A stretch of DNA of 56,894 nucleotides from a virus. A program made the translations under genes and the position numbers. Position 1 is the first letter of the stretch. Each line of letters starts with the position of its first letter. The notes beneath the pieces are model-generated. The model saw only the letters and a list, made by a program, of their open reading frames with translations, was not told where the DNA came from and ran no database searches. The DNA lies in the IMG/VR virus record IMGVR_UViG_3300017598_000808, positions 1 to 56,894 of that record. The stretch is one strand, 5' to 3'. Below, in pieces: positions 1 through 56,894 of the stretch.

Positions 1-84
1 GTCACGGCGATTGAAAAAGATAAAGTTGCCGAATTAAAAGCTGCGGCTGCTGCTAAATTGCAATCAATCGAGGATATAGAATAA
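1..84 (+). CDS. C-terminal end of an unknown protein (cut by window start)
   Basis: The first frame is open from base 1 and stops at a TAA at 82-84, giving 27 residues rich in Ala, Lys and Glu, as in the end of a helical or coiled-coil protein. It precedes the membrane protein at 144 in the same direction, so the two may be co-transcribed. Nothing in the fragment identifies a family. Confidence 0.45.
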   Translation, partial: VTAIEKDKVAELKAAAAAKLQSIEDIE

Positions 85-143
85 CATTATCCGCCGCTGG
101 TGGTGTGGGATTCTAACCAACAATTCATCAAAGGTTAATTCAT

Positions 144-602
144 ATGGCTTTGGCAGCAGAGCAAGCAAATGAGGAAGAAACCGAAACGATTAATGGTTCG
201 CCATGGGCAGGGCTTGAAAGAAGGGAGGTCCGTCGTCGCTATATCCCGGACCGTCGCGCGGCTGAAAGGCGTAAGCGCTATTGGTGGTCGGTTGTATTTC
301 CGATTATTCTTGGTGCTTGTTTAACAGCGGTCATATCTTGGGGGGCATATGTCACCCATGTGACCTATTCAATTTCAGCAAATTACGAAAAAACCTTTGT
401 CCATCATATTGAGGCCCAGGCGGATAAAAACGCTTTGGTAGAACATAAACTGGAATTGATTAAAAAGGATTACACCGGGGGGATAAACGCAATTAGAAAG
501 GATATGACCACCGGATTTTCAGAAATACGAAATATTCAAAACGCGATGTATCGTTTATTATTGGTTCGTGAAAGGGACCGTTCGGAGTCGGGGGAAAATT
601 GA
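144..602 (+). CDS. Single-pass membrane protein, unknown function
   Basis: This 152-residue protein has an acidic N-terminus, a very basic Arg-rich stretch (about residues 25-45), one hydrophobic segment (about 47-70) and a polar helical tail. The basic side preceding the membrane segment suggests a cytoplasmic N-terminus with the tail outside. An AAAGG motif lies about 9 nt before the ATG. It ends 4 nt before the sensor kinase at 607, so the two are probably co-translated and the protein may be a partner of the kinase. I recognise no family. A phage small membrane protein is an alternative. Confidence 0.65.
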   Translation: MALAAEQANEEETETINGSPWAGLERREVRRRYIPDRRAAERRKRYWWSVVFPIILGACLTAVISWGAYVTHVTYSISANYEKTFVHHIEAQADKNALVEHKLELIKKDYTGGINAIRKDMTTGFSEIRNIQNAMYRLLLVRERDRSESGEN

Positions 603-606
603 GTAG

Positions 607-2832
607 ATGACTGATTTTCGTATTTTCGTAAAGTTGTTGGTCGTAATGACAGTTGTTTCTATTGGTACCATGGCGATTACGGCGGGATTTGGCTATGTCT
701 ATGCGCTGCGTGGTCGTGAGCATGTTCTAATCCAGGTGGCGGCTCGCTATCAGCAAGCAATTCTTTCAGTTTTAAAAACATATGAATTCCATTCGAAAGA
801 ACATCCTTTTGAAACAGAGTTATCCGTCCCGGACACCGCTTTAAATGCAACAATACATTTGGTTCAGCATATAGCCAGTGCCAAAGGGCCGCGGGGGGAT
901 ATTGAACTTCCCCTGGCTATACTGCGTGGCAAAACCATTCATTACATTACCCACCAGCCGGACGCAAATAAAAACAAAATAAGACTGGGATCCCATTTGG
1001 CCGTTGCCATGCAGTTAGCCTTACAGGGTAAAACCGGTACGATTCGCGGATTGGATTACCAGGGTTATAAAGTGATTGCGGCTTATGCATCGGTTGGGGA
1101 AACCGGTATGGGCGTGGTTGCTAAAAGTCGAATATCCGGAATTAGCTTTCGGTTTTTAAAAGGCATCGGGATTGCAACGATTCCGGTTTTCATATTGGTT
1201 TTTTTTGGCGTGTTTTATTTTTCAAAGATAACAAATTATATAATCAAGACGTTGCAAAAAGATAATGCGCGGTATCGGCAACTGGCCAAAGAAATAAAAA
1301 TTACAAATAAGAAATTAGCCGAAAACGAGCAGCAGCTTCAATGTTTTTTCGATGCCACCTTTGAAGGCTTTGCTATAACGGAAAACGGGATATTTTTGAA
1401 TTTAAATAATGCTTTTGCCGAAATGGTTGGCTATAAAGTCAAAGAACTCATCGGTAAATCAATTGCAGTTTTGGTATATCCCGATGATCTGAAAATAGTC
1501 AGGGAAAATATTAGAAGCCATTCTACCGAAAAATATGAATTGCGCGTGACGCACAAAAAAGGCCATATCGTTTATATTAAAGTTCGTGCTCAAATGGCGG
1601 ATTTACAAGGGCGCGAGGTTCGCATTACCATGGTACACGATTTGACCGAACAAAAAAAAAGTGTTGCAGCTTTAAAAGAATTACAGGCCCGCGAGCAACA
1701 TGCTTCGAAAATGGAGGCGATCGGAAATTTTGCCAGTGGGATTGCCCATGATTTGAACAACTCATTTACCCCGATTTTAGGTTGTTGTGAACTGCTTCTG
1801 ATTAAGTTGAAAGAAAATGACCCCAGGCGTGAAAATGTTTTAACCATATTAAGTGCCGTGGAAACGGCTTCATCCCTTGTTGGGCGAATTCAATCATTTA
1901 CCCGCCAGGAAGCGGACCCATGGGCGGTAACCCCATTGAGATTAAATGAATGTCTTGACGAGGCCTTTAAATTTTTAAGATCGATGACCCCTACGTCGGT
2001 CATTATAGAAATGGAAGTTGAGAAAAATTTAGACCTGGTATTGATAACCGATATTGCCGTACGGCAAATATTAATGAACCTGGTTAAAAATTCAACCCAT
2101 GCCATGGTGAATAAAGAGGGTCGGATCAATATCGAAGTAAGCAATGAAACCATACTGGTTGAACGATATGGGATAGCGCCTGGACGATATGTCAAGATTG
2201 AAGTTGAGGACAACGGTTGCGGAATGTCCGAGACAATCCTAGAGCGAGCCCTGGATCCGTATTACACAACCAAAAAGGACCAGGGTGGATCCGGCCTGGG
2301 GTTGTCGATTGTCAGTGGAATCGTGAAAAACTATGGGGGATTGATTTTTTTGGAAAGTGAAGAAGACCTGGGGACAAAGATAACAATTCACATGCCGGCC
2401 GCAATAGAGAACACCGGGACAAAAGGTTATGCTGAAAAACAAGCGCCAATTACCATGGGAAACGGCCAGCGGGTTTTGTTTGTCGATGACGAAGAAGGCA
2501 TTACAGATGTAGCAAGCCAGATCCTTGATTCTTTAAATTATGACGTGGACGTTTTTAATGACAGCCTTGCGGCTTTGCGGATATTTTCGCAAAACCCCAC
2601 CGCGTACGATGTTCTTATAACCGATATGACAATGCCCGATATGTCCGGAATTAGTTTGATTCAAGAGATTAAAGCAATAAACCCTGAAATCAAAGTGGTT
2701 TTAATTTCAGGGCTTGGGACCAATGGTAGGTACAGTGCTGATTTATTCAGCAACTTAATCAACGTTTACTTGCAAAAGCCAGCTACCAGGCAGCAATATG
2801 CGGAAGCATTAGAGACGGTTTTTAAGGATTAG
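607..2832 (+). CDS. Hybrid sensor histidine kinase (sensor-PAS-HisKA-HATPase-REC)
   Basis: This 741-residue membrane-bound two-component kinase has TM1 at about 7-30, an extracytoplasmic sensor region to about 180, TM2 at about 184-206, a PAS domain at about 240-350, the H-box with phospho-acceptor His381, an N-box near 490, the ATP-lid DNGCG at 535-539 and GSGLGL at 561-566. The receiver domain has the acidic pair D627/D628, phospho-acceptor D673 and Lys724. All catalytic residues are present, so it should be active. A GGGGGA motif precedes the ATG. Its stop overlaps the end of the leftward gene at 2829 by 4 bp, so the two transcripts converge with no gap. No DNA-binding output follows in the window. 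It is either cargo on the phage or host DNA next to a prophage, and no att site decides which. Confidence 0.9.
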   Translation: MTDFRIFVKLLVVMTVVSIGTMAITAGFGYVYALRGREHVLIQVAARYQQAILSVLKTYEFHSKEHPFETELSVPDTALNATIHLVQHIASAKGPRGDIELPLAILRGKTIHYITHQPDANKNKIRLGSHLAVAMQLALQGKTGTIRGLDYQGYKVIAAYASVGETGMGVVAKSRISGISFRFLKGIGIATIPVFILVFFGVFYFSKITNYIIKTLQKDNARYRQLAKEIKITNKKLAENEQQLQCFFDATFEGFAITENGIFLNLNNAFAEMVGYKVKELIGKSIAVLVYPDDLKIVRENIRSHSTEKYELRVTHKKGHIVYIKVRAQMADLQGREVRITMVHDLTEQKKSVAALKELQAREQHASKMEAIGNFASGIAHDLNNSFTPILGCCELLLIKLKENDPRRENVLTILSAVETASSLVGRIQSFTRQEADPWAVTPLRLNECLDEAFKFLRSMTPTSVIIEMEVEKNLDLVLITDIAVRQILMNLVKNSTHAMVNKEGRINIEVSNETILVERYGIAPGRYVKIEVEDNGCGMSETILERALDPYYTTKKDQGGSGLGLSIVSGIVKNYGGLIFLESEEDLGTKITIHMPAAIENTGTKGYAEKQAPITMGNGQRVLFVDDEEGITDVASQILDSLNYDVDVFNDSLAALRIFSQNPTAYDVLITDMTMPDMSGISLIQEIKAINPEIKVVLISGLGTNGRYSADLFSNLINVYLQKPATRQQYAEALETVFKD

Positions 2833-3140
2833 AATCTTTGCTTCCCTTGCGCTTTAGTTCCTTTTCTGTATTCGTGCTTATCTTCCTCAATTCTTCTATA
2901 ATAACTCATATCCTTTTTGTATTCTTGGATCCGCGATTCCATTCGGCCCTTTAATTTCCTGAAATATAAAAAGTAAAACCCAAGTGTTCTTTCGAATTCT
3001 TGTACCCCATCAACATATTGATCCATAAAGCCATAAGCGTCACCGAAGTTTTCACAGGACTTTATTTGGTTTTTCATGGTTTCGATTTTTTGAATTTCGA
3101 TCTGGATGTCAATGTATAATTTCGCTGAGGTTTTATCCAC
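2829..3140 (-). CDS. Hypothetical helical protein, last gene of the leftward operon
   Basis: This 103-residue protein is highly charged and probably all-helical, with many Lys, Glu, Tyr and Arg residues and no signal or membrane segment. The start is a GTG at 3140, with a GGGGGG tract just upstream on the minus strand. It lies 24 bp after the HIRAN gene and ends inside the last codon of the convergent sensor kinase. I recognise no family. Its position places it at the end of the early recombination operon. Confidence 0.6.
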   Translation of the reverse strand: MDKTSAKLYIDIQIEIQKIETMKNQIKSCENFGDAYGFMDQYVDGVQEFERTLGFYFLYFRKLKGRMESRIQEYKKDMSYYRRIEEDKHEYRKGTKAQGKQRF

Positions 3141-3164
3141 GATGGTTCCACCCCCCTTTTTTTC

Positions 3165-3554
3165 CTACCGAATTGGATATCTTAGTTTTAGCCCCACACA
3201 GTCGCCGGCTTTGGTCCCTTTCTTGGGATTGTCTTTTTCAACTATCAGTCTTACAAGAAATTTGATTTCGGGATCCCACCCCATATCGATTAGCGGCGCC
3301 CATTCGTCGGCTAATTTCACGTTATGGGAATTGGGGACATACCCGATCATAATTTTTTTGCCGGTTTTTTTCAGAACGTGATAAATCCGGATTGCGTTTT
3401 TGTCATGCTCGTTGGTGGGCTCGCGCTCGAGCACGAACGTGGCCCCAGGGCCAATATATTTCCGGATCCATTCCATCCGGGAAATTTTCATTCCTTTGTT
3501 TGTATAGTGAGTGCCAGCTACGTTGAAACTTCTATAGTTTCGCATGGCTTTCAA
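3165..3554 (-). CDS. HIRAN-domain protein
   Basis: This 129-residue protein has the HIRAN signature: a beta strand NVAGTHY near residue 10, then the REPTNEHDKNAIRI block around residues 44-57 and IGYVP near 70, followed by LADE. HIRAN domains are known to bind DNA ends or stalled-fork structures, alone or attached to SWI/SNF helicases; stand-alone copies are common in phages and bacteria. Here it lies in the recombination operon, which suits a role in recognising damaged or replicating DNA. It overlaps the 3' end of the HAD-like gene by 23 bp. An alternative ATG lies three codons inside. Confidence 0.75.
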   Translation of the reverse strand: MKAMRNYRSFNVAGTHYTNKGMKISRMEWIRKYIGPGATFVLEREPTNEHDKNAIRIYHVLKKTGKKIMIGYVPNSHNVKLADEWAPLIDMGWDPEIKFLVRLIVEKDNPKKGTKAGDCVGLKLRYPIR

Positions 3555-3937
3555 CCTCCCTTATTTTTTTTAAAGTATCTTGCCAGCTTGTAAATCTAAT
3601 GGCGCGATCGTCGTCGGAATCAACTGTCAAGGTAATGTTTTCCGATAAATGCGGTCGAAAACCAAAGAAGGTATAATCTTTAATATATATAAATGCTTGA
3701 GGTTTTACATTTGTAATTTCAGGTGACCAGCCGCTAAAATGCTCTAATATCCATAACTTTATTTCAGGCAAATTAAACCGAGCGGTAAAGATTACGATTT
3801 TGTATTTTTTCTTTAACTGTGTAATTGCTTTGATTGCACCCGGCATAGGTGGGTCATAGATTGGTCCTTCACCCCACCCTTGAGAATATCGATGAATGAC
3901 ATAATCGAAATCAATCGCTATGGTTTTTTTTGTTCAT
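3532..3937 (-). pseudogene. Broken HAD-superfamily phosphatase-like gene with a foreign in-frame insert
   Basis: From the ATG at 3937 (AAGGA 6 nt upstream on the minus strand) the reading would be MNKKTIAIDFD, the HAD motif I, but the A-tract at 3924-3931 (written as T on the plus strand) holds 8 bases where 7 keep frame. The current frame hits a stop, and the rest is open only from an internal ATG at 3846. Downstream are the HAD-like IVIFTAR segment and a DDRAIRF segment. Between FIYI and DDRAIRF sit 23 foreign codons (3613-3681) nearly identical to part of the late gene at 53866-53952. Motif I also reads DFDY where DFDG is usual. Frameshift and insert together make a functional enzyme unlikely. 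A homopolymer sequencing error could explain the frameshift but not the insert. Confidence 0.8.
3613..3681 (-). repeat. 69-bp inverted, edited copy of part of the late gene at 53866-53952
   Basis: The minus strand here matches 53866-53952 of the plus strand base for base, except for one substitution (G at 3653 against the complement of T53894) and loss of 18 bp. The lost 18 bp are one copy of ATCGG plus the 13 bp between two ATCGG copies in the source. The copy keeps the reading frame of both the source gene and the HAD-like host gene. Confidence 0.93.
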
Positions 3938-4072
3938 GTGCCATCCTTTCAATGTTTTTTGCATAATTCATCCCTTTTTAATCCATGTTGTACTATTGGT
4001 TGGTTGCAGATCATTTAATGACGGGCATTTGAGAAGGTCGTTTTTTTTAACCTCCGGGTTAATATTTTTTCA

Positions 4073-4798
4073 TTAAAACCAACCCACCATTTCGGCTAGG
4101 CGCTCTAATTTAATGCAATCGTCACAGCCGGAAAGCGCTGTTGGCGGCTCTGCTTGTTCCATGATGATTTTAGCTTTGCCTAAGAGCTTATCGACCATAC
4201 CGGCTTCTTGTTTAATCTTTAGGGTGTGCGCGGAAAACGTCATGTTAAATCCACCGGTGGTATATTTATCGATTGGCCATGTTATATCGGCTTTGTTTGG
4301 CGGACCGGTTATCGGCTCGAAATAAATCAGGTACAGGCCCTCAACGGCACGTTCGCTGAGTGACGCCTGGATCCAGGCATATATGTTGAGTTGCGCGGAA
4401 TACAGTGGCAGCAGCTTGTCTTGAGTTTTTGTGAATTTGGCCGTTTTGTAATCTGGAATGACCAGGGTCCCGTTGATGTTTTCAAAAAGATCATCCATAA
4501 CCCCGGACACTGTGACCCCGGTTGTTCGATCAGTCCGCATAAACCTTGACCAATGAGGGACCTTCAAATATTTTAAGACGTTTTTGAATTCGGGCAGCCA
4601 GGGCGGTGCATGGTTGTAATGATCGAATGAGGCATGAACAATCTTTTTAGTATAGCTGTCTATAGATGAAAAAATACCGGCGAAAATTTGAAAGGGCAGC
4701 GTTTTCGCGCGCTGCCGAATCCAAAAGCAGCGCGGGCAAGCATTAGGCATGTTCAGGGCGCCTAAGGCTTTGGCGCCAATTTTGATTTGATCCGTCAT
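4073..4798 (-). CDS. PD-(D/E)XK nuclease, RecB/Cas4-like, probable Fe-S cluster
   Basis: This 241-residue protein has the RecB/Cas4 layout. An N-terminal CPRCFW motif (near residue 21) and a C-terminal CDDC motif (near residue 225) could hold a four-cysteine iron-sulfur cluster. In the core, GVMDDLF supplies the first acidic residue and IPDYKTA the D-x-K motif (about residues 98-120), followed by a QLNIYAW helix typical of the family. Such proteins are single-strand exonucleases that process DNA ends for recombination or packaging. It lies in the operon with RecT and the SbcC-like ATPase, which supports an end-resection role. Its start is 16 bp after the HNH-AP2 gene. Confidence 0.8.
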   Translation of the reverse strand: MTDQIKIGAKALGALNMPNACPRCFWIRQRAKTLPFQIFAGIFSSIDSYTKKIVHASFDHYNHAPPWLPEFKNVLKYLKVPHWSRFMRTDRTTGVTVSGVMDDLFENINGTLVIPDYKTAKFTKTQDKLLPLYSAQLNIYAWIQASLSERAVEGLYLIYFEPITGPPNKADITWPIDKYTTGGFNMTFSAHTLKIKQEAGMVDKLLGKAKIIMEQAEPPTALSGCDDCIKLERLAEMVGWF

Positions 4799-4813
4799 TT
4801 GAATTCTCCTTTT

Positions 4814-5452
4814 TTAAGTTTGTTTCCAGTATTTTATTTCTGCTTTTTGCCGTGCTGTTTTTGCGTCGGCGAGTGATATAAAATATCCAAGAAATTTATA
4901 TTTTCCGTTTACTCCGATTCCGACTCTAAATTTTCCTTTTTCTTTACCAACTCCTTTCACGCCCGTCGTGTTGCTTTTGTAAATTCTCGAATTCCGTGCC
5001 TGTTGTGTCATAGTAGCCCATCTGCAGTTTTCTTTTTCGTAGTTGCCATTATTATTAATTCGATCCAGCGTTAAACCTTTGGGACGATCTCCCATGTCGG
5101 CAAAAAAGTTTTCAAACCTCATCCATTCCTTGCAGATTTTTATGCCCCTGCCACCATAATATTTGTAATTTGGATGTTTGGGATTCGTACACCGTTGAAT
5201 CATTATGGCCCATGTTATATACACAGGCTTTTCGGAAAGACCATGGGTGGTATGTGACTTTATGAGAAGTTCTTTTCTTAGACAACCACACGATCGTAAA
5301 CGTTTCGCTATTAACCGCCCGCTATATGCTATAATGGTTCGCCCACAATCACACTCACATTTCCACAATGCATTTCTGTTTTTTGCTATTCTTGCAAAAG
5401 CAATAACTTTTAACCTTCCGAATCGTTTATTCGACAGATCCTTTCTCACCAT
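4814..5452 (-). CDS. HNH-type homing endonuclease with AP2 DNA-binding domain
   Basis: This 212-residue free-standing endonuclease has an N-terminal zinc-binding block (CECDCG, then SCGC) near residues 32-57. A central HNH-like region contains YYGGRGI and LDRINNNGNY followed by NCRWAT (about 100-150). The C-terminal AP2/ERF-like segment (about 160-210) has TGVKGV and a KFLGYF strand. This arrangement is typical of selfish homing genes that copy themselves into phage sites. It overlaps the upstream gene by 26 bp and seems wedged between two early genes without disrupting either. Its base composition is AT-richer than its neighbours by eye. Confidence 0.85.
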   Translation of the reverse strand: MVRKDLSNKRFGRLKVIAFARIAKNRNALWKCECDCGRTIIAYSGRLIAKRLRSCGCLRKELLIKSHTTHGLSEKPVYITWAIMIQRCTNPKHPNYKYYGGRGIKICKEWMRFENFFADMGDRPKGLTLDRINNNGNYEKENCRWATMTQQARNSRIYKSNTTGVKGVGKEKGKFRVGIGVNGKYKFLGYFISLADAKTARQKAEIKYWKQT

Positions 5453-5684
5453 TTAAAATTTCCTTTTCAGGGTTTGCTTTAATCTGCATATCTCTCAGTT
5501 TTTGGTTTATTTCGATTTTACGCTCGAAAATAGATACTTTGTTTAAATTGAATTTGTGAATATCCGCCAAGCCAATGCGTATTAGGCGCCAATTTTTAGC
5601 GCCCAGTTTATTTAGCCAAGCTTCAAATTCATCATCGGCTATTGTATTAATAGGACTTCGCACTATTTTATATTCATACGGCAT
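5427..5684 (-). CDS. Small hypothetical protein, DUF4177-like
   Basis: This 85-residue protein begins MPYEYKIV and contains a NKLGAKNWRL segment, which resembles the small DUF4177 proteins (a beta strand, then an LNxLGxxGW-like motif), followed by a charged helical tail. The function of that family is unknown. A GAGGTGAT sequence lies upstream on the minus strand near 5692. It belongs to the leftward early operon and its end is overlapped by the homing endonuclease gene. Confidence 0.6.
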   Translation of the reverse strand: MPYEYKIVRSPINTIADDEFEAWLNKLGAKNWRLIRIGLADIHKFNLNKVSIFERKIEINQKLRDMQIKANPEKEILNGEKGSVE

Positions 5685-5716
5685 TATTTATCACCTCGGG
5701 CAAAGAATTTCGCGTC

Positions 5717-5998
5717 TCATCTATCACCAGCCTTTGGCGCTGGAGGCAGTGGCATCCATTTTGTCGGTTCCCAGTCATGGTAAAGGGTAAATGTCCCGGG
5801 GACGCATAGGGTCCAATATTGCTCTAATGCCATCCAGCGTACAGTCGCCATAACGCCATCCTTAAACCCTAAGATATTGGTCCCATCGGTTGGTGCCGAT
5901 TGCATGTTACGCCATAGTGACCGTTGATTGGCGGCTTCCGACATCAAGGTAAGTTTGTCGATTGCAAGATCTAATTTATCTAAAACGCTTTTGTTCAT
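5717..5998 (-). CDS. DUF551-like small protein
   Basis: From the ATG at 5998 this is a 93-residue protein. The core WRNMQSAPTDGTNILGF and the closing EPTKWMPLPPAP match the DUF551-type pattern common in phage early regions, where the function is not known. A longer frame extends upstream to 6094, but a GGGGGG tract sits a few bases before 5998 and the upstream stretch encodes the small membrane peptide in another frame, so 5998 is preferred. Confidence 0.65.
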   Translation of the reverse strand: MNKSVLDKLDLAIDKLTLMSEAANQRSLWRNMQSAPTDGTNILGFKDGVMATVRWMALEQYWTLCVPGTFTLYHDWEPTKWMPLPPAPKAGDR

Positions 5999-6033
5999 AG
6001 TCCCCCCACAGATTGTTTCCATTAATTCCATTA

Positions 6034-6144
6034 TTAAAGTCCCCAGTCTAAAAGTATTTGGCCAAAAAACGGCATGACAAAGGGTTGTAGGCAAACACCG
6101 ACAAACCCCCAGGCAGTGGCCAGTAAGATTGTTTTAAGTTTCAT
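6034..6144 (-). CDS. 36-residue membrane peptide
   Basis: This short gene encodes 36 residues, nearly all hydrophobic after a basic MKLK start, as in one membrane helix or an uncleaved signal. AGAGGGGG is well placed before its ATG on the minus strand. It overlaps the preceding zinc-binding gene by 11 bp, which suggests coupled translation. No family is recognised; small early membrane peptides in phages often act on host envelope processes, but that is not shown here. Confidence 0.45.
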   Translation of the reverse strand: MKLKTILLATAWGFVGVCLQPFVMPFFGQILLDWGL

Positions 6145-6334
6145 TTGAGTCCCCCTCTGGAATAATTACTTGATCGATGCAATCGTCACAATAAACCAGC
6201 ATGTAGTTTCTATTTTTTTTCGGCCAAAGCATCAATGGGACTTCATCGTCACCGAGAGCGCGGCCGCAGCGTGAACAAATATCTTCTGATGTTATGTAAT
6301 ACAGATGATCGGTTTCTAAGATCTTAAATTTCAC
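6134..6334 (-). CDS. Small zinc-binding protein
   Basis: This 66-residue protein has two Cys pairs, CSRCG near residue 20 and CDDC near residue 49, spaced like a zinc ribbon. Its start is a GTG at 6334 that overlaps the TGA of the preceding 55-residue gene (GTGA), so translation is probably coupled. The tail is acidic. I cannot assign a function. Confidence 0.6.
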   Translation of the reverse strand: MKFKILETDHLYYITSEDICSRCGRALGDDEVPLMLWPKKNRNYMLVYCDDCIDQVIIPEGDSNET

Positions 6335-6498
6335 TGGTAATGCTTTTTGATTTCTTTAGCCGTGGTTGAAGCGTAAAACGTTTGAAGGGACCTTAGTGTG
6401 TCTAAACAATGCATAAGGGTCCCGGTCCCATGACCATCGTCCTGGATCTTAATCAACTCATCGATTGCCTTTTGAACGCGCCGCTCTTGTCTGATCAT
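6331..6498 (-). CDS. 55-residue helical hypothetical protein
   Basis: The ATG at 6498 is preceded by GAAGGGATAAAA, a strong ribosome site, and the frame stops at 6331-6333, overlapping the GTG of the next gene. The product is charged and helical with no cysteine pairs or membrane segment. It fills the gap between the MBL-fold gene and the zinc-binding gene in the leftward operon. No family is recognised. Confidence 0.55.
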   Translation of the reverse strand: MIRQERRVQKAIDELIKIQDDGHGTGTLMHCLDTLRSLQTFYASTTAKEIKKHYQ

Positions 6499-6508
6499 TT
6501 TTATCCCT

Positions 6509-7189
6509 TCAATGCGTTATCGTCGGTTTACCGGTCAGCCGTTCAATCTCAGACTTGAACCAATGGGGATCCGCATTATCTTTTGACAGGTGAATCAAAT
6601 GGATCTCATAAACCTGGCTCAAGTCATTGGCGCCAAGGAAGCGCTTAACATTTTCTAAACTGAAATGTGATTTGTAAATTCGCTTTTTAAGTTCCGGGTG
6701 GATTGCCGGCGCTAAAGTTTCCTTGCTATAATTACATTCAACCGCAATAAAATTTAATCCGGTGAATTTATTTTTCAGATAAAATGTATCGGTGGCGAAT
6801 AACAGTTTGTCGGTACCATCAGAAATTAAAAATCCAACAGAACCAGGGCAATCATGTTGAGTGGGAAAAGGGATAATCGAGAAACGATTAGTTTCATATT
6901 GTTTGAGCGGTTCGATAACCTGTAAATGGTGACCGTTAAACTTGAGCGCATGGGCGGTTGGTTGCGTCATCATACAATCAACCCCGAATTTGGCAATATC
7001 ATGTACCGCTTTGGAATGATCGCCGTGTGAGTGGCTTACCAGGGCACCGGCCACACTAAATAGGCTATAGTTTAGGGCGTGTTTTATTTTTCGGATAGGG
7101 ATCCCGGGGTCGATGATCAGCGACTCATCGCCGCTGATCACCTGGTAAAGATTTCCGGCCGATCCGGACGCGTGAACAATAAATTGCAT
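6509..7189 (-). CDS. Metallo-beta-lactamase-fold hydrolase
   Basis: This 226-residue protein has the family's metal motif HSHGDH at residues 53-58, an upstream DPG turn (27-29), a mid-protein TQHDCPG block, an FATDT strand with the bridging aspartate near 133, and a LIHLS motif near the C-terminus. This is the MBL fold as in YycJ/WalJ-type and phage-encoded relatives, usually nucleases or phosphodiesterases. It starts 3 bp after recT ends, which suggests a nuclease or processing role in the same recombination module, but the substrate is unknown. Confidence 0.8.
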   Translation of the reverse strand: MQFIVHASGSAGNLYQVISGDESLIIDPGIPIRKIKHALNYSLFSVAGALVSHSHGDHSKAVHDIAKFGVDCMMTQPTAHALKFNGHHLQVIEPLKQYETNRFSIIPFPTQHDCPGSVGFLISDGTDKLLFATDTFYLKNKFTGLNFIAVECNYSKETLAPAIHPELKKRIYKSHFSLENVKRFLGANDLSQVYEIHLIHLSKDNADPHWFKSEIERLTGKPTITH

Positions 7190-7191
7190 AT

Positions 7192-8208
7192 TTAAAATCC
7201 TGGACCTGGACCATGTTCTTCGGCTTCGGCTAATTCAGCGTCTAATATTTCCTGTTTTTCCGCCGCGGTTAAAGGCTCAAGGGCATCGGGGTCCATTGCT
7301 TTTTCGGGTTCCTGTTCAGGCTCGGGTTTTGTGATTGGCGCGGTTTCTTTTTTGGGTCGCCCGCGTTTCTTTTTTTCAACAGGTTTGATGTCGATCACTT
7401 CGCCGGCATTGGCTTTCTCGTCCACTTCCTCTTGGACTTCGGCTTGCGCGGCCAGATCATCGGTTTTGACAATTGAATTAATCACCAGATTGGAATCCGA
7501 GCTGGATCCGATAATATGTTTGGCCAGGCGATTGGTTACGGTTTTTTTGGCCATTTCCGCGGTGAACTTGCCATGGGTGGTATTGGCCTTGATGGATCCC
7601 GAATCAGTAATGGGTTTCATTTTCGACTGGGACCAGGCGGCTTTGATTTGATCCATGGTCATTAACTCGGTCCGGCTGGCAACCCCTTCTTTGTCGACTG
7701 CGATTGCATAGGCCGCGACAATTTTCCCACCGTCGATATTTTCCAGGGTTTGTTCATGGGATATGATGTTTCGTTGCCCCAGGACGATGTTATAAACAAC
7801 CTTATCATCCTCGTAAACAACCTCAGAATAGATATCCTGTAATTCCGGGTTCACCCGTAAACAGATTGCTTTGTTTCCCAGGTATGAACGCATTAAGGTC
7901 AGGTCTCTACCAAAAACTACAAAATAACATTGGGATTTACTCGGATTTAACCCCTGGATCACCATGTTTAGCAGCGCATTAGCGACTGATGATTTAGTGC
8001 AAACATCGAGGGCTGGACGTTTATCTTTATCAACAACGCTTTGCAGTGTAAGCCAAGCACTTTTAAGTGCGTTGGCCGCGGAGAAATTTGGGGGTAGATC
8101 TAGTTCGTCTTTTTTTTGGAATGTCTGAATCTTTTTTAAAACAAAATCAACCGTCTCCTCTTTAAGTGTCATTAAATCCGATCTTTTTTTAGATTGATTT
8201 TTAGTCAT
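7192..8208 (-). CDS. recT: RecT-family single-strand annealing protein (internal start)
   Basis: From the ATG at 8208, preceded by AAGGAG 8 nt upstream on the minus strand, this gives a protein of about 338 residues. It has the RecT core: ANALKSAWLTLQ near the start, VANALLNMVIQGLNP, QCYFVVFGRDLTLM and GKFTAEMAKKTVTNRLAKHI. The C-terminus is an acidic, Pro/Lys-rich tail with KKKRGRPKK. RecT proteins anneal single strands during phage recombination and replication. The ATPase upstream and nucleases downstream are its likely partners. The same frame continues upstream without a stop into an HNH endonuclease, described separately. Confidence 0.88.
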   Translation of the reverse strand: MTKNQSKKRSDLMTLKEETVDFVLKKIQTFQKKDELDLPPNFSAANALKSAWLTLQSVVDKDKRPALDVCTKSSVANALLNMVIQGLNPSKSQCYFVVFGRDLTLMRSYLGNKAICLRVNPELQDIYSEVVYEDDKVVYNIVLGQRNIISHEQTLENIDGGKIVAAYAIAVDKEGVASRTELMTMDQIKAAWSQSKMKPITDSGSIKANTTHGKFTAEMAKKTVTNRLAKHIIGSSSDSNLVINSIVKTDDLAAQAEVQEEVDEKANAGEVIDIKPVEKKKRGRPKKETAPITKPEPEQEPEKAMDPDALEPLTAAEKQEILDAELAEAEEHGPGPGF

Positions 8209-8691
8209 TTTTAGTCTCCTTGTTCTTTTGTGAAGTGTTTGGTGATAACCCCAATCTTGGCATGCAACCAGATTGGTATTGACATTATTGTCTTTAACCT
8301 CGTCAAAATGATGTACACATTCAGTTTTTTTTAATGGCCGGCCAATAGCCTTTTCAACGATTAATCTATGTTCCTGGATATATTTATTGCTGTTTGACGC
8401 AGGATGATTAGGATAATAAATTAAAATATAACCATGGATATCTTTTTTTCGGCCGTTTTTCCAATTGGGGTTATTGGCCCCCGCCCTGTTACGCCCCCTG
8501 TGGATACTGTTTTCTCTGTTTAAACATCCGCAAGATTTCGTTCGGCCACTATATAGGTTGTAATATTCTACAGTGGACAAATTCCCACAATCGCATTTAC
8601 ACAGGACAAATTTCCTTTTACGATTACCTATAACGCGTTGGGTTAGTTGAAGGACTGTTAATCTTTCAATTTTTTGGTTCTTTTTTATCAT
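7192..8691 (-). CDS. HNH endonuclease fused in frame to RecT
   Basis: The long frame encodes 499 residues. The first 160 form an HNH homing endonuclease: a zinc block CKCDCG and SCGC, an NPNWKNG motif, QEHRLIVEKAIGR, the VHHFDEVKDNN catalytic block and NLVACQD. It runs on through YHQTLHKRTRRLK directly into the RecT initiator methionine at 8208 with no stop codon. The RecT ribosome site AAGGAG is read as codons for the last HNH residues. The endonuclease seems to have landed immediately upstream of recT without its own stop, so the cell may make both RecT alone and an HNH-RecT fusion. A truncated stop from a recent deletion is an alternative. Confidence 0.75.
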   Translation of the reverse strand: MIKKNQKIERLTVLQLTQRVIGNRKRKFVLCKCDCGNLSTVEYYNLYSGRTKSCGCLNRENSIHRGRNRAGANNPNWKNGRKKDIHGYILIYYPNHPASNSNKYIQEHRLIVEKAIGRPLKKTECVHHFDEVKDNNVNTNLVACQDWGYHQTLHKRTRRLKMTKNQSKKRSDLMTLKEETVDFVLKKIQTFQKKDELDLPPNFSAANALKSAWLTLQSVVDKDKRPALDVCTKSSVANALLNMVIQGLNPSKSQCYFVVFGRDLTLMRSYLGNKAICLRVNPELQDIYSEVVYEDDKVVYNIVLGQRNIISHEQTLENIDGGKIVAAYAIAVDKEGVASRTELMTMDQIKAAWSQSKMKPITDSGSIKANTTHGKFTAEMAKKTVTNRLAKHIIGSSSDSNLVINSIVKTDDLAAQAEVQEEVDEKANAGEVIDIKPVEKKKRGRPKKETAPITKPEPEQEPEKAMDPDALEPLTAAEKQEILDAELAEAEEHGPGPGF

Positions 8692-8694
8692 TTT

Positions 8695-10689
8695 TTAGTC
8701 GTTTTCGACCCTGAGTGATTTGTCAGATTTACTAACAAATAATCTGATTTGTTGGGCTTCGGTTTCAAATAAACGGGTAACCGCTTCCGAATTATCGATA
8801 AAACAAGGCAGCGATATCCCATAGTATTCAGAAAGGGTGTTGCAGATATCCAGGCCGATATTGATCCGAGCGCCGTTATTCATGGAATTATATGGCACCC
8901 CTTCAAAGGTGGTGTCACAGCATTCTTCCAGGCCGCCGTTGATGTTTTCGACAAACAGCCTAAAAGAGGCGTGTAAAAACTTTTGGTTAATCTTTATTTC
9001 AAGCATATCCACTTTGGTTCGAATGAAGGTTTCAATAATAAAAAGCTCGGATTCAAGTTTTTCATATTCAGCCGCCAGGGCGCGTTCATTTTCTTTGTGT
9101 TTTATTATGCGTTTATCAATTCGTAGATTGGCTTCGATTTGTAGCTGGTTTCTTTCAAAAAGAGAAATCATCGTTTTAATTCTATCCAGGTCACCTTCCG
9201 CGGCCAAAAGGGTTTCGTAAGTGCCGGCACGCAGCCCATTAATATCCAACCCAATGACATCTTCTTGGGATATTAAATCGTCTAAAATCAAATCCGGGGG
9301 AAGGGTGATATTGGCCTTTTCGTGACGTGCTTTACAATCATCTTCTTGGGCTTCGGCTACGTCCTGGATTTCAGCCCGTTTTTTGATTTCCACATCCATA
9401 GCAACAATCATTTCATTGATAGCGGTGATATCTTTTATAAGCGTGTTTAGTTTCAAAGTTGTTTTTTTGCCCTTTTCGGATATGGCGGTCAGGTCCTTTG
9501 CTTTTGATTGGTTGAAGGCTTCCAGCGCCAGGCGCGAGGCTTCTTCAATTTTATCAGCTGGTAGTTTTTGACCACAGGCAGGGCACGTATTGGATCCGGG
9601 GGGAAGGGGTGTGAATTCTTTTTCGTTGATTTTAAACCAGGATCTACGAAGTTGCTTTTGGGTAAGCTCGAGTTCGGCAACGTCCTCTGACAATTCCTTT
9701 TTTCTTTTTATTTTGTCGGTTTGTCTAATAACGATCTGTTCGGTTGCGCGGGCAGCTTCGATTGAAGCATCTTCAAATCTTGCGCGTTCTTTTCGTTGGC
9801 TTGCCAACCGATCGTTTTTTTGAACTTCCATTGCATTTTTATAGGCTAAAATCTCGGCTTGTTTTTCATATAATTCTATTTCTTTTTCCGCGATCCCGCC
9901 GCCGCTGTTTGTATTGGCGATTACCTTTTCAGCCTTTTCTTTTCTGATTGTGTACAGTTTAAGTTTTTCATTAATTTCTTTCAATGAATCAGCGACTTCA
10001 ATTTTCGATTCATTGGCCTCATTTATTCGTACCGGAATTTTTTCCAGTTCTTTGTTGATTTTAGCGCGACGGGCAGCGATTATTTTCTTTTGATCATCAA
10101 TTTTATGATCACCCAAGATATTAGGTAGGGTATCCAAAGCGCTGTTTGTCGCGATCACATCCGCGTCAGGGATATCACCACACACTTGCAATAAAAGAGC
10201 CCGGCGCTTAGTCCAGTGCAAAACCTCATTGAAATAGCGGGGGTTGGTTAAAAGTTTGAAATTTTCTTCATTGCAAATCGCATCAACCGCGAAGCCAAAT
10301 TCTTTCTGTTTACAAGGGACCCCGTTTACCTGATGATCGACCGTGTGACCAGTGAATGTTTTTTGCGCTTCGCCGCGCCGTTTTGTGTATTTTTCCAAGT
10401 AGGTTTTTTTTAACGTTATTTCGCTTTGCCCGGTATCCAAAACAGCTTCAACCGAATATTCTAGTCCGTGGACTACCGCACCGTTTTTTGTAAGAGTTTT
10501 TATTTCAAAAACAGCGCTGTTTAGCGAGTCCTTGCCGAACAACAGCCATGAAAAGGCATCGAAGACAGTTGTCTTGCCAGTGGCATTGTCGCCGTAAATT
10601 GAAATTCCATTATTAAAGTTGGCAATTTCAAATGATGGAATACCTTTAAAGTTTAACAGTTTAAGCGATTTAATTTTAATTTTAGACAT
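8695..10689 (-). CDS. SbcC/Rad50-like ATPase with zinc-hook motif
   Basis: From the ATG at 10689 this is 664 residues. The Walker A GDNATGKT lies at 33-40 after a LNFKGI strand typical of SMC/RecF/SbcC heads. Long coiled-coil arms follow, with a CPAC zinc-hook motif at 369-372 in the middle, then the returning coil and C-terminal head with FIDNSEAV as the likely Walker B region. It is shorter than cellular SbcC but like phage versions. It is first in the leftward operon and just upstream of recT, which suits a DNA-end tethering or processing ATPase. The frame extends further upstream, but that part crosses the promoter and is not protein-like. Confidence 0.83.
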   Translation of the reverse strand: MSKIKIKSLKLLNFKGIPSFEIANFNNGISIYGDNATGKTTVFDAFSWLLFGKDSLNSAVFEIKTLTKNGAVVHGLEYSVEAVLDTGQSEITLKKTYLEKYTKRRGEAQKTFTGHTVDHQVNGVPCKQKEFGFAVDAICNEENFKLLTNPRYFNEVLHWTKRRALLLQVCGDIPDADVIATNSALDTLPNILGDHKIDDQKKIIAARRAKINKELEKIPVRINEANESKIEVADSLKEINEKLKLYTIRKEKAEKVIANTNSGGGIAEKEIELYEKQAEILAYKNAMEVQKNDRLASQRKERARFEDASIEAARATEQIVIRQTDKIKRKKELSEDVAELELTQKQLRRSWFKINEKEFTPLPPGSNTCPACGQKLPADKIEEASRLALEAFNQSKAKDLTAISEKGKKTTLKLNTLIKDITAINEMIVAMDVEIKKRAEIQDVAEAQEDDCKARHEKANITLPPDLILDDLISQEDVIGLDINGLRAGTYETLLAAEGDLDRIKTMISLFERNQLQIEANLRIDKRIIKHKENERALAAEYEKLESELFIIETFIRTKVDMLEIKINQKFLHASFRLFVENINGGLEECCDTTFEGVPYNSMNNGARINIGLDICNTLSEYYGISLPCFIDNSEAVTRLFETEAQQIRLFVSKSDKSLRVEND

Positions 10690-10741
10690 AATGAATAACA
10701 GCTCCTGGGTTATGAAAATTAAAGAAATAGCGTTGAGCCGA

Positions 10742-10770
10742 ATTATATAGAACAAAATAATATATGTCAA
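10742..10770 (-). promoter_or_regulatory. Leftward early promoter, perfect sigma-70 consensus
   Basis: On the minus strand TTGACA (10770-10765) and TATAAT (10747-10742) are separated by exactly 17 bp. It lies 53 bp before the first codon of the ATPase gene and would drive the whole leftward operon. GTTCTATA (10753-10746) overlaps the -10 box and recurs at the divergent promoter. Confidence 0.85.
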
Positions 10771-10800
10771 TAAAAAGAATAAAAATCTTTGTAAAAAACA

Positions 10801-10830
10801 TTGACAACCGAGAGATCGAAGTTCTATAGT
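10801..10830 (+). promoter_or_regulatory. Rightward early promoter
   Basis: TTGACA at 10801-10806 and TATAGT at 10825-10830 with an 18-bp spacer. The GTTCTATA motif at 10821-10828 overlaps the -10 box, mirroring the one at the leftward promoter, and is a candidate operator site. The expected start of transcription falls at or next to the ATG at 10837. Confidence 0.7.
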
Positions 10831-10836
10831 AAGTGC

Positions 10837-11040
10837 ATGGAAAATATAAAAATGAGAGAATTGGCAGAAATGGTGGGTTGTCATATTGATACGTTATTTC
10901 GGATCAAAGGTCGGCGGAATAATCCGTCAATTTCACTGGCAAAAAAATTAGAGGAAATGACCGGAATAGATCGAAGACGCTGGTTATATCCGGACGAATT
11001 TGGGGATCCTTGGGTGATATTATACAAAAAACACGAATAA
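10837..11040 (+). CDS. Small HTH regulator, probably translated from a leaderless mRNA
   Basis: This 67-residue protein consists of one helix-turn-helix domain: MRELAEMVGCHIDTLFRIKGRR gives the first helices and turn, and SLAKKLEEMTGIDRRRWL the rest, in the Cro/CI or YdaS style. It lacks any dimerisation or cleavage domain. The ATG begins only 6 nt after the -10 box and has no ribosome site, so the message is probably leaderless, as for lambda cI from PRM. It sits at the fork between the divergent early promoters and likely regulates both. An internal ATG at 10852 also lacks a ribosome site. Confidence 0.75.
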   Translation: MENIKMRELAEMVGCHIDTLFRIKGRRNNPSISLAKKLEEMTGIDRRRWLYPDEFGDPWVILYKKHE

Positions 11041-11061
11041 TATTATCCAGGGGGATTTCCG

Positions 11062-11808
11062 ATGCTGCAAAAGAAATTAAAGGCGATATATCGCCCAAAG
11101 GGACCGGCGCTGGAATATGCCGAGTTGGCTTTAAATCCGTACAAAGGATGCACCCATGGTTGTATTTATTGTTACAATAACGGCCGTTTTGGAAAGTCAG
11201 GGTTTTTTTTTTCAGGACCGCAGCCGCGAGATGATATCGTCGCCAAGGTTGAACATGATTGTAAGATATTAGTCCAAGAGCCATATAACCTTTGGCCGGA
11301 AATCGTCTTGACATTTTTAGGCGATTGCTACCAGCCGGCCGAAATGGATTTGAATATAACCCGGCAGATTATAACCCTTTTCGTAAAGTACAACCTATCT
11401 TTTTCCATTCTTACCAAATCAGCCTACATTTTGCGCGACGTGGATATCCTGGGGCCTTATAAACGATTCCGGCCGGGCTTTTCTTTCACCACAGTCGATT
11501 CGAAGGAAGCCGCGGTATGGGAACCAGGCACGCTGGATATCAGAACGCGTGTTATTGCATTGGAACAATTTAAAAAATTTGGGAAACGCGTGTGGGTATC
11601 TCTTGAACCGGTTATGCGAATTGATTCAACCGTCAAGGTTATTCATGCCCTGGGTGATTTGGTAGATTTTTATTGGATTGGTGCGCTTAACCATGTCGAT
11701 CCACCAGAACCAATAGACAAACTCCAGGCGCGGAAACAAATCGGCGCCGCACTTAAAAAACACAAACGTCGATTCAGGTTTAAACGCAGTTTCGATGTCC
11801 CCGGATAG
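11062..11808 (+). CDS. SPL-family radical SAM protein
   Basis: This 248-residue protein has the radical-SAM cluster motif C30-x3-C34-x2-C37 inside NPYKGCTHGCIYCYN, followed by LTFLGDCYQPAE and a LTKS strand, all typical of spore-photoproduct-lyase-like (SPL) radical SAM proteins. Family members use S-adenosylmethionine and an Fe4S4 cluster; SplB repairs UV lesions, while phage and many bacterial relatives are uncharacterised. It lacks the long N-terminal part of SplB. It lies 21 bp after the regulator and before the initiator gene, so a DNA-related role is plausible. GGGGGAT lies before the ATG. Confidence 0.82.
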   Translation: MLQKKLKAIYRPKGPALEYAELALNPYKGCTHGCIYCYNNGRFGKSGFFFSGPQPRDDIVAKVEHDCKILVQEPYNLWPEIVLTFLGDCYQPAEMDLNITRQIITLFVKYNLSFSILTKSAYILRDVDILGPYKRFRPGFSFTTVDSKEAAVWEPGTLDIRTRVIALEQFKKFGKRVWVSLEPVMRIDSTVKVIHALGDLVDFYWIGALNHVDPPEPIDKLQARKQIGAALKKHKRRFRFKRSFDVPG

Positions 11809-11822
11809 GAAGATGATCCGAT

Positions 11823-12647
11823 ATGCCCGACCGCGACTTTGATCCGAAAGACCCCCAAAATTATTTGATGGTAATAAATGAGTTTGCAGACAAGCTTTCT
11901 TGTTGTGATCTAAATAGAAATGAACATCGTTTGATATGGCACATTATTCGACATACCTGGGGATATAAGAAGGCTTGGTCGCGAATAAAATGGGGTTATA
12001 TGTTGAGAAAGACTAAATTACCAAAAGGCAGCCTTTCATATACTCGTAAATTATTAATATTGCGTAATATTATTCATATTAAAATTGGCAAACAAGGAAC
12101 TTCTTATAAAATTAATTCAAAGTTATCCACTTGGAAAAACCGGGATGAATTAAAGTCTATTAGGGTGGGTTTAGTTCAACCCATTGAACTAAAAAAAGAG
12201 GTGGGTTTGGTTCCACCCATGGAACTAAAAAAAGAGGTGGGTTTGGTTCCACCCATGGAACTAAAAGAGTTCCACCCATTGAACCAATTGGTTCCACCCA
12301 TGGAACCGGTACCTATTAAAAGAAAACATATAAAGAAAACAATAAATAAAACACCCCCTATACCCCCATCGAAGAAAACCCCTAAATCAGAAAAAAAGAA
12401 ACCTTCACCAAAGTCCAAAAAAAGAGAGCGAGCGTGCAGCCTACCGGCAGGTTTTAATTTAAGTTTGGAAATGGAAAAATACGCTTTGATGAAAGGCATC
12501 GATATTAAAAAAGTCGATGACTTTTTTGATTCCTTCACACATTGGGCAAGCGCCAAGGGGATTGAGTGCGTGGACTGGGAAGCGCAGTTCAAAACACATG
12601 TTGATAACGCCCCTCGGTTTGGAAAGCAATATATGGCAAAAACCTAA
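11823..12647 (+). CDS. Phage replication initiator, lambda O-like, containing the origin
   Basis: This 274-residue protein has an N-terminal winged-helix-type region like the phage replication protein O domain (LNRNEHRLIWHIIRHTWGYKK at about 30-50, with a following KLILRNIIHI helix). The middle is a low-complexity linker with repeated VPPMELKKEVGL units encoded by the iterons, then a Pro/Lys-rich stretch, and a C-terminal helical domain (about 215-265) that probably contacts the helicase loader. Lambda O has the same layout, with its binding sites inside its own gene. The next gene, 17 bp on, is the probable loader. The amino-acid repeats are likely a by-product of the DNA repeats. Confidence 0.8.
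   Translation: MPDRDFDPKDPQNYLMVINEFADKLSCCDLNRNEHRLIWHIIRHTWGYKKAWSRIKWGYMLRKTKLPKGSLSYTRKLLILRNIIHIKIGKQGTSYKINSKLSTWKNRDELKSIRVGLVQPIELKKEVGLVPPMELKKEVGLVPPMELKEFHPLNQLVPPMEPVPIKRKHIKKTINKTPPIPPSKKTPKSEKKKPSPKSKKRERACSLPAGFNLSLEMEKYALMKGIDIKKVDDFFDSFTHWASAKGIECVDWEAQFKTHVDNAPRFGKQYMAKT
12174..12306 (+). repeat. ori: Five palindromic iterons: probable replication origin
   Basis: Five 16-bp copies of GTTCCACCCATGGAAC or close variants start at 12174, 12210, 12246, 12269 and 12291, with spacings of 36, 36, 23 and 22 bp. The arms are inverted repeats around CCCA. Copies 1 and 4 carry compensating or single changes (GTTCAA/TTGAAC in copy 1). An A-rich, easily melted stretch follows at about 12314-12350. 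The iterons lie inside the initiator gene, as in lambdoid phages. Confidence 0.82.
12314..12350. other. AT-rich stretch next to the iterons, candidate unwinding element
   Basis: This stretch of the initiator gene is almost all A and T with purines on one strand and directly follows the iterons. In lambda the equivalent AT-rich element beside the O sites melts first. The role is inferred from position only. Confidence 0.45.
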
Positions 12648-12664
12648 GAAAGGAGAAAACGCAC

Positions 12665-13441
12665 ATGAAATTAATTGAATTAGAAAGCATGGTTAAGGAG
12701 CTTTACAAGTTTTTCAAAAATCAGAAAGTACCCGAAAAGGATGTCCTCAAACTTTGGCTGGACAAAATTGATAACGTTCCTTCATCAGCCATAGACTGGA
12801 TCTTGGATCACATCAAAACCACCAAAAGCACCCTACCTACGAACCTACCACGTTTAATAAAAGACAGTTTTCAACAATACATAATGTTACCGGAAGTAAC
12901 CACCAAGGCCGAAGAATTCTCCGCTTATGATTGCCCTGATTGCCATGGTACAGGCGTGTTACATTTCAGAGCGATTAATCCGAAAACTAAAATTAAATAT
13001 ACTAATGTCGCAATCTGTAATAGTTGCCGAGCCAGTCGGGAAAAATTCGGAAAGATTCAACACGAAGGCGGCAAAATGGCCAGGAAAAGCGAATCAGGCG
13101 AATGGATTCACGATGGTCCGTATATTCCAGCCATGATGAAATTAACAAAAACGGAAATATCAGAGAAAGGTTGGGAATTTTTAGAACCTGAAAACACGTT
13201 TTTAGAACCATTGGATAAAATATCCAATAAAGAGAAATACACGGTACTTGTAGACGCGAGAAAACAGATTCGTAAACTTAATTACAATAGTCTTTTAAGT
13301 TACGCCGCTCAATTACGGCAGGAAGGATTTACGGATTATGAAGTGCAAAAAGCGGTTGATTTAGAGGTAGAAACAAAAGCGCGGCAAGCTCAAAAATCTT
13401 CAAACCCTGGGGATATCGTAAAGGAATTATTAAATATTTAA
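12665..13441 (+). CDS. Probable helicase-loader or replication partner with zinc finger
   Basis: This 258-residue protein directly follows the initiator gene with an AAAGGAG ribosome site. The N-terminal half is helical (about 1-75); a zinc-binding unit follows, CPDCHGTG near residue 90 and CNSC near 118. The C-terminal half is helical and charged, with QLRQEGFTDYEVQKAV. Position and zinc unit suit a loader or organiser of the host replicative helicase acting with the O-like protein, comparable to lambda P in gene order though not clearly in sequence. There is no Walker A motif, so it is not a DnaC-type ATPase. Confidence 0.55.
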   Translation: MKLIELESMVKELYKFFKNQKVPEKDVLKLWLDKIDNVPSSAIDWILDHIKTTKSTLPTNLPRLIKDSFQQYIMLPEVTTKAEEFSAYDCPDCHGTGVLHFRAINPKTKIKYTNVAICNSCRASREKFGKIQHEGGKMARKSESGEWIHDGPYIPAMMKLTKTEISEKGWEFLEPENTFLEPLDKISNKEKYTVLVDARKQIRKLNYNSLLSYAAQLRQEGFTDYEVQKAVDLEVETKARQAQKSSNPGDIVKELLNI

Positions 13442-13459
13442 CACACTAAAAAGTTAATT

Positions 13460-14386
13460 ATGAAAATATTAATAATCGCAATAATTACAATTTATTATTT
13501 ATTATTGGTGTTTATTGTCAGCGGTATAGGCGCTGAGTTTAACGGGACCCTGGTACTCGAGGCAGAAGATATGACCGTTAAGGTGTGCGCGAATAATGGC
13601 GCGGTCCCGGATGGTTGGCGATGTCTAGGACCCGGGAAATTAGCTGAAACCGTTACGTTTAAAGAGGGCAAGGTTGATTTGGCGATCATAGCCAAAGGCG
13701 ATTATGCCGGGGGCGCGTGGCCGGATATAAAGATTTTAATCGGCAGCGCGGTTGTCGCCACCATTCCCGTTGATTCGGCCACCTGGAAAACATTTACCGT
13801 CGAGGCGGTTGAAACCACAGCCGGCGCCCAGGAACTCAGTGTAGATTTTATCAACGATTGGTATCAACCGGACCAAAACCCACCGGACCGGAATTTTTAT
13901 TTAGATAAAATCACCATAACCAAGCTTGCAACCAAACCGAACACCGGCCAGGTGACACTGGCATGGGATCCGAATACCGAGGAAGATCTGGTAGGGTATA
14001 AAATTTATTACGGGCTCGAGTCACGCAAAGGTCAAACGAACCTAATCCCGGAATGGTGCGCGAAGTGGGAACCTGAAAACGAAGAATGTGAAAATGAATG
14101 GAAAGTTATTTGTACCTGGAAAGATCAGTTCGATCCGGCTTGTTATAAATCCCTGTTTAATTACAATACAATAATCGATGTAAAAAATGTCAATCAATAT
14201 ACGCTCAAGGATATCAAGCTGGATAAAACGTATTATTTCGCAGCGACGGCCTATACCGACAAAGAAGAATCGATATTTTCAACAGAGCTTTCACATCAAA
14301 TATCATCCAAAGATCCACCCGCGGATCCTAAAATATTTAAATTAAAGGGGATTGATTTAGACACCATAAAGAGGTTACCGAAATAA
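13460..14386 (+). CDS. Secreted carbohydrate-binding-like and fibronectin-III protein
   Basis: This 308-residue protein begins with a Sec signal peptide (hydrophobic run to about residue 24, GIGA at the likely cleavage site). Next comes a beta-sandwich resembling xylan-binding CBM36/60-type modules (LVLEAEDM near 31, ending FYLDKITIT near 155). A fibronectin type III domain follows (TLAWDPNTEEDLVGYKIYYG near 170-190) with an inserted Cys-rich loop. The product should be exported to the periplasm or surface. It has only a weak ribosome site and sits among early genes, which suggests a lysogenic-conversion or accessory role. A virion role is less likely given the signal peptide. Confidence 0.6.
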   Translation: MKILIIAIITIYYLLLVFIVSGIGAEFNGTLVLEAEDMTVKVCANNGAVPDGWRCLGPGKLAETVTFKEGKVDLAIIAKGDYAGGAWPDIKILIGSAVVATIPVDSATWKTFTVEAVETTAGAQELSVDFINDWYQPDQNPPDRNFYLDKITITKLATKPNTGQVTLAWDPNTEEDLVGYKIYYGLESRKGQTNLIPEWCAKWEPENEECENEWKVICTWKDQFDPACYKSLFNYNTIIDVKNVNQYTLKDIKLDKTYYFAATAYTDKEESIFSTELSHQISSKDPPADPKIFKLKGIDLDTIKRLPK

Positions 14387-14403
14387 AAAAAAGGAGGTTT
14401 AAA

Positions 14404-14733
14404 ATGCTTATTTTATCTAACAATTTTGCAATTAAGAACACAAAATATTGTTACGAGGTTGGTAAGCGCAATTAAAACAAAGACACTGGTGAATATCACG
14501 GCCCTTATACATCACAGTGGTATTTCATGTCTTTATCACAAGCGGTTAATTTCTGTATCGACCGGGGTGTGATTATTCCCAAGACCGTCGAATTAATGGC
14601 CGATGAGATCGAAAGACTTAAAATTAAGGTTACAGAAACACTTAAAAATGTCAACTGGACGAAGCCACAGTCCCGTGACGGAGGTTTAAATCAAAAAGAC
14701 ATAGTAGGGGTAGGGGTGGCTGATGGTCGTTGA
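14404..14733 (+). pseudogene. Small phage protein (DUF5405-like) interrupted by an in-frame TAA
   Basis: An AAGGAGG ribosome site precedes the ATG at 14404. The frame reads sensibly (SNNFAIKNTKYCYEVGKRN), meets a TAA at 14473-14475, then continues in the same frame through NKDTGEYHGPYTSQWYF and SLSQAVNFCIDRG to 14733. The two halves together look like one small phage protein with a beta-rich start and a helical end, similar in shape to DUF5405-type proteins. The second half has no ribosome site of its own at the ATG 14527. A nonsense mutation is the simplest reading. A sequencing error is possible. Confidence 0.6.
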
Positions 14734-14773
14734 AATTAGAGCGCCTAATCAGGTTTTAAAAAAAGGGTTTTAT

Positions 14774-15226
14774 ATGAGCAAAAAATATTTCATGAAAAAA
14801 CCAACCAAAAAAAGGCTGTATAAAGAACACAACCACCAGGTTGCAATTTTTCAGTGGGCGAAACTTTATGAAAAGAAATATCCGCCGCTGGTTTTGTTAA
14901 ACGGCTCGCTTACGGGTGTGAACCTGGACCCCAAGGTGGCGGCCAGGGCCAAGGCGGCCGGCGTGAAGGCAGGTTTTCCCGATATTAATTTACCGGTTGC
15001 CCAGGGTGGCTACCTGGGGTTGTACATCGAATTGAAAACCGATAAGGGTCGAGCGTCCCCTGATCAGAAAAGGGTTATGGGGATGCTTGGCGCCATGGGC
15101 CACTTGGTTGTAATGGCAAAGGGATCCGAAAAACCAATTCAGTTAATTGAAAATTATTTACTGGGAAAAATTAATAAACCGCAACCAAAGGTGAAAGTCG
15201 ATCCGGGATCCGATGACAAAAAATAA
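14774..15226 (+). CDS. VRR-NUC domain nuclease
   Basis: From the ATG at 14774, with AAGGG 8 nt upstream, this is 150 residues. The VRR-NUC pattern is clear: EHNHQVAIFQWAK, then LLNGSL, GVKAGFPDINLPV with the catalytic Asp, and YIELKTDKGRASPDQKR with the E-x-K pair, then HLVVMAKGS. Stand-alone VRR-NUC proteins are PD-(D/E)XK-fold nucleases often found in phage replication regions and proposed to resolve branched DNA. An upstream ATG at 14723, with GGGG before it, could add 17 residues. The gene overlaps the next by 14 bp. Confidence 0.85.
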   Translation: MSKKYFMKKPTKKRLYKEHNHQVAIFQWAKLYEKKYPPLVLLNGSLTGVNLDPKVAARAKAAGVKAGFPDINLPVAQGGYLGLYIELKTDKGRASPDQKRVMGMLGAMGHLVVMAKGSEKPIQLIENYLLGKINKPQPKVKVDPGSDDKK

Positions 15227-15434
15227 AGCTCAAAAACTTAATTATTGTAAATATTGCGCGGCTTGTCTTGCCGGCCGTCAAATGTGCGGGATTGGATTGG
15301 ATGTCGAAGATAAACACCTTTGCCGGCTGGACGAGAAAATCATAGAGCGCTGGAGAAAAGAATTTGGGCTTGAGAAACAGAGTATCCCATTGATTTTAAC
15401 CAACAAAAACAAAGGAGGAACGGAAAATGACTAA
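15213..15434 (+). CDS. Cysteine-rich small protein
   Basis: This 73-residue protein has four or five cysteines in a CKYCAAC, MCG and LC spacing in its first half, likely a zinc site, followed by a helical charged region with ERWRKEFGLE. It overlaps VRR-NUC by 14 bp and the Acb2-like gene by 8 bp, so the three are probably translated together. No family is recognised. Confidence 0.6.
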   Translation: MTKNKAQKLNYCKYCAACLAGRQMCGIGLDVEDKHLCRLDEKIIERWRKEFGLEKQSIPLILTNKNKGGTEND

Positions 15435-15636
15435 AACAGAATTAGATTTAAGGTTCACCTATCACGCGCCCAAACAAGGACAGCCGGAAATTTATGAAAC
15501 GATTCGCGACCAGGCCAAAGAGCTCGCAATTAATTTAACGAATCGTATCCCGGAATCAAGAGAACGGTCTCTTGCTATTACCAAATTGGAAGAAGTTGTT
15601 TTTTGGGCAAATGCCGCCGTCGCCAGGCGAGGGTAA
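15427..15636 (+). CDS. acb2: Acb2/Tad1-hairpin-like anti-CBASS cyclic nucleotide sponge
   Basis: This 69-residue helical protein matches the Acb2 pattern from end to end: RFTYHAPKQGQPEIYETIRD, then AKELAINL, then PESRERSLAITKLEEVVFW and ANAAVARR. Known Acb2 proteins form hexamers that bind and sequester cyclic di- and tri-nucleotides used by CBASS and related defences, blocking effector activation. The usual family length is about 65-100 residues, so this copy is complete. AAGGAGGAACGGAAA precedes the ATG. It lies in the early operon, as expected for a counter-defence gene needed soon after infection. Ligand choice cannot be read from the sequence alone. Confidence 0.85.
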   Translation: MTKTELDLRFTYHAPKQGQPEIYETIRDQAKELAINLTNRIPESRERSLAITKLEEVVFWANAAVARRG

Positions 15637-15663
15637 AATTAAACACAAAGGAGAAATTATCCA

Positions 15664-16035
15664 ATGTCTATTTTCACCAAAGACGATGAGGCGAGTTTGG
15701 CCAATTTGGCCGAAGGCGCCGCGATTGAAATTTTCAACCTGGAACTTGCCGAGACCTTGAAAAACATTGCCGATCCGAATCGGAAACGGAAATTTAAGCG
15801 CGAAATCCATTTGATTGCCAAGTTGGAACCAGCCGACGCAGCCGGTGTGATCACGTTAACGATTGAAAGCAAGCTGAAATTAGCAACGCGTAATGTGGTG
15901 ACAACGACACTAATGTATGGCAAGGATCCGTTGACCGGCAGAATTGAAGCTCGCGAGCTTGAAAGCCGGCAGCGGGACTTGCCTGGCTTTGAGGATAAAA
16001 GGGACCTTGCCGAAAAAGACAAATTTGACGCTTAG
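15664..16035 (+). CDS. Early phage protein of the 'replication terminator-like' type
   Basis: This 123-residue protein has LAETLKNIADPNRKRKFKRE followed by a strand-rich core (IHLIAKLEPADAAGVITLTIESKLKLA) and an acidic C-terminus. The pattern, a short helix, NIADPNT-like motif and paired strands, is seen in small phage proteins sometimes labelled replication terminator protein, with no proven function. AAAGGAG lies 9 nt before the ATG. It ends the early rightward operon. Confidence 0.6.
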   Translation: MSIFTKDDEASLANLAEGAAIEIFNLELAETLKNIADPNRKRKFKREIHLIAKLEPADAAGVITLTIESKLKLATRNVVTTTLMYGKDPLTGRIEARELESRQRDLPGFEDKRDLAEKDKFDA

Positions 16036-16061
16036 TTATGAAGCGGGGAAAAGGTTGATAA

Positions 16062-16088
16062 TATGACAAAAATAGTAAAACGAGAAAA
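16062..16088. other. Short gap after the early operon
   Basis: Only a 12-codon frame with a fair ribosome site (ATG near 16062) is seen before the convergent excisionase-like gene. It is too short to call a gene. Confidence 0.3.
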
Positions 16089-16340
16089 CTATCTTCGGTG
16101 AAGAGTGACGTCCCAGCCTTCCGCCCCTCCCGGGTCAACCCTGCAATTTTCTCTGAAATTTTGCAGGTCTTCAAGCAGGTATCCCACACGTCCGTGCGGT
16201 CCGGGCGACAGTTTGAGGTACGCGGGTCCCTTATTGAGACTTCTCCAGTTTCTGAGGGTTTGAACTGCAACTCCTACAAATTCTGATGCCTGGACGTCAT
16301 TGAGTGTAGGATGGAGGGTAAGTTTTGAATCCGTTCGCAT
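16089..16340 (-). CDS. Excisionase/MerR-like HTH protein
   Basis: This 83-residue protein has the excisionase-type winged HTH: NDVQASEFVGVAVQTLRNWR, then GPAYLKLSPGPHGRVGYL and EDLQNFRE. In the family the second helix (TLRNWR) reads DNA and the GRVGY turn forms the wing. CGGGAG lies 8 nt before the ATG on the minus strand. It is the only leftward gene in this part of the genome and faces the early operon end-on. Its own promoter and inverted repeats lie just upstream, which suggests autoregulation. It could direct excision or act as a lysogeny regulator; with no integrase in view this cannot be settled. Confidence 0.75.
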   Translation of the reverse strand: MRTDSKLTLHPTLNDVQASEFVGVAVQTLRNWRSLNKGPAYLKLSPGPHGRVGYLLEDLQNFRENCRVDPGGAEGWDVTLHRR

Positions 16341-16343
16341 GGT

Positions 16344-16395
16344 ATACTCCCGTTGTTAAAGCATATTGAAAAATGATTCAAACAATTGGGAGTAT
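16344..16395. promoter_or_regulatory. Inverted repeat flanking the excisionase-like leader
   Basis: ATACTCCC at 16344-16351 and its exact complement GGGAGTAT at 16388-16395 enclose 36 bp, with partial extension (TTGT/ACAA). One arm overlaps the ribosome site and the other the -10 box of the leftward promoter, a layout expected for an autoregulatory operator. Confidence 0.4.
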
Positions 16396-16552
16396 TATAA
16401 GGGATATATTTCTTTATGCAAGTGGGGGGGATAGGCTATCACCCCGGGTGATAGCCTATCAGGGGGGTAAGAAATTTGGTCAAGATGCAATTCGCGATTA
16501 TTTCCTGGAAAAAATCAAGGAACTAAAATTGCCCGCAATCGTTATTTCTTAA
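16373..16552 (+). CDS. Possible 59-residue protein overlapping the regulatory region
   Basis: A frame from the ATG at 16373 to the TAA at 16550-16552 encodes 59 residues; the second half (KKFGQDAIRDYFLEKIKEL) looks like a real amphipathic helical protein. There is no ribosome site, and the frame crosses both the leftward promoter and the 31-bp palindrome. A strong hairpin follows the stop by 6 bp. It may be the remnant of a longer gene rather than an active one. Confidence 0.35.
   Translation: MIQTIGSIIRDIFLYASGGDRLSPRVIAYQGGKKFGQDAIRDYFLEKIKELKLPAIVIS
16394..16421 (-). promoter_or_regulatory. Leftward promoter for the excisionase-like gene
   Basis: On the minus strand TTGCAT (16421-16416) and a perfect TATAAT (16399-16394) are 16 bp apart, about 53 bp before the ATG at 16340. 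Confidence 0.6.
16430..16460. promoter_or_regulatory. 31-bp near-perfect palindrome, operator-like
   Basis: Arms of 15 bp (GATAGGCTATCACCC and its complement) flank a single C. Each arm contains GATAG-S-CTATC, itself an 11-bp palindrome, so the site looks like two operators back to back. It is flanked by G-runs on both sides and ends 9 bp upstream of the -35 of the excisionase-like promoter. Confidence 0.7.
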
Positions 16553-16558
16553 AATCGT

Positions 16559-16586
16559 CGTGAGCGGCCCTTATCGGCCGCTCACG
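16559..16586. terminator. Strong GC hairpin, possible terminator
   Basis: An 11-bp perfect stem (CGTGAGCGGCC with its complement) closes a 6-nt loop. No good T-run follows on the plus strand; on the minus strand ATTTT follows a few bases on. It separates the regulatory region from the late promoter. Confidence 0.45.
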
Positions 16587-16698
16587 CGTACTTCTTAAAA
16601 ACCTCATGGCTTGGTCAAGCAATAGGCTGTGATCTGGTAGTGCTGATCAAATCCACCCACTTGCTGATCAGGTTTGATAATTATCACTTGTTGTTTTC

Positions 16699-16727
16699 TT
16701 GACATATCAAAATAAATCGTTTTTAAT
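16699..16727 (+). promoter_or_regulatory. Probable late promoter
   Basis: TTGACA (16699-16704) and TTTAAT (16722-16727) with 17 bp between. It lies about 120 bp before the first gene of the long rightward late region and follows a 150-bp stretch with no gene. Confidence 0.65.
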
Positions 16728-16757
16728 AATGTGTAGGCGATTTCTCCTTTGTGCCAG

Positions 16758-16798
16758 CGGGGACCTTTTTGACGGGTGAAATTTTCAAAGGGTCCCCG
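16758..16798 (+). promoter_or_regulatory. Leader hairpin of the late transcript
   Basis: CGGGGACC (16758-16765) pairs with GGTCCCCG (16791-16798), extended by a bulged TTTGA/TCAAA. It stands in the leader between promoter and first gene and lacks a T-run, so an anti-termination, stability or attenuation role is possible. Confidence 0.5.
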
Positions 16799-16845
16799 TC
16801 CCCCACTTAAAACTTATAAACAAAACTTAAAGGAAAGGTTTAATT

Positions 16846-17283
16846 ATGATCAAGAAAACACTCATTATTTTATTTTTCGTGTTGTTTGCGTTAACCATCA
16901 GCGCCCATGCGGTTGAGTGGACCGTGGCCAACCAGGCGACCGTTGCCTGGGATGCCGTCACTACAACCGGCAGCGGCGCCACCATACCCGCAACCGACCA
17001 GGTTAAATATCAGGTCTATATTGTCAAAGAGAGCGCTAATAAAACAACCGCGATTAAATCCGGCGAGGAAACCGAAGCGCTCGAACATGTTATTACATTC
17101 CCCGAAGAAGGCCGCTGGTTGGCCGGTGTTAAAACCATCCGTATTCCCGAAGCTTCCCCCGCCGACATTCAAGAATCAGAAATCACCTGGAGCGATAATA
17201 CCGATGTCGCCCGCGTTCCGGTCCCCTTTGGTTTTATATATTTTGAACCCCCCGCAGCCAACACTGGATTTGGCCCTAAATAA
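16846..17283 (+). CDS. Secreted small protein, FN3-like
   Basis: This 145-residue protein starts with a Sec signal peptide (hydrophobic to about residue 19, SAHA at the likely cleavage site) followed by a strand-rich domain with ATVAWDAVTT, YQVYIVKE and GVKTIRI, resembling one fibronectin type III fold. AAAGGAAAGG precedes the ATG. It is the first gene of the late region. An exported single-domain protein could be an envelope adhesin or a superinfection-exclusion factor; nothing in the sequence decides. Confidence 0.6.
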   Translation: MIKKTLIILFFVLFALTISAHAVEWTVANQATVAWDAVTTTGSGATIPATDQVKYQVYIVKESANKTTAIKSGEETEALEHVITFPEEGRWLAGVKTIRIPEASPADIQESEITWSDNTDVARVPVPFGFIYFEPPAANTGFGPK

Positions 17284-17307
17284 TTAATCTTAACCAGGAG
17301 GAGGCAT

Positions 17308-17700
17308 ATGCCAGAAGAAACAGGACCGGAAAAAAGTCCGGAAAATGAGGCGAAGGAAGATTCGGATAACAGGCGCATTACATCACCAGACATCCCAGGC
17401 AATTATACATTGCCCGACGTTTACCCACCAAAGCCACCGATTCCACCTCCCGCCATGCAAGCCAATTTCAAATTTCATATCGGTGAATATGTCGAAATCT
17501 TAACCACCCCGCTTAAAGGCAGCGTGGTTGGCGCGGCGGTCGTGTTTAACCAGGGAACCCATGTTTACCTGGTGGAAACCGGGACCACAGACAGCCGGGA
17601 ACGATGGTATCCTGAAAATTTGATAGTTGGCGCCCGGTTATACATGACAGGTGTGGAGCCCGAAAAAAAAGACCCGGAAAAAAGTTCGGAAATAGGTTAA
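17308..17700 (+). CDS. Hypothetical protein with SH3-like core
   Basis: This 130-residue protein has a charged N-terminus, a proline-rich linker (near residues 38-50) and a compact strand-rich part with HIGEYVEILTTPLKGSVVG and HVYLVETG followed by RERWYPENLI, a pattern seen in KOW/SH3-like barrels. AGGAGGAGG is well placed before the ATG. The tail is Lys/Glu-rich. No family is recognised. Confidence 0.55.
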   Translation: MPEETGPEKSPENEAKEDSDNRRITSPDIPGNYTLPDVYPPKPPIPPPAMQANFKFHIGEYVEILTTPLKGSVVGAAVVFNQGTHVYLVETGTTDSRERWYPENLIVGARLYMTGVEPEKKDPEKSSEIG

Positions 17701-17728
17701 CTAATTTTATTAACCAAGAGGCAGTGAC

Positions 17729-17896
17729 ATGAAATTAACCGAGGCAATTAAAAAGTATTTCAGCCGATATGACGACGAGGACGAGGACGAAAAGAAAAAA
17801 AAGAAAAAGAAAAAACCCCCCATCAAAGCCGGCAGCTATTTTCAAGAAGCCCGTAAGGATTACGAAAAAGCCCTTGAAGAAGCAGAAAAATATTAA
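17729..17896 (+). CDS. 55-residue charged protein
   Basis: The ATG at 17729 follows CAAGAGGCAGTGAC and opens a frame of 55 codons. It has an acidic run of alternating Asp and Glu (about 15-21), then a run of eight or nine Lys, then a helical end KDYEKALEEAEKY. The highly polar composition suggests a nucleic-acid or protein binder, but the function is unknown. Confidence 0.5.
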   Translation: MKLTEAIKKYFSRYDDEDEDEKKKKKKKKPPIKAGSYFQEARKDYEKALEEAEKY

Positions 17897-17902
17897 CCAA
17901 AC

Positions 17903-17989
17903 TTGGTTGGCGCCGGAGGCAGTGATGGGCTCCCACCGGTGAAAAGAAAGCGGAGGGTACCTCTCTCGATTAAGGTCGCTTCCAACCAA
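17903..17989 (+). ncRNA. Candidate structured RNA upstream of the terminase genes
   Basis: TTGGTTGG (17903-17910) pairs with CCAACCAA (17982-17989) and encloses a second helix, CGCCGG (17911-17916) with CCGGTG (17936-17941), and a GAGG/CCTC hairpin near 17953-17963. GATTAA inside can also pair with TTAATC after the structure (17992-17997). About 167 bp here hold no gene. The class is unknown. Confidence 0.4.
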
Positions 17990-18063
17990 ACTTTAATCAC
18001 GTCACGGTCGCGTCATGCCCGCTGATTTAAAGATTTAGCCGCAAAGTCGCGATAGGAGGCGTC

Positions 18064-18627
18064 ATGGGAAAAGAAACAAAATTTAAAGAAGATTATATCC
18101 GAATGGCCGAGGTTGCGTGTGTCGAAGGTGGCTTTACTGATCAAAAATTAGCCGCGTTATTCGACGTTTGCAGGGCCACTATTAGCAATTGGAAAAAAGA
18201 TTATCCGGAATTTAAGGCGGCATTAAAACGCGGCAAAGACGTGTTTGATACCGAGGTAATCGAAAAGGCTTTCTTTAAACGTTGCACCGGCTTTGCTTAC
18301 AATGAAACCACTAAGGAACCGGTTGAATGGACAAACCCGAAAACCGGGCAGCAAGAATCCAAAATGATGGTCACCAAGCGTGTTCGGAAAATGGTGGTCC
18401 CGGATGCCAAGGGTTGTATGGACTGGTTGACCAACCGAGCGCCGGACCGCTGGAGAAAGTCTAAACACGTCGAGATCACCGGCCGGGACGGCGGACCGGT
18501 TAAAACTGAATCTATGGTGGCAGTCCCGTCCGGTCCCATGTCGATTGCCCAGTGGGAGGCCGAGGTCAAAGAAGCTCGTAAAACGGATGTTGAAATTGAC
18601 CCGGGACAGATTCCAGGCAATGCTTAA
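18064..18627 (+). CDS. terS: Terminase small subunit
   Basis: This 187-residue protein begins with a helix-turn-helix (TDQKLAALFDVCRATISNWKKDYPEFKAALKRGKD) that in small terminases binds the packaging site, followed by EKAFFKRCTGFAYNETT, typical of P22/lambdoid-style TerS, and a CMDWLTNRAPDRW segment. The C-terminal part probably contacts TerL. A strong AGGAGG precedes the ATG. Its TAA abuts the ATG of the large subunit, so translation is coupled. Confidence 0.88.
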   Translation: MGKETKFKEDYIRMAEVACVEGGFTDQKLAALFDVCRATISNWKKDYPEFKAALKRGKDVFDTEVIEKAFFKRCTGFAYNETTKEPVEWTNPKTGQQESKMMVTKRVRKMVVPDAKGCMDWLTNRAPDRWRKSKHVEITGRDGGPVKTESMVAVPSGPMSIAQWEAEVKEARKTDVEIDPGQIPGNA

Positions 18628-20565
18628 ATGCCGATTTGGATCCCACAACATGGACCCCAGGTCAGGGCGGTTCAGTGTCCAATTGATTTTCCCTTCTTTG
18701 GGGGATCCAGAGGTGGTGGGAAATCCGATTGCCTTATAGGGCGCCATATTATTGGCGCGGATCGGTATAAGCGCCACTGGAATGGATTGGTTGTCCGGCG
18801 CAAATATAAAGAGTTTAACGAAATGCGTCGGCGCGTCGATGGTTTAATCACCGAAGGGTTACCAGCCGAACGGATCGGTGGCGATCAACAGATCAATCAT
18901 GTCCGCTTTGACAATGGCGCAGACATTATCTTTGCAGCGGTTACACGACTTGAACTTGTCAATGATTGGGTTGGCCATGCTTTTACGGAAATCAGTATCG
19001 ATGAATGCACAACGTTTCCATTCTTCACCAAGATGGTCGACAAACTCAAAGGGTCTTTAAGATCAGCGCAAGGGATTCCTTGTCATATGTTTGGTACCGG
19101 GAACCCGGGCGGATCCGGTCACATGCAAGTTAAGGAATATTTCAAGTTAGGTTCAGCCGGTCATGTCGACGGTATTAAACCATATGATGTTTTTCAAGAA
19201 AAAGAAGAAACACGCGTTTTCATTCCGTCGTTTTTACATGAAAATAAAGTGCTTTGTGAAAACGATCCGAAATATGTCCGTCGATTATTATCGATATCGG
19301 ATCCGGCCCTGCGTCGCGCCTGGCTTTTGGGCGATTGGGATGTTTTTATCGGCCAGGCTTTTTACTGGTCACAAAAACGGCACATTATTCCGGACTTTCC
19401 AATACCCGATTATGTCCCGGTCATAATGACCTATGACTGGGGATACGGAAAGCCGTTTTCAATTGGTTGGTGGTGGGTGGACGCGGACGGGCGCGTTTAC
19501 CGGTGTATGGAATGGTACGGCTGGAACAAAACCCCGGATGAAGGATTACGAATTGAAGATTCCAAAGTTGCCGAGGGAATCCTGGAGCGTGAGCACAAAG
19601 CTGGTATACACAACCGCGTCACAGACAGGTTGGCCGGTCCCGATTGTTTCAGCAAAAAACCAAATTACCAAGGTGGCGGCCAGGGGCCCAGTACCGCCGA
19701 GGTTTTTCGTGGATTCGGCATCCAACTTCGGCCCGGGGATCCAGAACGCAAATTAAAAATTAGGCAATTTCGAGAACGATTGAAGGTACCCGATAACAAC
19801 ATTGAAATGCCCATGATGGTTGTCTATGAATCATGCACGAATTTTATCCGGACCATCCCCTATTTGGCCATGGATGAGGATAAACCCGAGGATATTGACA
19901 CCGACCAGGAGGATCACGTGTACGATGAAGCATGTGTCCATCAAAACACTTTAATACAAACCATGCAAGGTTTAGTTAAAATTAAGGATCTGGTTGGAAC
20001 CTGTGGCGAAATTTTAACTATTGGCGATAAGTATGCGAAATATCACGATTGTAGATTGACCCGTAAATTAGCTGATACGGTTGAAGTATTGTTTTCAGAT
20101 GGACATCGACTTATTTGTACTCCCGATCACGAAATACTAAAATCAGATGGGACATGGGTAAAAGCTGTTGATTCTACTTCGGAATGGAGGAGCGGATCTG
20201 CAAAGCCTGTGGACAAATTTACCAGGTTGTACGGAGTCAAAAAAAGCAATGCTGTTCGGTATCTTGCGCGACAAAATTACGGTGGCAAAACGATAAAAGC
20301 GGTCAAGGTCCGGCCTTTCGGTAAACATGATGTTTATTGCTTGGTGGTTGATGATTATCACAGTTTTGCCATTGCAAATGGTGTTATTGTTCAAAATTGC
20401 CACATTGCGATGTCCCGGCCGCTTTCAATACCCGAAGATCAAATTCATGTTATGATAGAAAGTGAAATCCAAAAAGCAAAACGAAAAGCGCTAACGCCGG
20501 CGCACCAAAAAATATGGTCAGAACTCGACAAGATCCGTGCAAGCCAAGAGGAGGCCCAAGAGTGA
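18628..20565 (+). CDS. terL: Terminase large subunit, interrupted by a mini-intein
   Basis: The 645-residue precursor is an ATPase-nuclease that packages DNA into the procapsid. Walker A GGSRGGGKSD lies near residue 29, and the Walker B region SIDECT near 128. The nuclease half starts about residue 265 with MTYDWGYG (first catalytic Asp), and the third motif DHVYDEA lies at 430-436. An intein of 155 residues (436-590) interrupts right after that Ala; the joined extein reads DEACHIAMSRP. The spliced protein would be 490 residues, normal for the family. Gene order TerS-TerL-small genes-portal supports the call. Confidence 0.92.
   Translation: MPIWIPQHGPQVRAVQCPIDFPFFGGSRGGGKSDCLIGRHIIGADRYKRHWNGLVVRRKYKEFNEMRRRVDGLITEGLPAERIGGDQQINHVRFDNGADIIFAAVTRLELVNDWVGHAFTEISIDECTTFPFFTKMVDKLKGSLRSAQGIPCHMFGTGNPGGSGHMQVKEYFKLGSAGHVDGIKPYDVFQEKEETRVFIPSFLHENKVLCENDPKYVRRLLSISDPALRRAWLLGDWDVFIGQAFYWSQKRHIIPDFPIPDYVPVIMTYDWGYGKPFSIGWWWVDADGRVYRCMEWYGWNKTPDEGLRIEDSKVAEGILEREHKAGIHNRVTDRLAGPDCFSKKPNYQGGGQGPSTAEVFRGFGIQLRPGDPERKLKIRQFRERLKVPDNNIEMPMMVVYESCTNFIRTIPYLAMDEDKPEDIDTDQEDHVYDEACVHQNTLIQTMQGLVKIKDLVGTCGEILTIGDKYAKYHDCRLTRKLADTVEVLFSDGHRLICTPDHEILKSDGTWVKAVDSTSEWRSGSAKPVDKFTRLYGVKKSNAVRYLARQNYGGKTIKAVKVRPFGKHDVYCLVVDDYHSFAIANGVIVQNCHIAMSRPLSIPEDQIHVMIESEIQKAKRKALTPAHQKIWSELDKIRASQEEAQE
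19933..20397 (+). mobile_element. Mini-intein in TerL
   Basis: The insert begins with Cys (CVHQNTLI), has the block B motif TPDHEIL, and ends YHSFAIANGVIVQN before a Cys +1. At 155 residues it is a Hint splicing domain without an endonuclease, so it cannot home by itself. Its penultimate residue is Gln where His is usual. It is AT-richer than the flanking gene by eye. Confidence 0.88.
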
Positions 20566-20747
20566 CAACAAGGCCCCCCATGAAAAAATGTCCCAATTGC
20601 GATCAACCGCTCACCCGGGGCAGGGTTGATGATTTTGACGCGATGGTCTTTTTAGAGTGTAGGGATTGCCGGATTATTTGGGATTACGTGAGTCCGGCGC
20701 AACTGGACGGAGCCAGGGACAAGGCAAATGAGAGTATTCAACCGTAA
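20562..20747 (+). CDS. Small zinc-ribbon protein
   Basis: The GTG start at 20562 overlaps the TerL stop (GTGA), with AGGAGG 7 nt upstream. The 61 residues contain CPNC and CRDC pairs that form a zinc ribbon (about residues 11-40), with DAMVFLEC between them. Coupled translation ties it to packaging. No function is known. Confidence 0.65.
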   Translation: MTTRPPMKKCPNCDQPLTRGRVDDFDAMVFLECRDCRIIWDYVSPAQLDGARDKANESIQP

Positions 20748-20952
20748 TTGCGATGTTCTCGGACATTGCGATGTCTTTACCGATCAGATTGTCGGTATGC
20801 AATTTGCGGTGTCTATTGCAGAACAAGGAAAGTTTAGAACAATAACTTACGATCTATTGCTTCATGGTGATAGGGAATTGGTATTAGTAGCCGATCCGGC
20901 CGATGACGCAAAATTTTTACCAGGTTTTGAAATAGTTTCACATGGAACATGA
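20728..20952 (+). CDS. Hypothetical protein in the terminase-portal interval
   Basis: This 74-residue protein overlaps the zinc-ribbon gene by 20 bp and the next small gene by 11 bp. It is strand-rich (MQFAVSIAEQ, FRTITYDLLLHG, ELVLVADP) and has an acidic end. No family is recognised. Confidence 0.5.
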   Translation: MRVFNRNCDVLGHCDVFTDQIVGMQFAVSIAEQGKFRTITYDLLLHGDRELVLVADPADDAKFLPGFEIVSHGT

Positions 20953-21109
20953 TGCTCGGATAAGGTTATGCCGGCGATGCCCGTATTATTGGCAAGATTT
21001 AAAATTTTGTGTAATACAAAGAAAATTTACATTTGTTGTGGGGTTTAAAATCATCGCGGACGGGGATGGAAATTGCATTTATCGGCGCACAGAGGTAAAT
21101 AATGGCTGA
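20942..21109 (+). CDS. 55-residue Cys-containing protein
   Basis: The ATG at 20942 opens a frame to 21109 that overlaps both neighbours. It carries CRRC and a later FC pair (residues about 10-23), possibly a small zinc site, then a strand pair FTFVVGFKII. Tight overlaps support a real gene. Confidence 0.5.
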   Translation: MEHDARIRLCRRCPYYWQDLKFCVIQRKFTFVVGFKIIADGDGNCIYRRTEVNNG

Positions 21110-21362
21110 CATACAGGCTTTAGTCTTTGGTGGGATCATAGCGGTATTGGTTGGAATTATCATCATGCAGTCTGTTTTTCATCGGTCCGATACTCGAGAA
21201 TTGCGCGACCGATTTATGGCAAAAGATTACCATGATTATTCCGTTGGAAAGGTTTTGCAAAAGGCGCAACCCAAAGTGGCCGACGATGTTGCCGAAGTAG
21301 AAGAACTATACGGCATTACCGACCGCGACAAACAGGAAGTGGACCGGTTGCCGGTTAATTGA
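21102..21362 (+). CDS. Single-pass membrane protein
   Basis: This 86-residue protein has one membrane helix at about residues 7-26 (GGIIAVLVGIIIM) and a charged soluble tail with EVEELYG. It overlaps the previous small gene by 8 bp. Together with the next gene it may form a small membrane pair; a lysis role (spanin or pinholin) is possible but unsupported. Confidence 0.55.
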   Translation: MADIQALVFGGIIAVLVGIIIMQSVFHRSDTRELRDRFMAKDYHDYSVGKVLQKAQPKVADDVAEVEELYGITDRDKQEVDRLPVN

Positions 21363-21372
21363 AAGGGGAAAT

Positions 21373-21681
21373 ATGGCCATACGTGAACGGTTAAAACAAT
21401 TAACATCAACACCCAGGGCGATTTTGGGGTTTATCGCAATTGCCGGATATATCTTGGTTACATTAGGATTTTTCGGCATTTTGTTTTTTGGCAGCAGACT
21501 TTCCTTGCCCGAAGGCCATCTTGGTTTACAAATAGTAGGTATGTTGGGCATGATAGTGGGGACCTGGACTACTATTATCGGGGTAGTTTACAATTTTCAT
21601 TATGGGAGTTCGGATGGATCCAAAATCAAAGACCAGGTATTAGCCAAGCTGGACCCGGAAGTTGAAATAGAACTTGAATAA
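21373..21681 (+). CDS. Two-helix membrane protein, holin-like
   Basis: This 102-residue protein has two hydrophobic helices, about residues 17-42 and 53-75, joined by a short SLPEGHLG turn, with a basic N-terminus and acidic C-terminus. Size and topology suit a class II-type holin, though such proteins are usually next to an endolysin, which is not seen here. AAAGGGG precedes the ATG. Other small phage membrane proteins are possible. Confidence 0.45.
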   Translation: MAIRERLKQLTSTPRAILGFIAIAGYILVTLGFFGILFFGSRLSLPEGHLGLQIVGMLGMIVGTWTTIIGVVYNFHYGSSDGSKIKDQVLAKLDPEVEIELE

Positions 21682-21694
21682 AGGGATTTTCGTT

Positions 21695-21856
21695 ATGCCG
21701 GCCAAAATCACCAAAGACCGTAAGCGCAAGGGCAAATACAGAGTTTTCACCCCCCGAGGGATCAAGGGATCCGGGATGACACTTAGGAACGCCAAGCGCC
21801 AGGCGCGCTTGTTAAATGCAATTCATTATAGCGATTGGAAGCCAACGAAAAAGTGA
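21695..21856 (+). CDS. Small basic protein
   Basis: From the ATG at 21695, with AAAGGGA upstream, this is 53 residues and very basic: RKRKGKYRVFTPRGIKGSG, then TLRNAKRQARLLNAIHY. This style, a short strand pair then a helix carrying KKEA-like repeats, is common in small phage proteins between terminase and portal. Function unknown. Confidence 0.6.
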   Translation: MPAKITKDRKRKGKYRVFTPRGIKGSGMTLRNAKRQARLLNAIHYSDWKPTKK

Positions 21857-21863
21857 GGGACTG

Positions 21864-24026
21864 ATGGCTATCGATAAAACAGATCGAAATATTACCGATG
21901 AAAAAATCATCGAAGTTGCAGAAAAACTCTTTGACCGCACCCGCAATGTAACACAGCAGATCCTTGAACGGATTTGGTTTCGAAACATTCTGTATTACAT
22001 GGGCGAACAGTGGTTCCAGTGGGCGCGATCAACCCAGGAATTTAGGCCCATAATCCCATCAGCGTTCACCCCAACTCCCGTATCAAATATTATCCGCGAT
22101 TATATCCGGTCGATGAAATCTCTTATTCTAAACAAAGAATACGTGATAACCATATGGCCCAATTCCAACGATCAGGAAGATATAGAAGCCGCCGAAATGG
22201 GCGAAAGTTTTTTACGGTGGCTTGAAACTGATAACGATGAATTTCATTTAGATGAAAAAGAAAAAGAAATTATCTGGATGATTTTATGCGGAATATCGTT
22301 TGACCGAACATTTCCAGTAATGCAAAATGACAATTGGGTTTTCGATGCCAACGGGGCGCCGATCAGCACTGGGGATGTTACAAGCCAGCACGTAAGCCCA
22401 TTCAATATCGCCCTGGACTCATTCGGGGATATTCTCACTAAAAAACGATTTGTCGGTATTAAATCTTTAAAGCCCCAGGAGTGGGTAGAAGATACATTTA
22501 AAATCCTGGTAAATGAACAAAGTTCCGAACTTCCAGTGATAAATTATGAAAAGAAACTGTCAACCATGGTAGCTAACGTAAGCCCATGGAAGGGTGACGG
22601 CATGGAAATTCACCAGGATCAAACTTACGAAGACGATGACCTGGTATTGTTTAAAGAGATCGAATTTAGGCCAACCAGGCAACATCCCGAAGGAATTTAC
22701 GCGGCAATCGTCGGCGATCAGCTTTGTTTCAGGTACGAGCGATTGCCGATCCCGGCCGGCGACGGCGGGAAATGGAATTATACTTTAACCGATTATCATT
22801 ATCATTATGTCCCTGGACGGTTCTGGAGTGACCCAGGGGTCAATGATTTAATCTCACCCCAAAATTCCATTAACCAAATCGATCAGGACCTTGAAACAAA
22901 CCGTAAAGGCGTTGGCCGTCCCCTGGTAACCATTCCCACCGATGTGAACATTAAGCGAATTACCAAGTACGGCCAAACTGTTTTTGCTTTACAGTATGAC
23001 GCGATGCTAAGCGGCGGCCAGCGCCCGGATATCAGTCACGGTACCCCATTGCCCCAACAGGTCTTAATGGAACGTGACATTCACCGGTCAGTGTCCCAGG
23101 ATGCAGCCGGGGATCCCAAGAACGTGTTGCGGGGAAAAGCGCCCACCAGCCAGGCTAGCGGCATCATGGTGGACATATTAAGAGACGCGGCCGAACAGGG
23201 TCACCTTCCAGACATTGAACGCTTTTATCGGGCTCTCAAGCGCGTTAAACGCAAACAATTAATTTTGGCCCAGGAGGTTTATTCGGAATCCAGATTGATT
23301 AAAATTATGGACCGTGGCAATCAGCCCAAGGCAATTGCGTTTAAAGGCGCCGATCTTCGCAATAATACCGATGTTCGTTTAGAGTTGTCGGCTGGATCCA
23401 CGTCAACCCATGCCGGCCGAACCCAAATGCTTTTAAAACTTACCGAATCCGGCTTTTTTTCAGCCCAATCCGATTTGGATCCCGAATACCGATCGGATAT
23501 TTTACGACGACTGGGGTTATCCGGCTTCAAAGATAAGCGCAACGTCGACCTGGATCGCGCTCGGTCCGAAAACCACAAGATCGGAAATACTAAAACCGAA
23601 GATTTAGAGAAGGCTTTTGTAGAAGTTGAACCCACCGAACAGGACCTCAATGGTGGTTATATTGAAATCCCAGTGATTCCGGGCTTGTTTTTATCGTTAG
23701 GCGATGTCAACAACGACGGCGAACAGGACGCACAGCCAACCGTCATATCCGATGACCCGCTTTATAAATACGACGATCACACAGTCCATTACGAGGCTCA
23801 CCGGCGATATATTTTATCCAGTGAGTTTGTCCACCTAGACCCCGAAGTCCAAGATATCGCTATTGCGCATTGTGATACCCATAAGGCTATGATGGATATT
23901 GTTGCCCAGGAAGAACAAATGAAGGCGGCCTTAATACAGGGGAACGCGGCCAGAGTTGGTACCCAAGCAGCGGCGCCAGACATGGCCGAATTAATGCCGG
24001 ACGCGGGAGCCGGCCAACGAATGTGA
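21864..24026 (+). CDS. Portal protein
   Basis: From the ATG at 21864 (GAGGGACTG upstream) this is 720 residues, the size of P22-like portals. Family signs are RPIIPSAFTPTPVSNIIRDYIR near 60-80, SPFNIALD and FVGIKSL in the middle, QNSINQIDQDLETNRKG near 335, and a QASGIMVDILRDAAEQGH helix near 430-450. The C-terminus is long and Gln/Ala-rich, as in P22 gp1. Portals form the dodecameric ring through which DNA enters and leaves. The longer upstream frame overlaps the preceding gene and is less likely. Confidence 0.88.
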   Translation: MAIDKTDRNITDEKIIEVAEKLFDRTRNVTQQILERIWFRNILYYMGEQWFQWARSTQEFRPIIPSAFTPTPVSNIIRDYIRSMKSLILNKEYVITIWPNSNDQEDIEAAEMGESFLRWLETDNDEFHLDEKEKEIIWMILCGISFDRTFPVMQNDNWVFDANGAPISTGDVTSQHVSPFNIALDSFGDILTKKRFVGIKSLKPQEWVEDTFKILVNEQSSELPVINYEKKLSTMVANVSPWKGDGMEIHQDQTYEDDDLVLFKEIEFRPTRQHPEGIYAAIVGDQLCFRYERLPIPAGDGGKWNYTLTDYHYHYVPGRFWSDPGVNDLISPQNSINQIDQDLETNRKGVGRPLVTIPTDVNIKRITKYGQTVFALQYDAMLSGGQRPDISHGTPLPQQVLMERDIHRSVSQDAAGDPKNVLRGKAPTSQASGIMVDILRDAAEQGHLPDIERFYRALKRVKRKQLILAQEVYSESRLIKIMDRGNQPKAIAFKGADLRNNTDVRLELSAGSTSTHAGRTQMLLKLTESGFFSAQSDLDPEYRSDILRRLGLSGFKDKRNVDLDRARSENHKIGNTKTEDLEKAFVEVEPTEQDLNGGYIEIPVIPGLFLSLGDVNNDGEQDAQPTVISDDPLYKYDDHTVHYEAHRRYILSSEFVHLDPEVQDIAIAHCDTHKAMMDIVAQEEQMKAALIQGNAARVGTQAAAPDMAELMPDAGAGQRM

Positions 24027-24076
24027 TGTGAATTTGATTGACATTTAACCGATATACGCGACAATTAGGGGGATGT

Positions 24077-24400
24077 ATGAAATTAATTTCAATGAAAAAT
24101 AAGCCCAAGAAAACGTTGCGGAAAACCAAAAGCGTGCTTGCCGCGGTCCCGGAGGAAAATGAGCCTGTTTATCCCTGGGGATTGGAGGTCAGCCTTGAAG
24201 ATAAATCGATAGAGAAATTGAAAATCGATGTTGAAAATATTTCCGCGGGCGATGAAGTTTACTTTCTTGCTAAAGCCCAAGTAACCCGGGTTTCGTTTCA
24301 TGAGAATATCGATTATAAATCAGGCAAAAAAAGTGGCAACAACGATTTGGGATTACAGATTACTGAAATGGCCTGGGGCAAACCCGGCAAAGATTTTTAA
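24077..24400 (+). CDS. Capsid staple-like protein
   Basis: From the ATG at 24077, after GGGGGAT, this is 107 residues. It has MKLISMKNKPKK at the start, then YPWGLEVSLEDKSIEKL, then SAGDEVYFLAKAQVTRVS and a closing GLQITEMA. This is the pattern of small minor capsid or 'staple' proteins that lie between portal and scaffold genes in many phages and pin capsomers together. Position and pattern agree. Confidence 0.7.
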   Translation: MKLISMKNKPKKTLRKTKSVLAAVPEENEPVYPWGLEVSLEDKSIEKLKIDVENISAGDEVYFLAKAQVTRVSFHENIDYKSGKKSGNNDLGLQITEMAWGKPGKDF

Positions 24401-24663
24401 GTCGCTTCTCACGCGAAGCATGAATTGAAACAAATAAACAAATAAAAGTTAAGGTAATGACCATGCTGGCCGGCATTGTCATTGCTATAAGGAGAAATTA
24501 AAGCGCAATACGGTGCGTTTGTAGCCGTGTTGCGCTTTTTTTTTCCTGTTACCGGGGAGCGCGTCCAGGTGCCGTATCACCAGGACGCGCACCCTTAAAC
24601 CAAATACGTTTACTTCCGATGTAGGACCGCCTACCCCGGCCTGTAAACAATAGGAGGCAATAT
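24401..24663 (+). promoter_or_regulatory. Structured leader before the scaffold and capsid genes
   Basis: This 263-bp gap holds three hairpins: AATGAC...GTCATT with an inner ATGC/GCAT helix at 24456-24483, the terminator at 24500-24545, and GCGCGTCC with GGACGCGC plus an inner GGTG/CACC helix at 24559-24590. A 14-codon frame (ATG at 24458) ends just before the terminator. The set could adjust capsid expression by attenuation or by protecting a processed mRNA end. Confidence 0.5.
24500..24545 (+). terminator. Intrinsic terminator between staple and scaffold genes
   Basis: A 14-bp stem (AAAGCGCAATACGG with its complement, one G-U pair) closes an 11-nt loop, and T-residues continue to 24544. 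It lies within the late region, upstream of scaffold and major capsid genes, so it must be partly read through or followed by a further promoter. Confidence 0.88.
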
Positions 24664-25488
24664 ATGCCAGCAGCAGCAACCAAAGAAATTGATGCAGACG
24701 GAAACGCCATTAACACCGATACCGGCGACAAAGGCGATACCGGCGACAAGGGTGAAGCCAGTGACAAGGGTGATGCCGGTAAAAAAACTGACGACAAGGG
24801 TACCGGCGATGATAAGGGCGCTGAGATCAAACTAGACATCGAGGAAATCCTGGACGAATACGGACTGGACTCCGCCGATGAATTAAAAGACTTTATTTCC
24901 AGTTTGAATCAGATGAAAGGCAAAATCGGTGATAATGACCTGGATGATCTCATTGAAAATTCCAAAACCTTAGAGAATTATCAAAGATCCTGGAAACAAC
25001 AGGAAAACGAAAAGCTCAAGGAAAAAGAAACCCCCGAGGAAACCATTGCGCGATTGGAAAAAGAAAAAAGCGCGATGCACAAAAAAAACTTGACCCAGGT
25101 GGAGCGCCAAAAGGCATCCAAAGCCGCCGAGCAAGCGCTTGGCGACTTTACCGAAACTGTTAACACGGCCATTAAGGCCAATAAAGAAACGCCTAAAGAG
25201 TATCGGACGTTTATAAGGGAATTTATGGGAGTCGATAACCCCATAAATGAGGTTGATATCACCGATAAAGCCGCCGTTCGTCGCTTAACAAAAAAGGGAT
25301 TAACCAAAATAGCCGCGTTTGAACAGGCAGTTATTAAACGCTACCTGGACGGCAAAGTAAAAATCCCGAAAGTTACTCCGACAACACAGGCCGCAGAATC
25401 CGCTGATTCAAAAGATTCATCAAACCCCAAAAATCTAAAAGAAGCTAAAAAAATTCTGATGCAAAGCTTGGGCGCTTTTAATAAATAG
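24664..25488 (+). CDS. Scaffolding protein
   Basis: This 274-residue protein is highly charged and largely helical. An N-terminal Gly/Asp/Lys repeat (GDKGDTGDKG, residues about 18-52) is disordered; a coiled-coil with EETIARLEKEKSAMHKK lies at about 120-165; a basic C-terminal helix-turn-helix (LKEAKKILMQSLGAF) would bind the coat protein. This layout and its place before the major capsid gene are classic for P22-type scaffolds, which direct procapsid assembly and then leave. TAGGAGG lies upstream. Confidence 0.78.
   Translation: MPAAATKEIDADGNAINTDTGDKGDTGDKGEASDKGDAGKKTDDKGTGDDKGAEIKLDIEEILDEYGLDSADELKDFISSLNQMKGKIGDNDLDDLIENSKTLENYQRSWKQQENEKLKEKETPEETIARLEKEKSAMHKKNLTQVERQKASKAAEQALGDFTETVNTAIKANKETPKEYRTFIREFMGVDNPINEVDITDKAAVRRLTKKGLTKIAAFEQAVIKRYLDGKVKIPKVTPTTQAAESADSKDSSNPKNLKEAKKILMQSLGAFNK
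24721..24828 (+). repeat. Degenerate DKG codon repeats in the scaffold gene
   Basis: Repeated units of the GGCGACAAG kind encode GDKG-like turns in the disordered N-terminus of the scaffold. The units differ by a few bases, as expected for old slippage products. Confidence 0.6.
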
Positions 25489-25528
25489 CCCGATTCATTG
25501 CATTGGAAATTCATAGGAGATTATTAAA

Positions 25529-26848
25529 ATGGCAATTGATTTTCACGATTTGACTGCAATGCAAGAGCAGTTAAAAAACGTTTATGGCAAGGGCCTTCAA
25601 AATCAATTCGTTGATGAGAAGACAACTTATAACCTTTTCCCGAAATCCGAACGCAAACCCCGCGGCCTGGGGTACGTTTTCGGGACCCGGTGGGCACGAG
25701 CTCAGGGCGTGGGCGCCAGGCGTGAGTCTGAAATCCTACCCGATCCGTTGGCCGGGAAGTACAAACAGGGAAAAATCAGTCCGAAGTACATCTATGGTAC
25801 TTTACGGATGACTGGTCCCGCGATTGAAGCGTCCAAGGGCGATATGGCGGCTTTTGTGGAAGGGCTTGCAGATTCCATTACTGATATTTATGAAGCCATT
25901 GTGGTTGATCTGAACCGTCAAGCTTGTGGCGACGGGTTCGGCCTGCTGGGGACTCTATCGGCGGCGTCCGATGCCGTGACCACCACGGGTACGACAACCT
26001 GGACAATTACCATGGATAATGACCTGGGGGTTAGCAGGGTTATACCTGGTATGGTTGTTGACTCTTATGTCGCCGGTGCGATTGATCAGTCCTCAGTCGC
26101 TTCTAGGGTTGCGAGTGTGGACCCGGTTGCGAAGACCATGGAAATGGAAGTCAATGATGGGACGTACAAATCAAATCATCCGATAGTTGCAGCCAGAAGC
26201 TATACCATCACAACCGATGTTCTAGCCTCCGGCCAGTTCGTGGTCCGATCCGGCGCCCGAGAAGCGGCTCACGCCACCTCAGACACTCCGGTTGAAATGA
26301 CCGGACTCGAGGGCATCTATGATGACGGTACGCTCCTGGCAACTTTTGAAAATATCACCGTGGCAAGCTACCCTATGTGGGAAGCTAATATGGTGGGAAA
26401 TTCGGGAGTCAACCGCGAGCTCACCCTCGACCTGATGCTCCAAGCCCTGGATATCACCCGGACCCAGAGCGGCAAAAGAGTTGCCTGTATGCGTATGGGT
26501 TTAGGCCAGCGACGCAAATACGCCAACTTGCTTTTACCTGATGTTCGCTATCAGGCCCAAGAGCTAGAGGGCGGCTATGAAAAGTTGACCTTTGCCGGCG
26601 GTGATGGTTCCGTCAAGATGATCATTGATCCGGCACTTCCCCCGAACAAGATTTTTTGTGAGCCGGCCGGCGCGATTCAGAAGTATGAGATGGCGGCTTT
26701 GGGTTGGGGCAAGCTGGACCAGCAAATTCATCAGCGTCAAGGCTATGACGAATGGGACCAGTTTTTGCGCATTTATACGAACCTGGGTGCCGAGCAGCGT
26801 AACTGTTTGACTTTAATCAAAGATTTGGTTGAGCCGAGCTTGTTCTAA
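25529..26848 (+). CDS. Major capsid protein
   Basis: This 439-residue protein follows the scaffold gene, with AGGAGATT upstream. It has an N-terminal helical region (LKNVYGKGLQNQF), a core with GPAIEASKGDMAAFVEGLADSI (spine helix), a central domain with an inserted strand-rich part (about 145-230) and a late A-domain-like region with CMRMGLGQRRKYANLL and FAGGDGSVKMIID. The length and order suit an HK97-fold capsid protein of the kind found in P22-like and related podoviruses. No protease gene precedes it, so assembly probably uses the separate scaffold without cleavage. Confidence 0.87.
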   Translation: MAIDFHDLTAMQEQLKNVYGKGLQNQFVDEKTTYNLFPKSERKPRGLGYVFGTRWARAQGVGARRESEILPDPLAGKYKQGKISPKYIYGTLRMTGPAIEASKGDMAAFVEGLADSITDIYEAIVVDLNRQACGDGFGLLGTLSAASDAVTTTGTTTWTITMDNDLGVSRVIPGMVVDSYVAGAIDQSSVASRVASVDPVAKTMEMEVNDGTYKSNHPIVAARSYTITTDVLASGQFVVRSGAREAAHATSDTPVEMTGLEGIYDDGTLLATFENITVASYPMWEANMVGNSGVNRELTLDLMLQALDITRTQSGKRVACMRMGLGQRRKYANLLLPDVRYQAQELEGGYEKLTFAGGDGSVKMIIDPALPPNKIFCEPAGAIQKYEMAALGWGKLDQQIHQRQGYDEWDQFLRIYTNLGAEQRNCLTLIKDLVEPSLF

Positions 26849-26884
26849 ATCGGGTCGTCGATCCCAAGTCTAAAAAAACAATAA

Positions 26885-26911
26885 CCCCGAAAGGGGGCGA
26901 TTAATGCCCCC
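26885..26911 (+). terminator. Alternative hairpins after the capsid gene
   Basis: CCCC (26885-26888) can pair with GGGG (26893-26896) around GAAA, or GGGGGC (26893-26898) can pair with GCCCCC (26906-26911). The two are mutually exclusive. No T-run follows, so this may protect mRNA or act as a weak pause. Confidence 0.45.
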
Positions 26912-26966
26912 TTCACTTCCAAGTATCCTGCATAACGCAGGGGTAAACTATGAAGGGGAATTTAAA

Positions 26967-27908
26967 ATGATTAAAAATAGAAATATAGCAAATGATGCTC
27001 TGATCAGTGAGCATAAGCTTGATATTGGCGGGACAGCCGGCATTAAGAAGTTTTATGTCGGTACAGACGGAACGGAAGCATATAAGTTGGCAACAAGTCG
27101 TATAAGCGCGGACAGTTTGTTAACCACGTTGGCCGCGGCCATTACATCGGCCAAGGCATCGAGGGGGGATGAGATTCACCTTCTCCCCGGACACGTGGAA
27201 ACTATCACGACCGCGCTTACAAGTAAAATTGGTTTAAGTATTATTGGCCATGGTAACGGGGACATGCGACCAACCCTGACCATCAATGCCGCTATCAATG
27301 GCTTTAATCTCACCGCTGATGATAACAAGCTGTATGGCTTGCGTATTATTGCCGGTTCTTCCGTGACCGCAGCAGCCAGGTTAATTCGGGTTGCAGCCAG
27401 CGATGTAAAAATCATCAACTGCGAATTTGAAATGGGATACGATATGTATCACATGATTTCAACGTTGAGTGGCGACAACATTGAGTTTAACGGTTGCAAG
27501 CTGTTAAATACCGTTGCGGCCAATGCCAGTATCCACCCCCAGGTTGCAATTTTAAACCATTTGGCGACAAATGTTCTCGTTAAAGCCTGCGTATTCAACG
27601 ATGCAGTGTGCCCCAAAAAGGCCGAGCGCTGGCGAGCATGTGTTGAGGGCGGCGGGTTGGCTTCCAGCATGAGAGTCGAAGATTGTACGTTTATTTGCCG
27701 AGGGGTTGCTACCCGGACCAGATCCGCAGCGGCTTCGGATGGAACCGCGGGTGGTGCGCCGACCATGGCGACTTTGTTTAGCCGAGCCATTTCACCGTCC
27801 GGCAATACGGGGACCGGCGCGACTTTTACGCCGACCTGTCAGTATATCATCGAGTCTTATGACGTTAACGCAGTAAACAAGGTCGGTGTGGTAACCGTAA
27901 CAACTTAA
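26967..27908 (+). CDS. Parallel beta-helix virion protein
   Basis: From the ATG at 26967, with AAGGGGAA upstream, this is 313 residues. The pattern LLTTLAAAITSAKASRGDEIHLLPGHVETIT is the pectate-lyase-like opening of a right-handed beta helix, followed by short strand repeats (FNLTADDNKLYGLRI, ARLIRVAASDVKIINCEF, and so on) that build the coil. Proteins of this kind are often found just after the major capsid gene and may decorate the head. No catalytic residues are evident, so an enzyme role is unproven. Confidence 0.6.
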   Translation: MIKNRNIANDALISEHKLDIGGTAGIKKFYVGTDGTEAYKLATSRISADSLLTTLAAAITSAKASRGDEIHLLPGHVETITTALTSKIGLSIIGHGNGDMRPTLTINAAINGFNLTADDNKLYGLRIIAGSSVTAAARLIRVAASDVKIINCEFEMGYDMYHMISTLSGDNIEFNGCKLLNTVAANASIHPQVAILNHLATNVLVKACVFNDAVCPKKAERWRACVEGGGLASSMRVEDCTFICRGVATRTRSAAASDGTAGGAPTMATLFSRAISPSGNTGTGATFTPTCQYIIESYDVNAVNKVGVVTVTT

Positions 27909-27912
27909 TATT

Positions 27913-28608
27913 ATGTTTGAAACTAAATTATACAATTGGGGGGGCATCAGACTTGCTATCGTAATCCCATGGGGTTTGGATATGATATGGCGCCGAACGT
28001 GGGAAACCTATGACGAGCTTGAAAAACCCCCTAATTGTAAGTTGATATTTGGAACCGGCCGAACCCCGGACCGCAGACACGAAATAGGGTGCGAGGAAGC
28101 GCTTAAATGGAACGCTACGCATATCTTAATACTTGGCGGTGATCAGGTTTACCCGGAACCGGATATGATTAAAAAAATGTTTGCCTGGATGCAGTCCGGA
28201 AACCTGGAACAATGGATGAGAAGAAAACAGGTTGTCAATTGCTTGATCCCAATTCGTGGGCATCGTCCCGGGCAGGGGACCAGGCCGTTTCAGCCAATTG
28301 GAATGATGTTACATCCGGATAATGGCGAGCAAGTCCCCATTACCAGGGATTCGGGCGCAATTGTAAAGGCTGAGATTATCGGTACCGGTGCCATGATGTT
28401 TGAGGCTGATATCTTGGATGAAATGAAAAAACCGTGGTTTGGGGATCAATTTATACCCGGGACCAACGAAGTCAAGATCATGCAAGATGTCGCGTTTGTT
28501 AATAGATTAAATAAAATGGGTTGCCAGGTTTGGTGTGACACGCAAATTATCGTTAAGCATTTAGGTGTGCTTGAAATCGATGACAGTTATCAGTGGCGAT
28601 TTGAGTAA
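27913..28608 (+). CDS. GT-A-fold glycosyltransferase-like protein
   Basis: This 231-residue protein has a Rossmann-like start (LAIVIPWG), a central ILILGGDQVYPEPDMI where the DQ stands in place of the DxD metal motif, IGTGAMMFE and a late IVKHLG strand. These are features of family 2-like glycosyltransferases seen in phages. It is a paralogue of the next gene (shared DQVYP, GTGAMM and KH motifs). Target sugar and acceptor are unknown; decorating the virion or the host surface are both possible. Confidence 0.65.
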   Translation: MFETKLYNWGGIRLAIVIPWGLDMIWRRTWETYDELEKPPNCKLIFGTGRTPDRRHEIGCEEALKWNATHILILGGDQVYPEPDMIKKMFAWMQSGNLEQWMRRKQVVNCLIPIRGHRPGQGTRPFQPIGMMLHPDNGEQVPITRDSGAIVKAEIIGTGAMMFEADILDEMKKPWFGDQFIPGTNEVKIMQDVAFVNRLNKMGCQVWCDTQIIVKHLGVLEIDDSYQWRFE

Positions 28609-28617
28609 AGGACGTAT

Positions 28618-29301
28618 ATGAAATGTTTGATTGCAGTATCGGTCAGCCGGGAATGGGTTGAAACCGAGTTTTTAAGACAGATGGGAACTTGGCACTTGCC
28701 GGCTAATTGGCAGTTTCGTTTCGGGTGGTTTACTCAGTTTACCGCCGCTGAAAGGCACAATGTATCGATCAACGAAGCGAAATACAATTATGACCGAGTT
28801 ATTTTCATGGATACCGATCAGGTTTATCCACCCGATTATGTTCGGATGCTTATAGCCCATCAAGAGCCAGTCGTAACAGGATTGAACGTTTCAAGATATT
28901 CCCCGTATGAGTGTACAACTTATAAAATCACTGGGGAACAAAAAAAAGACGGCATCACAACCCCTACGTTTGAGTATATGATACCACCTGCAGATCAGGT
29001 TTTTGAATGCGATATGACCGGTACCGGGGCCATGATGATTAACCCTCATGCCCTTGACGGTGTTGAGTTGCCTTATTTTAAAGATATTTATGACGCCGCG
29101 GGTTGTGTCCGGCACTTATGCGATGATTTTTACTTTTGCTGGCAGCTATATAAGGCGGGCATAAAAATAACAGTTGATCAGAATATTGTAATCAAACATA
29201 TCGCAAAAATTTTGGTTAGCCCCTACAACCGCAAGGCATTACAATCGGCATGGGAATTGATTAATTCGGGGCATGGGTATTGGAAAGATGGCCGTAAATG
29301 A
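28618..29301 (+). CDS. GT-A-fold glycosyltransferase-like protein
   Basis: This 227-residue protein resembles its neighbour: MKCLIAVSVS at the start, RVIFMDTDQVYPPDYVRML with a DTD metal motif (more complete than its partner's), EPVVTGLNVS, MTGTGAMMINPHAL and IVIKHIAK. It has a DDFYFCWQLYKAG segment that may place the acceptor. The pair probably arose by tandem duplication and then diverged. AAAGGACGT lies before the ATG. Confidence 0.7.
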   Translation: MKCLIAVSVSREWVETEFLRQMGTWHLPANWQFRFGWFTQFTAAERHNVSINEAKYNYDRVIFMDTDQVYPPDYVRMLIAHQEPVVTGLNVSRYSPYECTTYKITGEQKKDGITTPTFEYMIPPADQVFECDMTGTGAMMINPHALDGVELPYFKDIYDAAGCVRHLCDDFYFCWQLYKAGIKITVDQNIVIKHIAKILVSPYNRKALQSAWELINSGHGYWKDGRK

Positions 29302-29381
29302 CTGATATCATTTATAAAATATGCAAAAAGTGCCATAGAAAACGCCAAAAAAGGTGTAGCGTTTTAAATGCCGTCATCTGA
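29298..29381 (+). CDS. Possible 27-residue Cys-containing peptide
   Basis: An ATG overlapping the TGA of the glycosyltransferase gene opens a 27-codon frame with CKKC and a third Cys, basic overall, overlapping the methyltransferase start by 14 bp. Tight overlaps argue for it; shortness argues against. Confidence 0.3.
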   Translation: MTDIIYKICKKCHRKRQKRCSVLNAVI

Positions 29382-29934
29382 TTTCAATATGATTCCTAAA
29401 GTACTATCGGTTGCCCTGGCAATTAAGCCCATGTCTATTCTTGACGTTGGCGCGGGGAACGGTCGGTATGGATTTTTATTCAGGGAATGTTTTGATTGGA
29501 ATTGGGGGCGGCTTAATAAGCGCACCTGGGAATTGGATTTACAAGGTGTTGAAATTGACCCCAACTATTTAACGGATGTTCATAAATACGTTTATAACAA
29601 AATCTATATCTGCAATTGGCTTGGTTGTGAAATTAAGCGTAGCTTTGATCTTATTTATTTGGGAGATATCTTAGAACATTGGCCAGATGGACAATGGGAA
29701 AAAGCGCTTGAAAAAGCAAAAGAGTTTTCAAGATATACCCTGGTAGTTGCCCCTAATTGGGCGGGATCACTTGAGCAACAATCATGGCATGGACATGATC
29801 AAGAAAAGCATTGGTCGTTATTGAGTCCACAAAAGGTTGGCGGTCGTTGTTTGTTTGCTAATTCAAAAATGTTTATGTGCGTATTCGATAATGTAAATAG
29901 TGGCGTTTTAGAAAGCAAAGACATTTGCTTGTAA
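29368..29934 (+). CDS. SAM-dependent methyltransferase
   Basis: This 188-residue class I methyltransferase has motif I ILDVGAGNGRYG (residues about 24-35), the following acidic LQGVEIDPNY (motif II) and the motif IV-like FDLIYLGDILEHWP. The substrate-binding end is not recognised. It lies between sugar-transfer and sulfotransferase-like genes, which suggests modification of a glycan rather than DNA. A DNA methylase is less likely because no NPPY or PC motif is seen. Confidence 0.72.
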   Translation: MPSSDFNMIPKVLSVALAIKPMSILDVGAGNGRYGFLFRECFDWNWGRLNKRTWELDLQGVEIDPNYLTDVHKYVYNKIYICNWLGCEIKRSFDLIYLGDILEHWPDGQWEKALEKAKEFSRYTLVVAPNWAGSLEQQSWHGHDQEKHWSLLSPQKVGGRCLFANSKMFMCVFDNVNSGVLESKDICL

Positions 29935-29959
29935 TCTTTAACTAATTAATTTGGCGCCC

Positions 29960-30610
29960 ATGATTTCTAAAATGATATTCGGTTGTGGTACCGGGCGTTG
30001 CGGTACCTGGACGCTTTCAAAAATACTTGCGGCGCAACCAGACGTTGCAAGTAAGCACGAAGGCGTTCCGTTGCCGTGGGTTACTGATAAAAATATATTT
30101 TGGGAACGGCTGGGCGGTCTTCTAATAAATATTGATTCACCGATTATCGCGTCGGTTTCATATGTCTGGATTAATTATATCGGATTGATTATGGGCAATA
30201 TAAAGGACCCCAAATGTATTTGTTTAAAGCGGCCTAAAAATGAGGTTGTTGAATCATTTATGAATCATAGTCCATTCAATAATCACTGGACAGACCCAGG
30301 TTCGTTGCATTGGGATCCGAATCACGATGTCGATACAAATTTGTCTTATCAGTGGCCGGCATATGATTTGCCCAAGAAAGAGGCCATAGGCGCGTATTGG
30401 GATGAATATTACGCCCATGCCGATTATTTAGCTGATCGATATCCGGATAACTTTGTGGTTGTTGAATTAGACTACGCACTAAACATTAGAAGTGGACAAC
30501 AACAAATGCTTTCGTTTGTTGGCATAAAAGAAAAAAGCCAAGTAGTATTATTAAATCACAAACTAAATGCCCTTCATAAACCTAAAGGAGAAGTGGTGGC
30601 AAATGTATGA
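29960..30610 (+). CDS. Sulfotransferase-like protein
   Basis: From the ATG at 29960 this is 216 residues. It begins MIFGCGTGRCGTWTLSKIL, where GTGRCGT is the PAPS 5'-phosphosulfate loop, and has CICLKRPKNEVVESFM, the 3'-phosphate-binding block with Arg and Ser further on. A late NFVVVELDYAL strand and QQMLSFVGI match the end of the sulfotransferase fold. It probably moves sulfate from PAPS to a glycan or other acceptor. The previous frame also opens at a TTG at 29951, but neither start has a clear ribosome site. Confidence 0.72.
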   Translation: MISKMIFGCGTGRCGTWTLSKILAAQPDVASKHEGVPLPWVTDKNIFWERLGGLLINIDSPIIASVSYVWINYIGLIMGNIKDPKCICLKRPKNEVVESFMNHSPFNNHWTDPGSLHWDPNHDVDTNLSYQWPAYDLPKKEAIGAYWDEYYAHADYLADRYPDNFVVVELDYALNIRSGQQQMLSFVGIKEKSQVVLLNHKLNALHKPKGEVVANV

Positions 30611-31052
30611 GCCGGATAGAGTTTTTTTAAATGACTTGAAAAGGCTGGACCCAAAACTGGGTTGTTATTACGAAAACAACCATGGTCATTTTGTAATTAC
30701 TTACCAGCGAGCGGTTGGCGGGAAAGTCCCAGTACTGATGGTTAAGGACAAAGGTGGCGGATTCCGACATCCCGATCAGCGCGAGATTATCAAGTTAGAG
30801 GAATCCGATACCCATAGGCAATCCATGAAAAGCCGTCTAAACGCGACGGCTACCTACCTGGAACGGGTACGCGAAAAGGAAAAGAAAAAGCGCTACGATA
30901 CTATCCGCGACATGACCCGCGACGATAAGCTTCAACTTGCCCCCAGGTTCGCCCGTTTAGACAAAGGTAAATTCAATTCAACATTTCGGCGGATTAATTT
31001 AAAGCCGCGTGGCAAAACCGTCGATGAACTTCAAAATGCAATAAACAGATAG
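30603..31052 (+). CDS. Hypothetical virion-region protein
   Basis: From the ATG at 30603 this is 149 residues: a strand-rich first half (YYENNHGHFVITYQRA) and a charged helical second half (YLERVREKEKKKRYDTIRDM). It overlaps the sulfotransferase-like gene by 8 bp. A ribosome site (AAAGGAGA) lies 14 nt upstream, a little far. Function unknown; its place before structural genes suggests a minor virion or chaperone role. Confidence 0.55.
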   Translation: MYEPDRVFLNDLKRLDPKLGCYYENNHGHFVITYQRAVGGKVPVLMVKDKGGGFRHPDQREIIKLEESDTHRQSMKSRLNATATYLERVREKEKKKRYDTIRDMTRDDKLQLAPRFARLDKGKFNSTFRRINLKPRGKTVDELQNAINR

Positions 31053-31109
31053 TTTCATTCTGGCTAGGAATATAACTAGTCTTTATTGAGCTACAAGGAG
31101 GAATAAAAA

Positions 31110-31853
31110 ATGGCAATGGTAATTTTAAATCCAACAGACGAGGAAATCACCGTAACCTGGAACGGCCAAAATTATAAGCTATCACCCAACAGTCGGGAAA
31201 AAGTCAAAGACGCAATGGGGCGCCAGATCATCCACAATTATGGCAACCGTGGCTTGATATCTTTAGAGTATGGAGATGAAGGCGAAATCGAAATTGAAAA
31301 GATCAAAAAAGGCCGGGAAAGGTGGAACTCATTCTGGACCGATCAATGCGTTAAGTACAATCAAATTAACGAACAGCGCGAGCAGACCCACCGAACATTT
31401 GTCAAGCCGCCCTCAAACGTTATGGCCAATGCCAAGCGATTAGGAATTAAAATGCTGGAACCGTATAAGCTCGAGGACACTTCCAGCAAGCAGATTTCTT
31501 TGTTGATGGAACAAAATAAACAGTTAGAAGACGAGATTGGCAAGAAAGATACAGCGCTTGACGGTTTAAAAGACCAGGTGGCCGAACTTACCAGCAACTT
31601 TAAACAACTTATGTCTTTGGCCGGCAAACAGCAACCCCAGGGCGACAACGGCGACACCGACTTTGAGGCAATCAAAGCCACTATGACCAAGATGAATTCA
31701 AAACGCTATATTGGTTGGGTGATTAAAAACTGGACCGATATTCAAACTTATCCGAAAGAGGTTTTATCAGAAATAGCCGCAAAACATGAGAAGCTTTACG
31801 GGACCCCATTTCCGACCAGGAAACCAGCGGTTAAAAATTACGACCTCACATAG
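31110..31853 (+). CDS. Structural-region protein with coiled coil
   Basis: This 247-residue protein has a small strand-rich N-terminal domain (VILNPTDEEITVTWNG, residues 4-55), a mixed middle, a coiled coil with SLLMEQNKQLEDEIGKKD (about 130-165) and a C-terminal helical domain. AAGGAGG lies before the ATG. It may be a minor capsid or connector protein; the family is not recognised. Confidence 0.6.
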   Translation: MAMVILNPTDEEITVTWNGQNYKLSPNSREKVKDAMGRQIIHNYGNRGLISLEYGDEGEIEIEKIKKGRERWNSFWTDQCVKYNQINEQREQTHRTFVKPPSNVMANAKRLGIKMLEPYKLEDTSSKQISLLMEQNKQLEDEIGKKDTALDGLKDQVAELTSNFKQLMSLAGKQQPQGDNGDTDFEAIKATMTKMNSKRYIGWVIKNWTDIQTYPKEVLSEIAAKHEKLYGTPFPTRKPAVKNYDLT

Positions 31854-31876
31854 GATAAGACAATGCGGGAGGAAGC

Positions 31877-32737
31877 ATGTCAACATACAAAAACTGTTAT
31901 GCTTTGGTGGCGTCGGTGCGCCGAGCGCTCGGCGAGTATTCCGAAGCCAAAGTACGCGGGGAAGATACCCTGGGAGGATTTGATAACGATTATATAGTTG
32001 AAAAAATTAACGAAACGATTCGGGAACTTTATGCTATGATAGCCAGGCGGGTTCCCGATTTGTTTTTAGAGGAAGTTGATTTAACCGGGGTCAACTCAGT
32101 TTATACGCTTCCCTGGGACTTTGGGCGCCTGATATATTTCAAAAATAACGAAGGCGTTAAAGTTACCAAAATTGACGAGACTCAGCGGCGATTAACCAAT
32201 TCGACCGGAAGCGAAATGACTTATCGGCGCGTGGGTAATACTTTAGTACTCGACCAGGCCGGGGGGAGCAAGGTTTATACGCTTATTTACATGCGAAAGC
32301 CGCGTATCGTTCATCATGGGTTGGTGGTGGCCGGATCCGCATTGTCAATGACATTTTGTACCCAGGCACCCAAGATAGCTGATTACTTCAATGGAATGGT
32401 TGTCGAAAACATTACCGGCGATTGGGTGGATACGGTTAGCGATTATAGCGCGGCCAGGGTGGCGACGATTGCAGCCGAAACACCCGCCTTGAATGAAGCC
32501 TATGGGCTGGTACCTGAAATTCCCGATTGGTCCCATGATTTGATTGCCCCCCGAGCGTCCCTTGCAATCCGGATGGAACACCCCCTTGCCAAACGCAAAC
32601 CCAATGCCCAGGACATTTTGAAAAGCAACGATATGCTTCGATCCACTTTGGTTGAATTCACGGCGCCAGGCGGGGACCAGGAATATGAGGACATATTTAC
32701 GAATTTTGGCCCTAAAGTGGGTGGAGTAGCTATTTAG
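31877..32737 (+). CDS. Head-tail adaptor (connector) protein
   Basis: This 286-residue protein has a helical N-terminus (VRRALGEYSEAK, VEKINETIRELYAMIARRVPDLFLEEV) and then a strand-rich part with VYTLPWDFGRLIYF, a pattern common to podovirus adaptor proteins of the P22 gp4 / T7 gp11 kind that stack below the portal. A C-terminal helix follows. GGGAGGAAGC lies before the ATG. Its place right before the 801-residue tail protein supports the assignment. Confidence 0.65.
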   Translation: MSTYKNCYALVASVRRALGEYSEAKVRGEDTLGGFDNDYIVEKINETIRELYAMIARRVPDLFLEEVDLTGVNSVYTLPWDFGRLIYFKNNEGVKVTKIDETQRRLTNSTGSEMTYRRVGNTLVLDQAGGSKVYTLIYMRKPRIVHHGLVVAGSALSMTFCTQAPKIADYFNGMVVENITGDWVDTVSDYSAARVATIAAETPALNEAYGLVPEIPDWSHDLIAPRASLAIRMEHPLAKRKPNAQDILKSNDMLRSTLVEFTAPGGDQEYEDIFTNFGPKVGGVAI

Positions 32738-32752
32738 GAAAAAGGATAAGTC

Positions 32753-35158
32753 ATGCCCCTTGAGCGATATACCGACATAAAGGCGATTCCCGTCGAAGGC
32801 GGCTGTATCACGGCCATTGAGAAAAGTTCAATCCCGTTTGGTGGGTTGTCTCAAATGCAAAATTTGAGAAACCGTCACCCAGGATTCCGGCAACGTGGCG
32901 GCCAACGCAAACTGCATTCAACCGCCGATGGTACCAACAAAGTTTTAACCCTTTATCAATTCCAAAAGACGTTGGTGGACGAACAGCACTTCTTTGCTCA
33001 AATGTCCGATGGCGATATCTTAGAAGCCACCTCTCAACCCCCTACCGTGACGGCTGGCGTGTTTGGTTCTGAAATTTTTTCCGGATCCGCGAATCAAATT
33101 CCGGCCACCTGGGGCGTGATGGACGATGTTTTATTGCACTCTAATGGGGTTGATCAGCATCAAATTTATGGGGGGACCTCAAGTGCGATTGAAAAGCTTT
33201 ATGTCCACAAGGGCTCATCGATTGGCGCGGTACCAGTTATCGGAGAAGATTATTCGGATAATATCAGCATTAACGACGATACCGAGGCAATTTTAGATGC
33301 CCTGGATACCCAGGCAAACGGCCATTGCATATTTTTCAGAACCCCGATGCCGGTCAAGTCGATCACCTTGACGGTTGGCACGGCCAATTCAAATGCTGCG
33401 GTTGCGTCGATATATTATCCCAAATCAGACGGGACCTGGGCAGCGGTCAGCGGGTTTGCCGATGCCACAGACGATGGAGGCGCCACCCTGGGGCAGTCAG
33501 GCAAGATGTCCTGGACCATGCCCACCGATCTTTTACCTAAGTACCTATATGGTTCAAGTGGTTTTTGGTACCAACTACGCGTATCGGCAGCGTTAAGCGC
33601 AACGGTTCGGATTACCTATGTAACATATGACACGTCTTGGCTGGATCTGGAAAATGTTTGGAACGGGGTTATCCAATATGCGGTAGAGGTCCAAGTTGAA
33701 GGAACTAGTACATGGGAAACCTACGCGGCTGGCGCCGTTGATTTGGATGAATTGGCGTCAGGTAAAAAAATAGTCATTGCGGCCACCGATCCGATCGAAG
33801 GGATTTATATCGACCCTGGGGCGACCCCCAACGATACGGGGACCGCTTTGACCAGTTTGAAATACTGGGATGGCAATTCCTGGGTATCGGTTGGCAGTAC
33901 CGCGGATGGTACCAACGGGATGTCAAATGCCGGCTGGATTACGTTTCCCCGAATGACTGCTCACCCCCACCAATTCGGGACCAGCCAGTATCAGGCTTAT
34001 TGGTATGAGCTTATTTGGGATAGTGAGATTACGGCCGATACGGTTATCTCAATTTTGGTTATGCCTTATTTTAATGTTTCTGAATTGGGAAAATCAAAAT
34101 CTCATTGCGTATGGAAGGACCGGGCTTGTTATACGTTCAACCGATGGCCGGCATACATTTACTGCAGCCAGAAAGATAGCCCGATGGTTTTAAATGGATC
34201 TGATTACGGGATTTTAAAAGCGGGCGATGGCCGCGCCAATGCGGTAGTTGCGGCCAAACGATTTCACAATGAACTGATGGTCTGGCAGGAAGAAAAGGGA
34301 GTAGAGGGCGGGTGTGTTACTCTTTTTGAAGGTTATTCACCGTCTACTTTTGGCAAGCTGGTTTTAAGTTCCAAGATTGGCAGCATGAATGCCAAATCAG
34401 TGGCTATTGTGGACGGGGTTTTGACCGCGACAGCCACCGATGAAACTATCAAAACATTGGCCTTTTTCCTCAGTCGATATGGCGTGTGCGTTACAGACGG
34501 CCGGACCATAACGATTATTTCAGATGATATCAGAAACTATTTTGAGCCCACCAAAGACGAGTGCATTCGTCGAGGCTATGAGTCTGAAATGTGGCTGGAA
34601 CATGATACCCAGGAAAATGTTATCCGAATTGGATTAGTATCCGGTTCTTCGGCTACGCTTCCCAATATTTATCCTGTTTTCGACCTGGTTACTAAAAAGT
34701 GGTCCTTTGATACCGTAGCCCAGGAACTTTCATGCATGGCCAATGTGGCGGCGGGATCCGGCGAGACAACCATCGTTCAGGTAGGGGGCGGGATCGATGA
34801 CGGTACGGTCTACCAGCTTAATTACGGCTATAACGACGTTTCAACCGGCATCGATGCTTCTTTAACGTTTGAACTATCAGACGGCGGCCAGGTTCTTAAT
34901 CTGGAAGAATTGCTTTTGATTGCCAAAGCCATTGAAAGTGGTAGCGCGATTTTACAGATTTTTAGCAATAACATAGCCGATGGATCAACCGCGATCCCGA
35001 TCACGCCAGGAATCGGTAGCCAATTAGTTCGTAGGCATCGGATTCCAATCAACCGGACCAGTGAATTAATATCGGTTAAAATCGGCAATAGCAAAAAGGA
35101 CGAAGAATTTTATCTATTGGAAGTAGGATTCCAGGTGAACTTATGGACAGAAAGGTAA
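32753..35158 (+). CDS. Large tail or neck protein, nozzle-like
   Basis: This 801-residue protein is almost entirely strands. The opening (YTDIKAIPVEGGCITAIEKSSIPFGGLSQMQNLRNRHPGF, residues 6-46) is the style of phage DNA-stabilisation/tail-nozzle proteins, which thread a beta-propeller. Several inserted jelly-roll or Ig-like segments follow (about 190-480), and the propeller resumes with SHCVWKDRACYTFNR. GGATAAG lies before the ATG. It likely forms the hexameric tail nozzle beneath the adaptor. Confidence 0.65.
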   Translation: MPLERYTDIKAIPVEGGCITAIEKSSIPFGGLSQMQNLRNRHPGFRQRGGQRKLHSTADGTNKVLTLYQFQKTLVDEQHFFAQMSDGDILEATSQPPTVTAGVFGSEIFSGSANQIPATWGVMDDVLLHSNGVDQHQIYGGTSSAIEKLYVHKGSSIGAVPVIGEDYSDNISINDDTEAILDALDTQANGHCIFFRTPMPVKSITLTVGTANSNAAVASIYYPKSDGTWAAVSGFADATDDGGATLGQSGKMSWTMPTDLLPKYLYGSSGFWYQLRVSAALSATVRITYVTYDTSWLDLENVWNGVIQYAVEVQVEGTSTWETYAAGAVDLDELASGKKIVIAATDPIEGIYIDPGATPNDTGTALTSLKYWDGNSWVSVGSTADGTNGMSNAGWITFPRMTAHPHQFGTSQYQAYWYELIWDSEITADTVISILVMPYFNVSELGKSKSHCVWKDRACYTFNRWPAYIYCSQKDSPMVLNGSDYGILKAGDGRANAVVAAKRFHNELMVWQEEKGVEGGCVTLFEGYSPSTFGKLVLSSKIGSMNAKSVAIVDGVLTATATDETIKTLAFFLSRYGVCVTDGRTITIISDDIRNYFEPTKDECIRRGYESEMWLEHDTQENVIRIGLVSGSSATLPNIYPVFDLVTKKWSFDTVAQELSCMANVAAGSGETTIVQVGGGIDDGTVYQLNYGYNDVSTGIDASLTFELSDGGQVLNLEELLLIAKAIESGSAILQIFSNNIADGSTAIPITPGIGSQLVRRHRIPINRTSELISVKIGNSKKDEEFYLLEVGFQVNLWTER

Positions 35159-35325
35159 AAAAGTATCCGCCAGGGGATGTCACGAAGCCATGGAAACGGC
35201 AATTTTACGAAACAAGATCGATTGGCCCTGAACCGCCGCTAAACGCTAAAGGATTCTGGATCCGGCCAAAGCACGGCATAAAAAGGAAAACAAAAAATGA
35301 TCGTTCTAACAACAATGGCAAATGA
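35143..35325 (+). CDS. Small basic protein
   Basis: This 60-residue protein is rich in Lys, Arg and Pro, with GPEPPLNAKGFWIRPKHG in the middle, and overlaps the tail gene by 16 bp and the next gene by 29 bp. No signal or membrane segment. Function unknown. Confidence 0.5.
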   Translation: MDRKVKKYPPGDVTKPWKRQFYETRSIGPEPPLNAKGFWIRPKHGIKRKTKNDRSNNNGK

Positions 35326-35635
35326 GCAAAGCGTCTATTGGGTTACCACAGGTTTTTTAGACGAGGATAATAATGCCATGGCGCCGGATGTTGCGACCTG
35401 GACGTTGACCGATTTGAAAGGCAATCTCATTAATTCCAGGGAAGATGTTTCCATTGTTACCCCTGAAACTTCGGAAACAATTGAGCTGTCCGGCGATGAT
35501 TTAGTCGTGGACGGTAATGATATCGTTCAGCGGATTTTGACCCTGGAAGGGACTTATACTTCGGTTAATTACGGCGCCAGCAAGCCGTTTAAGTTTCAAA
35601 TCAAATTTCCAATTGAACCTATCGTAATTGTATAA
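35297..35635 (+). CDS. Virion-region beta-rich protein
   Basis: From the ATG at 35297 (AAAAGGA about 9 nt upstream) this is 112 residues, nearly all strands, with QSVYWVTTGFLDEDNNAM, VATWTLTDLKGNLI and KPFKFQIKF. Such single beta-sandwich proteins in tail regions are often fibre attachment or decoration units. An internal ATG at 35315 is also possible. Confidence 0.5.
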   Translation: MIVLTTMANEQSVYWVTTGFLDEDNNAMAPDVATWTLTDLKGNLINSREDVSIVTPETSETIELSGDDLVVDGNDIVQRILTLEGTYTSVNYGASKPFKFQIKFPIEPIVIV

Positions 35636-35645
35636 AGAGTAAACT

Positions 35646-36749
35646 ATGGCCTGGTTAAGTGGTTGGGCAGCAGAACAGAGAATTGAGCTTGTAATTGATA
35701 ACACCAAAATCGATGGGGCTTTGACAAACTTTCCGGTTATGGTGAAACTATCATCATCTTCGGGCATTGACAGTTCTGATATTTCTCAGGTTTTTGATGA
35801 GCTTGCCTCAGATGCCAATCGGCTTAAAATAGCAGTCACCGAAGATGACGAAGTAACAGAATGTAAGGTCGAAATTGAACACTGGGACGATGCCAGTGAG
35901 CTTGCAATTTTGCATGTTAAGGTCCCGGCCGTGGCTTCGGGCGCTGATACCACTTTATATCTTTATTACGATTCGGCCCATGCTGACAATACGACCAATG
36001 TGGGGGATATTGGGGATGCACCGGCGCAAGCTGTTTGGGATTCTGATTTCGACAGAGTTCTGCACATGTATGATGGCACCACGCTTAAAAATTCGGCTGA
36101 TGGTACCACGGAAACGCTTGCAGGATCTCTTACGCTGGTAGACGGTCCGAACGGGAATAAGGCCTTACAGGCGAACGCGGACGGAGATTACATAGATTGC
36201 GCTTCATATGCTTTTACGAGCCTTTTTACGGTTGAAGCCCAATTTTATATTGATACTGGAGGACCTGACCCCGGGTATGATCAGCTTTTTGGATTTAATC
36301 ATAAAATTACCCTTATGGTGGACCACACGAACGGTACAACCAAATGGGGGTTATATACCGGGAATGGAAGTAGTTGGGATGCTTTAGTTCCAGCGAATAC
36401 GCTTTTGGGCGAATCAACTTGGTACAATATAGCGTTAACATACAATGCTGGAACTCATGGTTGCTTTTTAAATGGGGCGGACGATGGTGGGGGTTCAGGG
36501 ACTAACAGAACGATAACGACCCCTTTTCATGTTTTTAGAAGGGAGAATGCTGCAAGTGGTGATTATCGGCTTCATGGTAAGATTTCTGAATTTCGAATTA
36601 GCACGGTAGAACGATCCGATGCCTGGGTTAAAGCCACCTATCACTCTTTGTTTGACAGTTTGATAACGCTGACAGACGAATATCCGCCGGAAGGGTCCGG
36701 GACAATACCAATAGTGATGCACCATTATACTAAAAACATAGGAGCGTAA
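35646..36749 (+). CDS. DUF2341 plus LamG/concanavalin-like virion protein
   Basis: This 367-residue protein has a DUF2341-like domain at its start (QRIELVIDNTKIDGALTNFPVMVKL, with DTTLYLYYDS near 100), followed by a LamG/concanavalin-like jelly roll (LFTVEAQFYIDTGG, TWYNIALTYNAG and KISEFRIS, about 190-340). This pair is common in exported or virion proteins that bind sugars. Here it has no signal peptide and lies in the tail gene run, so it is a likely receptor-binding or fibre component. Confidence 0.72.
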   Translation: MAWLSGWAAEQRIELVIDNTKIDGALTNFPVMVKLSSSSGIDSSDISQVFDELASDANRLKIAVTEDDEVTECKVEIEHWDDASELAILHVKVPAVASGADTTLYLYYDSAHADNTTNVGDIGDAPAQAVWDSDFDRVLHMYDGTTLKNSADGTTETLAGSLTLVDGPNGNKALQANADGDYIDCASYAFTSLFTVEAQFYIDTGGPDPGYDQLFGFNHKITLMVDHTNGTTKWGLYTGNGSSWDALVPANTLLGESTWYNIALTYNAGTHGCFLNGADDGGGSGTNRTITTPFHVFRRENAASGDYRLHGKISEFRISTVERSDAWVKATYHSLFDSLITLTDEYPPEGSGTIPIVMHHYTKNIGA

Positions 36750-36750
36750 T

Positions 36751-37608
36751 GTGCAATATTTAAGGGCAAATACACAGGTTAAAGTGGTTGTCGGTGTGTG
36801 TGTAGATGTTACAGACGGATTTACGCCGGAAACAGGTGTTGACATTAGCACCGCTGATGAAGCCGAGTTGATCAAACATGACGCGAGTGCAGTGACGGAT
36901 ATCTCAGCGGCCACCTGGGCGGCGATCGCAAGTTGCGACGGATACTATAATTTGACTTTGACGACCTCTCACACCGATACGGAAGGCATGATGACAATCG
37001 TTATTCAAGACGATTCGGTCTGTTTGCCGGTCAGAATGCAATTTATGGTTCTATCCGAGGCAGCTTACGATTCACTATTTGTAGCCAAAGACACGGGTTT
37101 TATGGACATCAATGTTAAGGCTGTTAGTGAGGACACCGCAGCAGCAGACAACCTGGAATCCGCTTGTGATAATTATAGTGCCACGCGAGGGCTTGCGGGT
37201 ACGGCATTGCCGGCAGCGGCAGCCGACGCAGCCGGCGGTGTGCCGATCAGTGACGCGGGTGGACTTGATTTAGATACTCAACTTGCAGCTACCGATGAGA
37301 TCACAGCGGCCAGGATGGGGGCCTTAACCGATTGGATTAACGGCGGAAGATTGGATCTTATTCTTGACGCTATTCTCGCCATGCTCGATGACGCCAGGGG
37401 CGAACCGGGGGATACAGCACCCCCGGTAAATCCGGACGCTATGACCAAACTGGACTATTTATATAAATTTATGCGAAATAAAATCGAAACTACACCGACC
37501 AAGATTCACGTTTACAACGATGCCCAGGACAATAAGGATCACACTTCGGATATTTCTGATTCAGCTTCATTATTTACAAGAGGTGAGTTCGGGGCGGGGG
37601 ACGCATAA
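36751..37608 (+). CDS. Virion-region protein, tail-associated
   Basis: The GTG start at 36751 follows TAGGAGCGTAAT. The 285 residues begin with a beta domain (VKVVVGVCVDVTDGFTPETGV...YYNLTLTTSHTDTEGMMTI, residues 9-95), then a linker with alternating Ala and Asp (about 130-190) and a C-terminal region with DAMTKLDYLYKFMRNK. Proteins of this form recur in phage tail clusters as baseplate or fibre-linking parts. No family is fixed. Confidence 0.55.
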   Translation: MQYLRANTQVKVVVGVCVDVTDGFTPETGVDISTADEAELIKHDASAVTDISAATWAAIASCDGYYNLTLTTSHTDTEGMMTIVIQDDSVCLPVRMQFMVLSEAAYDSLFVAKDTGFMDINVKAVSEDTAAADNLESACDNYSATRGLAGTALPAAAADAAGGVPISDAGGLDLDTQLAATDEITAARMGALTDWINGGRLDLILDAILAMLDDARGEPGDTAPPVNPDAMTKLDYLYKFMRNKIETTPTKIHVYNDAQDNKDHTSDISDSASLFTRGEFGAGDA

Positions 37609-37610
37609 AT

Positions 37611-37883
37611 ATGGCGGTTGACACAAAACTTAAACGGCAATCAGCAACCGGCCTGTTGTTGTTTTCAATATTTTCAGGAGTGGATCCTTCTGATCTTATA
37701 ATAAGCTACGCTCAAAGACACGCGGTAACGGCTTGCTATGCCGGCACTTTTCTTGCAATTGGGATTATGAGCAAGCCGACTGTATCAGCCGGAAGGCCAA
37801 GTATTACGGCAACGGGCAAGCAACCCAATGTCACCGTATCGGGCGCGGGTCCAAGTATTTCGATAACCGCCAAGGGAGACTAA
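37611..37883 (+). CDS. Small virion-region protein
   Basis: This 90-residue protein has a hydrophobic N-terminal part (TGLLLFSIFSGVDPSDLII) and a Thr/Ser/Pro-rich strand repeat at the end (SITATGKQPNVTVSGAGPSISITAKG). It ends in a TAATG overlap with the next gene. Function unknown. Confidence 0.5.
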   Translation: MAVDTKLKRQSATGLLLFSIFSGVDPSDLIISYAQRHAVTACYAGTFLAIGIMSKPTVSAGRPSITATGKQPNVTVSGAGPSISITAKGD

Positions 37884-39232
37884 TGGCTGATAAGCCGACA
37901 ATCATTGAGCAGGATTATGGCCATCGGACTTATATGCACGCCGATGATTATACATCGGCCATGAAACGTCCCAGTGACAAGCAATATGACAACCGTATCA
38001 AACGGCCTCATTCCGATGACAAAAAACCGTATATGGATGACGAGTATCCGGAAATGGAACATTATTGGACGCCGTATGATCCGCCCACTAATTTTGTTCC
38101 TCCGGGGATCCCGGATGATTGGAAAATTCCGCCGCATGACGCCGAGCCGCCGGGCGGGCCTGGAGATCTTGGCGAGCCTGGTTTTACCGGGTGCCTTTTT
38201 GGTATACCACGAGGACCATCGTCCATAAAAAAGGGCGAGACGACTTTTTCAGGTATTGGTGTTTTGCCCGAAGATTTGTTGATTAGACTATACGTTAATT
38301 ATGGCCCGGCTGAGTTATTATCTTCTTATCAATCGGTTAACGCCAGTGTGCTGGATGAATTCCCAAATACTATAGTCAGCGCCAAGGCCCTGGATTCATT
38401 TGACCCGAATGACTACCATGAACATGAGACAGAAGATGATGCTTACGCAGTTCAAATTGCCGCAGTCACCGCGTCCGGGGGAGTGTGTACATGGGAATTT
38501 TCGGTTATTTATTGCCCGGCGACTGTTGAACTGGAATGGGATTGGGATAACAGCGCCGAAACGATTGTTCAGGACGCGACCGCCGCGGTTTTTGTAACCG
38601 GGGGCGCGGGGCCGTTTGATTGGGAAGTTTCCGGGGAAGGCTATACGCTTTCAAGCTATTCGGATGCCGGTCGAAGTAATACGTTAATTGCGGGACCGAG
38701 TTCATGTGGGTCCGCTATAATTACCGTAACAGACGGTTGCGGTATAGTGGTTACAGGCTCGGTCCGGAATACTACCGGTTATTGGGATGAAAAAGCAAGT
38801 CAATGTGGGTTGGTGGCAGCGGCATCCTGGGATATCAATTGTAGCGGAAGTATATTTGAAAACCTTTGGCCGGTTACTGCTACGGTTGTCGTGGGTTATC
38901 AAAAGCAATATCACAAAGAAGTAATGAGGATTAGTTCGGCGGCTCAAAGTGGTGCGGATACCGACGGAGAGTGTGAGGCTGATCGCGCCGCCTATAATTG
39001 CGGTAGTTGGACCAACCCATGTTTGCCGTATCCAGGCTCATGGACTTTAACCAAGCCCCCAGGGACTTGTGGGGGGACTATCCGATGGCAAGGCATATAC
39101 GAAGAATGTAGTTCCTTTGGACAGTGGACGACTAGGCCGTGCCATGAAAGCGGTGGTAAGTGGTATTTTCTTAGAGCGCAACATAATACACTTTCTATGC
39201 AGTTACGATATTGGGAATGGGAGTGCGCGTAA
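37883..39232 (+). CDS. Large beta-rich virion protein with Ig-like segments
   Basis: From the ATG at 37883 this is 449 residues. The N-terminal 100 residues are polar with many Tyr, Asp and Pro. The middle and end are strand-rich, with DATAAVFVTGGAGPFDWEVSG and SCGSAIITVTDGCGIVVTG resembling Ig or SprB-type repeats, and many Cys in the last third. The Cys content suggests disulfides or metal, unusual for a virion protein assembled in the cytoplasm. It may be a fibre or adhesin-like tip. Confidence 0.55.
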   Translation: MADKPTIIEQDYGHRTYMHADDYTSAMKRPSDKQYDNRIKRPHSDDKKPYMDDEYPEMEHYWTPYDPPTNFVPPGIPDDWKIPPHDAEPPGGPGDLGEPGFTGCLFGIPRGPSSIKKGETTFSGIGVLPEDLLIRLYVNYGPAELLSSYQSVNASVLDEFPNTIVSAKALDSFDPNDYHEHETEDDAYAVQIAAVTASGGVCTWEFSVIYCPATVELEWDWDNSAETIVQDATAAVFVTGGAGPFDWEVSGEGYTLSSYSDAGRSNTLIAGPSSCGSAIITVTDGCGIVVTGSVRNTTGYWDEKASQCGLVAAASWDINCSGSIFENLWPVTATVVVGYQKQYHKEVMRISSAAQSGADTDGECEADRAAYNCGSWTNPCLPYPGSWTLTKPPGTCGGTIRWQGIYEECSSFGQWTTRPCHESGGKWYFLRAQHNTLSMQLRYWEWECA

Positions 39233-39235
39233 TTA

Positions 39236-39733
39236 ATGGAAAAAGAATTAACAAAAGAGCGTATAGAAAAACTTGATTTAGAGCTTGCTGCATTTCCGCT
39301 ATCTATGATGCAAGATTTTCTAACGTTTCAAATACATTGTGAGCGGACCGGCATTGATGCCGGCGAAATTCCGGGGTATTTACGATATCATCTTGGCGAA
39401 AATGCCAGGGTAATTAACCGCAAGGCTGTTGAAGCAACCCGGATTTTAATCGACAAGTCCCCGAAGTGTCCGGTTTGTAAGATGGTAATGAGTTTAGAGC
39501 CGATCAATGATGATCGAACACGTATGATTGATGATCATTCAAAAAGTTGGTGGGTTTGTCCCGATCCGGCTTGTAGCTGTGAGCCGATCCTGGACGATAA
39601 ATATCCGCATGAAATATTAATGGACCTGGGAGTCCCGGTCCATAAACCATTTAAACCGCAAAGCTCGGCGCGACGAAAGCGGTCCGCGGCCAGGCAACGT
39701 AATTGCGGGCAAAAGAGGAGACAGGCGACATGA
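39236..39733 (+). CDS. Zinc-ribbon protein of the tail region
   Basis: This 165-residue protein has a helical first half and a zinc ribbon made by CPVC (near residue 78) and CPDPAC plus C (near 107-113). The last 30 residues are very basic. It has no family call. It ends in an ATGA overlap with the next gene. Confidence 0.55.
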   Translation: MEKELTKERIEKLDLELAAFPLSMMQDFLTFQIHCERTGIDAGEIPGYLRYHLGENARVINRKAVEATRILIDKSPKCPVCKMVMSLEPINDDRTRMIDDHSKSWWVCPDPACSCEPILDDKYPHEILMDLGVPVHKPFKPQSSARRKRSAARQRNCGQKRRQAT

Positions 39734-40440
39734 TCACTCCATTTGCCTCAAGGGCAAGTAAATATTTACAAAGTTTTGAAACCTCGGGATATTCGTCTGG
39801 CGTAAAACCCGGAAGCGCGGGGGCACAACAGGCGCCAAGTGATGGTCGGTTTACTAACGTTAAAACCGATCGATTTAATGCCCTGTTAGGCCGTGGTGGA
39901 AGTAGCCGGGGGCCAACCGGCAGTACTACCACCACCCGGACGGTCCGCAAAGGCGATGCCCCTGAACTGCCGGACATGCCGACTTTCAAAGCGCCCAAGG
40001 TAAATAAGCGGGCTATCCGGGCGATGACTCAAAAATTAGCTGCCCCAGGGGTTAGAACCCTACGTCAAACCATGCAGCAAGCCATGGGTAAGAATTACGA
40101 AAATCCCAATGTTCGCAAACTAACCTTACGTGAAGCATTGCAGGGTTACGGGACCGGGCTTGAAAAGGTCATGGGCGGCGCCGGCCGAGAGGCCCGTTCG
40201 GAACATATGGCGGAACTGGATCTGCAACGCCAGGAAGAAATGGCTAATTTCCAGGCCCAAACCAATGCGGCTATGCAAACCTACCAAAATGCGTGGGCGG
40301 ATTATCTTAAAGGCGAGAAAACCGTTTCGACAACCACACCCGATACCGAGGGATCCGGTGCCAGTGGTGGGGTAGAAATGGGTGGGAATACATATCACTA
40401 TACCCGTAATCCGTTTACCGGTAATTTACGTCCGATATAA
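39730..40440 (+). CDS. Internal virion-like protein, helical
   Basis: From the ATG at 39730 (GAGGAGACAG upstream) this is 236 residues: a Gly/Ser-rich disordered start, then helices with NKRAIRAMTQKLAAPGVRTLRQTM and VRKLTLREALQGYGTGLEKVM, ending with a Tyr-rich strand. Proteins like this precede the giant ejection protein in podoviruses and may be injected with it. The assignment is by position. Confidence 0.5.
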   Translation: MITPFASRASKYLQSFETSGYSSGVKPGSAGAQQAPSDGRFTNVKTDRFNALLGRGGSSRGPTGSTTTTRTVRKGDAPELPDMPTFKAPKVNKRAIRAMTQKLAAPGVRTLRQTMQQAMGKNYENPNVRKLTLREALQGYGTGLEKVMGGAGREARSEHMAELDLQRQEEMANFQAQTNAAMQTYQNAWADYLKGEKTVSTTTPDTEGSGASGGVEMGGNTYHYTRNPFTGNLRPI

Positions 40441-40452
40441 ACGAGGTGAGTT

Positions 40453-41502
40453 ATGCCAAAATTAAGAGAAGCGTTAAAACAAACATCCGGGGTTGATACG
40501 GGAGGAAATGAATTCACCCTAACTGAAACTGATATCCAGCCGTATATCGATAATCCGGAAATGGCACAAATGGAGGCCGATGTTAGCCAGGCGCGATATG
40601 GGGGAACCCCTATCCAAGGTTCTGAATTATCCCGTGATCAAATGTTAGGAAGGGATCCAAAGTTTCAGGATCCTGCATTAAACGCGGGAAGGCCTCCAGC
40701 GGATCTATCCCGGCGTGGTGATTTTGAGAATTCGGTATTCAAGCAACTGCAAAGCGAGAACATGCCCGATGGTAATCCGTTTAATTTCAATACCACAGCT
40801 TCTTTGAACGCTATATCGAAAACGGATTTACCGGAATTGTTTACCAGTGTTTTCCAAAACCAGGTTACCTGGCAGGACCGGCACTTGTTAGACGATGATC
40901 AAAAAAAATTCTGGATGAGTGAGGTTAAGCGCTACCGGGCTCACTTGGGATCTTCTTTGACCGCCGAAAGAGAAACCGCGGTCAATGCCTATAACCAAAT
41001 GATGAATCAGTTTGATAACGCGGCTAAAGAACAGGCAGCGGCCGGGAAGCTTAAAAGACAAAAGGCCAAAGATCTTAGCACGGCCATGACAGAGGCGAGT
41101 GAGCGAAAATCTAAAAAACAAACATTAGAGCAAGCCAATCTTAAACGCCGTACACAGCTTCTCACCGATGAACGCAAATTAACCCAAGCAGTTTTTGAAG
41201 CCACGATCAACAATACGTTGACCGATGCAGAATCAAAAGCATTTGCCAAAGAGTTGAAAGGAATGCGAGCAGAGCGCCAGGTCATTGAGGCTGAATTGAA
41301 AACAAAAGAAATCTCGAAGCCGAGGTCATCGGTAACCGATGTTTCGACTGATACTGGAGAAGAAGGCAGCAAGTCCCCTACCGTAGTTCGAAAGAAAGTA
41401 CCATCAGGGCAAAAAACCATTGTAAAAACCGGCAAATACAAAGGCCGCAAGGTTGTTAAATATAGTGACGGGAGTATGGCATATGCCGACGAAATTAAGT
41501 GA
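40453..41502 (+). CDS. Internal virion-like protein with long helices
   Basis: This 349-residue protein has a polar N-terminal half and a long Gln/Lys/Ala-rich helical segment (about 170-280, with ERKSKKQTLEQANLKRR). The end, KKVPSGQKTIVKTGKYKGRKVVKYSDGSMAY, is a small basic strand domain. It ends inside the giant gene's start by 20 bp, so the two are translated together. It is probably an ejection protein partner. Confidence 0.5.
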   Translation: MPKLREALKQTSGVDTGGNEFTLTETDIQPYIDNPEMAQMEADVSQARYGGTPIQGSELSRDQMLGRDPKFQDPALNAGRPPADLSRRGDFENSVFKQLQSENMPDGNPFNFNTTASLNAISKTDLPELFTSVFQNQVTWQDRHLLDDDQKKFWMSEVKRYRAHLGSSLTAERETAVNAYNQMMNQFDNAAKEQAAAGKLKRQKAKDLSTAMTEASERKSKKQTLEQANLKRRTQLLTDERKLTQAVFEATINNTLTDAESKAFAKELKGMRAERQVIEAELKTKEISKPRSSVTDVSTDTGEEGSKSPTVVRKKVPSGQKTIVKTGKYKGRKVVKYSDGSMAYADEIK

Positions 41503-44500
41503 GATAGATCCAGGCGCCATTGAATGGGAAGCCGGTCCGGATATCAACGTGATATCCGAAGATCAGGTCCAGTGGGATTTAAAACCGGAAACGGCAGGGG
41601 TTGAAGACCAACCCGGCCAGGTCACGCAAATCCCAAAGTTTGATGCCGGTACCGGGGACCAGGCCGAAGCCTATGATCCGGACGATATTTGGAGTGATCC
41701 TTCTTTCACCGGCCAGAAACCACCGGTAGACGAAGGCCCTTCGTTTATTCAGAAATATTTGCCCGCATTTACAACGACCATGGGTGGCCCTATTGCAGAA
41801 AGTTTGTTTCATGCAGCGGCCGGGACGGAACCATACCGGCCAGCGGACGCCGATCCGGGCGCTTTCGAGCCGGTCAAGGCTTTGGTAGAAGGCCATAAGG
41901 GATTGGCCAGGGCAACCGGTAGAGCAATCGAAATGCTTACCCGCGACCAGACCGATACCCCGGATGTTACTCAATACGACTTGGAAGATCCGATTGATCG
42001 ATCAAAGTATTATGTCGATATGATGAAATCGGATTATGAAGGATCAACCAATGCAGTGTTGAACCCCATCGCTGAAAAGATTGCGGAATTAGAGCGGTTA
42101 CAACCCGACACTGAATATTACAACCGTCTTTCAACAAAACCTAAGTTCACCAAGTACATGGAAGAAGTCGTCGGCATGGCGTCGCAGATGGCAAGCCAGG
42201 TGGCGGCATTTATGACCACCGGAGGTGTTTCCAGCGGTATTTGGATGGCCATGCAGATTGCCAGCAGCGAATACGATGGATTGATCGCGGAAGGTGTCGA
42301 TCCCGAGCGGGCGCGAACAGCGGCATGGGGATCCTCGATGAGCCAGGCGCCTCTTGAAATGCTGTCTTTGGGCTTCATGTTAAATAACCCTATCACCCGA
42401 AAACTGATTAAAGGCGCTTTGTTAAAGTTCGGACTTGATAGGGTTATGGGCGGCGCAACCGAATGGATTACGGAAACCGTTCAACAGGTACCATCGAAAT
42501 TTTGGGAAAATTGGGCGCAGGATCCGGATTACATCGCCAAACTACAGGAAAACCCCGAATTAATAAACACCCTGGTTTCCCAGGGACTTCGTGAAGGTGT
42601 TCCCCAGGGCAACGTAGCCGCTTTTTATGGCGCTATTTTGGGCGGCACAGGCGCACCACGCGTACCAAAGGCCAGAAAGGACCCAGTGGCCGGGGAAAAG
42701 ATAGATCCGGCCGTGGAAGAAGTCCTCCAGGGCCTCAGCGATGATTTTAAGGCCGGGGTATTGACCGCCGAAGATGTCGAGTCTATGCGGAAAAATATAG
42801 ATCCGTCACATCCGCTTTACACCCGGTTGGGGGAATTGGCCGGAATACCAGCTGAAACACCGGCCGGTGAACCTACCGAGGTTCCGGGCGCAGAGAGGGC
42901 CATAGCAGGTGAGCGCTTACCCGCTTTGGAAAAATTAATATCTGAAAGCCTTGAAGAAGGCGCCGAGGTTGAAGCTGTTCGAGTGGATCCCGAAAAAAAG
43001 AACGTTCATTCGGTTGTCAAAATCGCAAAGGCCCTGGGGCTTGATATAACCGTTTACAAGGGCAAAGGTAAAATCGATGGGCTTAATGGATTGGTGGATA
43101 CGGAAACCGGTCAGATATATTTGAATGAAACGGCCAGTGATCCCTATATAACCGTTTTAGGGCACGAATCATTGCACCGGCTAAAAAGAGATCACTCGGA
43201 TCTGTATGACACCCTGGTTGGCAAGGTCAAAGAGTTGGATATCGATATCACCGATTATCTTGATACGGCCAACAAGGCTCGTAAAGTGGCCGGCGTGGCT
43301 GAAATGACAGCCGACGAGGCGCTTTCCACCGAGGAATTTATAGCTGATTTTGTCGGCCAGCAGTTTACAAAAAAAGACTTCTGGCAAAAACTTAACAAAG
43401 AAAACCCGACTTTAGGAAAACAATTAGCTCAAATCGTAAAAGACTTGGTTGAAGCAATCAAAACCGCCATGAGAAAGGGCAAAAGTATCGATGCTGCTTT
43501 CTTCAAACAAATGAATGATGCCCAAGACGCCCTTGCCGGTGTGTATGGTGAATTTGCCCGTCGAGAAACCCAGGTTACGGATAAGACCATCGAAAAGCCG
43601 GCCGAAGTAAAAAAGCCGATGACCGCCGAGCAGAAAGCAGCGCGAGCCGCGGAAATGCCCCTGCAGGTGGAATTCGATCACATCGTTAAGGGTCTTAGCA
43701 CGGATGCCAAAAAAGCTGCAGCTGATATCATCGCCGACACTGAAACGCCGATCAAAGAGCGCCTGGCTATAATCAAATCCATTGCTTCCGGCCGTGGGAT
43801 CCCGAAGCCTGCCAAGGGTGATCGCCGCGAAAAGGCGCGGCCAGGAGCGGCCGAGCGCAGGCAAGAAGGGTTGGAAACACGCGAGCCCCCGGCCTGGGAC
43901 AAAGAGTTTCGCAAGATCTATGTCAATGCGAAAAATATGGATGAAGCCAAGTTTATCGAAGCAGGTAAAGCCCTGTTGGAGAAACGGCCGGCCGGACTTA
44001 TGGACCTGGCCAAGCGTATGGGCACCACCATCGAGGCGGACACGGATCTTGATGAGGCCCTAAAGACAATTCACGCTCGCATTTTAGCAGGTATGCAGCC
44101 CAGGAAAAAAGCCAGCGAAATGACCGAGGACGAATTACGCGAGGCTTCGAACACTGATTATCTAACCGGGTTAAGAAATAAACAAGCCTTTGATCTGGAA
44201 GACACCAGAAAAGCGCATGTGTCATCAATCGACCTGGACAGCCTTAAATATATCAATGACAATTTTGGCCACCAGGCCGGCGATGCCATGCTCATCAATT
44301 TTGGCAATGCGCTGAAGACCATTACCGAGGCGGACACGTATCACGTTTCAGGCGATGAGTTTATCGTCCAATCAGATGACGCCGCTCAACTCGAAGAACT
44401 ACTAAACAAACGTGTAGTGGAGTTCCTAAACAAAAACCCCTTGACCGTCATCACCGCGGACGGTCAAAAAATTCAATATGAGGTACAATTTAGCCATGGC

Positions 44501-47500
44501 ACAGCGAAAACAGTTACCAAAGCCGAAGAAAGACTCCACACGGACAAGGCGCAACGTGAAGCTGCAGGTAAAAGAGCCGGACGGGGCGAAATCCCTCCAG
44601 GAATTTCTAAGGGACTTGCCGAAGGGCAGCGCACTGGAGATCAACGGGAAACAGTACCCGAAAAAGTAACCCCCGAGCAGGAATATGATGCCCTGGTTGG
44701 CGGACTGACAGCCGCGCAGAAAAAAGATAAGGCCATTAAAAATGTGGTTGGCGATACCACCTCCGCGGTTAGCCAGCGTTTGGGGATCCTTAAAAACGCA
44801 ATCGCCGCATACGACAAGAAAAATCCGCCTAAAATTAAGAAGCGGTCAACGGCCGGCGCCAATGTCCGCACCTTCAGGGGCGCCATCTTAGCAGCGGGCG
44901 GTATCAAGTGGGGCGATCAATTCAAGGGCGAACGTAAAACAATGGCGGAAAACAGCCCCGGCGCGATGTATCTGACCCGTCAAAAAACCGGTATGCCCTG
45001 GGACACCTTAGAGCAGCAGTTAAAAGACGATGGTTGGTTGGGACCGGATGAAGTCTTGCTGGACGTGCTTAATGATCCATCGGTTTTAAAACGCGGCCGA
45101 GTTGCCGGGGACCTGATGGAAAAAAAGGCCGATCACCTTACCGAGCAGGAAAAAGAAGCCAAGGCGGAAATTATACACGAAGCCGAGGAGCCGCCGCCAG
45201 GTGATTATCAAACGATGGAAGCTGAAGATCTGCCCATGGGCAAGAAGCTGACTTTAATCGAGGGCGAATCCACCCGCGGTTGGGATGTTTACGAGGTCAT
45301 CGAAAAGGATCCGTTCGGCGTGACCTTGAAAGACGGTATGACGATTGAACTTAGTCCTAATGATAAGGTTCAGGTTAGGCGACAGGATTTGGCAGCAAGT
45401 GTTAAATCCTTGACAAAACCCAAGGAAAAACATAGAATAAAAGACCGTAAAAAATTGAAGCAAGAAATAACCGATGAAGATCTTGAAATTTCCGACACCG
45501 AAAAAGCCAAGTTCAGCCCGAAGTTCAAAAAACCCGGGCAGATGGAATTGCCCATTTTCAAAGGCCAGCAGTTTGAATTCGACTTCGGCGACAAAGGCAT
45601 TACAGTCAAACACGAAAAGCCCGAAGCTAAACCAGTGGCTTCAAAAGCGACTAAACCAAAGGCGAAAAAGAAACCTGATAAGTTTGACGTACAGGCTCGC
45701 GCTCAAAAAGTCCGAATGGCAACCACCGGCTGGCTCGGATCCGCCGGCCGGGTGGTTAGGAACCTGGACGAGGCAGCGTCCTTACTTGCCCCTATCCGAA
45801 AGTCCGCCCAAGAACAACTCTACGTCGTAGCCACTGACGCAAACGGGTTGGTTTTAGAAATCCACAAGTACAGCAAAGGAATTAAATCCAGCGCACCCTT
45901 TCAGGGCAATGAAGCTGTTGGTCGTCTCTTAAATACCGAAGGCGCTAAAACTGCATATTTTATCCACAACCATCCGAGCACCTCAATCACCGCAAGTCCC
46001 GAAGATATCAGTACATTTAAATATCTAAATGAAGCTACCAGTATAGCTGGAATCAAGGTTTCCGGATTGGTTATTTCCGGGACATCCTATGTTGATCTGC
46101 AAACCGGCGCGTCTAAAAAAATCCAACCTATATCCCGGACCATGAAATTGCCGGTCAAAGAGCGGTACCTTAACCGGTTGGCGGGTTTTAAAGCCATCAG
46201 CTCTGTTAATAATAGTGCTTTAGCTCGCGATTATCTGGCAAGTGTTCATAACAATGCCGAGGGTTTTCTTTTTCTTGACGGGGGATTGAAACCTGTTGGT
46301 TTTGTGCCCATGCAGCCGACCAACACGAAAGAACTCACCACGGCATTGATCAAAACCGCCGAGGATTTGAACGCCAGTGGTTATCTTTTCAATTCAACGC
46401 AGCGAATTGACTCGGTACCAGGAAGATCTGAATTTTTACGTTCCTTCACCCGACAATTCGGTGATACACTTCAATTATTTGAAATTCTCGAAGAAGGAAT
46501 TTCACACGCTGATGCCGGTACATTAAGTAAATATAAACAAGCATCGAAGGGCGTGTCCCCGGGGTTGGCAAAACTGGGCACTAAGGATCCGGTTTTTTCG
46601 GTTAAAGCGAGAGAACAGGCGCTTTTTTCGATCAAAACAAAGCGCCGCTGGCACGAACCCATCAAAAAATATGTGGCCTACACCAGGGACAACCCGGAAG
46701 CCACTCGCGATGAAATTCAAACAGCCACAGGATTAAGCGAATACCAGGTTGAAAATCTACAAGAGCTTGAAAAAAGCCAGGCTTACCAGCAAGCTTTGTT
46801 TTCGGTTAAGTCCCCTGGGTTTTACTCGAAAATGGAAAAGACCCTGGAAGCCAAGTTGCAAGGCAAGGGCACCCCTGCCCAATATCAAGCAACCATCGAT
46901 GCCCTGGTTAAAAAAGGCGCGTTTAAATCCGAGGAGCTTGAATGGTCCGGATTAGACGAATGGCTTGCGGACCAGGGGGCGGCCAAGATTAAAAAACAAG
47001 CCGTCATGAATTGGTTACAGGCCAACAATTTAGAAGTGCGTGAGGTTAGTTATAAATCCCGTCAGTCAAGCGATGACACCATGCAGGAAGGGTATATAAA
47101 TTGGCCACAAGAAGTCGGCACCGCCGATGAATACGAGGCTACGTGGACAAACCCTCTGGACCCAAAAGAATATAAATTTGAGGCGGAAAAAGCAAAAGAT
47201 GATACCTGGACATTATTTATTGAAGGCAGCCCGGAAATAAAGGACGTATTCGGATCGGCAATGTTTTTCAAGGATGAACAAACAATGCGGAACTTTGCCA
47301 GTGATTATGCGAATGATCTTTTCGAAGATTCAATTGACGAGGCCGCAAAAATTGATTGGATCGAAGTAGAGGGCGGTAAGGGTTCCACGTGGAACGGTAC
47401 CAATCGGAATCCGATAACCGGGGAAATGGGTAACTGGAAGATTGAAAAAGAAGGCGAAGACGTGGGTTCGGTCTATTATGTTATAACTCAAGACGGTGAC

Positions 47501-50500
47501 CATTGGGATGATACAACGGGATCTTTGCCCGAAGCAAAAAATTATATTGAGCAACGCTTAGCAGACGCTATCCGGGAAGAAATCGACATGGGAGGCGGTA
47601 TGGATTATGCCGAACCGTCTAAAGATGAACCCAGGCATGATACCTGGCAGCTTCCCATGGGGAAAAACTATCAGGAACTTTTATTGACGTTGCCACCAGA
47701 CATTAAAGCTGAACGTGCGGCCAGGGACAAACGATTAAAAGAACTGATTGTAAACAAGGAAGCATTAGAAAAAGATCTTGATAAAGCGGACGAATCTGTT
47801 TCTTTGAAACATGTACAAACTTTAAAGCGCGAAATAGGAAATCTTAAACGTCAGATTGATATGGTAATGCGAGAGTCCGATACTGAAGCAACGCGAACCG
47901 CTTTCCGAGGCGCTCACTGGGAGGAACCCAACGTTGTTGCCCATGTCCGCTTCAATGACCGCACCGACGCCGAGGGACGTAAGGTTCTGTTTATAGAAGA
48001 AATCCAGAGCGATTGGCACCAGGCGGGGCGCAAAATAGGGTATATTGGCGGTGAAACAGTCTTCAGGATTAAATATGCGAACGGTGATGTTTATAACACA
48101 TTCGATACGAAAAAGCAGGCCGAGGATGTCACAAAAAAATTAAACGCGGATGAATCCTGGGGGAAGTTGCAGGGCGGTTTTCATGTCGTCAAGGAGATAG
48201 AAAACCAAAAAGGCGTACCTGACGCACCATTCAAAAAAACCTGGCCAATGCTGGCATTCAAGCGCATGGTGCGGTATGCCGCTGAAGGCGGTTACGACAC
48301 CATTTCATGGACACCGGGCGAGGTTCAGACAGAGCGGTATGATTTGAGTGAGCAGGTTTATGAGGTTCAGTGGCACTCCGACACCAAGCAGTTTATGGCA
48401 TGGAAAAACAAGGACGATGTTGAACCGGCCATATCAAAGGGAGACGTAACAGAGAAAAATCTTGAAGACTATGTTGGCAAAGAAATAGCACAAAGGCTAA
48501 TTGACAAGCGAGATGCTGGTGATGCGACCCCCGTTTTAAACGGCCTTGACCTCAAAGTCGGTGGCGAGCCCATGCGGGTTTTTTATGATGAAAAAGTAAA
48601 AAACATGGTCAACAACTTTTTCAACAAAAAGGCCTGGGGTTATTCTCACGTCGAATCAGGGCACACGGTTGTCAATAAAAATATCAGCGAAGAAATAACT
48701 TCAAAGCTTTTAAGCGCAGCATCAAGAAAAGCCCATAAAGAAGGCGACCATGCGGCTTCCAGGTGGCTAAGTGATCAAGCCAGGGGATTGGAAGTCGGCA
48801 AGGGTTACAGTATGGCCGTATTTAATCCCAATCCATGGCCGGGCGCCGACAAGCCGCCATCTTATTATGTCGATGCCGTCCGCAAGGCCGAGGATAAATA
48901 TCAGCAAATGTGGACGTTGCCGATTACCACCCAAATGCGTGACAAGGCCATGGGCGAAGGCATGCCTTTATTTTCGGTTAAAAGGGCGACGAACGCACCC
49001 ACGGCCGTTGATTTGTCGACGGCGGATTACCGGGTTGTATTTTCACCTAAAATCGATCACCCGGGTTATGAACAGGCGGAAATATTCAATACGGCTAATC
49101 CTGGAAACGATATCAAATTTGACGGGGAATGGGACCGGTCCGCGATTGACATGGACCCTATGTATCAATTTACCGCACGTGAGGGCGATGCAACCGGAGT
49201 AACGTTTACGACTGAAACCTTAGATACAGAGGAAATTTCCACAAAATTCTACAAGCTTGCCACCCCGTTTATTGAAAACAAAGCGGCAATGTCGGTAAAG
49301 GACCGGATTGACCCGATCACGCAAACGTACATCGATGCACTCCAGGCAGCGCAGCCGGATGCTTTCTTTACGTCCCCGGACATTGATTCCGATCCCACCA
49401 CAGGATTGCCCAAAGAGGTGGCAACCGCCCTGGAAGCTTCCAAGGGCCTGGGGCGCCTATCATTTTTCGAAAAGTTTGGCGATACCTTAAAAGATATCTG
49501 GCATAGCAGTACCCGGCATCGACCGTATTTGGATCCGAAAGAATATTCTGATATCGCTAATGTTTTGCGAATTTATCAGGAAGTTCCAAGCAACAGCGCC
49601 AGGCGTGCTGGTCAGGCCTTGTCTGCAATTATGGGGAATCTGAAACCAAACCAGTACAAGGTGTTTGCCCATAAGTTGCTGATGGACGATATGGCCAAAG
49701 ACGTTGAAAGCGGATTGCTCAAAGATCCGAATAATTTACCGTTTGGGTTTAACATTAAAACCGCTCGCGAATATTTGGCCCGGTTAAACAAGATTGCTGA
49801 AAGAGATCCGGTTATCGCAGATGCCCTTGAACGCCGTACCTTGTTCAACAACAAATTAAAACGGGCTTTGGTAGATGCCAAGTTATTGCCTGAATCCGTC
49901 ATGGAAGATGAGCGCTATTTTCATCACCAAGTATTACAGTACCGAGCGGTCAGAGAAATCGGCAGCGATTATTATCCAGGCATCGGTGTATCATCAAAAG
50001 ATGTACGGTTGAAAAAGAAAGGGTGGCAGCGCGGCCGGATAGGATCTTCCAAGGACTATAATTCGGATTACGCTGAATCTGAATTTGAGGTTATCGCTCA
50101 GGCGATTTCACAGCTTGATACCAAATACACCATGGGGCGAATTCAAGATTTAGCAGATATTATGCCGGCCCTAAAGACTCAAGCAAAGTCAATGAATCTG
50201 CATCAGCTATATGTCAATGAGGCTGAGCGTTTGACCGCCCAGGGTACAAGCGGCAAGAAATGGACCGCTGCCATGGTCCAGGAAGAAGCCGATCCGCTCT
50301 CCCCCTTCAAGGCCGAGGTCGCCAAAGGCCTAAGCTGGATTGGCAATATGGCCAAAAAGGGCAAGCTGGAAAACGGGTCCAGGGATTTTACTGATGTTAT
50401 CGAAGCCCTGGAAGAATGGCAGCGCGAAGTTTTAGACGAAAAGGCGCGAGCCAAAGACGATATGCGGGACCCGGTCCCGATCCCGTTCCCTTTTGATGAG

Positions 50501-53500
50501 CTGGGATCCAGGGCATGGGCATATTTCAACCACATGATGTCTGAAAATCTGGAAGGCGCTCCGGCAGCCGGCATAATATTTAGGGCAATCCGGCAGCGAA
50601 ACGAATTTATCAAGGAATACCTGGGGCGCGATTTTAAAAAGCCGACCGATATTATGCCTGATGATCATGTTATCTGGAAACCGGCACCGGGGACTTCCTG
50701 GTACAAAGCCTATTCATTGTCTGATCGAATTGTGGATGCAGTTCAGGCAGGGGAAATGGTGATCGGGGAAGAAAATGCAGACAAGATCAAGCAAATTTTG
50801 GCGCGCGGCCGAGATGTCGAATGGATTGTCCCTACCGATGTCGCCAAAACTTTAGACGGTTATGACGTGAAGTTGGAAGATCATATGATTTCAGTGGCAT
50901 CGCGTAAAATGATGACTGGCTGGAAACAATGGATCTTGATCAACCCGTATCGCGTAATTAAATACAATGTGAACAACATGTCCGGCGACTTGGATATTGC
51001 GCTGGCATATGATCCGAAAATCGTTTTCAAGTATATGGCCGGGGCCACCCGGGACGTTTATAAAGACTGGAAAAGAAAAAAGATTTCGCCAGAACTTCAA
51101 AAAGAAATCGATCTTGCTCATTCCCTGGGGGTGGTCGGATCCGGTTGGTCGGTTCAGGAAGTGGCGGACGTGACCCGAGAATTGGCCTACGATAAACACA
51201 TGCAAGCGATCACCGGTGAAAAGCCTAACCTTATCAAACAGGGGTGGCGAGGATTGCAGGGTTTTACCAATTACCGGGAAAACATTTTAAGGTTAGCCGC
51301 TTTCAGGTATTTCCAGGACCGGATAGCAGCTGGAGATAAAAATATTTATGCAGCATCGAACAAGGCCGAAATCGATGGTATTAAGGACAATACCGAAAAG
51401 GCCGCGAAATTAGCCCGGGAACTCATTGGAGATTATGGTAATATTACCCATTCCGGCCAATGGCTCCGTCGTCACTTAATTCCGTTTTATTGTGTCCCTG
51501 AAGATACGGAGATTTTGACACGTGAAGGATGGAAGCGACACGAAAGTCTTAATACTGGTGAAAAGGTTTTGACATACAATCTTAAAACTCGTTGCACAGA
51601 ATGGCAAAAAGTTCAAAATAAAGCTGTGTTTCCATTCGATGATGAACTTATTACTATAAAAAACAAATGGGGATTTAAATATCAGTTTACCGAAGATCAC
51701 CGTATGGTAGTCATTGAAAAATATAAAGATCAACGTAAAATTGTTTTAGCCAAAGACTTAAAATCACATCAACACTTACCGATTGTTGCCCCACACGACT
51801 TTGTTGAAAAAAGTATTCTAAACGAAACAGAGTCTTCTTTGCTCGGATGGCTTGTCACCGATGGATATTTTAGAACAAGAAAATATTCACCTAATTCATT
51901 TGAAGCTATGCTTTACCAAAAAAAGCCTGATAGAGTCGAAATGATAAGGGAAAAATTTTCAGATTATATATCATCTGAAAGTGTGCATCCCGAAACCGGT
52001 GTTATCTGTTTTCGTTTAAAGGCCGGAGAACTTGGCGCGATTAGAAACGTATTTAAATTAAAAGATGATTTGCCGGCTATTGTTACTCGTCTCGGAGAAA
52101 AAGAATGTCAGGCGATGTATGAGGCGATGATTTCCGCTGAGGGAACGAAAGTCAATGGATTTGTAGCGTTTACTCAAAACGAAGGCCCTGTTCTCGATGC
52201 GTTCCAAATTCTTTGTTACATTCTTGGGAAGGCTGGCCATATCAGACCTAAGAAAGCTAACGGGAAATTTTCAAAGATAGAAGACCATAAAAGCATCTAT
52301 GTTAAAAAACGCGATAGAGTTCAACTTTTCAAATGGGAAATTGGCCGCGAATGTTATAAGGGTCAAGTGTGGTGTCCCAAAACACCAAACGGAACTTGGG
52401 TTATGCGCCAAGACGGTAAAGTTATGATAACGGGAAATTCTTGGCTGGAGGTCAATGCCCCCAGGTACGTTCGGTTAATGAGAAACCTTAAACATGAGGG
52501 CCAGGGCGCCAGAAAGATTGGCCGGGCGCTTCCCCTGGTCGGTGCGAACGTTGCCTGGAAGGGATCCAAGTTGGCCGCAAAGGCCACCGCCATCTATGTA
52601 TTGGCCAATGTTTGGAATCGAACGTTCTTCCCGGACGAGGACGATGAATTGGGCGAGGCGCAGCGCCGGCAGTTACATATTATCTTTGGCCGCCGTGAGG
52701 ATGGTTCAGTTGTTTCATTACGGTTCCAGGGTGCGCTTTCTGATGCTTTAGCATGGTTTGGTGGCGAGGACCTTCACAAGGATATTGCGGACGTCATAAG
52801 CAAGAAAGCCACATTCGGTGAAAAGGTCAAGGAAGCCGCCCTGGCACCGATTATCAAAATTATTTCCGGGATTCGTCCCGATATCAAGGCCGGTGCGGAA
52901 ACGCTGTCAGGAACGTCTTTTTGGCCGGACCCGTTTAACCCTAGGCCCATTTATGACAAGCTGGAACATGTCACCCGGTTGTTTTCGTTAAATGGCGCTT
53001 ACGGTTGGTTGGTCGGAAAACCCAAGCGCGGGGACACTACAGGCGAGCGGTTGTTAAATGACTTAATGGCTTTGGGTTTTTACAATTCGGATCCAGGGGA
53101 ATCCGCGTATTACGATATCAAATCGAAAACCTTTGATTATTTGAGAAAGACCGGAATGGAACGGCCGAGCATATCACCGACAAATAAAAGCAAGGCACTT
53201 TATTATTACAAACAAAGCTTGAAATATGGGGATTTGAAAGCCGCCGAAAAGTACTTGGGTAAATATTACAAGTTAGGCGGGACTAGTACCGGGATCACAA
53301 GTTCGTTAAGACGCAGCGCCCCTTTGGGTTCGCTGGCCAAGAAAGATCATCGAAAGTTTTTGGCAACCTTAAATGAGGATGAAAAAGAGCGGTATCAATT
53401 AGCCTTACGCTGGTACCGGGACACGTATCAGAAACGTAGACAGAAGGTATCAATCCCACCACGCGGCGGGCAGCCGGCAGTTGACCGCGATCAACCTGGA

Positions 53501-53545
53501 GGCGGGAATAGTTTGCGAGAAATCTATAAACTTTTAAACGAGTAA
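41483..53545 (+). CDS. Giant multi-domain virion (polyvalent/ejection) protein, with intein
   Basis: From the ATG at 41483 (GGGAG 8 nt upstream) this is 4020 residues before splicing. Visible parts in order: an N-terminal helical region; a zincin protease-like domain with H561-E-x-x-H565 and a later EEFIAD; a GGDEF domain with DYLTGLRN and SGDEF at 956-960; a RadC/JAMM domain with HNHPS at 1495-1499; the 'LFIEEIQSDW' domain common in phage giant proteins (about 2170-2500); a long helical C-terminal half; an intein at 3337-3652; and the conserved LIPFY-SWLEVNAPRY joint. Such proteins are carried in the virion and delivered with the DNA. The many enzyme-like modules suggest that it disarms host systems on entry. 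FS(V/I)K repeats between parts may be processing points. Confidence 0.82.
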   Translation: MPTKLSEIDPGAIEWEAGPDINVISEDQVQWDLKPETAGVEDQPGQVTQIPKFDAGTGDQAEAYDPDDIWSDPSFTGQKPPVDEGPSFIQKYLPAFTTTMGGPIAESLFHAAAGTEPYRPADADPGAFEPVKALVEGHKGLARATGRAIEMLTRDQTDTPDVTQYDLEDPIDRSKYYVDMMKSDYEGSTNAVLNPIAEKIAELERLQPDTEYYNRLSTKPKFTKYMEEVVGMASQMASQVAAFMTTGGVSSGIWMAMQIASSEYDGLIAEGVDPERARTAAWGSSMSQAPLEMLSLGFMLNNPITRKLIKGALLKFGLDRVMGGATEWITETVQQVPSKFWENWAQDPDYIAKLQENPELINTLVSQGLREGVPQGNVAAFYGAILGGTGAPRVPKARKDPVAGEKIDPAVEEVLQGLSDDFKAGVLTAEDVESMRKNIDPSHPLYTRLGELAGIPAETPAGEPTEVPGAERAIAGERLPALEKLISESLEEGAEVEAVRVDPEKKNVHSVVKIAKALGLDITVYKGKGKIDGLNGLVDTETGQIYLNETASDPYITVLGHESLHRLKRDHSDLYDTLVGKVKELDIDITDYLDTANKARKVAGVAEMTADEALSTEEFIADFVGQQFTKKDFWQKLNKENPTLGKQLAQIVKDLVEAIKTAMRKGKSIDAAFFKQMNDAQDALAGVYGEFARRETQVTDKTIEKPAEVKKPMTAEQKAARAAEMPLQVEFDHIVKGLSTDAKKAAADIIADTETPIKERLAIIKSIASGRGIPKPAKGDRREKARPGAAERRQEGLETREPPAWDKEFRKIYVNAKNMDEAKFIEAGKALLEKRPAGLMDLAKRMGTTIEADTDLDEALKTIHARILAGMQPRKKASEMTEDELREASNTDYLTGLRNKQAFDLEDTRKAHVSSIDLDSLKYINDNFGHQAGDAMLINFGNALKTITEADTYHVSGDEFIVQSDDAAQLEELLNKRVVEFLNKNPLTVITADGQKIQYEVQFSHGTAKTVTKAEERLHTDKAQREAAGKRAGRGEIPPGISKGLAEGQRTGDQRETVPEKVTPEQEYDALVGGLTAAQKKDKAIKNVVGDTTSAVSQRLGILKNAIAAYDKKNPPKIKKRSTAGANVRTFRGAILAAGGIKWGDQFKGERKTMAENSPGAMYLTRQKTGMPWDTLEQQLKDDGWLGPDEVLLDVLNDPSVLKRGRVAGDLMEKKADHLTEQEKEAKAEIIHEAEEPPPGDYQTMEAEDLPMGKKLTLIEGESTRGWDVYEVIEKDPFGVTLKDGMTIELSPNDKVQVRRQDLAASVKSLTKPKEKHRIKDRKKLKQEITDEDLEISDTEKAKFSPKFKKPGQMELPIFKGQQFEFDFGDKGITVKHEKPEAKPVASKATKPKAKKKPDKFDVQARAQKVRMATTGWLGSAGRVVRNLDEAASLLAPIRKSAQEQLYVVATDANGLVLEIHKYSKGIKSSAPFQGNEAVGRLLNTEGAKTAYFIHNHPSTSITASPEDISTFKYLNEATSIAGIKVSGLVISGTSYVDLQTGASKKIQPISRTMKLPVKERYLNRLAGFKAISSVNNSALARDYLASVHNNAEGFLFLDGGLKPVGFVPMQPTNTKELTTALIKTAEDLNASGYLFNSTQRIDSVPGRSEFLRSFTRQFGDTLQLFEILEEGISHADAGTLSKYKQASKGVSPGLAKLGTKDPVFSVKAREQALFSIKTKRRWHEPIKKYVAYTRDNPEATRDEIQTATGLSEYQVENLQELEKSQAYQQALFSVKSPGFYSKMEKTLEAKLQGKGTPAQYQATIDALVKKGAFKSEELEWSGLDEWLADQGAAKIKKQAVMNWLQANNLEVREVSYKSRQSSDDTMQEGYINWPQEVGTADEYEATWTNPLDPKEYKFEAEKAKDDTWTLFIEGSPEIKDVFGSAMFFKDEQTMRNFASDYANDLFEDSIDEAAKIDWIEVEGGKGSTWNGTNRNPITGEMGNWKIEKEGEDVGSVYYVITQDGDHWDDTTGSLPEAKNYIEQRLADAIREEIDMGGGMDYAEPSKDEPRHDTWQLPMGKNYQELLLTLPPDIKAERAARDKRLKELIVNKEALEKDLDKADESVSLKHVQTLKREIGNLKRQIDMVMRESDTEATRTAFRGAHWEEPNVVAHVRFNDRTDAEGRKVLFIEEIQSDWHQAGRKIGYIGGETVFRIKYANGDVYNTFDTKKQAEDVTKKLNADESWGKLQGGFHVVKEIENQKGVPDAPFKKTWPMLAFKRMVRYAAEGGYDTISWTPGEVQTERYDLSEQVYEVQWHSDTKQFMAWKNKDDVEPAISKGDVTEKNLEDYVGKEIAQRLIDKRDAGDATPVLNGLDLKVGGEPMRVFYDEKVKNMVNNFFNKKAWGYSHVESGHTVVNKNISEEITSKLLSAASRKAHKEGDHAASRWLSDQARGLEVGKGYSMAVFNPNPWPGADKPPSYYVDAVRKAEDKYQQMWTLPITTQMRDKAMGEGMPLFSVKRATNAPTAVDLSTADYRVVFSPKIDHPGYEQAEIFNTANPGNDIKFDGEWDRSAIDMDPMYQFTAREGDATGVTFTTETLDTEEISTKFYKLATPFIENKAAMSVKDRIDPITQTYIDALQAAQPDAFFTSPDIDSDPTTGLPKEVATALEASKGLGRLSFFEKFGDTLKDIWHSSTRHRPYLDPKEYSDIANVLRIYQEVPSNSARRAGQALSAIMGNLKPNQYKVFAHKLLMDDMAKDVESGLLKDPNNLPFGFNIKTAREYLARLNKIAERDPVIADALERRTLFNNKLKRALVDAKLLPESVMEDERYFHHQVLQYRAVREIGSDYYPGIGVSSKDVRLKKKGWQRGRIGSSKDYNSDYAESEFEVIAQAISQLDTKYTMGRIQDLADIMPALKTQAKSMNLHQLYVNEAERLTAQGTSGKKWTAAMVQEEADPLSPFKAEVAKGLSWIGNMAKKGKLENGSRDFTDVIEALEEWQREVLDEKARAKDDMRDPVPIPFPFDELGSRAWAYFNHMMSENLEGAPAAGIIFRAIRQRNEFIKEYLGRDFKKPTDIMPDDHVIWKPAPGTSWYKAYSLSDRIVDAVQAGEMVIGEENADKIKQILARGRDVEWIVPTDVAKTLDGYDVKLEDHMISVASRKMMTGWKQWILINPYRVIKYNVNNMSGDLDIALAYDPKIVFKYMAGATRDVYKDWKRKKISPELQKEIDLAHSLGVVGSGWSVQEVADVTRELAYDKHMQAITGEKPNLIKQGWRGLQGFTNYRENILRLAAFRYFQDRIAAGDKNIYAASNKAEIDGIKDNTEKAAKLARELIGDYGNITHSGQWLRRHLIPFYCVPEDTEILTREGWKRHESLNTGEKVLTYNLKTRCTEWQKVQNKAVFPFDDELITIKNKWGFKYQFTEDHRMVVIEKYKDQRKIVLAKDLKSHQHLPIVAPHDFVEKSILNETESSLLGWLVTDGYFRTRKYSPNSFEAMLYQKKPDRVEMIREKFSDYISSESVHPETGVICFRLKAGELGAIRNVFKLKDDLPAIVTRLGEKECQAMYEAMISAEGTKVNGFVAFTQNEGPVLDAFQILCYILGKAGHIRPKKANGKFSKIEDHKSIYVKKRDRVQLFKWEIGRECYKGQVWCPKTPNGTWVMRQDGKVMITGNSWLEVNAPRYVRLMRNLKHEGQGARKIGRALPLVGANVAWKGSKLAAKATAIYVLANVWNRTFFPDEDDELGEAQRRQLHIIFGRREDGSVVSLRFQGALSDALAWFGGEDLHKDIADVISKKATFGEKVKEAALAPIIKIISGIRPDIKAGAETLSGTSFWPDPFNPRPIYDKLEHVTRLFSLNGAYGWLVGKPKRGDTTGERLLNDLMALGFYNSDPGESAYYDIKSKTFDYLRKTGMERPSISPTNKSKALYYYKQSLKYGDLKAAEKYLGKYYKLGGTSTGITSSLRRSAPLGSLAKKDHRKFLATLNEDEKERYQLALRWYRDTYQKRRQKVSIPPRGGQPAVDRDQPGGGNSLREIYKLLNE
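51491..52438 (+). mobile_element. Intein with endonuclease domain in the giant protein
   Basis: The 316-residue insert starts CVPEDTEILTREGWKRH, has the block B-like FTEDHRMVV, LAGLIDADG-type motifs LLGWLVTDGYF and MYEAMISAEGT, and ends MRQDGKVMITGN before Ser +1. It carries both splicing and homing parts. It interrupts the conserved LIPFY/SWLEVNAP joint and is AT-richer than its flanks by eye. Confidence 0.88.
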
Positions 53546-53559
53546 TGGAGGTCAAAAAA

Positions 53560-54051
53560 ATGGTAGCTTTTAACGAATTGGCAAAATATCTTGAAATCAT
53601 TCCGGTAACAGGCGCAAAGGGGTTGGCCCACACGATTGCAGCGACCGCCGTTGCTGATAATGAAAATGGGACCGTCAAATTAACCACCACGGCCGACCAT
53701 GGGCTTTTGGCCGGATCTGTTGTTTACATCGAGGGGACTACTAATTATAACGGGCTGCGAAAAATAACCAATGTTCCGGCAACCGATGAAATTGACATTA
53801 TTGCACCGTACAAGGCTGAAACCCCAGGAGGCACCGAAACGATTAAGGTGGCGGTCAAGTCTCAGAAAGATTATACCTTCTTTGGTTTTCGACTGCATTT
53901 ATCGGCAGCGCCGACGACATCGGAAAACATTACCTTGACAGTTGATTCCGACCTGGGTTCAGCCTATGATTTAAAACTATACACATTGGATTTGGCCGGG
54001 ATCACCGATTTGATTTATGCTGTTAACGACAACGAGAGGTTGCCGCGCTAA
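53560..54051 (+). CDS. Capsid-cement-like protein, ended early by an in-frame TAA
   Basis: From the ATG at 53560 (GGAGG 8 nt upstream) this is 163 residues. A helical start (FNELAKYLEIIPVTGAKG) precedes strands with VKLTTTADHGLLAGSVVYIEG and YTFFGFRLHLS, ending in LIYAVNDNERLPR. The size and pattern resemble small capsid cement or decoration proteins such as Bbp16-type. The frame meets TAA at 54049-54051 and then continues in frame for 27 sensible codons. This gene is also the source of the fragment found at 3613-3681. An ATG at 53545 is possible but lacks the ribosome site. Confidence 0.6.
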   Translation: MVAFNELAKYLEIIPVTGAKGLAHTIAATAVADNENGTVKLTTTADHGLLAGSVVYIEGTTNYNGLRKITNVPATDEIDIIAPYKAETPGGTETIKVAVKSQKDYTFFGFRLHLSAAPTTSENITLTVDSDLGSAYDLKLYTLDLAGITDLIYAVNDNERLPR

Positions 54052-54135
54052 AAAGATGATCTGATCCGGGTAGCCTGGGACAATACGGATGTAAGCACCT
54101 TTGGTCTGGAATTGATTTTTTCCCCGTTAAACTAA
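54052..54135 (+). other. In-frame continuation of the cement-like gene after the stop
   Basis: After the TAA the same frame reads KDDLIRVAWDNTDVSTFGLE and closes LIFSPLN with a TAA at 54133-54135. This looks like the real C-terminal strand pair of the preceding protein. Readthrough, a nonsense mutation or a sequencing error could explain it. Confidence 0.65.
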
Positions 54136-54160
54136 CCGGGATAATTATTAAGGAGGAGTA

Positions 54161-54658
54161 ATGAAGAAAAAAAGTTTTGCCATTCTGGCTATCTTGCTTG
54201 CATTGGCCGTATTTACCATGGGCGCTCGGGTTGTCATCAATGGGGTGCCCTATGAGTCGTTTTCCAATGTGTTAGTTTCCGACGAGATAATTGTCAAGGG
54301 AACCTCGTTGTCTAAGATAAATGTAGTATTAAAAACAGCGGCAACATATACCATTGGCACTGACGATGTTGACGAATCTAAAGGATCAATCTTTGTTAAC
54401 AACGACAACGACGCGATTGCCTGGACTCTGGATACTGCGGCAGTTGGAAAATCAGGCTGTGCTGCGCAAGGAGTAGGGGTATCGGCAGCAATCACGGTTA
54501 CTCCGGGGACTGGTGACAGATTTGTAAAAGACGGTACGGCGCTGACCATCGCGACCGCTTATACATCAAACGCAACTGGCTTGGCTAAACTATGCTGGGT
54601 TGCAATAGACAACACATATTGGATGATCACAACCGAAGTTGGAGTGTGGTCAGAATAG
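54161..54658 (+). CDS. Exported protein with signal peptide
   Basis: This 165-residue protein has a Sec signal (hydrophobic residues 6-20, cut probably after MGA) and a strand-rich mature part with VVINGVPYESFSNVLVSDEI and AITVTPGTGDRFV. It begins after AAGGAGGAGTA and is followed, 14 bp later, by a second signal-peptide gene and then the DGR target, so the three may work together at the cell surface. No family is recognised. Confidence 0.6.
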   Translation: MKKKSFAILAILLALAVFTMGARVVINGVPYESFSNVLVSDEIIVKGTSLSKINVVLKTAATYTIGTDDVDESKGSIFVNNDNDAIAWTLDTAAVGKSGCAAQGVGVSAAITVTPGTGDRFVKDGTALTIATAYTSNATGLAKLCWVAIDNTYWMITTEVGVWSE

Positions 54659-54672
54659 AAAGGAGATACAAA

Positions 54673-55101
54673 ATGAAAAAAATATTTTTAATTATCTTGT
54701 TTGTTTCAATAGCTTCAATTGCATTTGCTGACACCATTACGCTGAATCTACCGGAAACTATTGATACACCGACAGCGGTTAAAATAGACTGGTATATCGA
54801 TTATATAAATGCCGGCAAAAAGCTTATGAAAATCAAATGGCGCTGGGTCGATGCAAACAGCAATCCAATTAGACACAGTGATAGTTCGGCATCCTGGAGA
54901 ACATGGACATGCACAAATATTGATGATAATCCGGAAACACCACAAGACGAAACTGATCATTGTTTTTCCGGTGTATTTTCTTTTAAAATTCGTCAACAGG
55001 ATGTCGGAACATCGATAGGAATAGGCTTACGGACTCTAATGTGGAATCGTATGAAATCCGATATATTAACACCTGGTAACAATGGGGCATTTGAACAATG
55101 A
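54673..55101 (+). CDS. Exported protein with signal peptide
   Basis: From the ATG at 54673, with AAAGGAG upstream, this is 142 residues: a Sec signal (hydrophobic 5-18, AFA at the likely cut) and a beta-rich part with TAVKIDWYIDYINAGKK, LMKIKWRWVD and FSFKIRQQD. Two Cys may pair. It overlaps the DGR target gene by 4 bp (ATGA), so their translation is coupled, and it may bind or position the variable protein. Confidence 0.62.
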   Translation: MKKIFLIILFVSIASIAFADTITLNLPETIDTPTAVKIDWYIDYINAGKKLMKIKWRWVDANSNPIRHSDSSASWRTWTCTNIDDNPETPQDETDHCFSGVFSFKIRQQDVGTSIGIGLRTLMWNRMKSDILTPGNNGAFEQ

Positions 55102-56462
55102 AAAAAATAATATATTTTTACATGATGTTTCTTTGCATGCTGTTTCTTTGCATGATTTCATCTTCCGCCAATGCTGGTATGAGGGCAATAGATTTATTTG
55201 GTGGTAATTCTCAGGGAATAGCCTACGGAGTTATTTGGGACCAAAATGCTGATACTTATCAGATTGGGACCGTCGCCAATAGCATATTCACCGAGGAAGC
55301 TGTTACATCGTGGCCGATTCAAGAACAGATGCGAAGGGTTATTTTAACTGATGGAGGAACGGTTGCTTATTATCTATGTTCATCCGATTCAACGTTAAAA
55401 GAAAACTGTTCCACCGCCGCCGTTTTAGACGGAACGGATGGCCAAGTAATGGTTCAAATTCCCGTATTTCATTACATTCAAGCACGATCGGGAGATTATA
55501 GATATTTTTTTGTGGGTGAATCGTCATTTCAGCTTACCCTTGCAGATAGCAGTATAGAAAATTCTATAATACATCCAGCATTCACCAAAGCTGGGTCACA
55601 GGTCGATTATCGCTATATCGGAGCTTACCAGGGCACAATGTATGATGATTCGGCTAGCGCTATGGTTGCACCCGGTAATGTGCATATAAACGGGTATGCC
55701 AGTGGTGATAAATTGTGCTCGATTACTGGCAACTACCCAAAGACCTCAGAGACTCGCGCTGAGTTTCGTGCGATGGCGGAGCAGCGAGGTACAGGCTGGC
55801 ATCATATGGATGCATACACGTATTCTATTGTCAGTGTGCTTTATCTCACAGAATACGCCAGCTTTTACTCACAGTCGGAAATCGGTAATGGGCGTACAGC
55901 GTTATCGGGCGGGACGTGGATAGCCGGTGAGACTGGGGCTGGTGGCTATATCGGTATTACCGGAACAAGCAATGGTGATGGCAATGTTACAAATAATGTG
56001 TCGGCTGGCGGGTCTATTGCCAGTAGCCAATCTGGCGACTACATGACCTATCGGGGAATCGAAAATTGGTGGGGAAATGTGTGGCAGTTTTTAGACGGAA
56101 TTAATATACATAATTCCTCCGCTAACGGATCTCGCCTATATTTGGCTGGAGACTACACCGATTTTGCCGATGATACAGATACAAACTACACATTGGCCGG
56201 GTCACTGGCTCAGGCTGATGGATATGCCACTGATGTTATTGATTTTACGGGTATTTGGCCATCTTCTACCGGAGGTAGCAGCTCGACATATTTAACAGAT
56301 TATTACTATACGCATTTTGATAATGATAATGACTCGGGTTGGCGTGTCGCTCTTGTTGGCGGTGACGCGGGTTTTGGCGCGAGTGCAGGTGCGTTCTGCG
56401 TGGCTTTGAATTATTCGTCTTCGGGTTCGGAGACGACTATCGGCGGGCGGCTCTGCTTTTAA
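55098..56462 (+). CDS. DGR target (variable) protein with Sec signal peptide, C-type-lectin-like
   Basis: This 454-residue protein starts with a Sec signal peptide (residues 1-26, SSANA at the likely cut). The C-terminal half has the C-type-lectin/FGE-like pattern of DGR targets: YRGIENWWGNVWQFLDGIN near 318, then the GWRVALVGG block leading into the variable end. The last 39 codons lie in the variable repeat, whose differences from the template fall almost only at template adenines. The signal peptide suggests display outside the cytoplasm, as in bacterial DGR targets, and unlike phage tail-fibre targets such as Mtd. It has no lipobox that I can see. Confidence 0.85.
   Translation: MKKIIYFYMMFLCMLFLCMISSSANAGMRAIDLFGGNSQGIAYGVIWDQNADTYQIGTVANSIFTEEAVTSWPIQEQMRRVILTDGGTVAYYLCSSDSTLKENCSTAAVLDGTDGQVMVQIPVFHYIQARSGDYRYFFVGESSFQLTLADSSIENSIIHPAFTKAGSQVDYRYIGAYQGTMYDDSASAMVAPGNVHINGYASGDKLCSITGNYPKTSETRAEFRAMAEQRGTGWHHMDAYTYSIVSVLYLTEYASFYSQSEIGNGRTALSGGTWIAGETGAGGYIGITGTSNGDGNVTNNVSAGGSIASSQSGDYMTYRGIENWWGNVWQFLDGINIHNSSANGSRLYLAGDYTDFADDTDTNYTLAGSLAQADGYATDVIDFTGIWPSSTGGSSSTYLTDYYYTHFDNDNDSGWRVALVGGDAGFGASAGAFCVALNYSSSGSETTIGGRLCF
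56343..56460 (+). repeat. VR: DGR variable repeat (VR)
   Basis: 118 bp at the 3' end of the target gene that align without gaps to 56503-56620. There are 21 differences; 20 fall where the template has A, and 1 (VR T at 56407) where it has C. Of 30 template adenines, 20 are changed. Confidence 0.95.
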
Positions 56463-56502
56463 ACGTATGCGTCCGCGATTGTTTTTCGGTTGGGGTTGTG
56501 CA

Positions 56503-56620
56503 CGTGTCGCTCATGTTGGCGGTAACGCGAATAATGGCACGAATGCAGGTGCGTTCTACGTGAATTCGAATAATTCGTCTTCGAATTCGAAGACGAATAT
56601 CGGCAGGCAGCTCAGCTTAT
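56503..56620 (+). repeat. TR: DGR template repeat (TR)
   Basis: This 118-bp non-coding template lies exactly 160 bp after the variable repeat. It has AAC/AAT-type codons where the variable copy differs. An open frame across it (56467-56721) is the template read as protein and is not called a gene. Confidence 0.94.
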
Positions 56621-56729
56621 TTGATCATGCTGCGAACGACTCCAACCTTGCCGCTTGGCAAAACACAAAACGATGCCTCGTATGTGCTGGTACGGAAACG
56701 GAAGGCTCAGGGGCGAAATAAGCAGACCC

Positions 56730-56894
56730 ATGAAACGGTACAGCAATTTATTTGAGCGTCTGTGCAGCCTGGAAAATATCGCAATGGCTCATCAAAACGC
56801 CAAGCGAGGAAAAACCCATTACAAAGAAGTGCGCCGGGTTGACGGAAATCCGCTGCAATGCTTCAATCAAATATACGAGCAGCTAAAAACCAAA
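56730..56894 (+). CDS. DGR reverse transcriptase, N-terminal start (cut by window end)
   Basis: The ATG at 56730 opens a frame running off the window. The first 55 residues, MKRYSNLFERLCSLENIAMA and then HQNAKRGKTHYKEVRR, match the usual opening of DGR reverse transcriptases (RYxNLxxxIxxxENLxxA and the following KxRKGK block). The catalytic YxDD is outside the window. The order target-TR-RT is standard, and no accessory (Avd) gene lies between. The RT is expected to copy the TR RNA with errors at A. Confidence 0.85.
   Translation, partial: MKRYSNLFERLCSLENIAMAHQNAKRGKTHYKEVRRVDGNPLQCFNQIYEQLKTK

Follow-up and report, generated by a model that had tools for sequence, protein, structure and literature searches.

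A HAD-like phosphatase gene of the virus record IMGVR_UViG_3300017598_000808, whose whole stretch of 56,894 nucleotides was analyzed here (hereafter the window), carries a short reversed copy of a late-gene segment, and a recent, one-off templated insertion from that distant late gene is its likely origin. Positions 3613-3681 (minus strand) equal positions 53866-53952 (plus strand) save for one base and 18 bp missing between two ATCGG repeats, and the coordinates and orientation put forward in the original prediction were borne out. The pair was recovered by self-BLAST of the genome (E 1.4e-16) and by a genome search (E 1.3e-18), and contains exact inverted stretches of 34 and 28 bp, the former being the longest dispersed inverted exact match in the window. 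By comparison, dispersed inverted exact matches peaked at 14-19 bp in 30 composition-preserving resamplings and never exceeded 19 bp. Chance similarity was rejected. The single mismatch is a T in the late gene that is C in the copy, changing Leu to Pro. The copied segment has identical phase at the two loci (late gene, KDYTFFGFRLHLSAAPTTSENITLTVDSD; HAD gene, KDYTFFGFRPHLSENITLTVDSD, 23 aa), an agreement that we estimate would be kept without selection with a chance of ~1/9. Two other relationships between the loci were considered and rejected: antisense RNA between the late and HAD genes, as the copied segment has the same sense in both, and a circular genome bringing the loci closer together, as the window has no end repeat and a near-identical sister contig runs past the window end.

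The acceptor gene (3532-3937, minus strand) holds the insert between the strand FIYI and the motif IV DD, such that 23 extra residues separate FIYI from DDRAIRF while all native residues are present. Elsewhere, the hydrophobic strand runs straight into DD: 159 of 160 viral HAD homologs from IMG/VR (a set holding 137 distinct sequences) have no insertion at this site, including one (L177) with DN where the others have DD, and the strand is likewise joined directly to DD in Gordonia phage Nithya, Rhizobium phage RHph_TM61, and Microcystis phage Mwe-JY25. These homologs rule against a segment naturally present in HAD proteins, and the alignment with related phages that had been proposed as a way to recover the ancestral gene thus indicates that the HAD gene received the copy. 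An empty site in close relatives of the window lineage was sought in viral, genome, and plasmid collections, with none recovered, which counts against the templated insertion. The late gene (53545-54051, plus strand) is structural-type, of unknown function and phrog_9998-like, with its residues 34-141 matching positions 44-153 of the profile in a match of nearly equal length that spans the copied segment. The donor segment is still in place at 53866-53952 and is identical, as the long allele, in the sister contig (IMGVR_UViG_3300017527_000470). Because HAD homologs lack the segment, whereas in the late gene it lies inside the phrog_9998 match and is shared with the sister contig, sequence comparison shows that the late gene is the donor and the HAD-like gene the recipient.

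The junctions of the 69-bp insert are blunt. Microhomology is 0 bp on both sides, no target-site duplication was found at the junctions, and a check of them for marks of end joining (microhomology, micro-deletion, added bases) found none. Both junctions sit exactly between codons, at the motif boundary, with no HAD codon lost relative to the homologs. At 69 bp the insert encodes neither an endonuclease nor a self-splicing RNA, and Rfam introns in the window are likewise none. Blunt junctions and a retained donor would be expected of a templated patch or a switch of template, the route that we favor. In such an event, a break or stalled fork would have arisen at the HAD motif-IV sequence, and a short strand made on the late gene as template would have served as a patch, or the template would have been switched. 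The polymerase may have slipped from one ATCGG repeat to the other, dropping 18 bp, with one base changing; slippage had been suggested at the outset and we judge it a reasonable reading of the loss. Two early-operon recombination proteins, RecT and the SbcC-like one, are plausible helpers. Against a patched break, neither junction has microhomology or extra bases, which often mark such repairs.

The differences between copy and donor could also mean that the template came from elsewhere, namely from a related co-infecting phage with a homologous late gene whose allele already had C and was 18 bp shorter, in which case neither slippage nor substitution would have occurred during copying. Phages recombine, and the copy and the local allele do differ in two places, but IMG/VR and phage records yielded no such allele, the allele of the sister contig is the long one, and slippage between the ATCGG repeats simply explains the 18-bp loss. 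We therefore regard a co-infecting donor as quite improbable.

The state of the acceptor gene bears on whether the insert does anything. The HAD-like motifs DxD (motif I) and DD (motif IV) are present, with D2, D4, D102, and D103 invariant, but the assembled start codon does not read into motif I: an A8 run at 3924-3931 puts the ATG at 3935-3937 in a different frame from the HAD reading, and the frame of the ATG leads to an early stop. In addition, the glycine of DFDG, near-invariant among 41 sequences, is a tyrosine here (DFDY). The original prediction had frame kept in both genes, which stands for the copied segment itself, read in the same phase on either side, and falls short for the genes as assembled, given the out-of-frame ATG and a TAA at 54049-54051 in the donor, where the sister contig has AAA and beyond which the donor frame runs 28 codons to the next stop. 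As the frameshift at the A8 run accompanies the loss of a near-invariant glycine, the HAD gene is probably decaying; otherwise the region holds an error. AlphaFold2, run with 41 sequences, modeled the HAD core with high confidence and gave insert residues 86-100 a pLDDT <50, so that the insert is predicted to form a floppy loop bulging out directly before the catalytic DD. That modeled core, together with a kept frame and no stop, would suit a useful domain addition maintained by selection. We consider this most improbable, however, as the ATG is out of frame, the DFDG glycine is lost, the insertion falls directly ahead of the invariant DD, and no homolog has such a loop. Most likely, the insert does nothing by itself, and it either inactivated the HAD gene or landed in one already decaying.

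A second dispersed inverted pair was found in the same genome: 26 bp, exact by self-match, at 15755-15780 and 47248-47273 (both given on the plus strand). The former lies inside the conserved NIxDPN of a phrog_997 gene and, because the N, I, D, and N of this motif are invariant, is the native side; it follows that the reversed copy is in the 4030-aa gene, where it is identical in the sister contig. Although 26 bp is not a multiple of three, the 4030-aa frame is open, and the copy at 47248 would therefore have to be a replacement, since a plain 26-bp insertion would not fit; this counts against the favored reading. Homologs of the 4030-aa gene around 47248 were found in the sister contig only. 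This gene (41453-53545) has GGDEF and RadC-like domains.

Such pairs were rare in the comparison set. In 27 control phage sequences (1.31 Mb; contigs with a HAD homolog plus three phage records, hence not a random sample), we found one marginal dispersed inverted match (E 9.6e-5), compared with two dispersed matches in the window genome, both inverted. Dispersed direct repeats were common in the controls, and it is for inverted dispersed copies that the controls reject ordinary repetitiveness of phage genomes as an explanation. The marginal match (E 1e-4) belongs to Microcystis phage Mwe-JY07 (L094, 470-533 versus 45394-45454).

These controls also bear on whether the insert is an artefact of library preparation or assembly, in which a chimeric amplification fragment in a low-coverage contig put a late-gene scrap into the HAD gene. 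In favor of this, one assembled sequence alone spans the junction, with sequence searches returning no independent copy and the sister contig stopping short, and the A8-run frameshift could be a sequencing error. The sister contig is near-identical over window positions 16223-56894, and it therefore provides no test of the insert junction. Over the shared 40.7 kb, however, it agrees with the window with no indels and with one difference outside a 0.8-kb patch, which speaks against an artefact. Further, a plain join of existing sequence would not explain the substitution and the 18-bp loss that set the copy apart from its donor, each junction falls exactly on a codon boundary at the edge of the motif with phase kept, and nothing comparable occurs in controls of this data type. 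An artefact is accordingly unlikely, and the insertion is probably real. The 0.8-kb patch (35175-35969) holds 39 of the 40 differences between the contigs, mostly transitions, includes the start of a gene at 35646-36749 with DUF2341 and lectin-like domains, and looks like a recombined allele.

The genes around the acceptor suggest what could have triggered the templated insertion. The HAD gene stands at the end of an early minus-strand set that encodes SbcC-like, HNH-RecT, metallo-beta-lactamase-fold, HNH, and PD-(D/E)XK-like proteins. Its end is overlapped by a HIRAN-domain gene (3165-3554, minus), and beyond its start lie a PD-(D/E)XK nuclease-like gene (4073-4798, minus; below the Pfam gathering score), an HNH endonuclease gene (phrog_374; 4814-5452, minus) ~1.1 kb from the insert, a single open frame with an HNH endonuclease domain and a RecT annealing protein (7192-8691, minus), and an SbcC-like ATPase of the palindrome-specific endonuclease type (8695-10884, minus). 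An apparent internal ribosome site with an ATG precedes RecT within 7192-8691. On the other side, 607-2832 encodes a 741-aa PAS/histidine kinase/response regulator hybrid, a bacterial-type sensor adjoining the phage genes that may mark the host side of a prophage border or else be cargo.

The one exception among the 160 homologs (L030) has an in-frame LAGLIDADG endonuclease at the same HAD motif (AYI...IYI|DDRAVRF). Its HAD-like gene (L030 positions 1926-2480) is split in frame at the motif-IV site by this LAGLIDADG-type endonuclease, with a left border that is not clean (GKWNCRFRGDW after AYI), a point against the favored reading; an intron at this site was sought by Rfam match and by eye for splice borders, and neither gave a result. 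Given a site that encodes catalytic residues, a pair of HNH genes less than 5 kb away, and the LAGLIDADG endonuclease that this homolog carries there, cleavage by a homing endonuclease would be a plausible trigger, attractive but unproven. Taken further, the HAD motif IV might be a cutting site for phage mobile endonucleases, with the insert the fossil scar of a patched break and the 15755/47248 pair a second scar; we hold this broader reading to be rather doubtful.

A different source of the patch was raised by the original prediction, which noted a diversity-generating retroelement (DGR) and suggested that its reverse transcriptase (RT) had possibly done the copying. The DGR is real, with its RT 2.8 kb downstream of the donor: by self-match, a variable repeat (VR; 56343-56458, plus) lies in a tail-protein gene (55098-56462) and a template repeat (TR; 56503-56618, plus) follows, then an RT-17 RNA (56644-56729) and the first part of an RT gene that runs off the window. 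A 26-bp perfect palindrome lies inside the TR (56573-56598). Between TR and VR, 19 of 20 differences fall at TR adenines, and 19 of the 29 TR adenines are changed. The copy at 3613-3681 has 0 of its 19 sense adenines changed, its sole substitution being at a sense T; at the TR/VR rate of 19/29, this would occur with a chance of ~2e-9, presuming that the RT mutates any foreign template as it does the TR, and reading the antisense as template gives 1 of 25 changed (P ~1e-10). Self-BLAST of the donor and target loci against TR or VR gave no match, and the second inverted pair (15755/47248) involves neither locus. DGR retrohoming was thus rejected on the adenine pattern and the missing TR/VR relation, and the DGR route for the copy is not supported. 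The wider proposal is that this RT, or another, copied late-gene mRNA and the cDNA served as the patch. It draws on the DGR nearby, a donor that is likely transcribed, and reverse-transcribed patches known at human-cell breaks (PMC5110952), but with mutagenic homing largely refuted by the adenine test, and with neither locus resembling TR or VR, we consider it very improbable.

Taken together, the event is unusual, one-off, and probably real, and would represent a known kind of mutation in a phage setting; our search of the open literature found no clear description of a distant templated insertion in a phage. If real, it would mean that phage replication or repair can put short reversed in-frame gene pieces into other genes, and that such insertions are a source of both new protein loops and gene death that ordinary mosaicism studies miss. 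How frequent they are could be measured by screening for short, dispersed inverted matches.

Among known systems, templated sequence insertions at double-strand breaks are established in human cells (PMC5110952), and the class 2 insertions described there resemble the phage case in being short copies of a distant locus, with the donor intact and no target-site duplication. Those arise by end joining in human cells, whereas here the junctions are blunt and the break is a postulated one. In yeast, distant templated insertions are captured at HO breaks (PMC11724301), and these are alike in that an endonuclease break takes up copies of sequence from any part of the genome; they differ in that the cut was induced and the junctions often have microhomology, while the yeast distant inverted class consists of one locus copied twice, in opposite orientations, in contrast to our single copy. 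Short-range template-switch mutations (PMC7954356) likewise produce a reversed copy by polymerase template switching, but locally, whereas the phage template lies 50 kb away in the contig. The DGR is alike in being present near the donor, and unlike in that the copy has neither adenine mutagenesis nor a TR/VR relation. Finally, a review of T4 mobile elements (PMC2988022) reports illegitimate break repair, and also that active-site residues are often encoded where homing endonucleases have their sites. Our insert has no endonuclease in its 69 bp, and cleavage here is hypothetical, but the likeness extends to an active-site-coding target, to the common free-standing endonucleases and illegitimate repair of T4-like phages, and to the endonuclease found at this very motif in L030.
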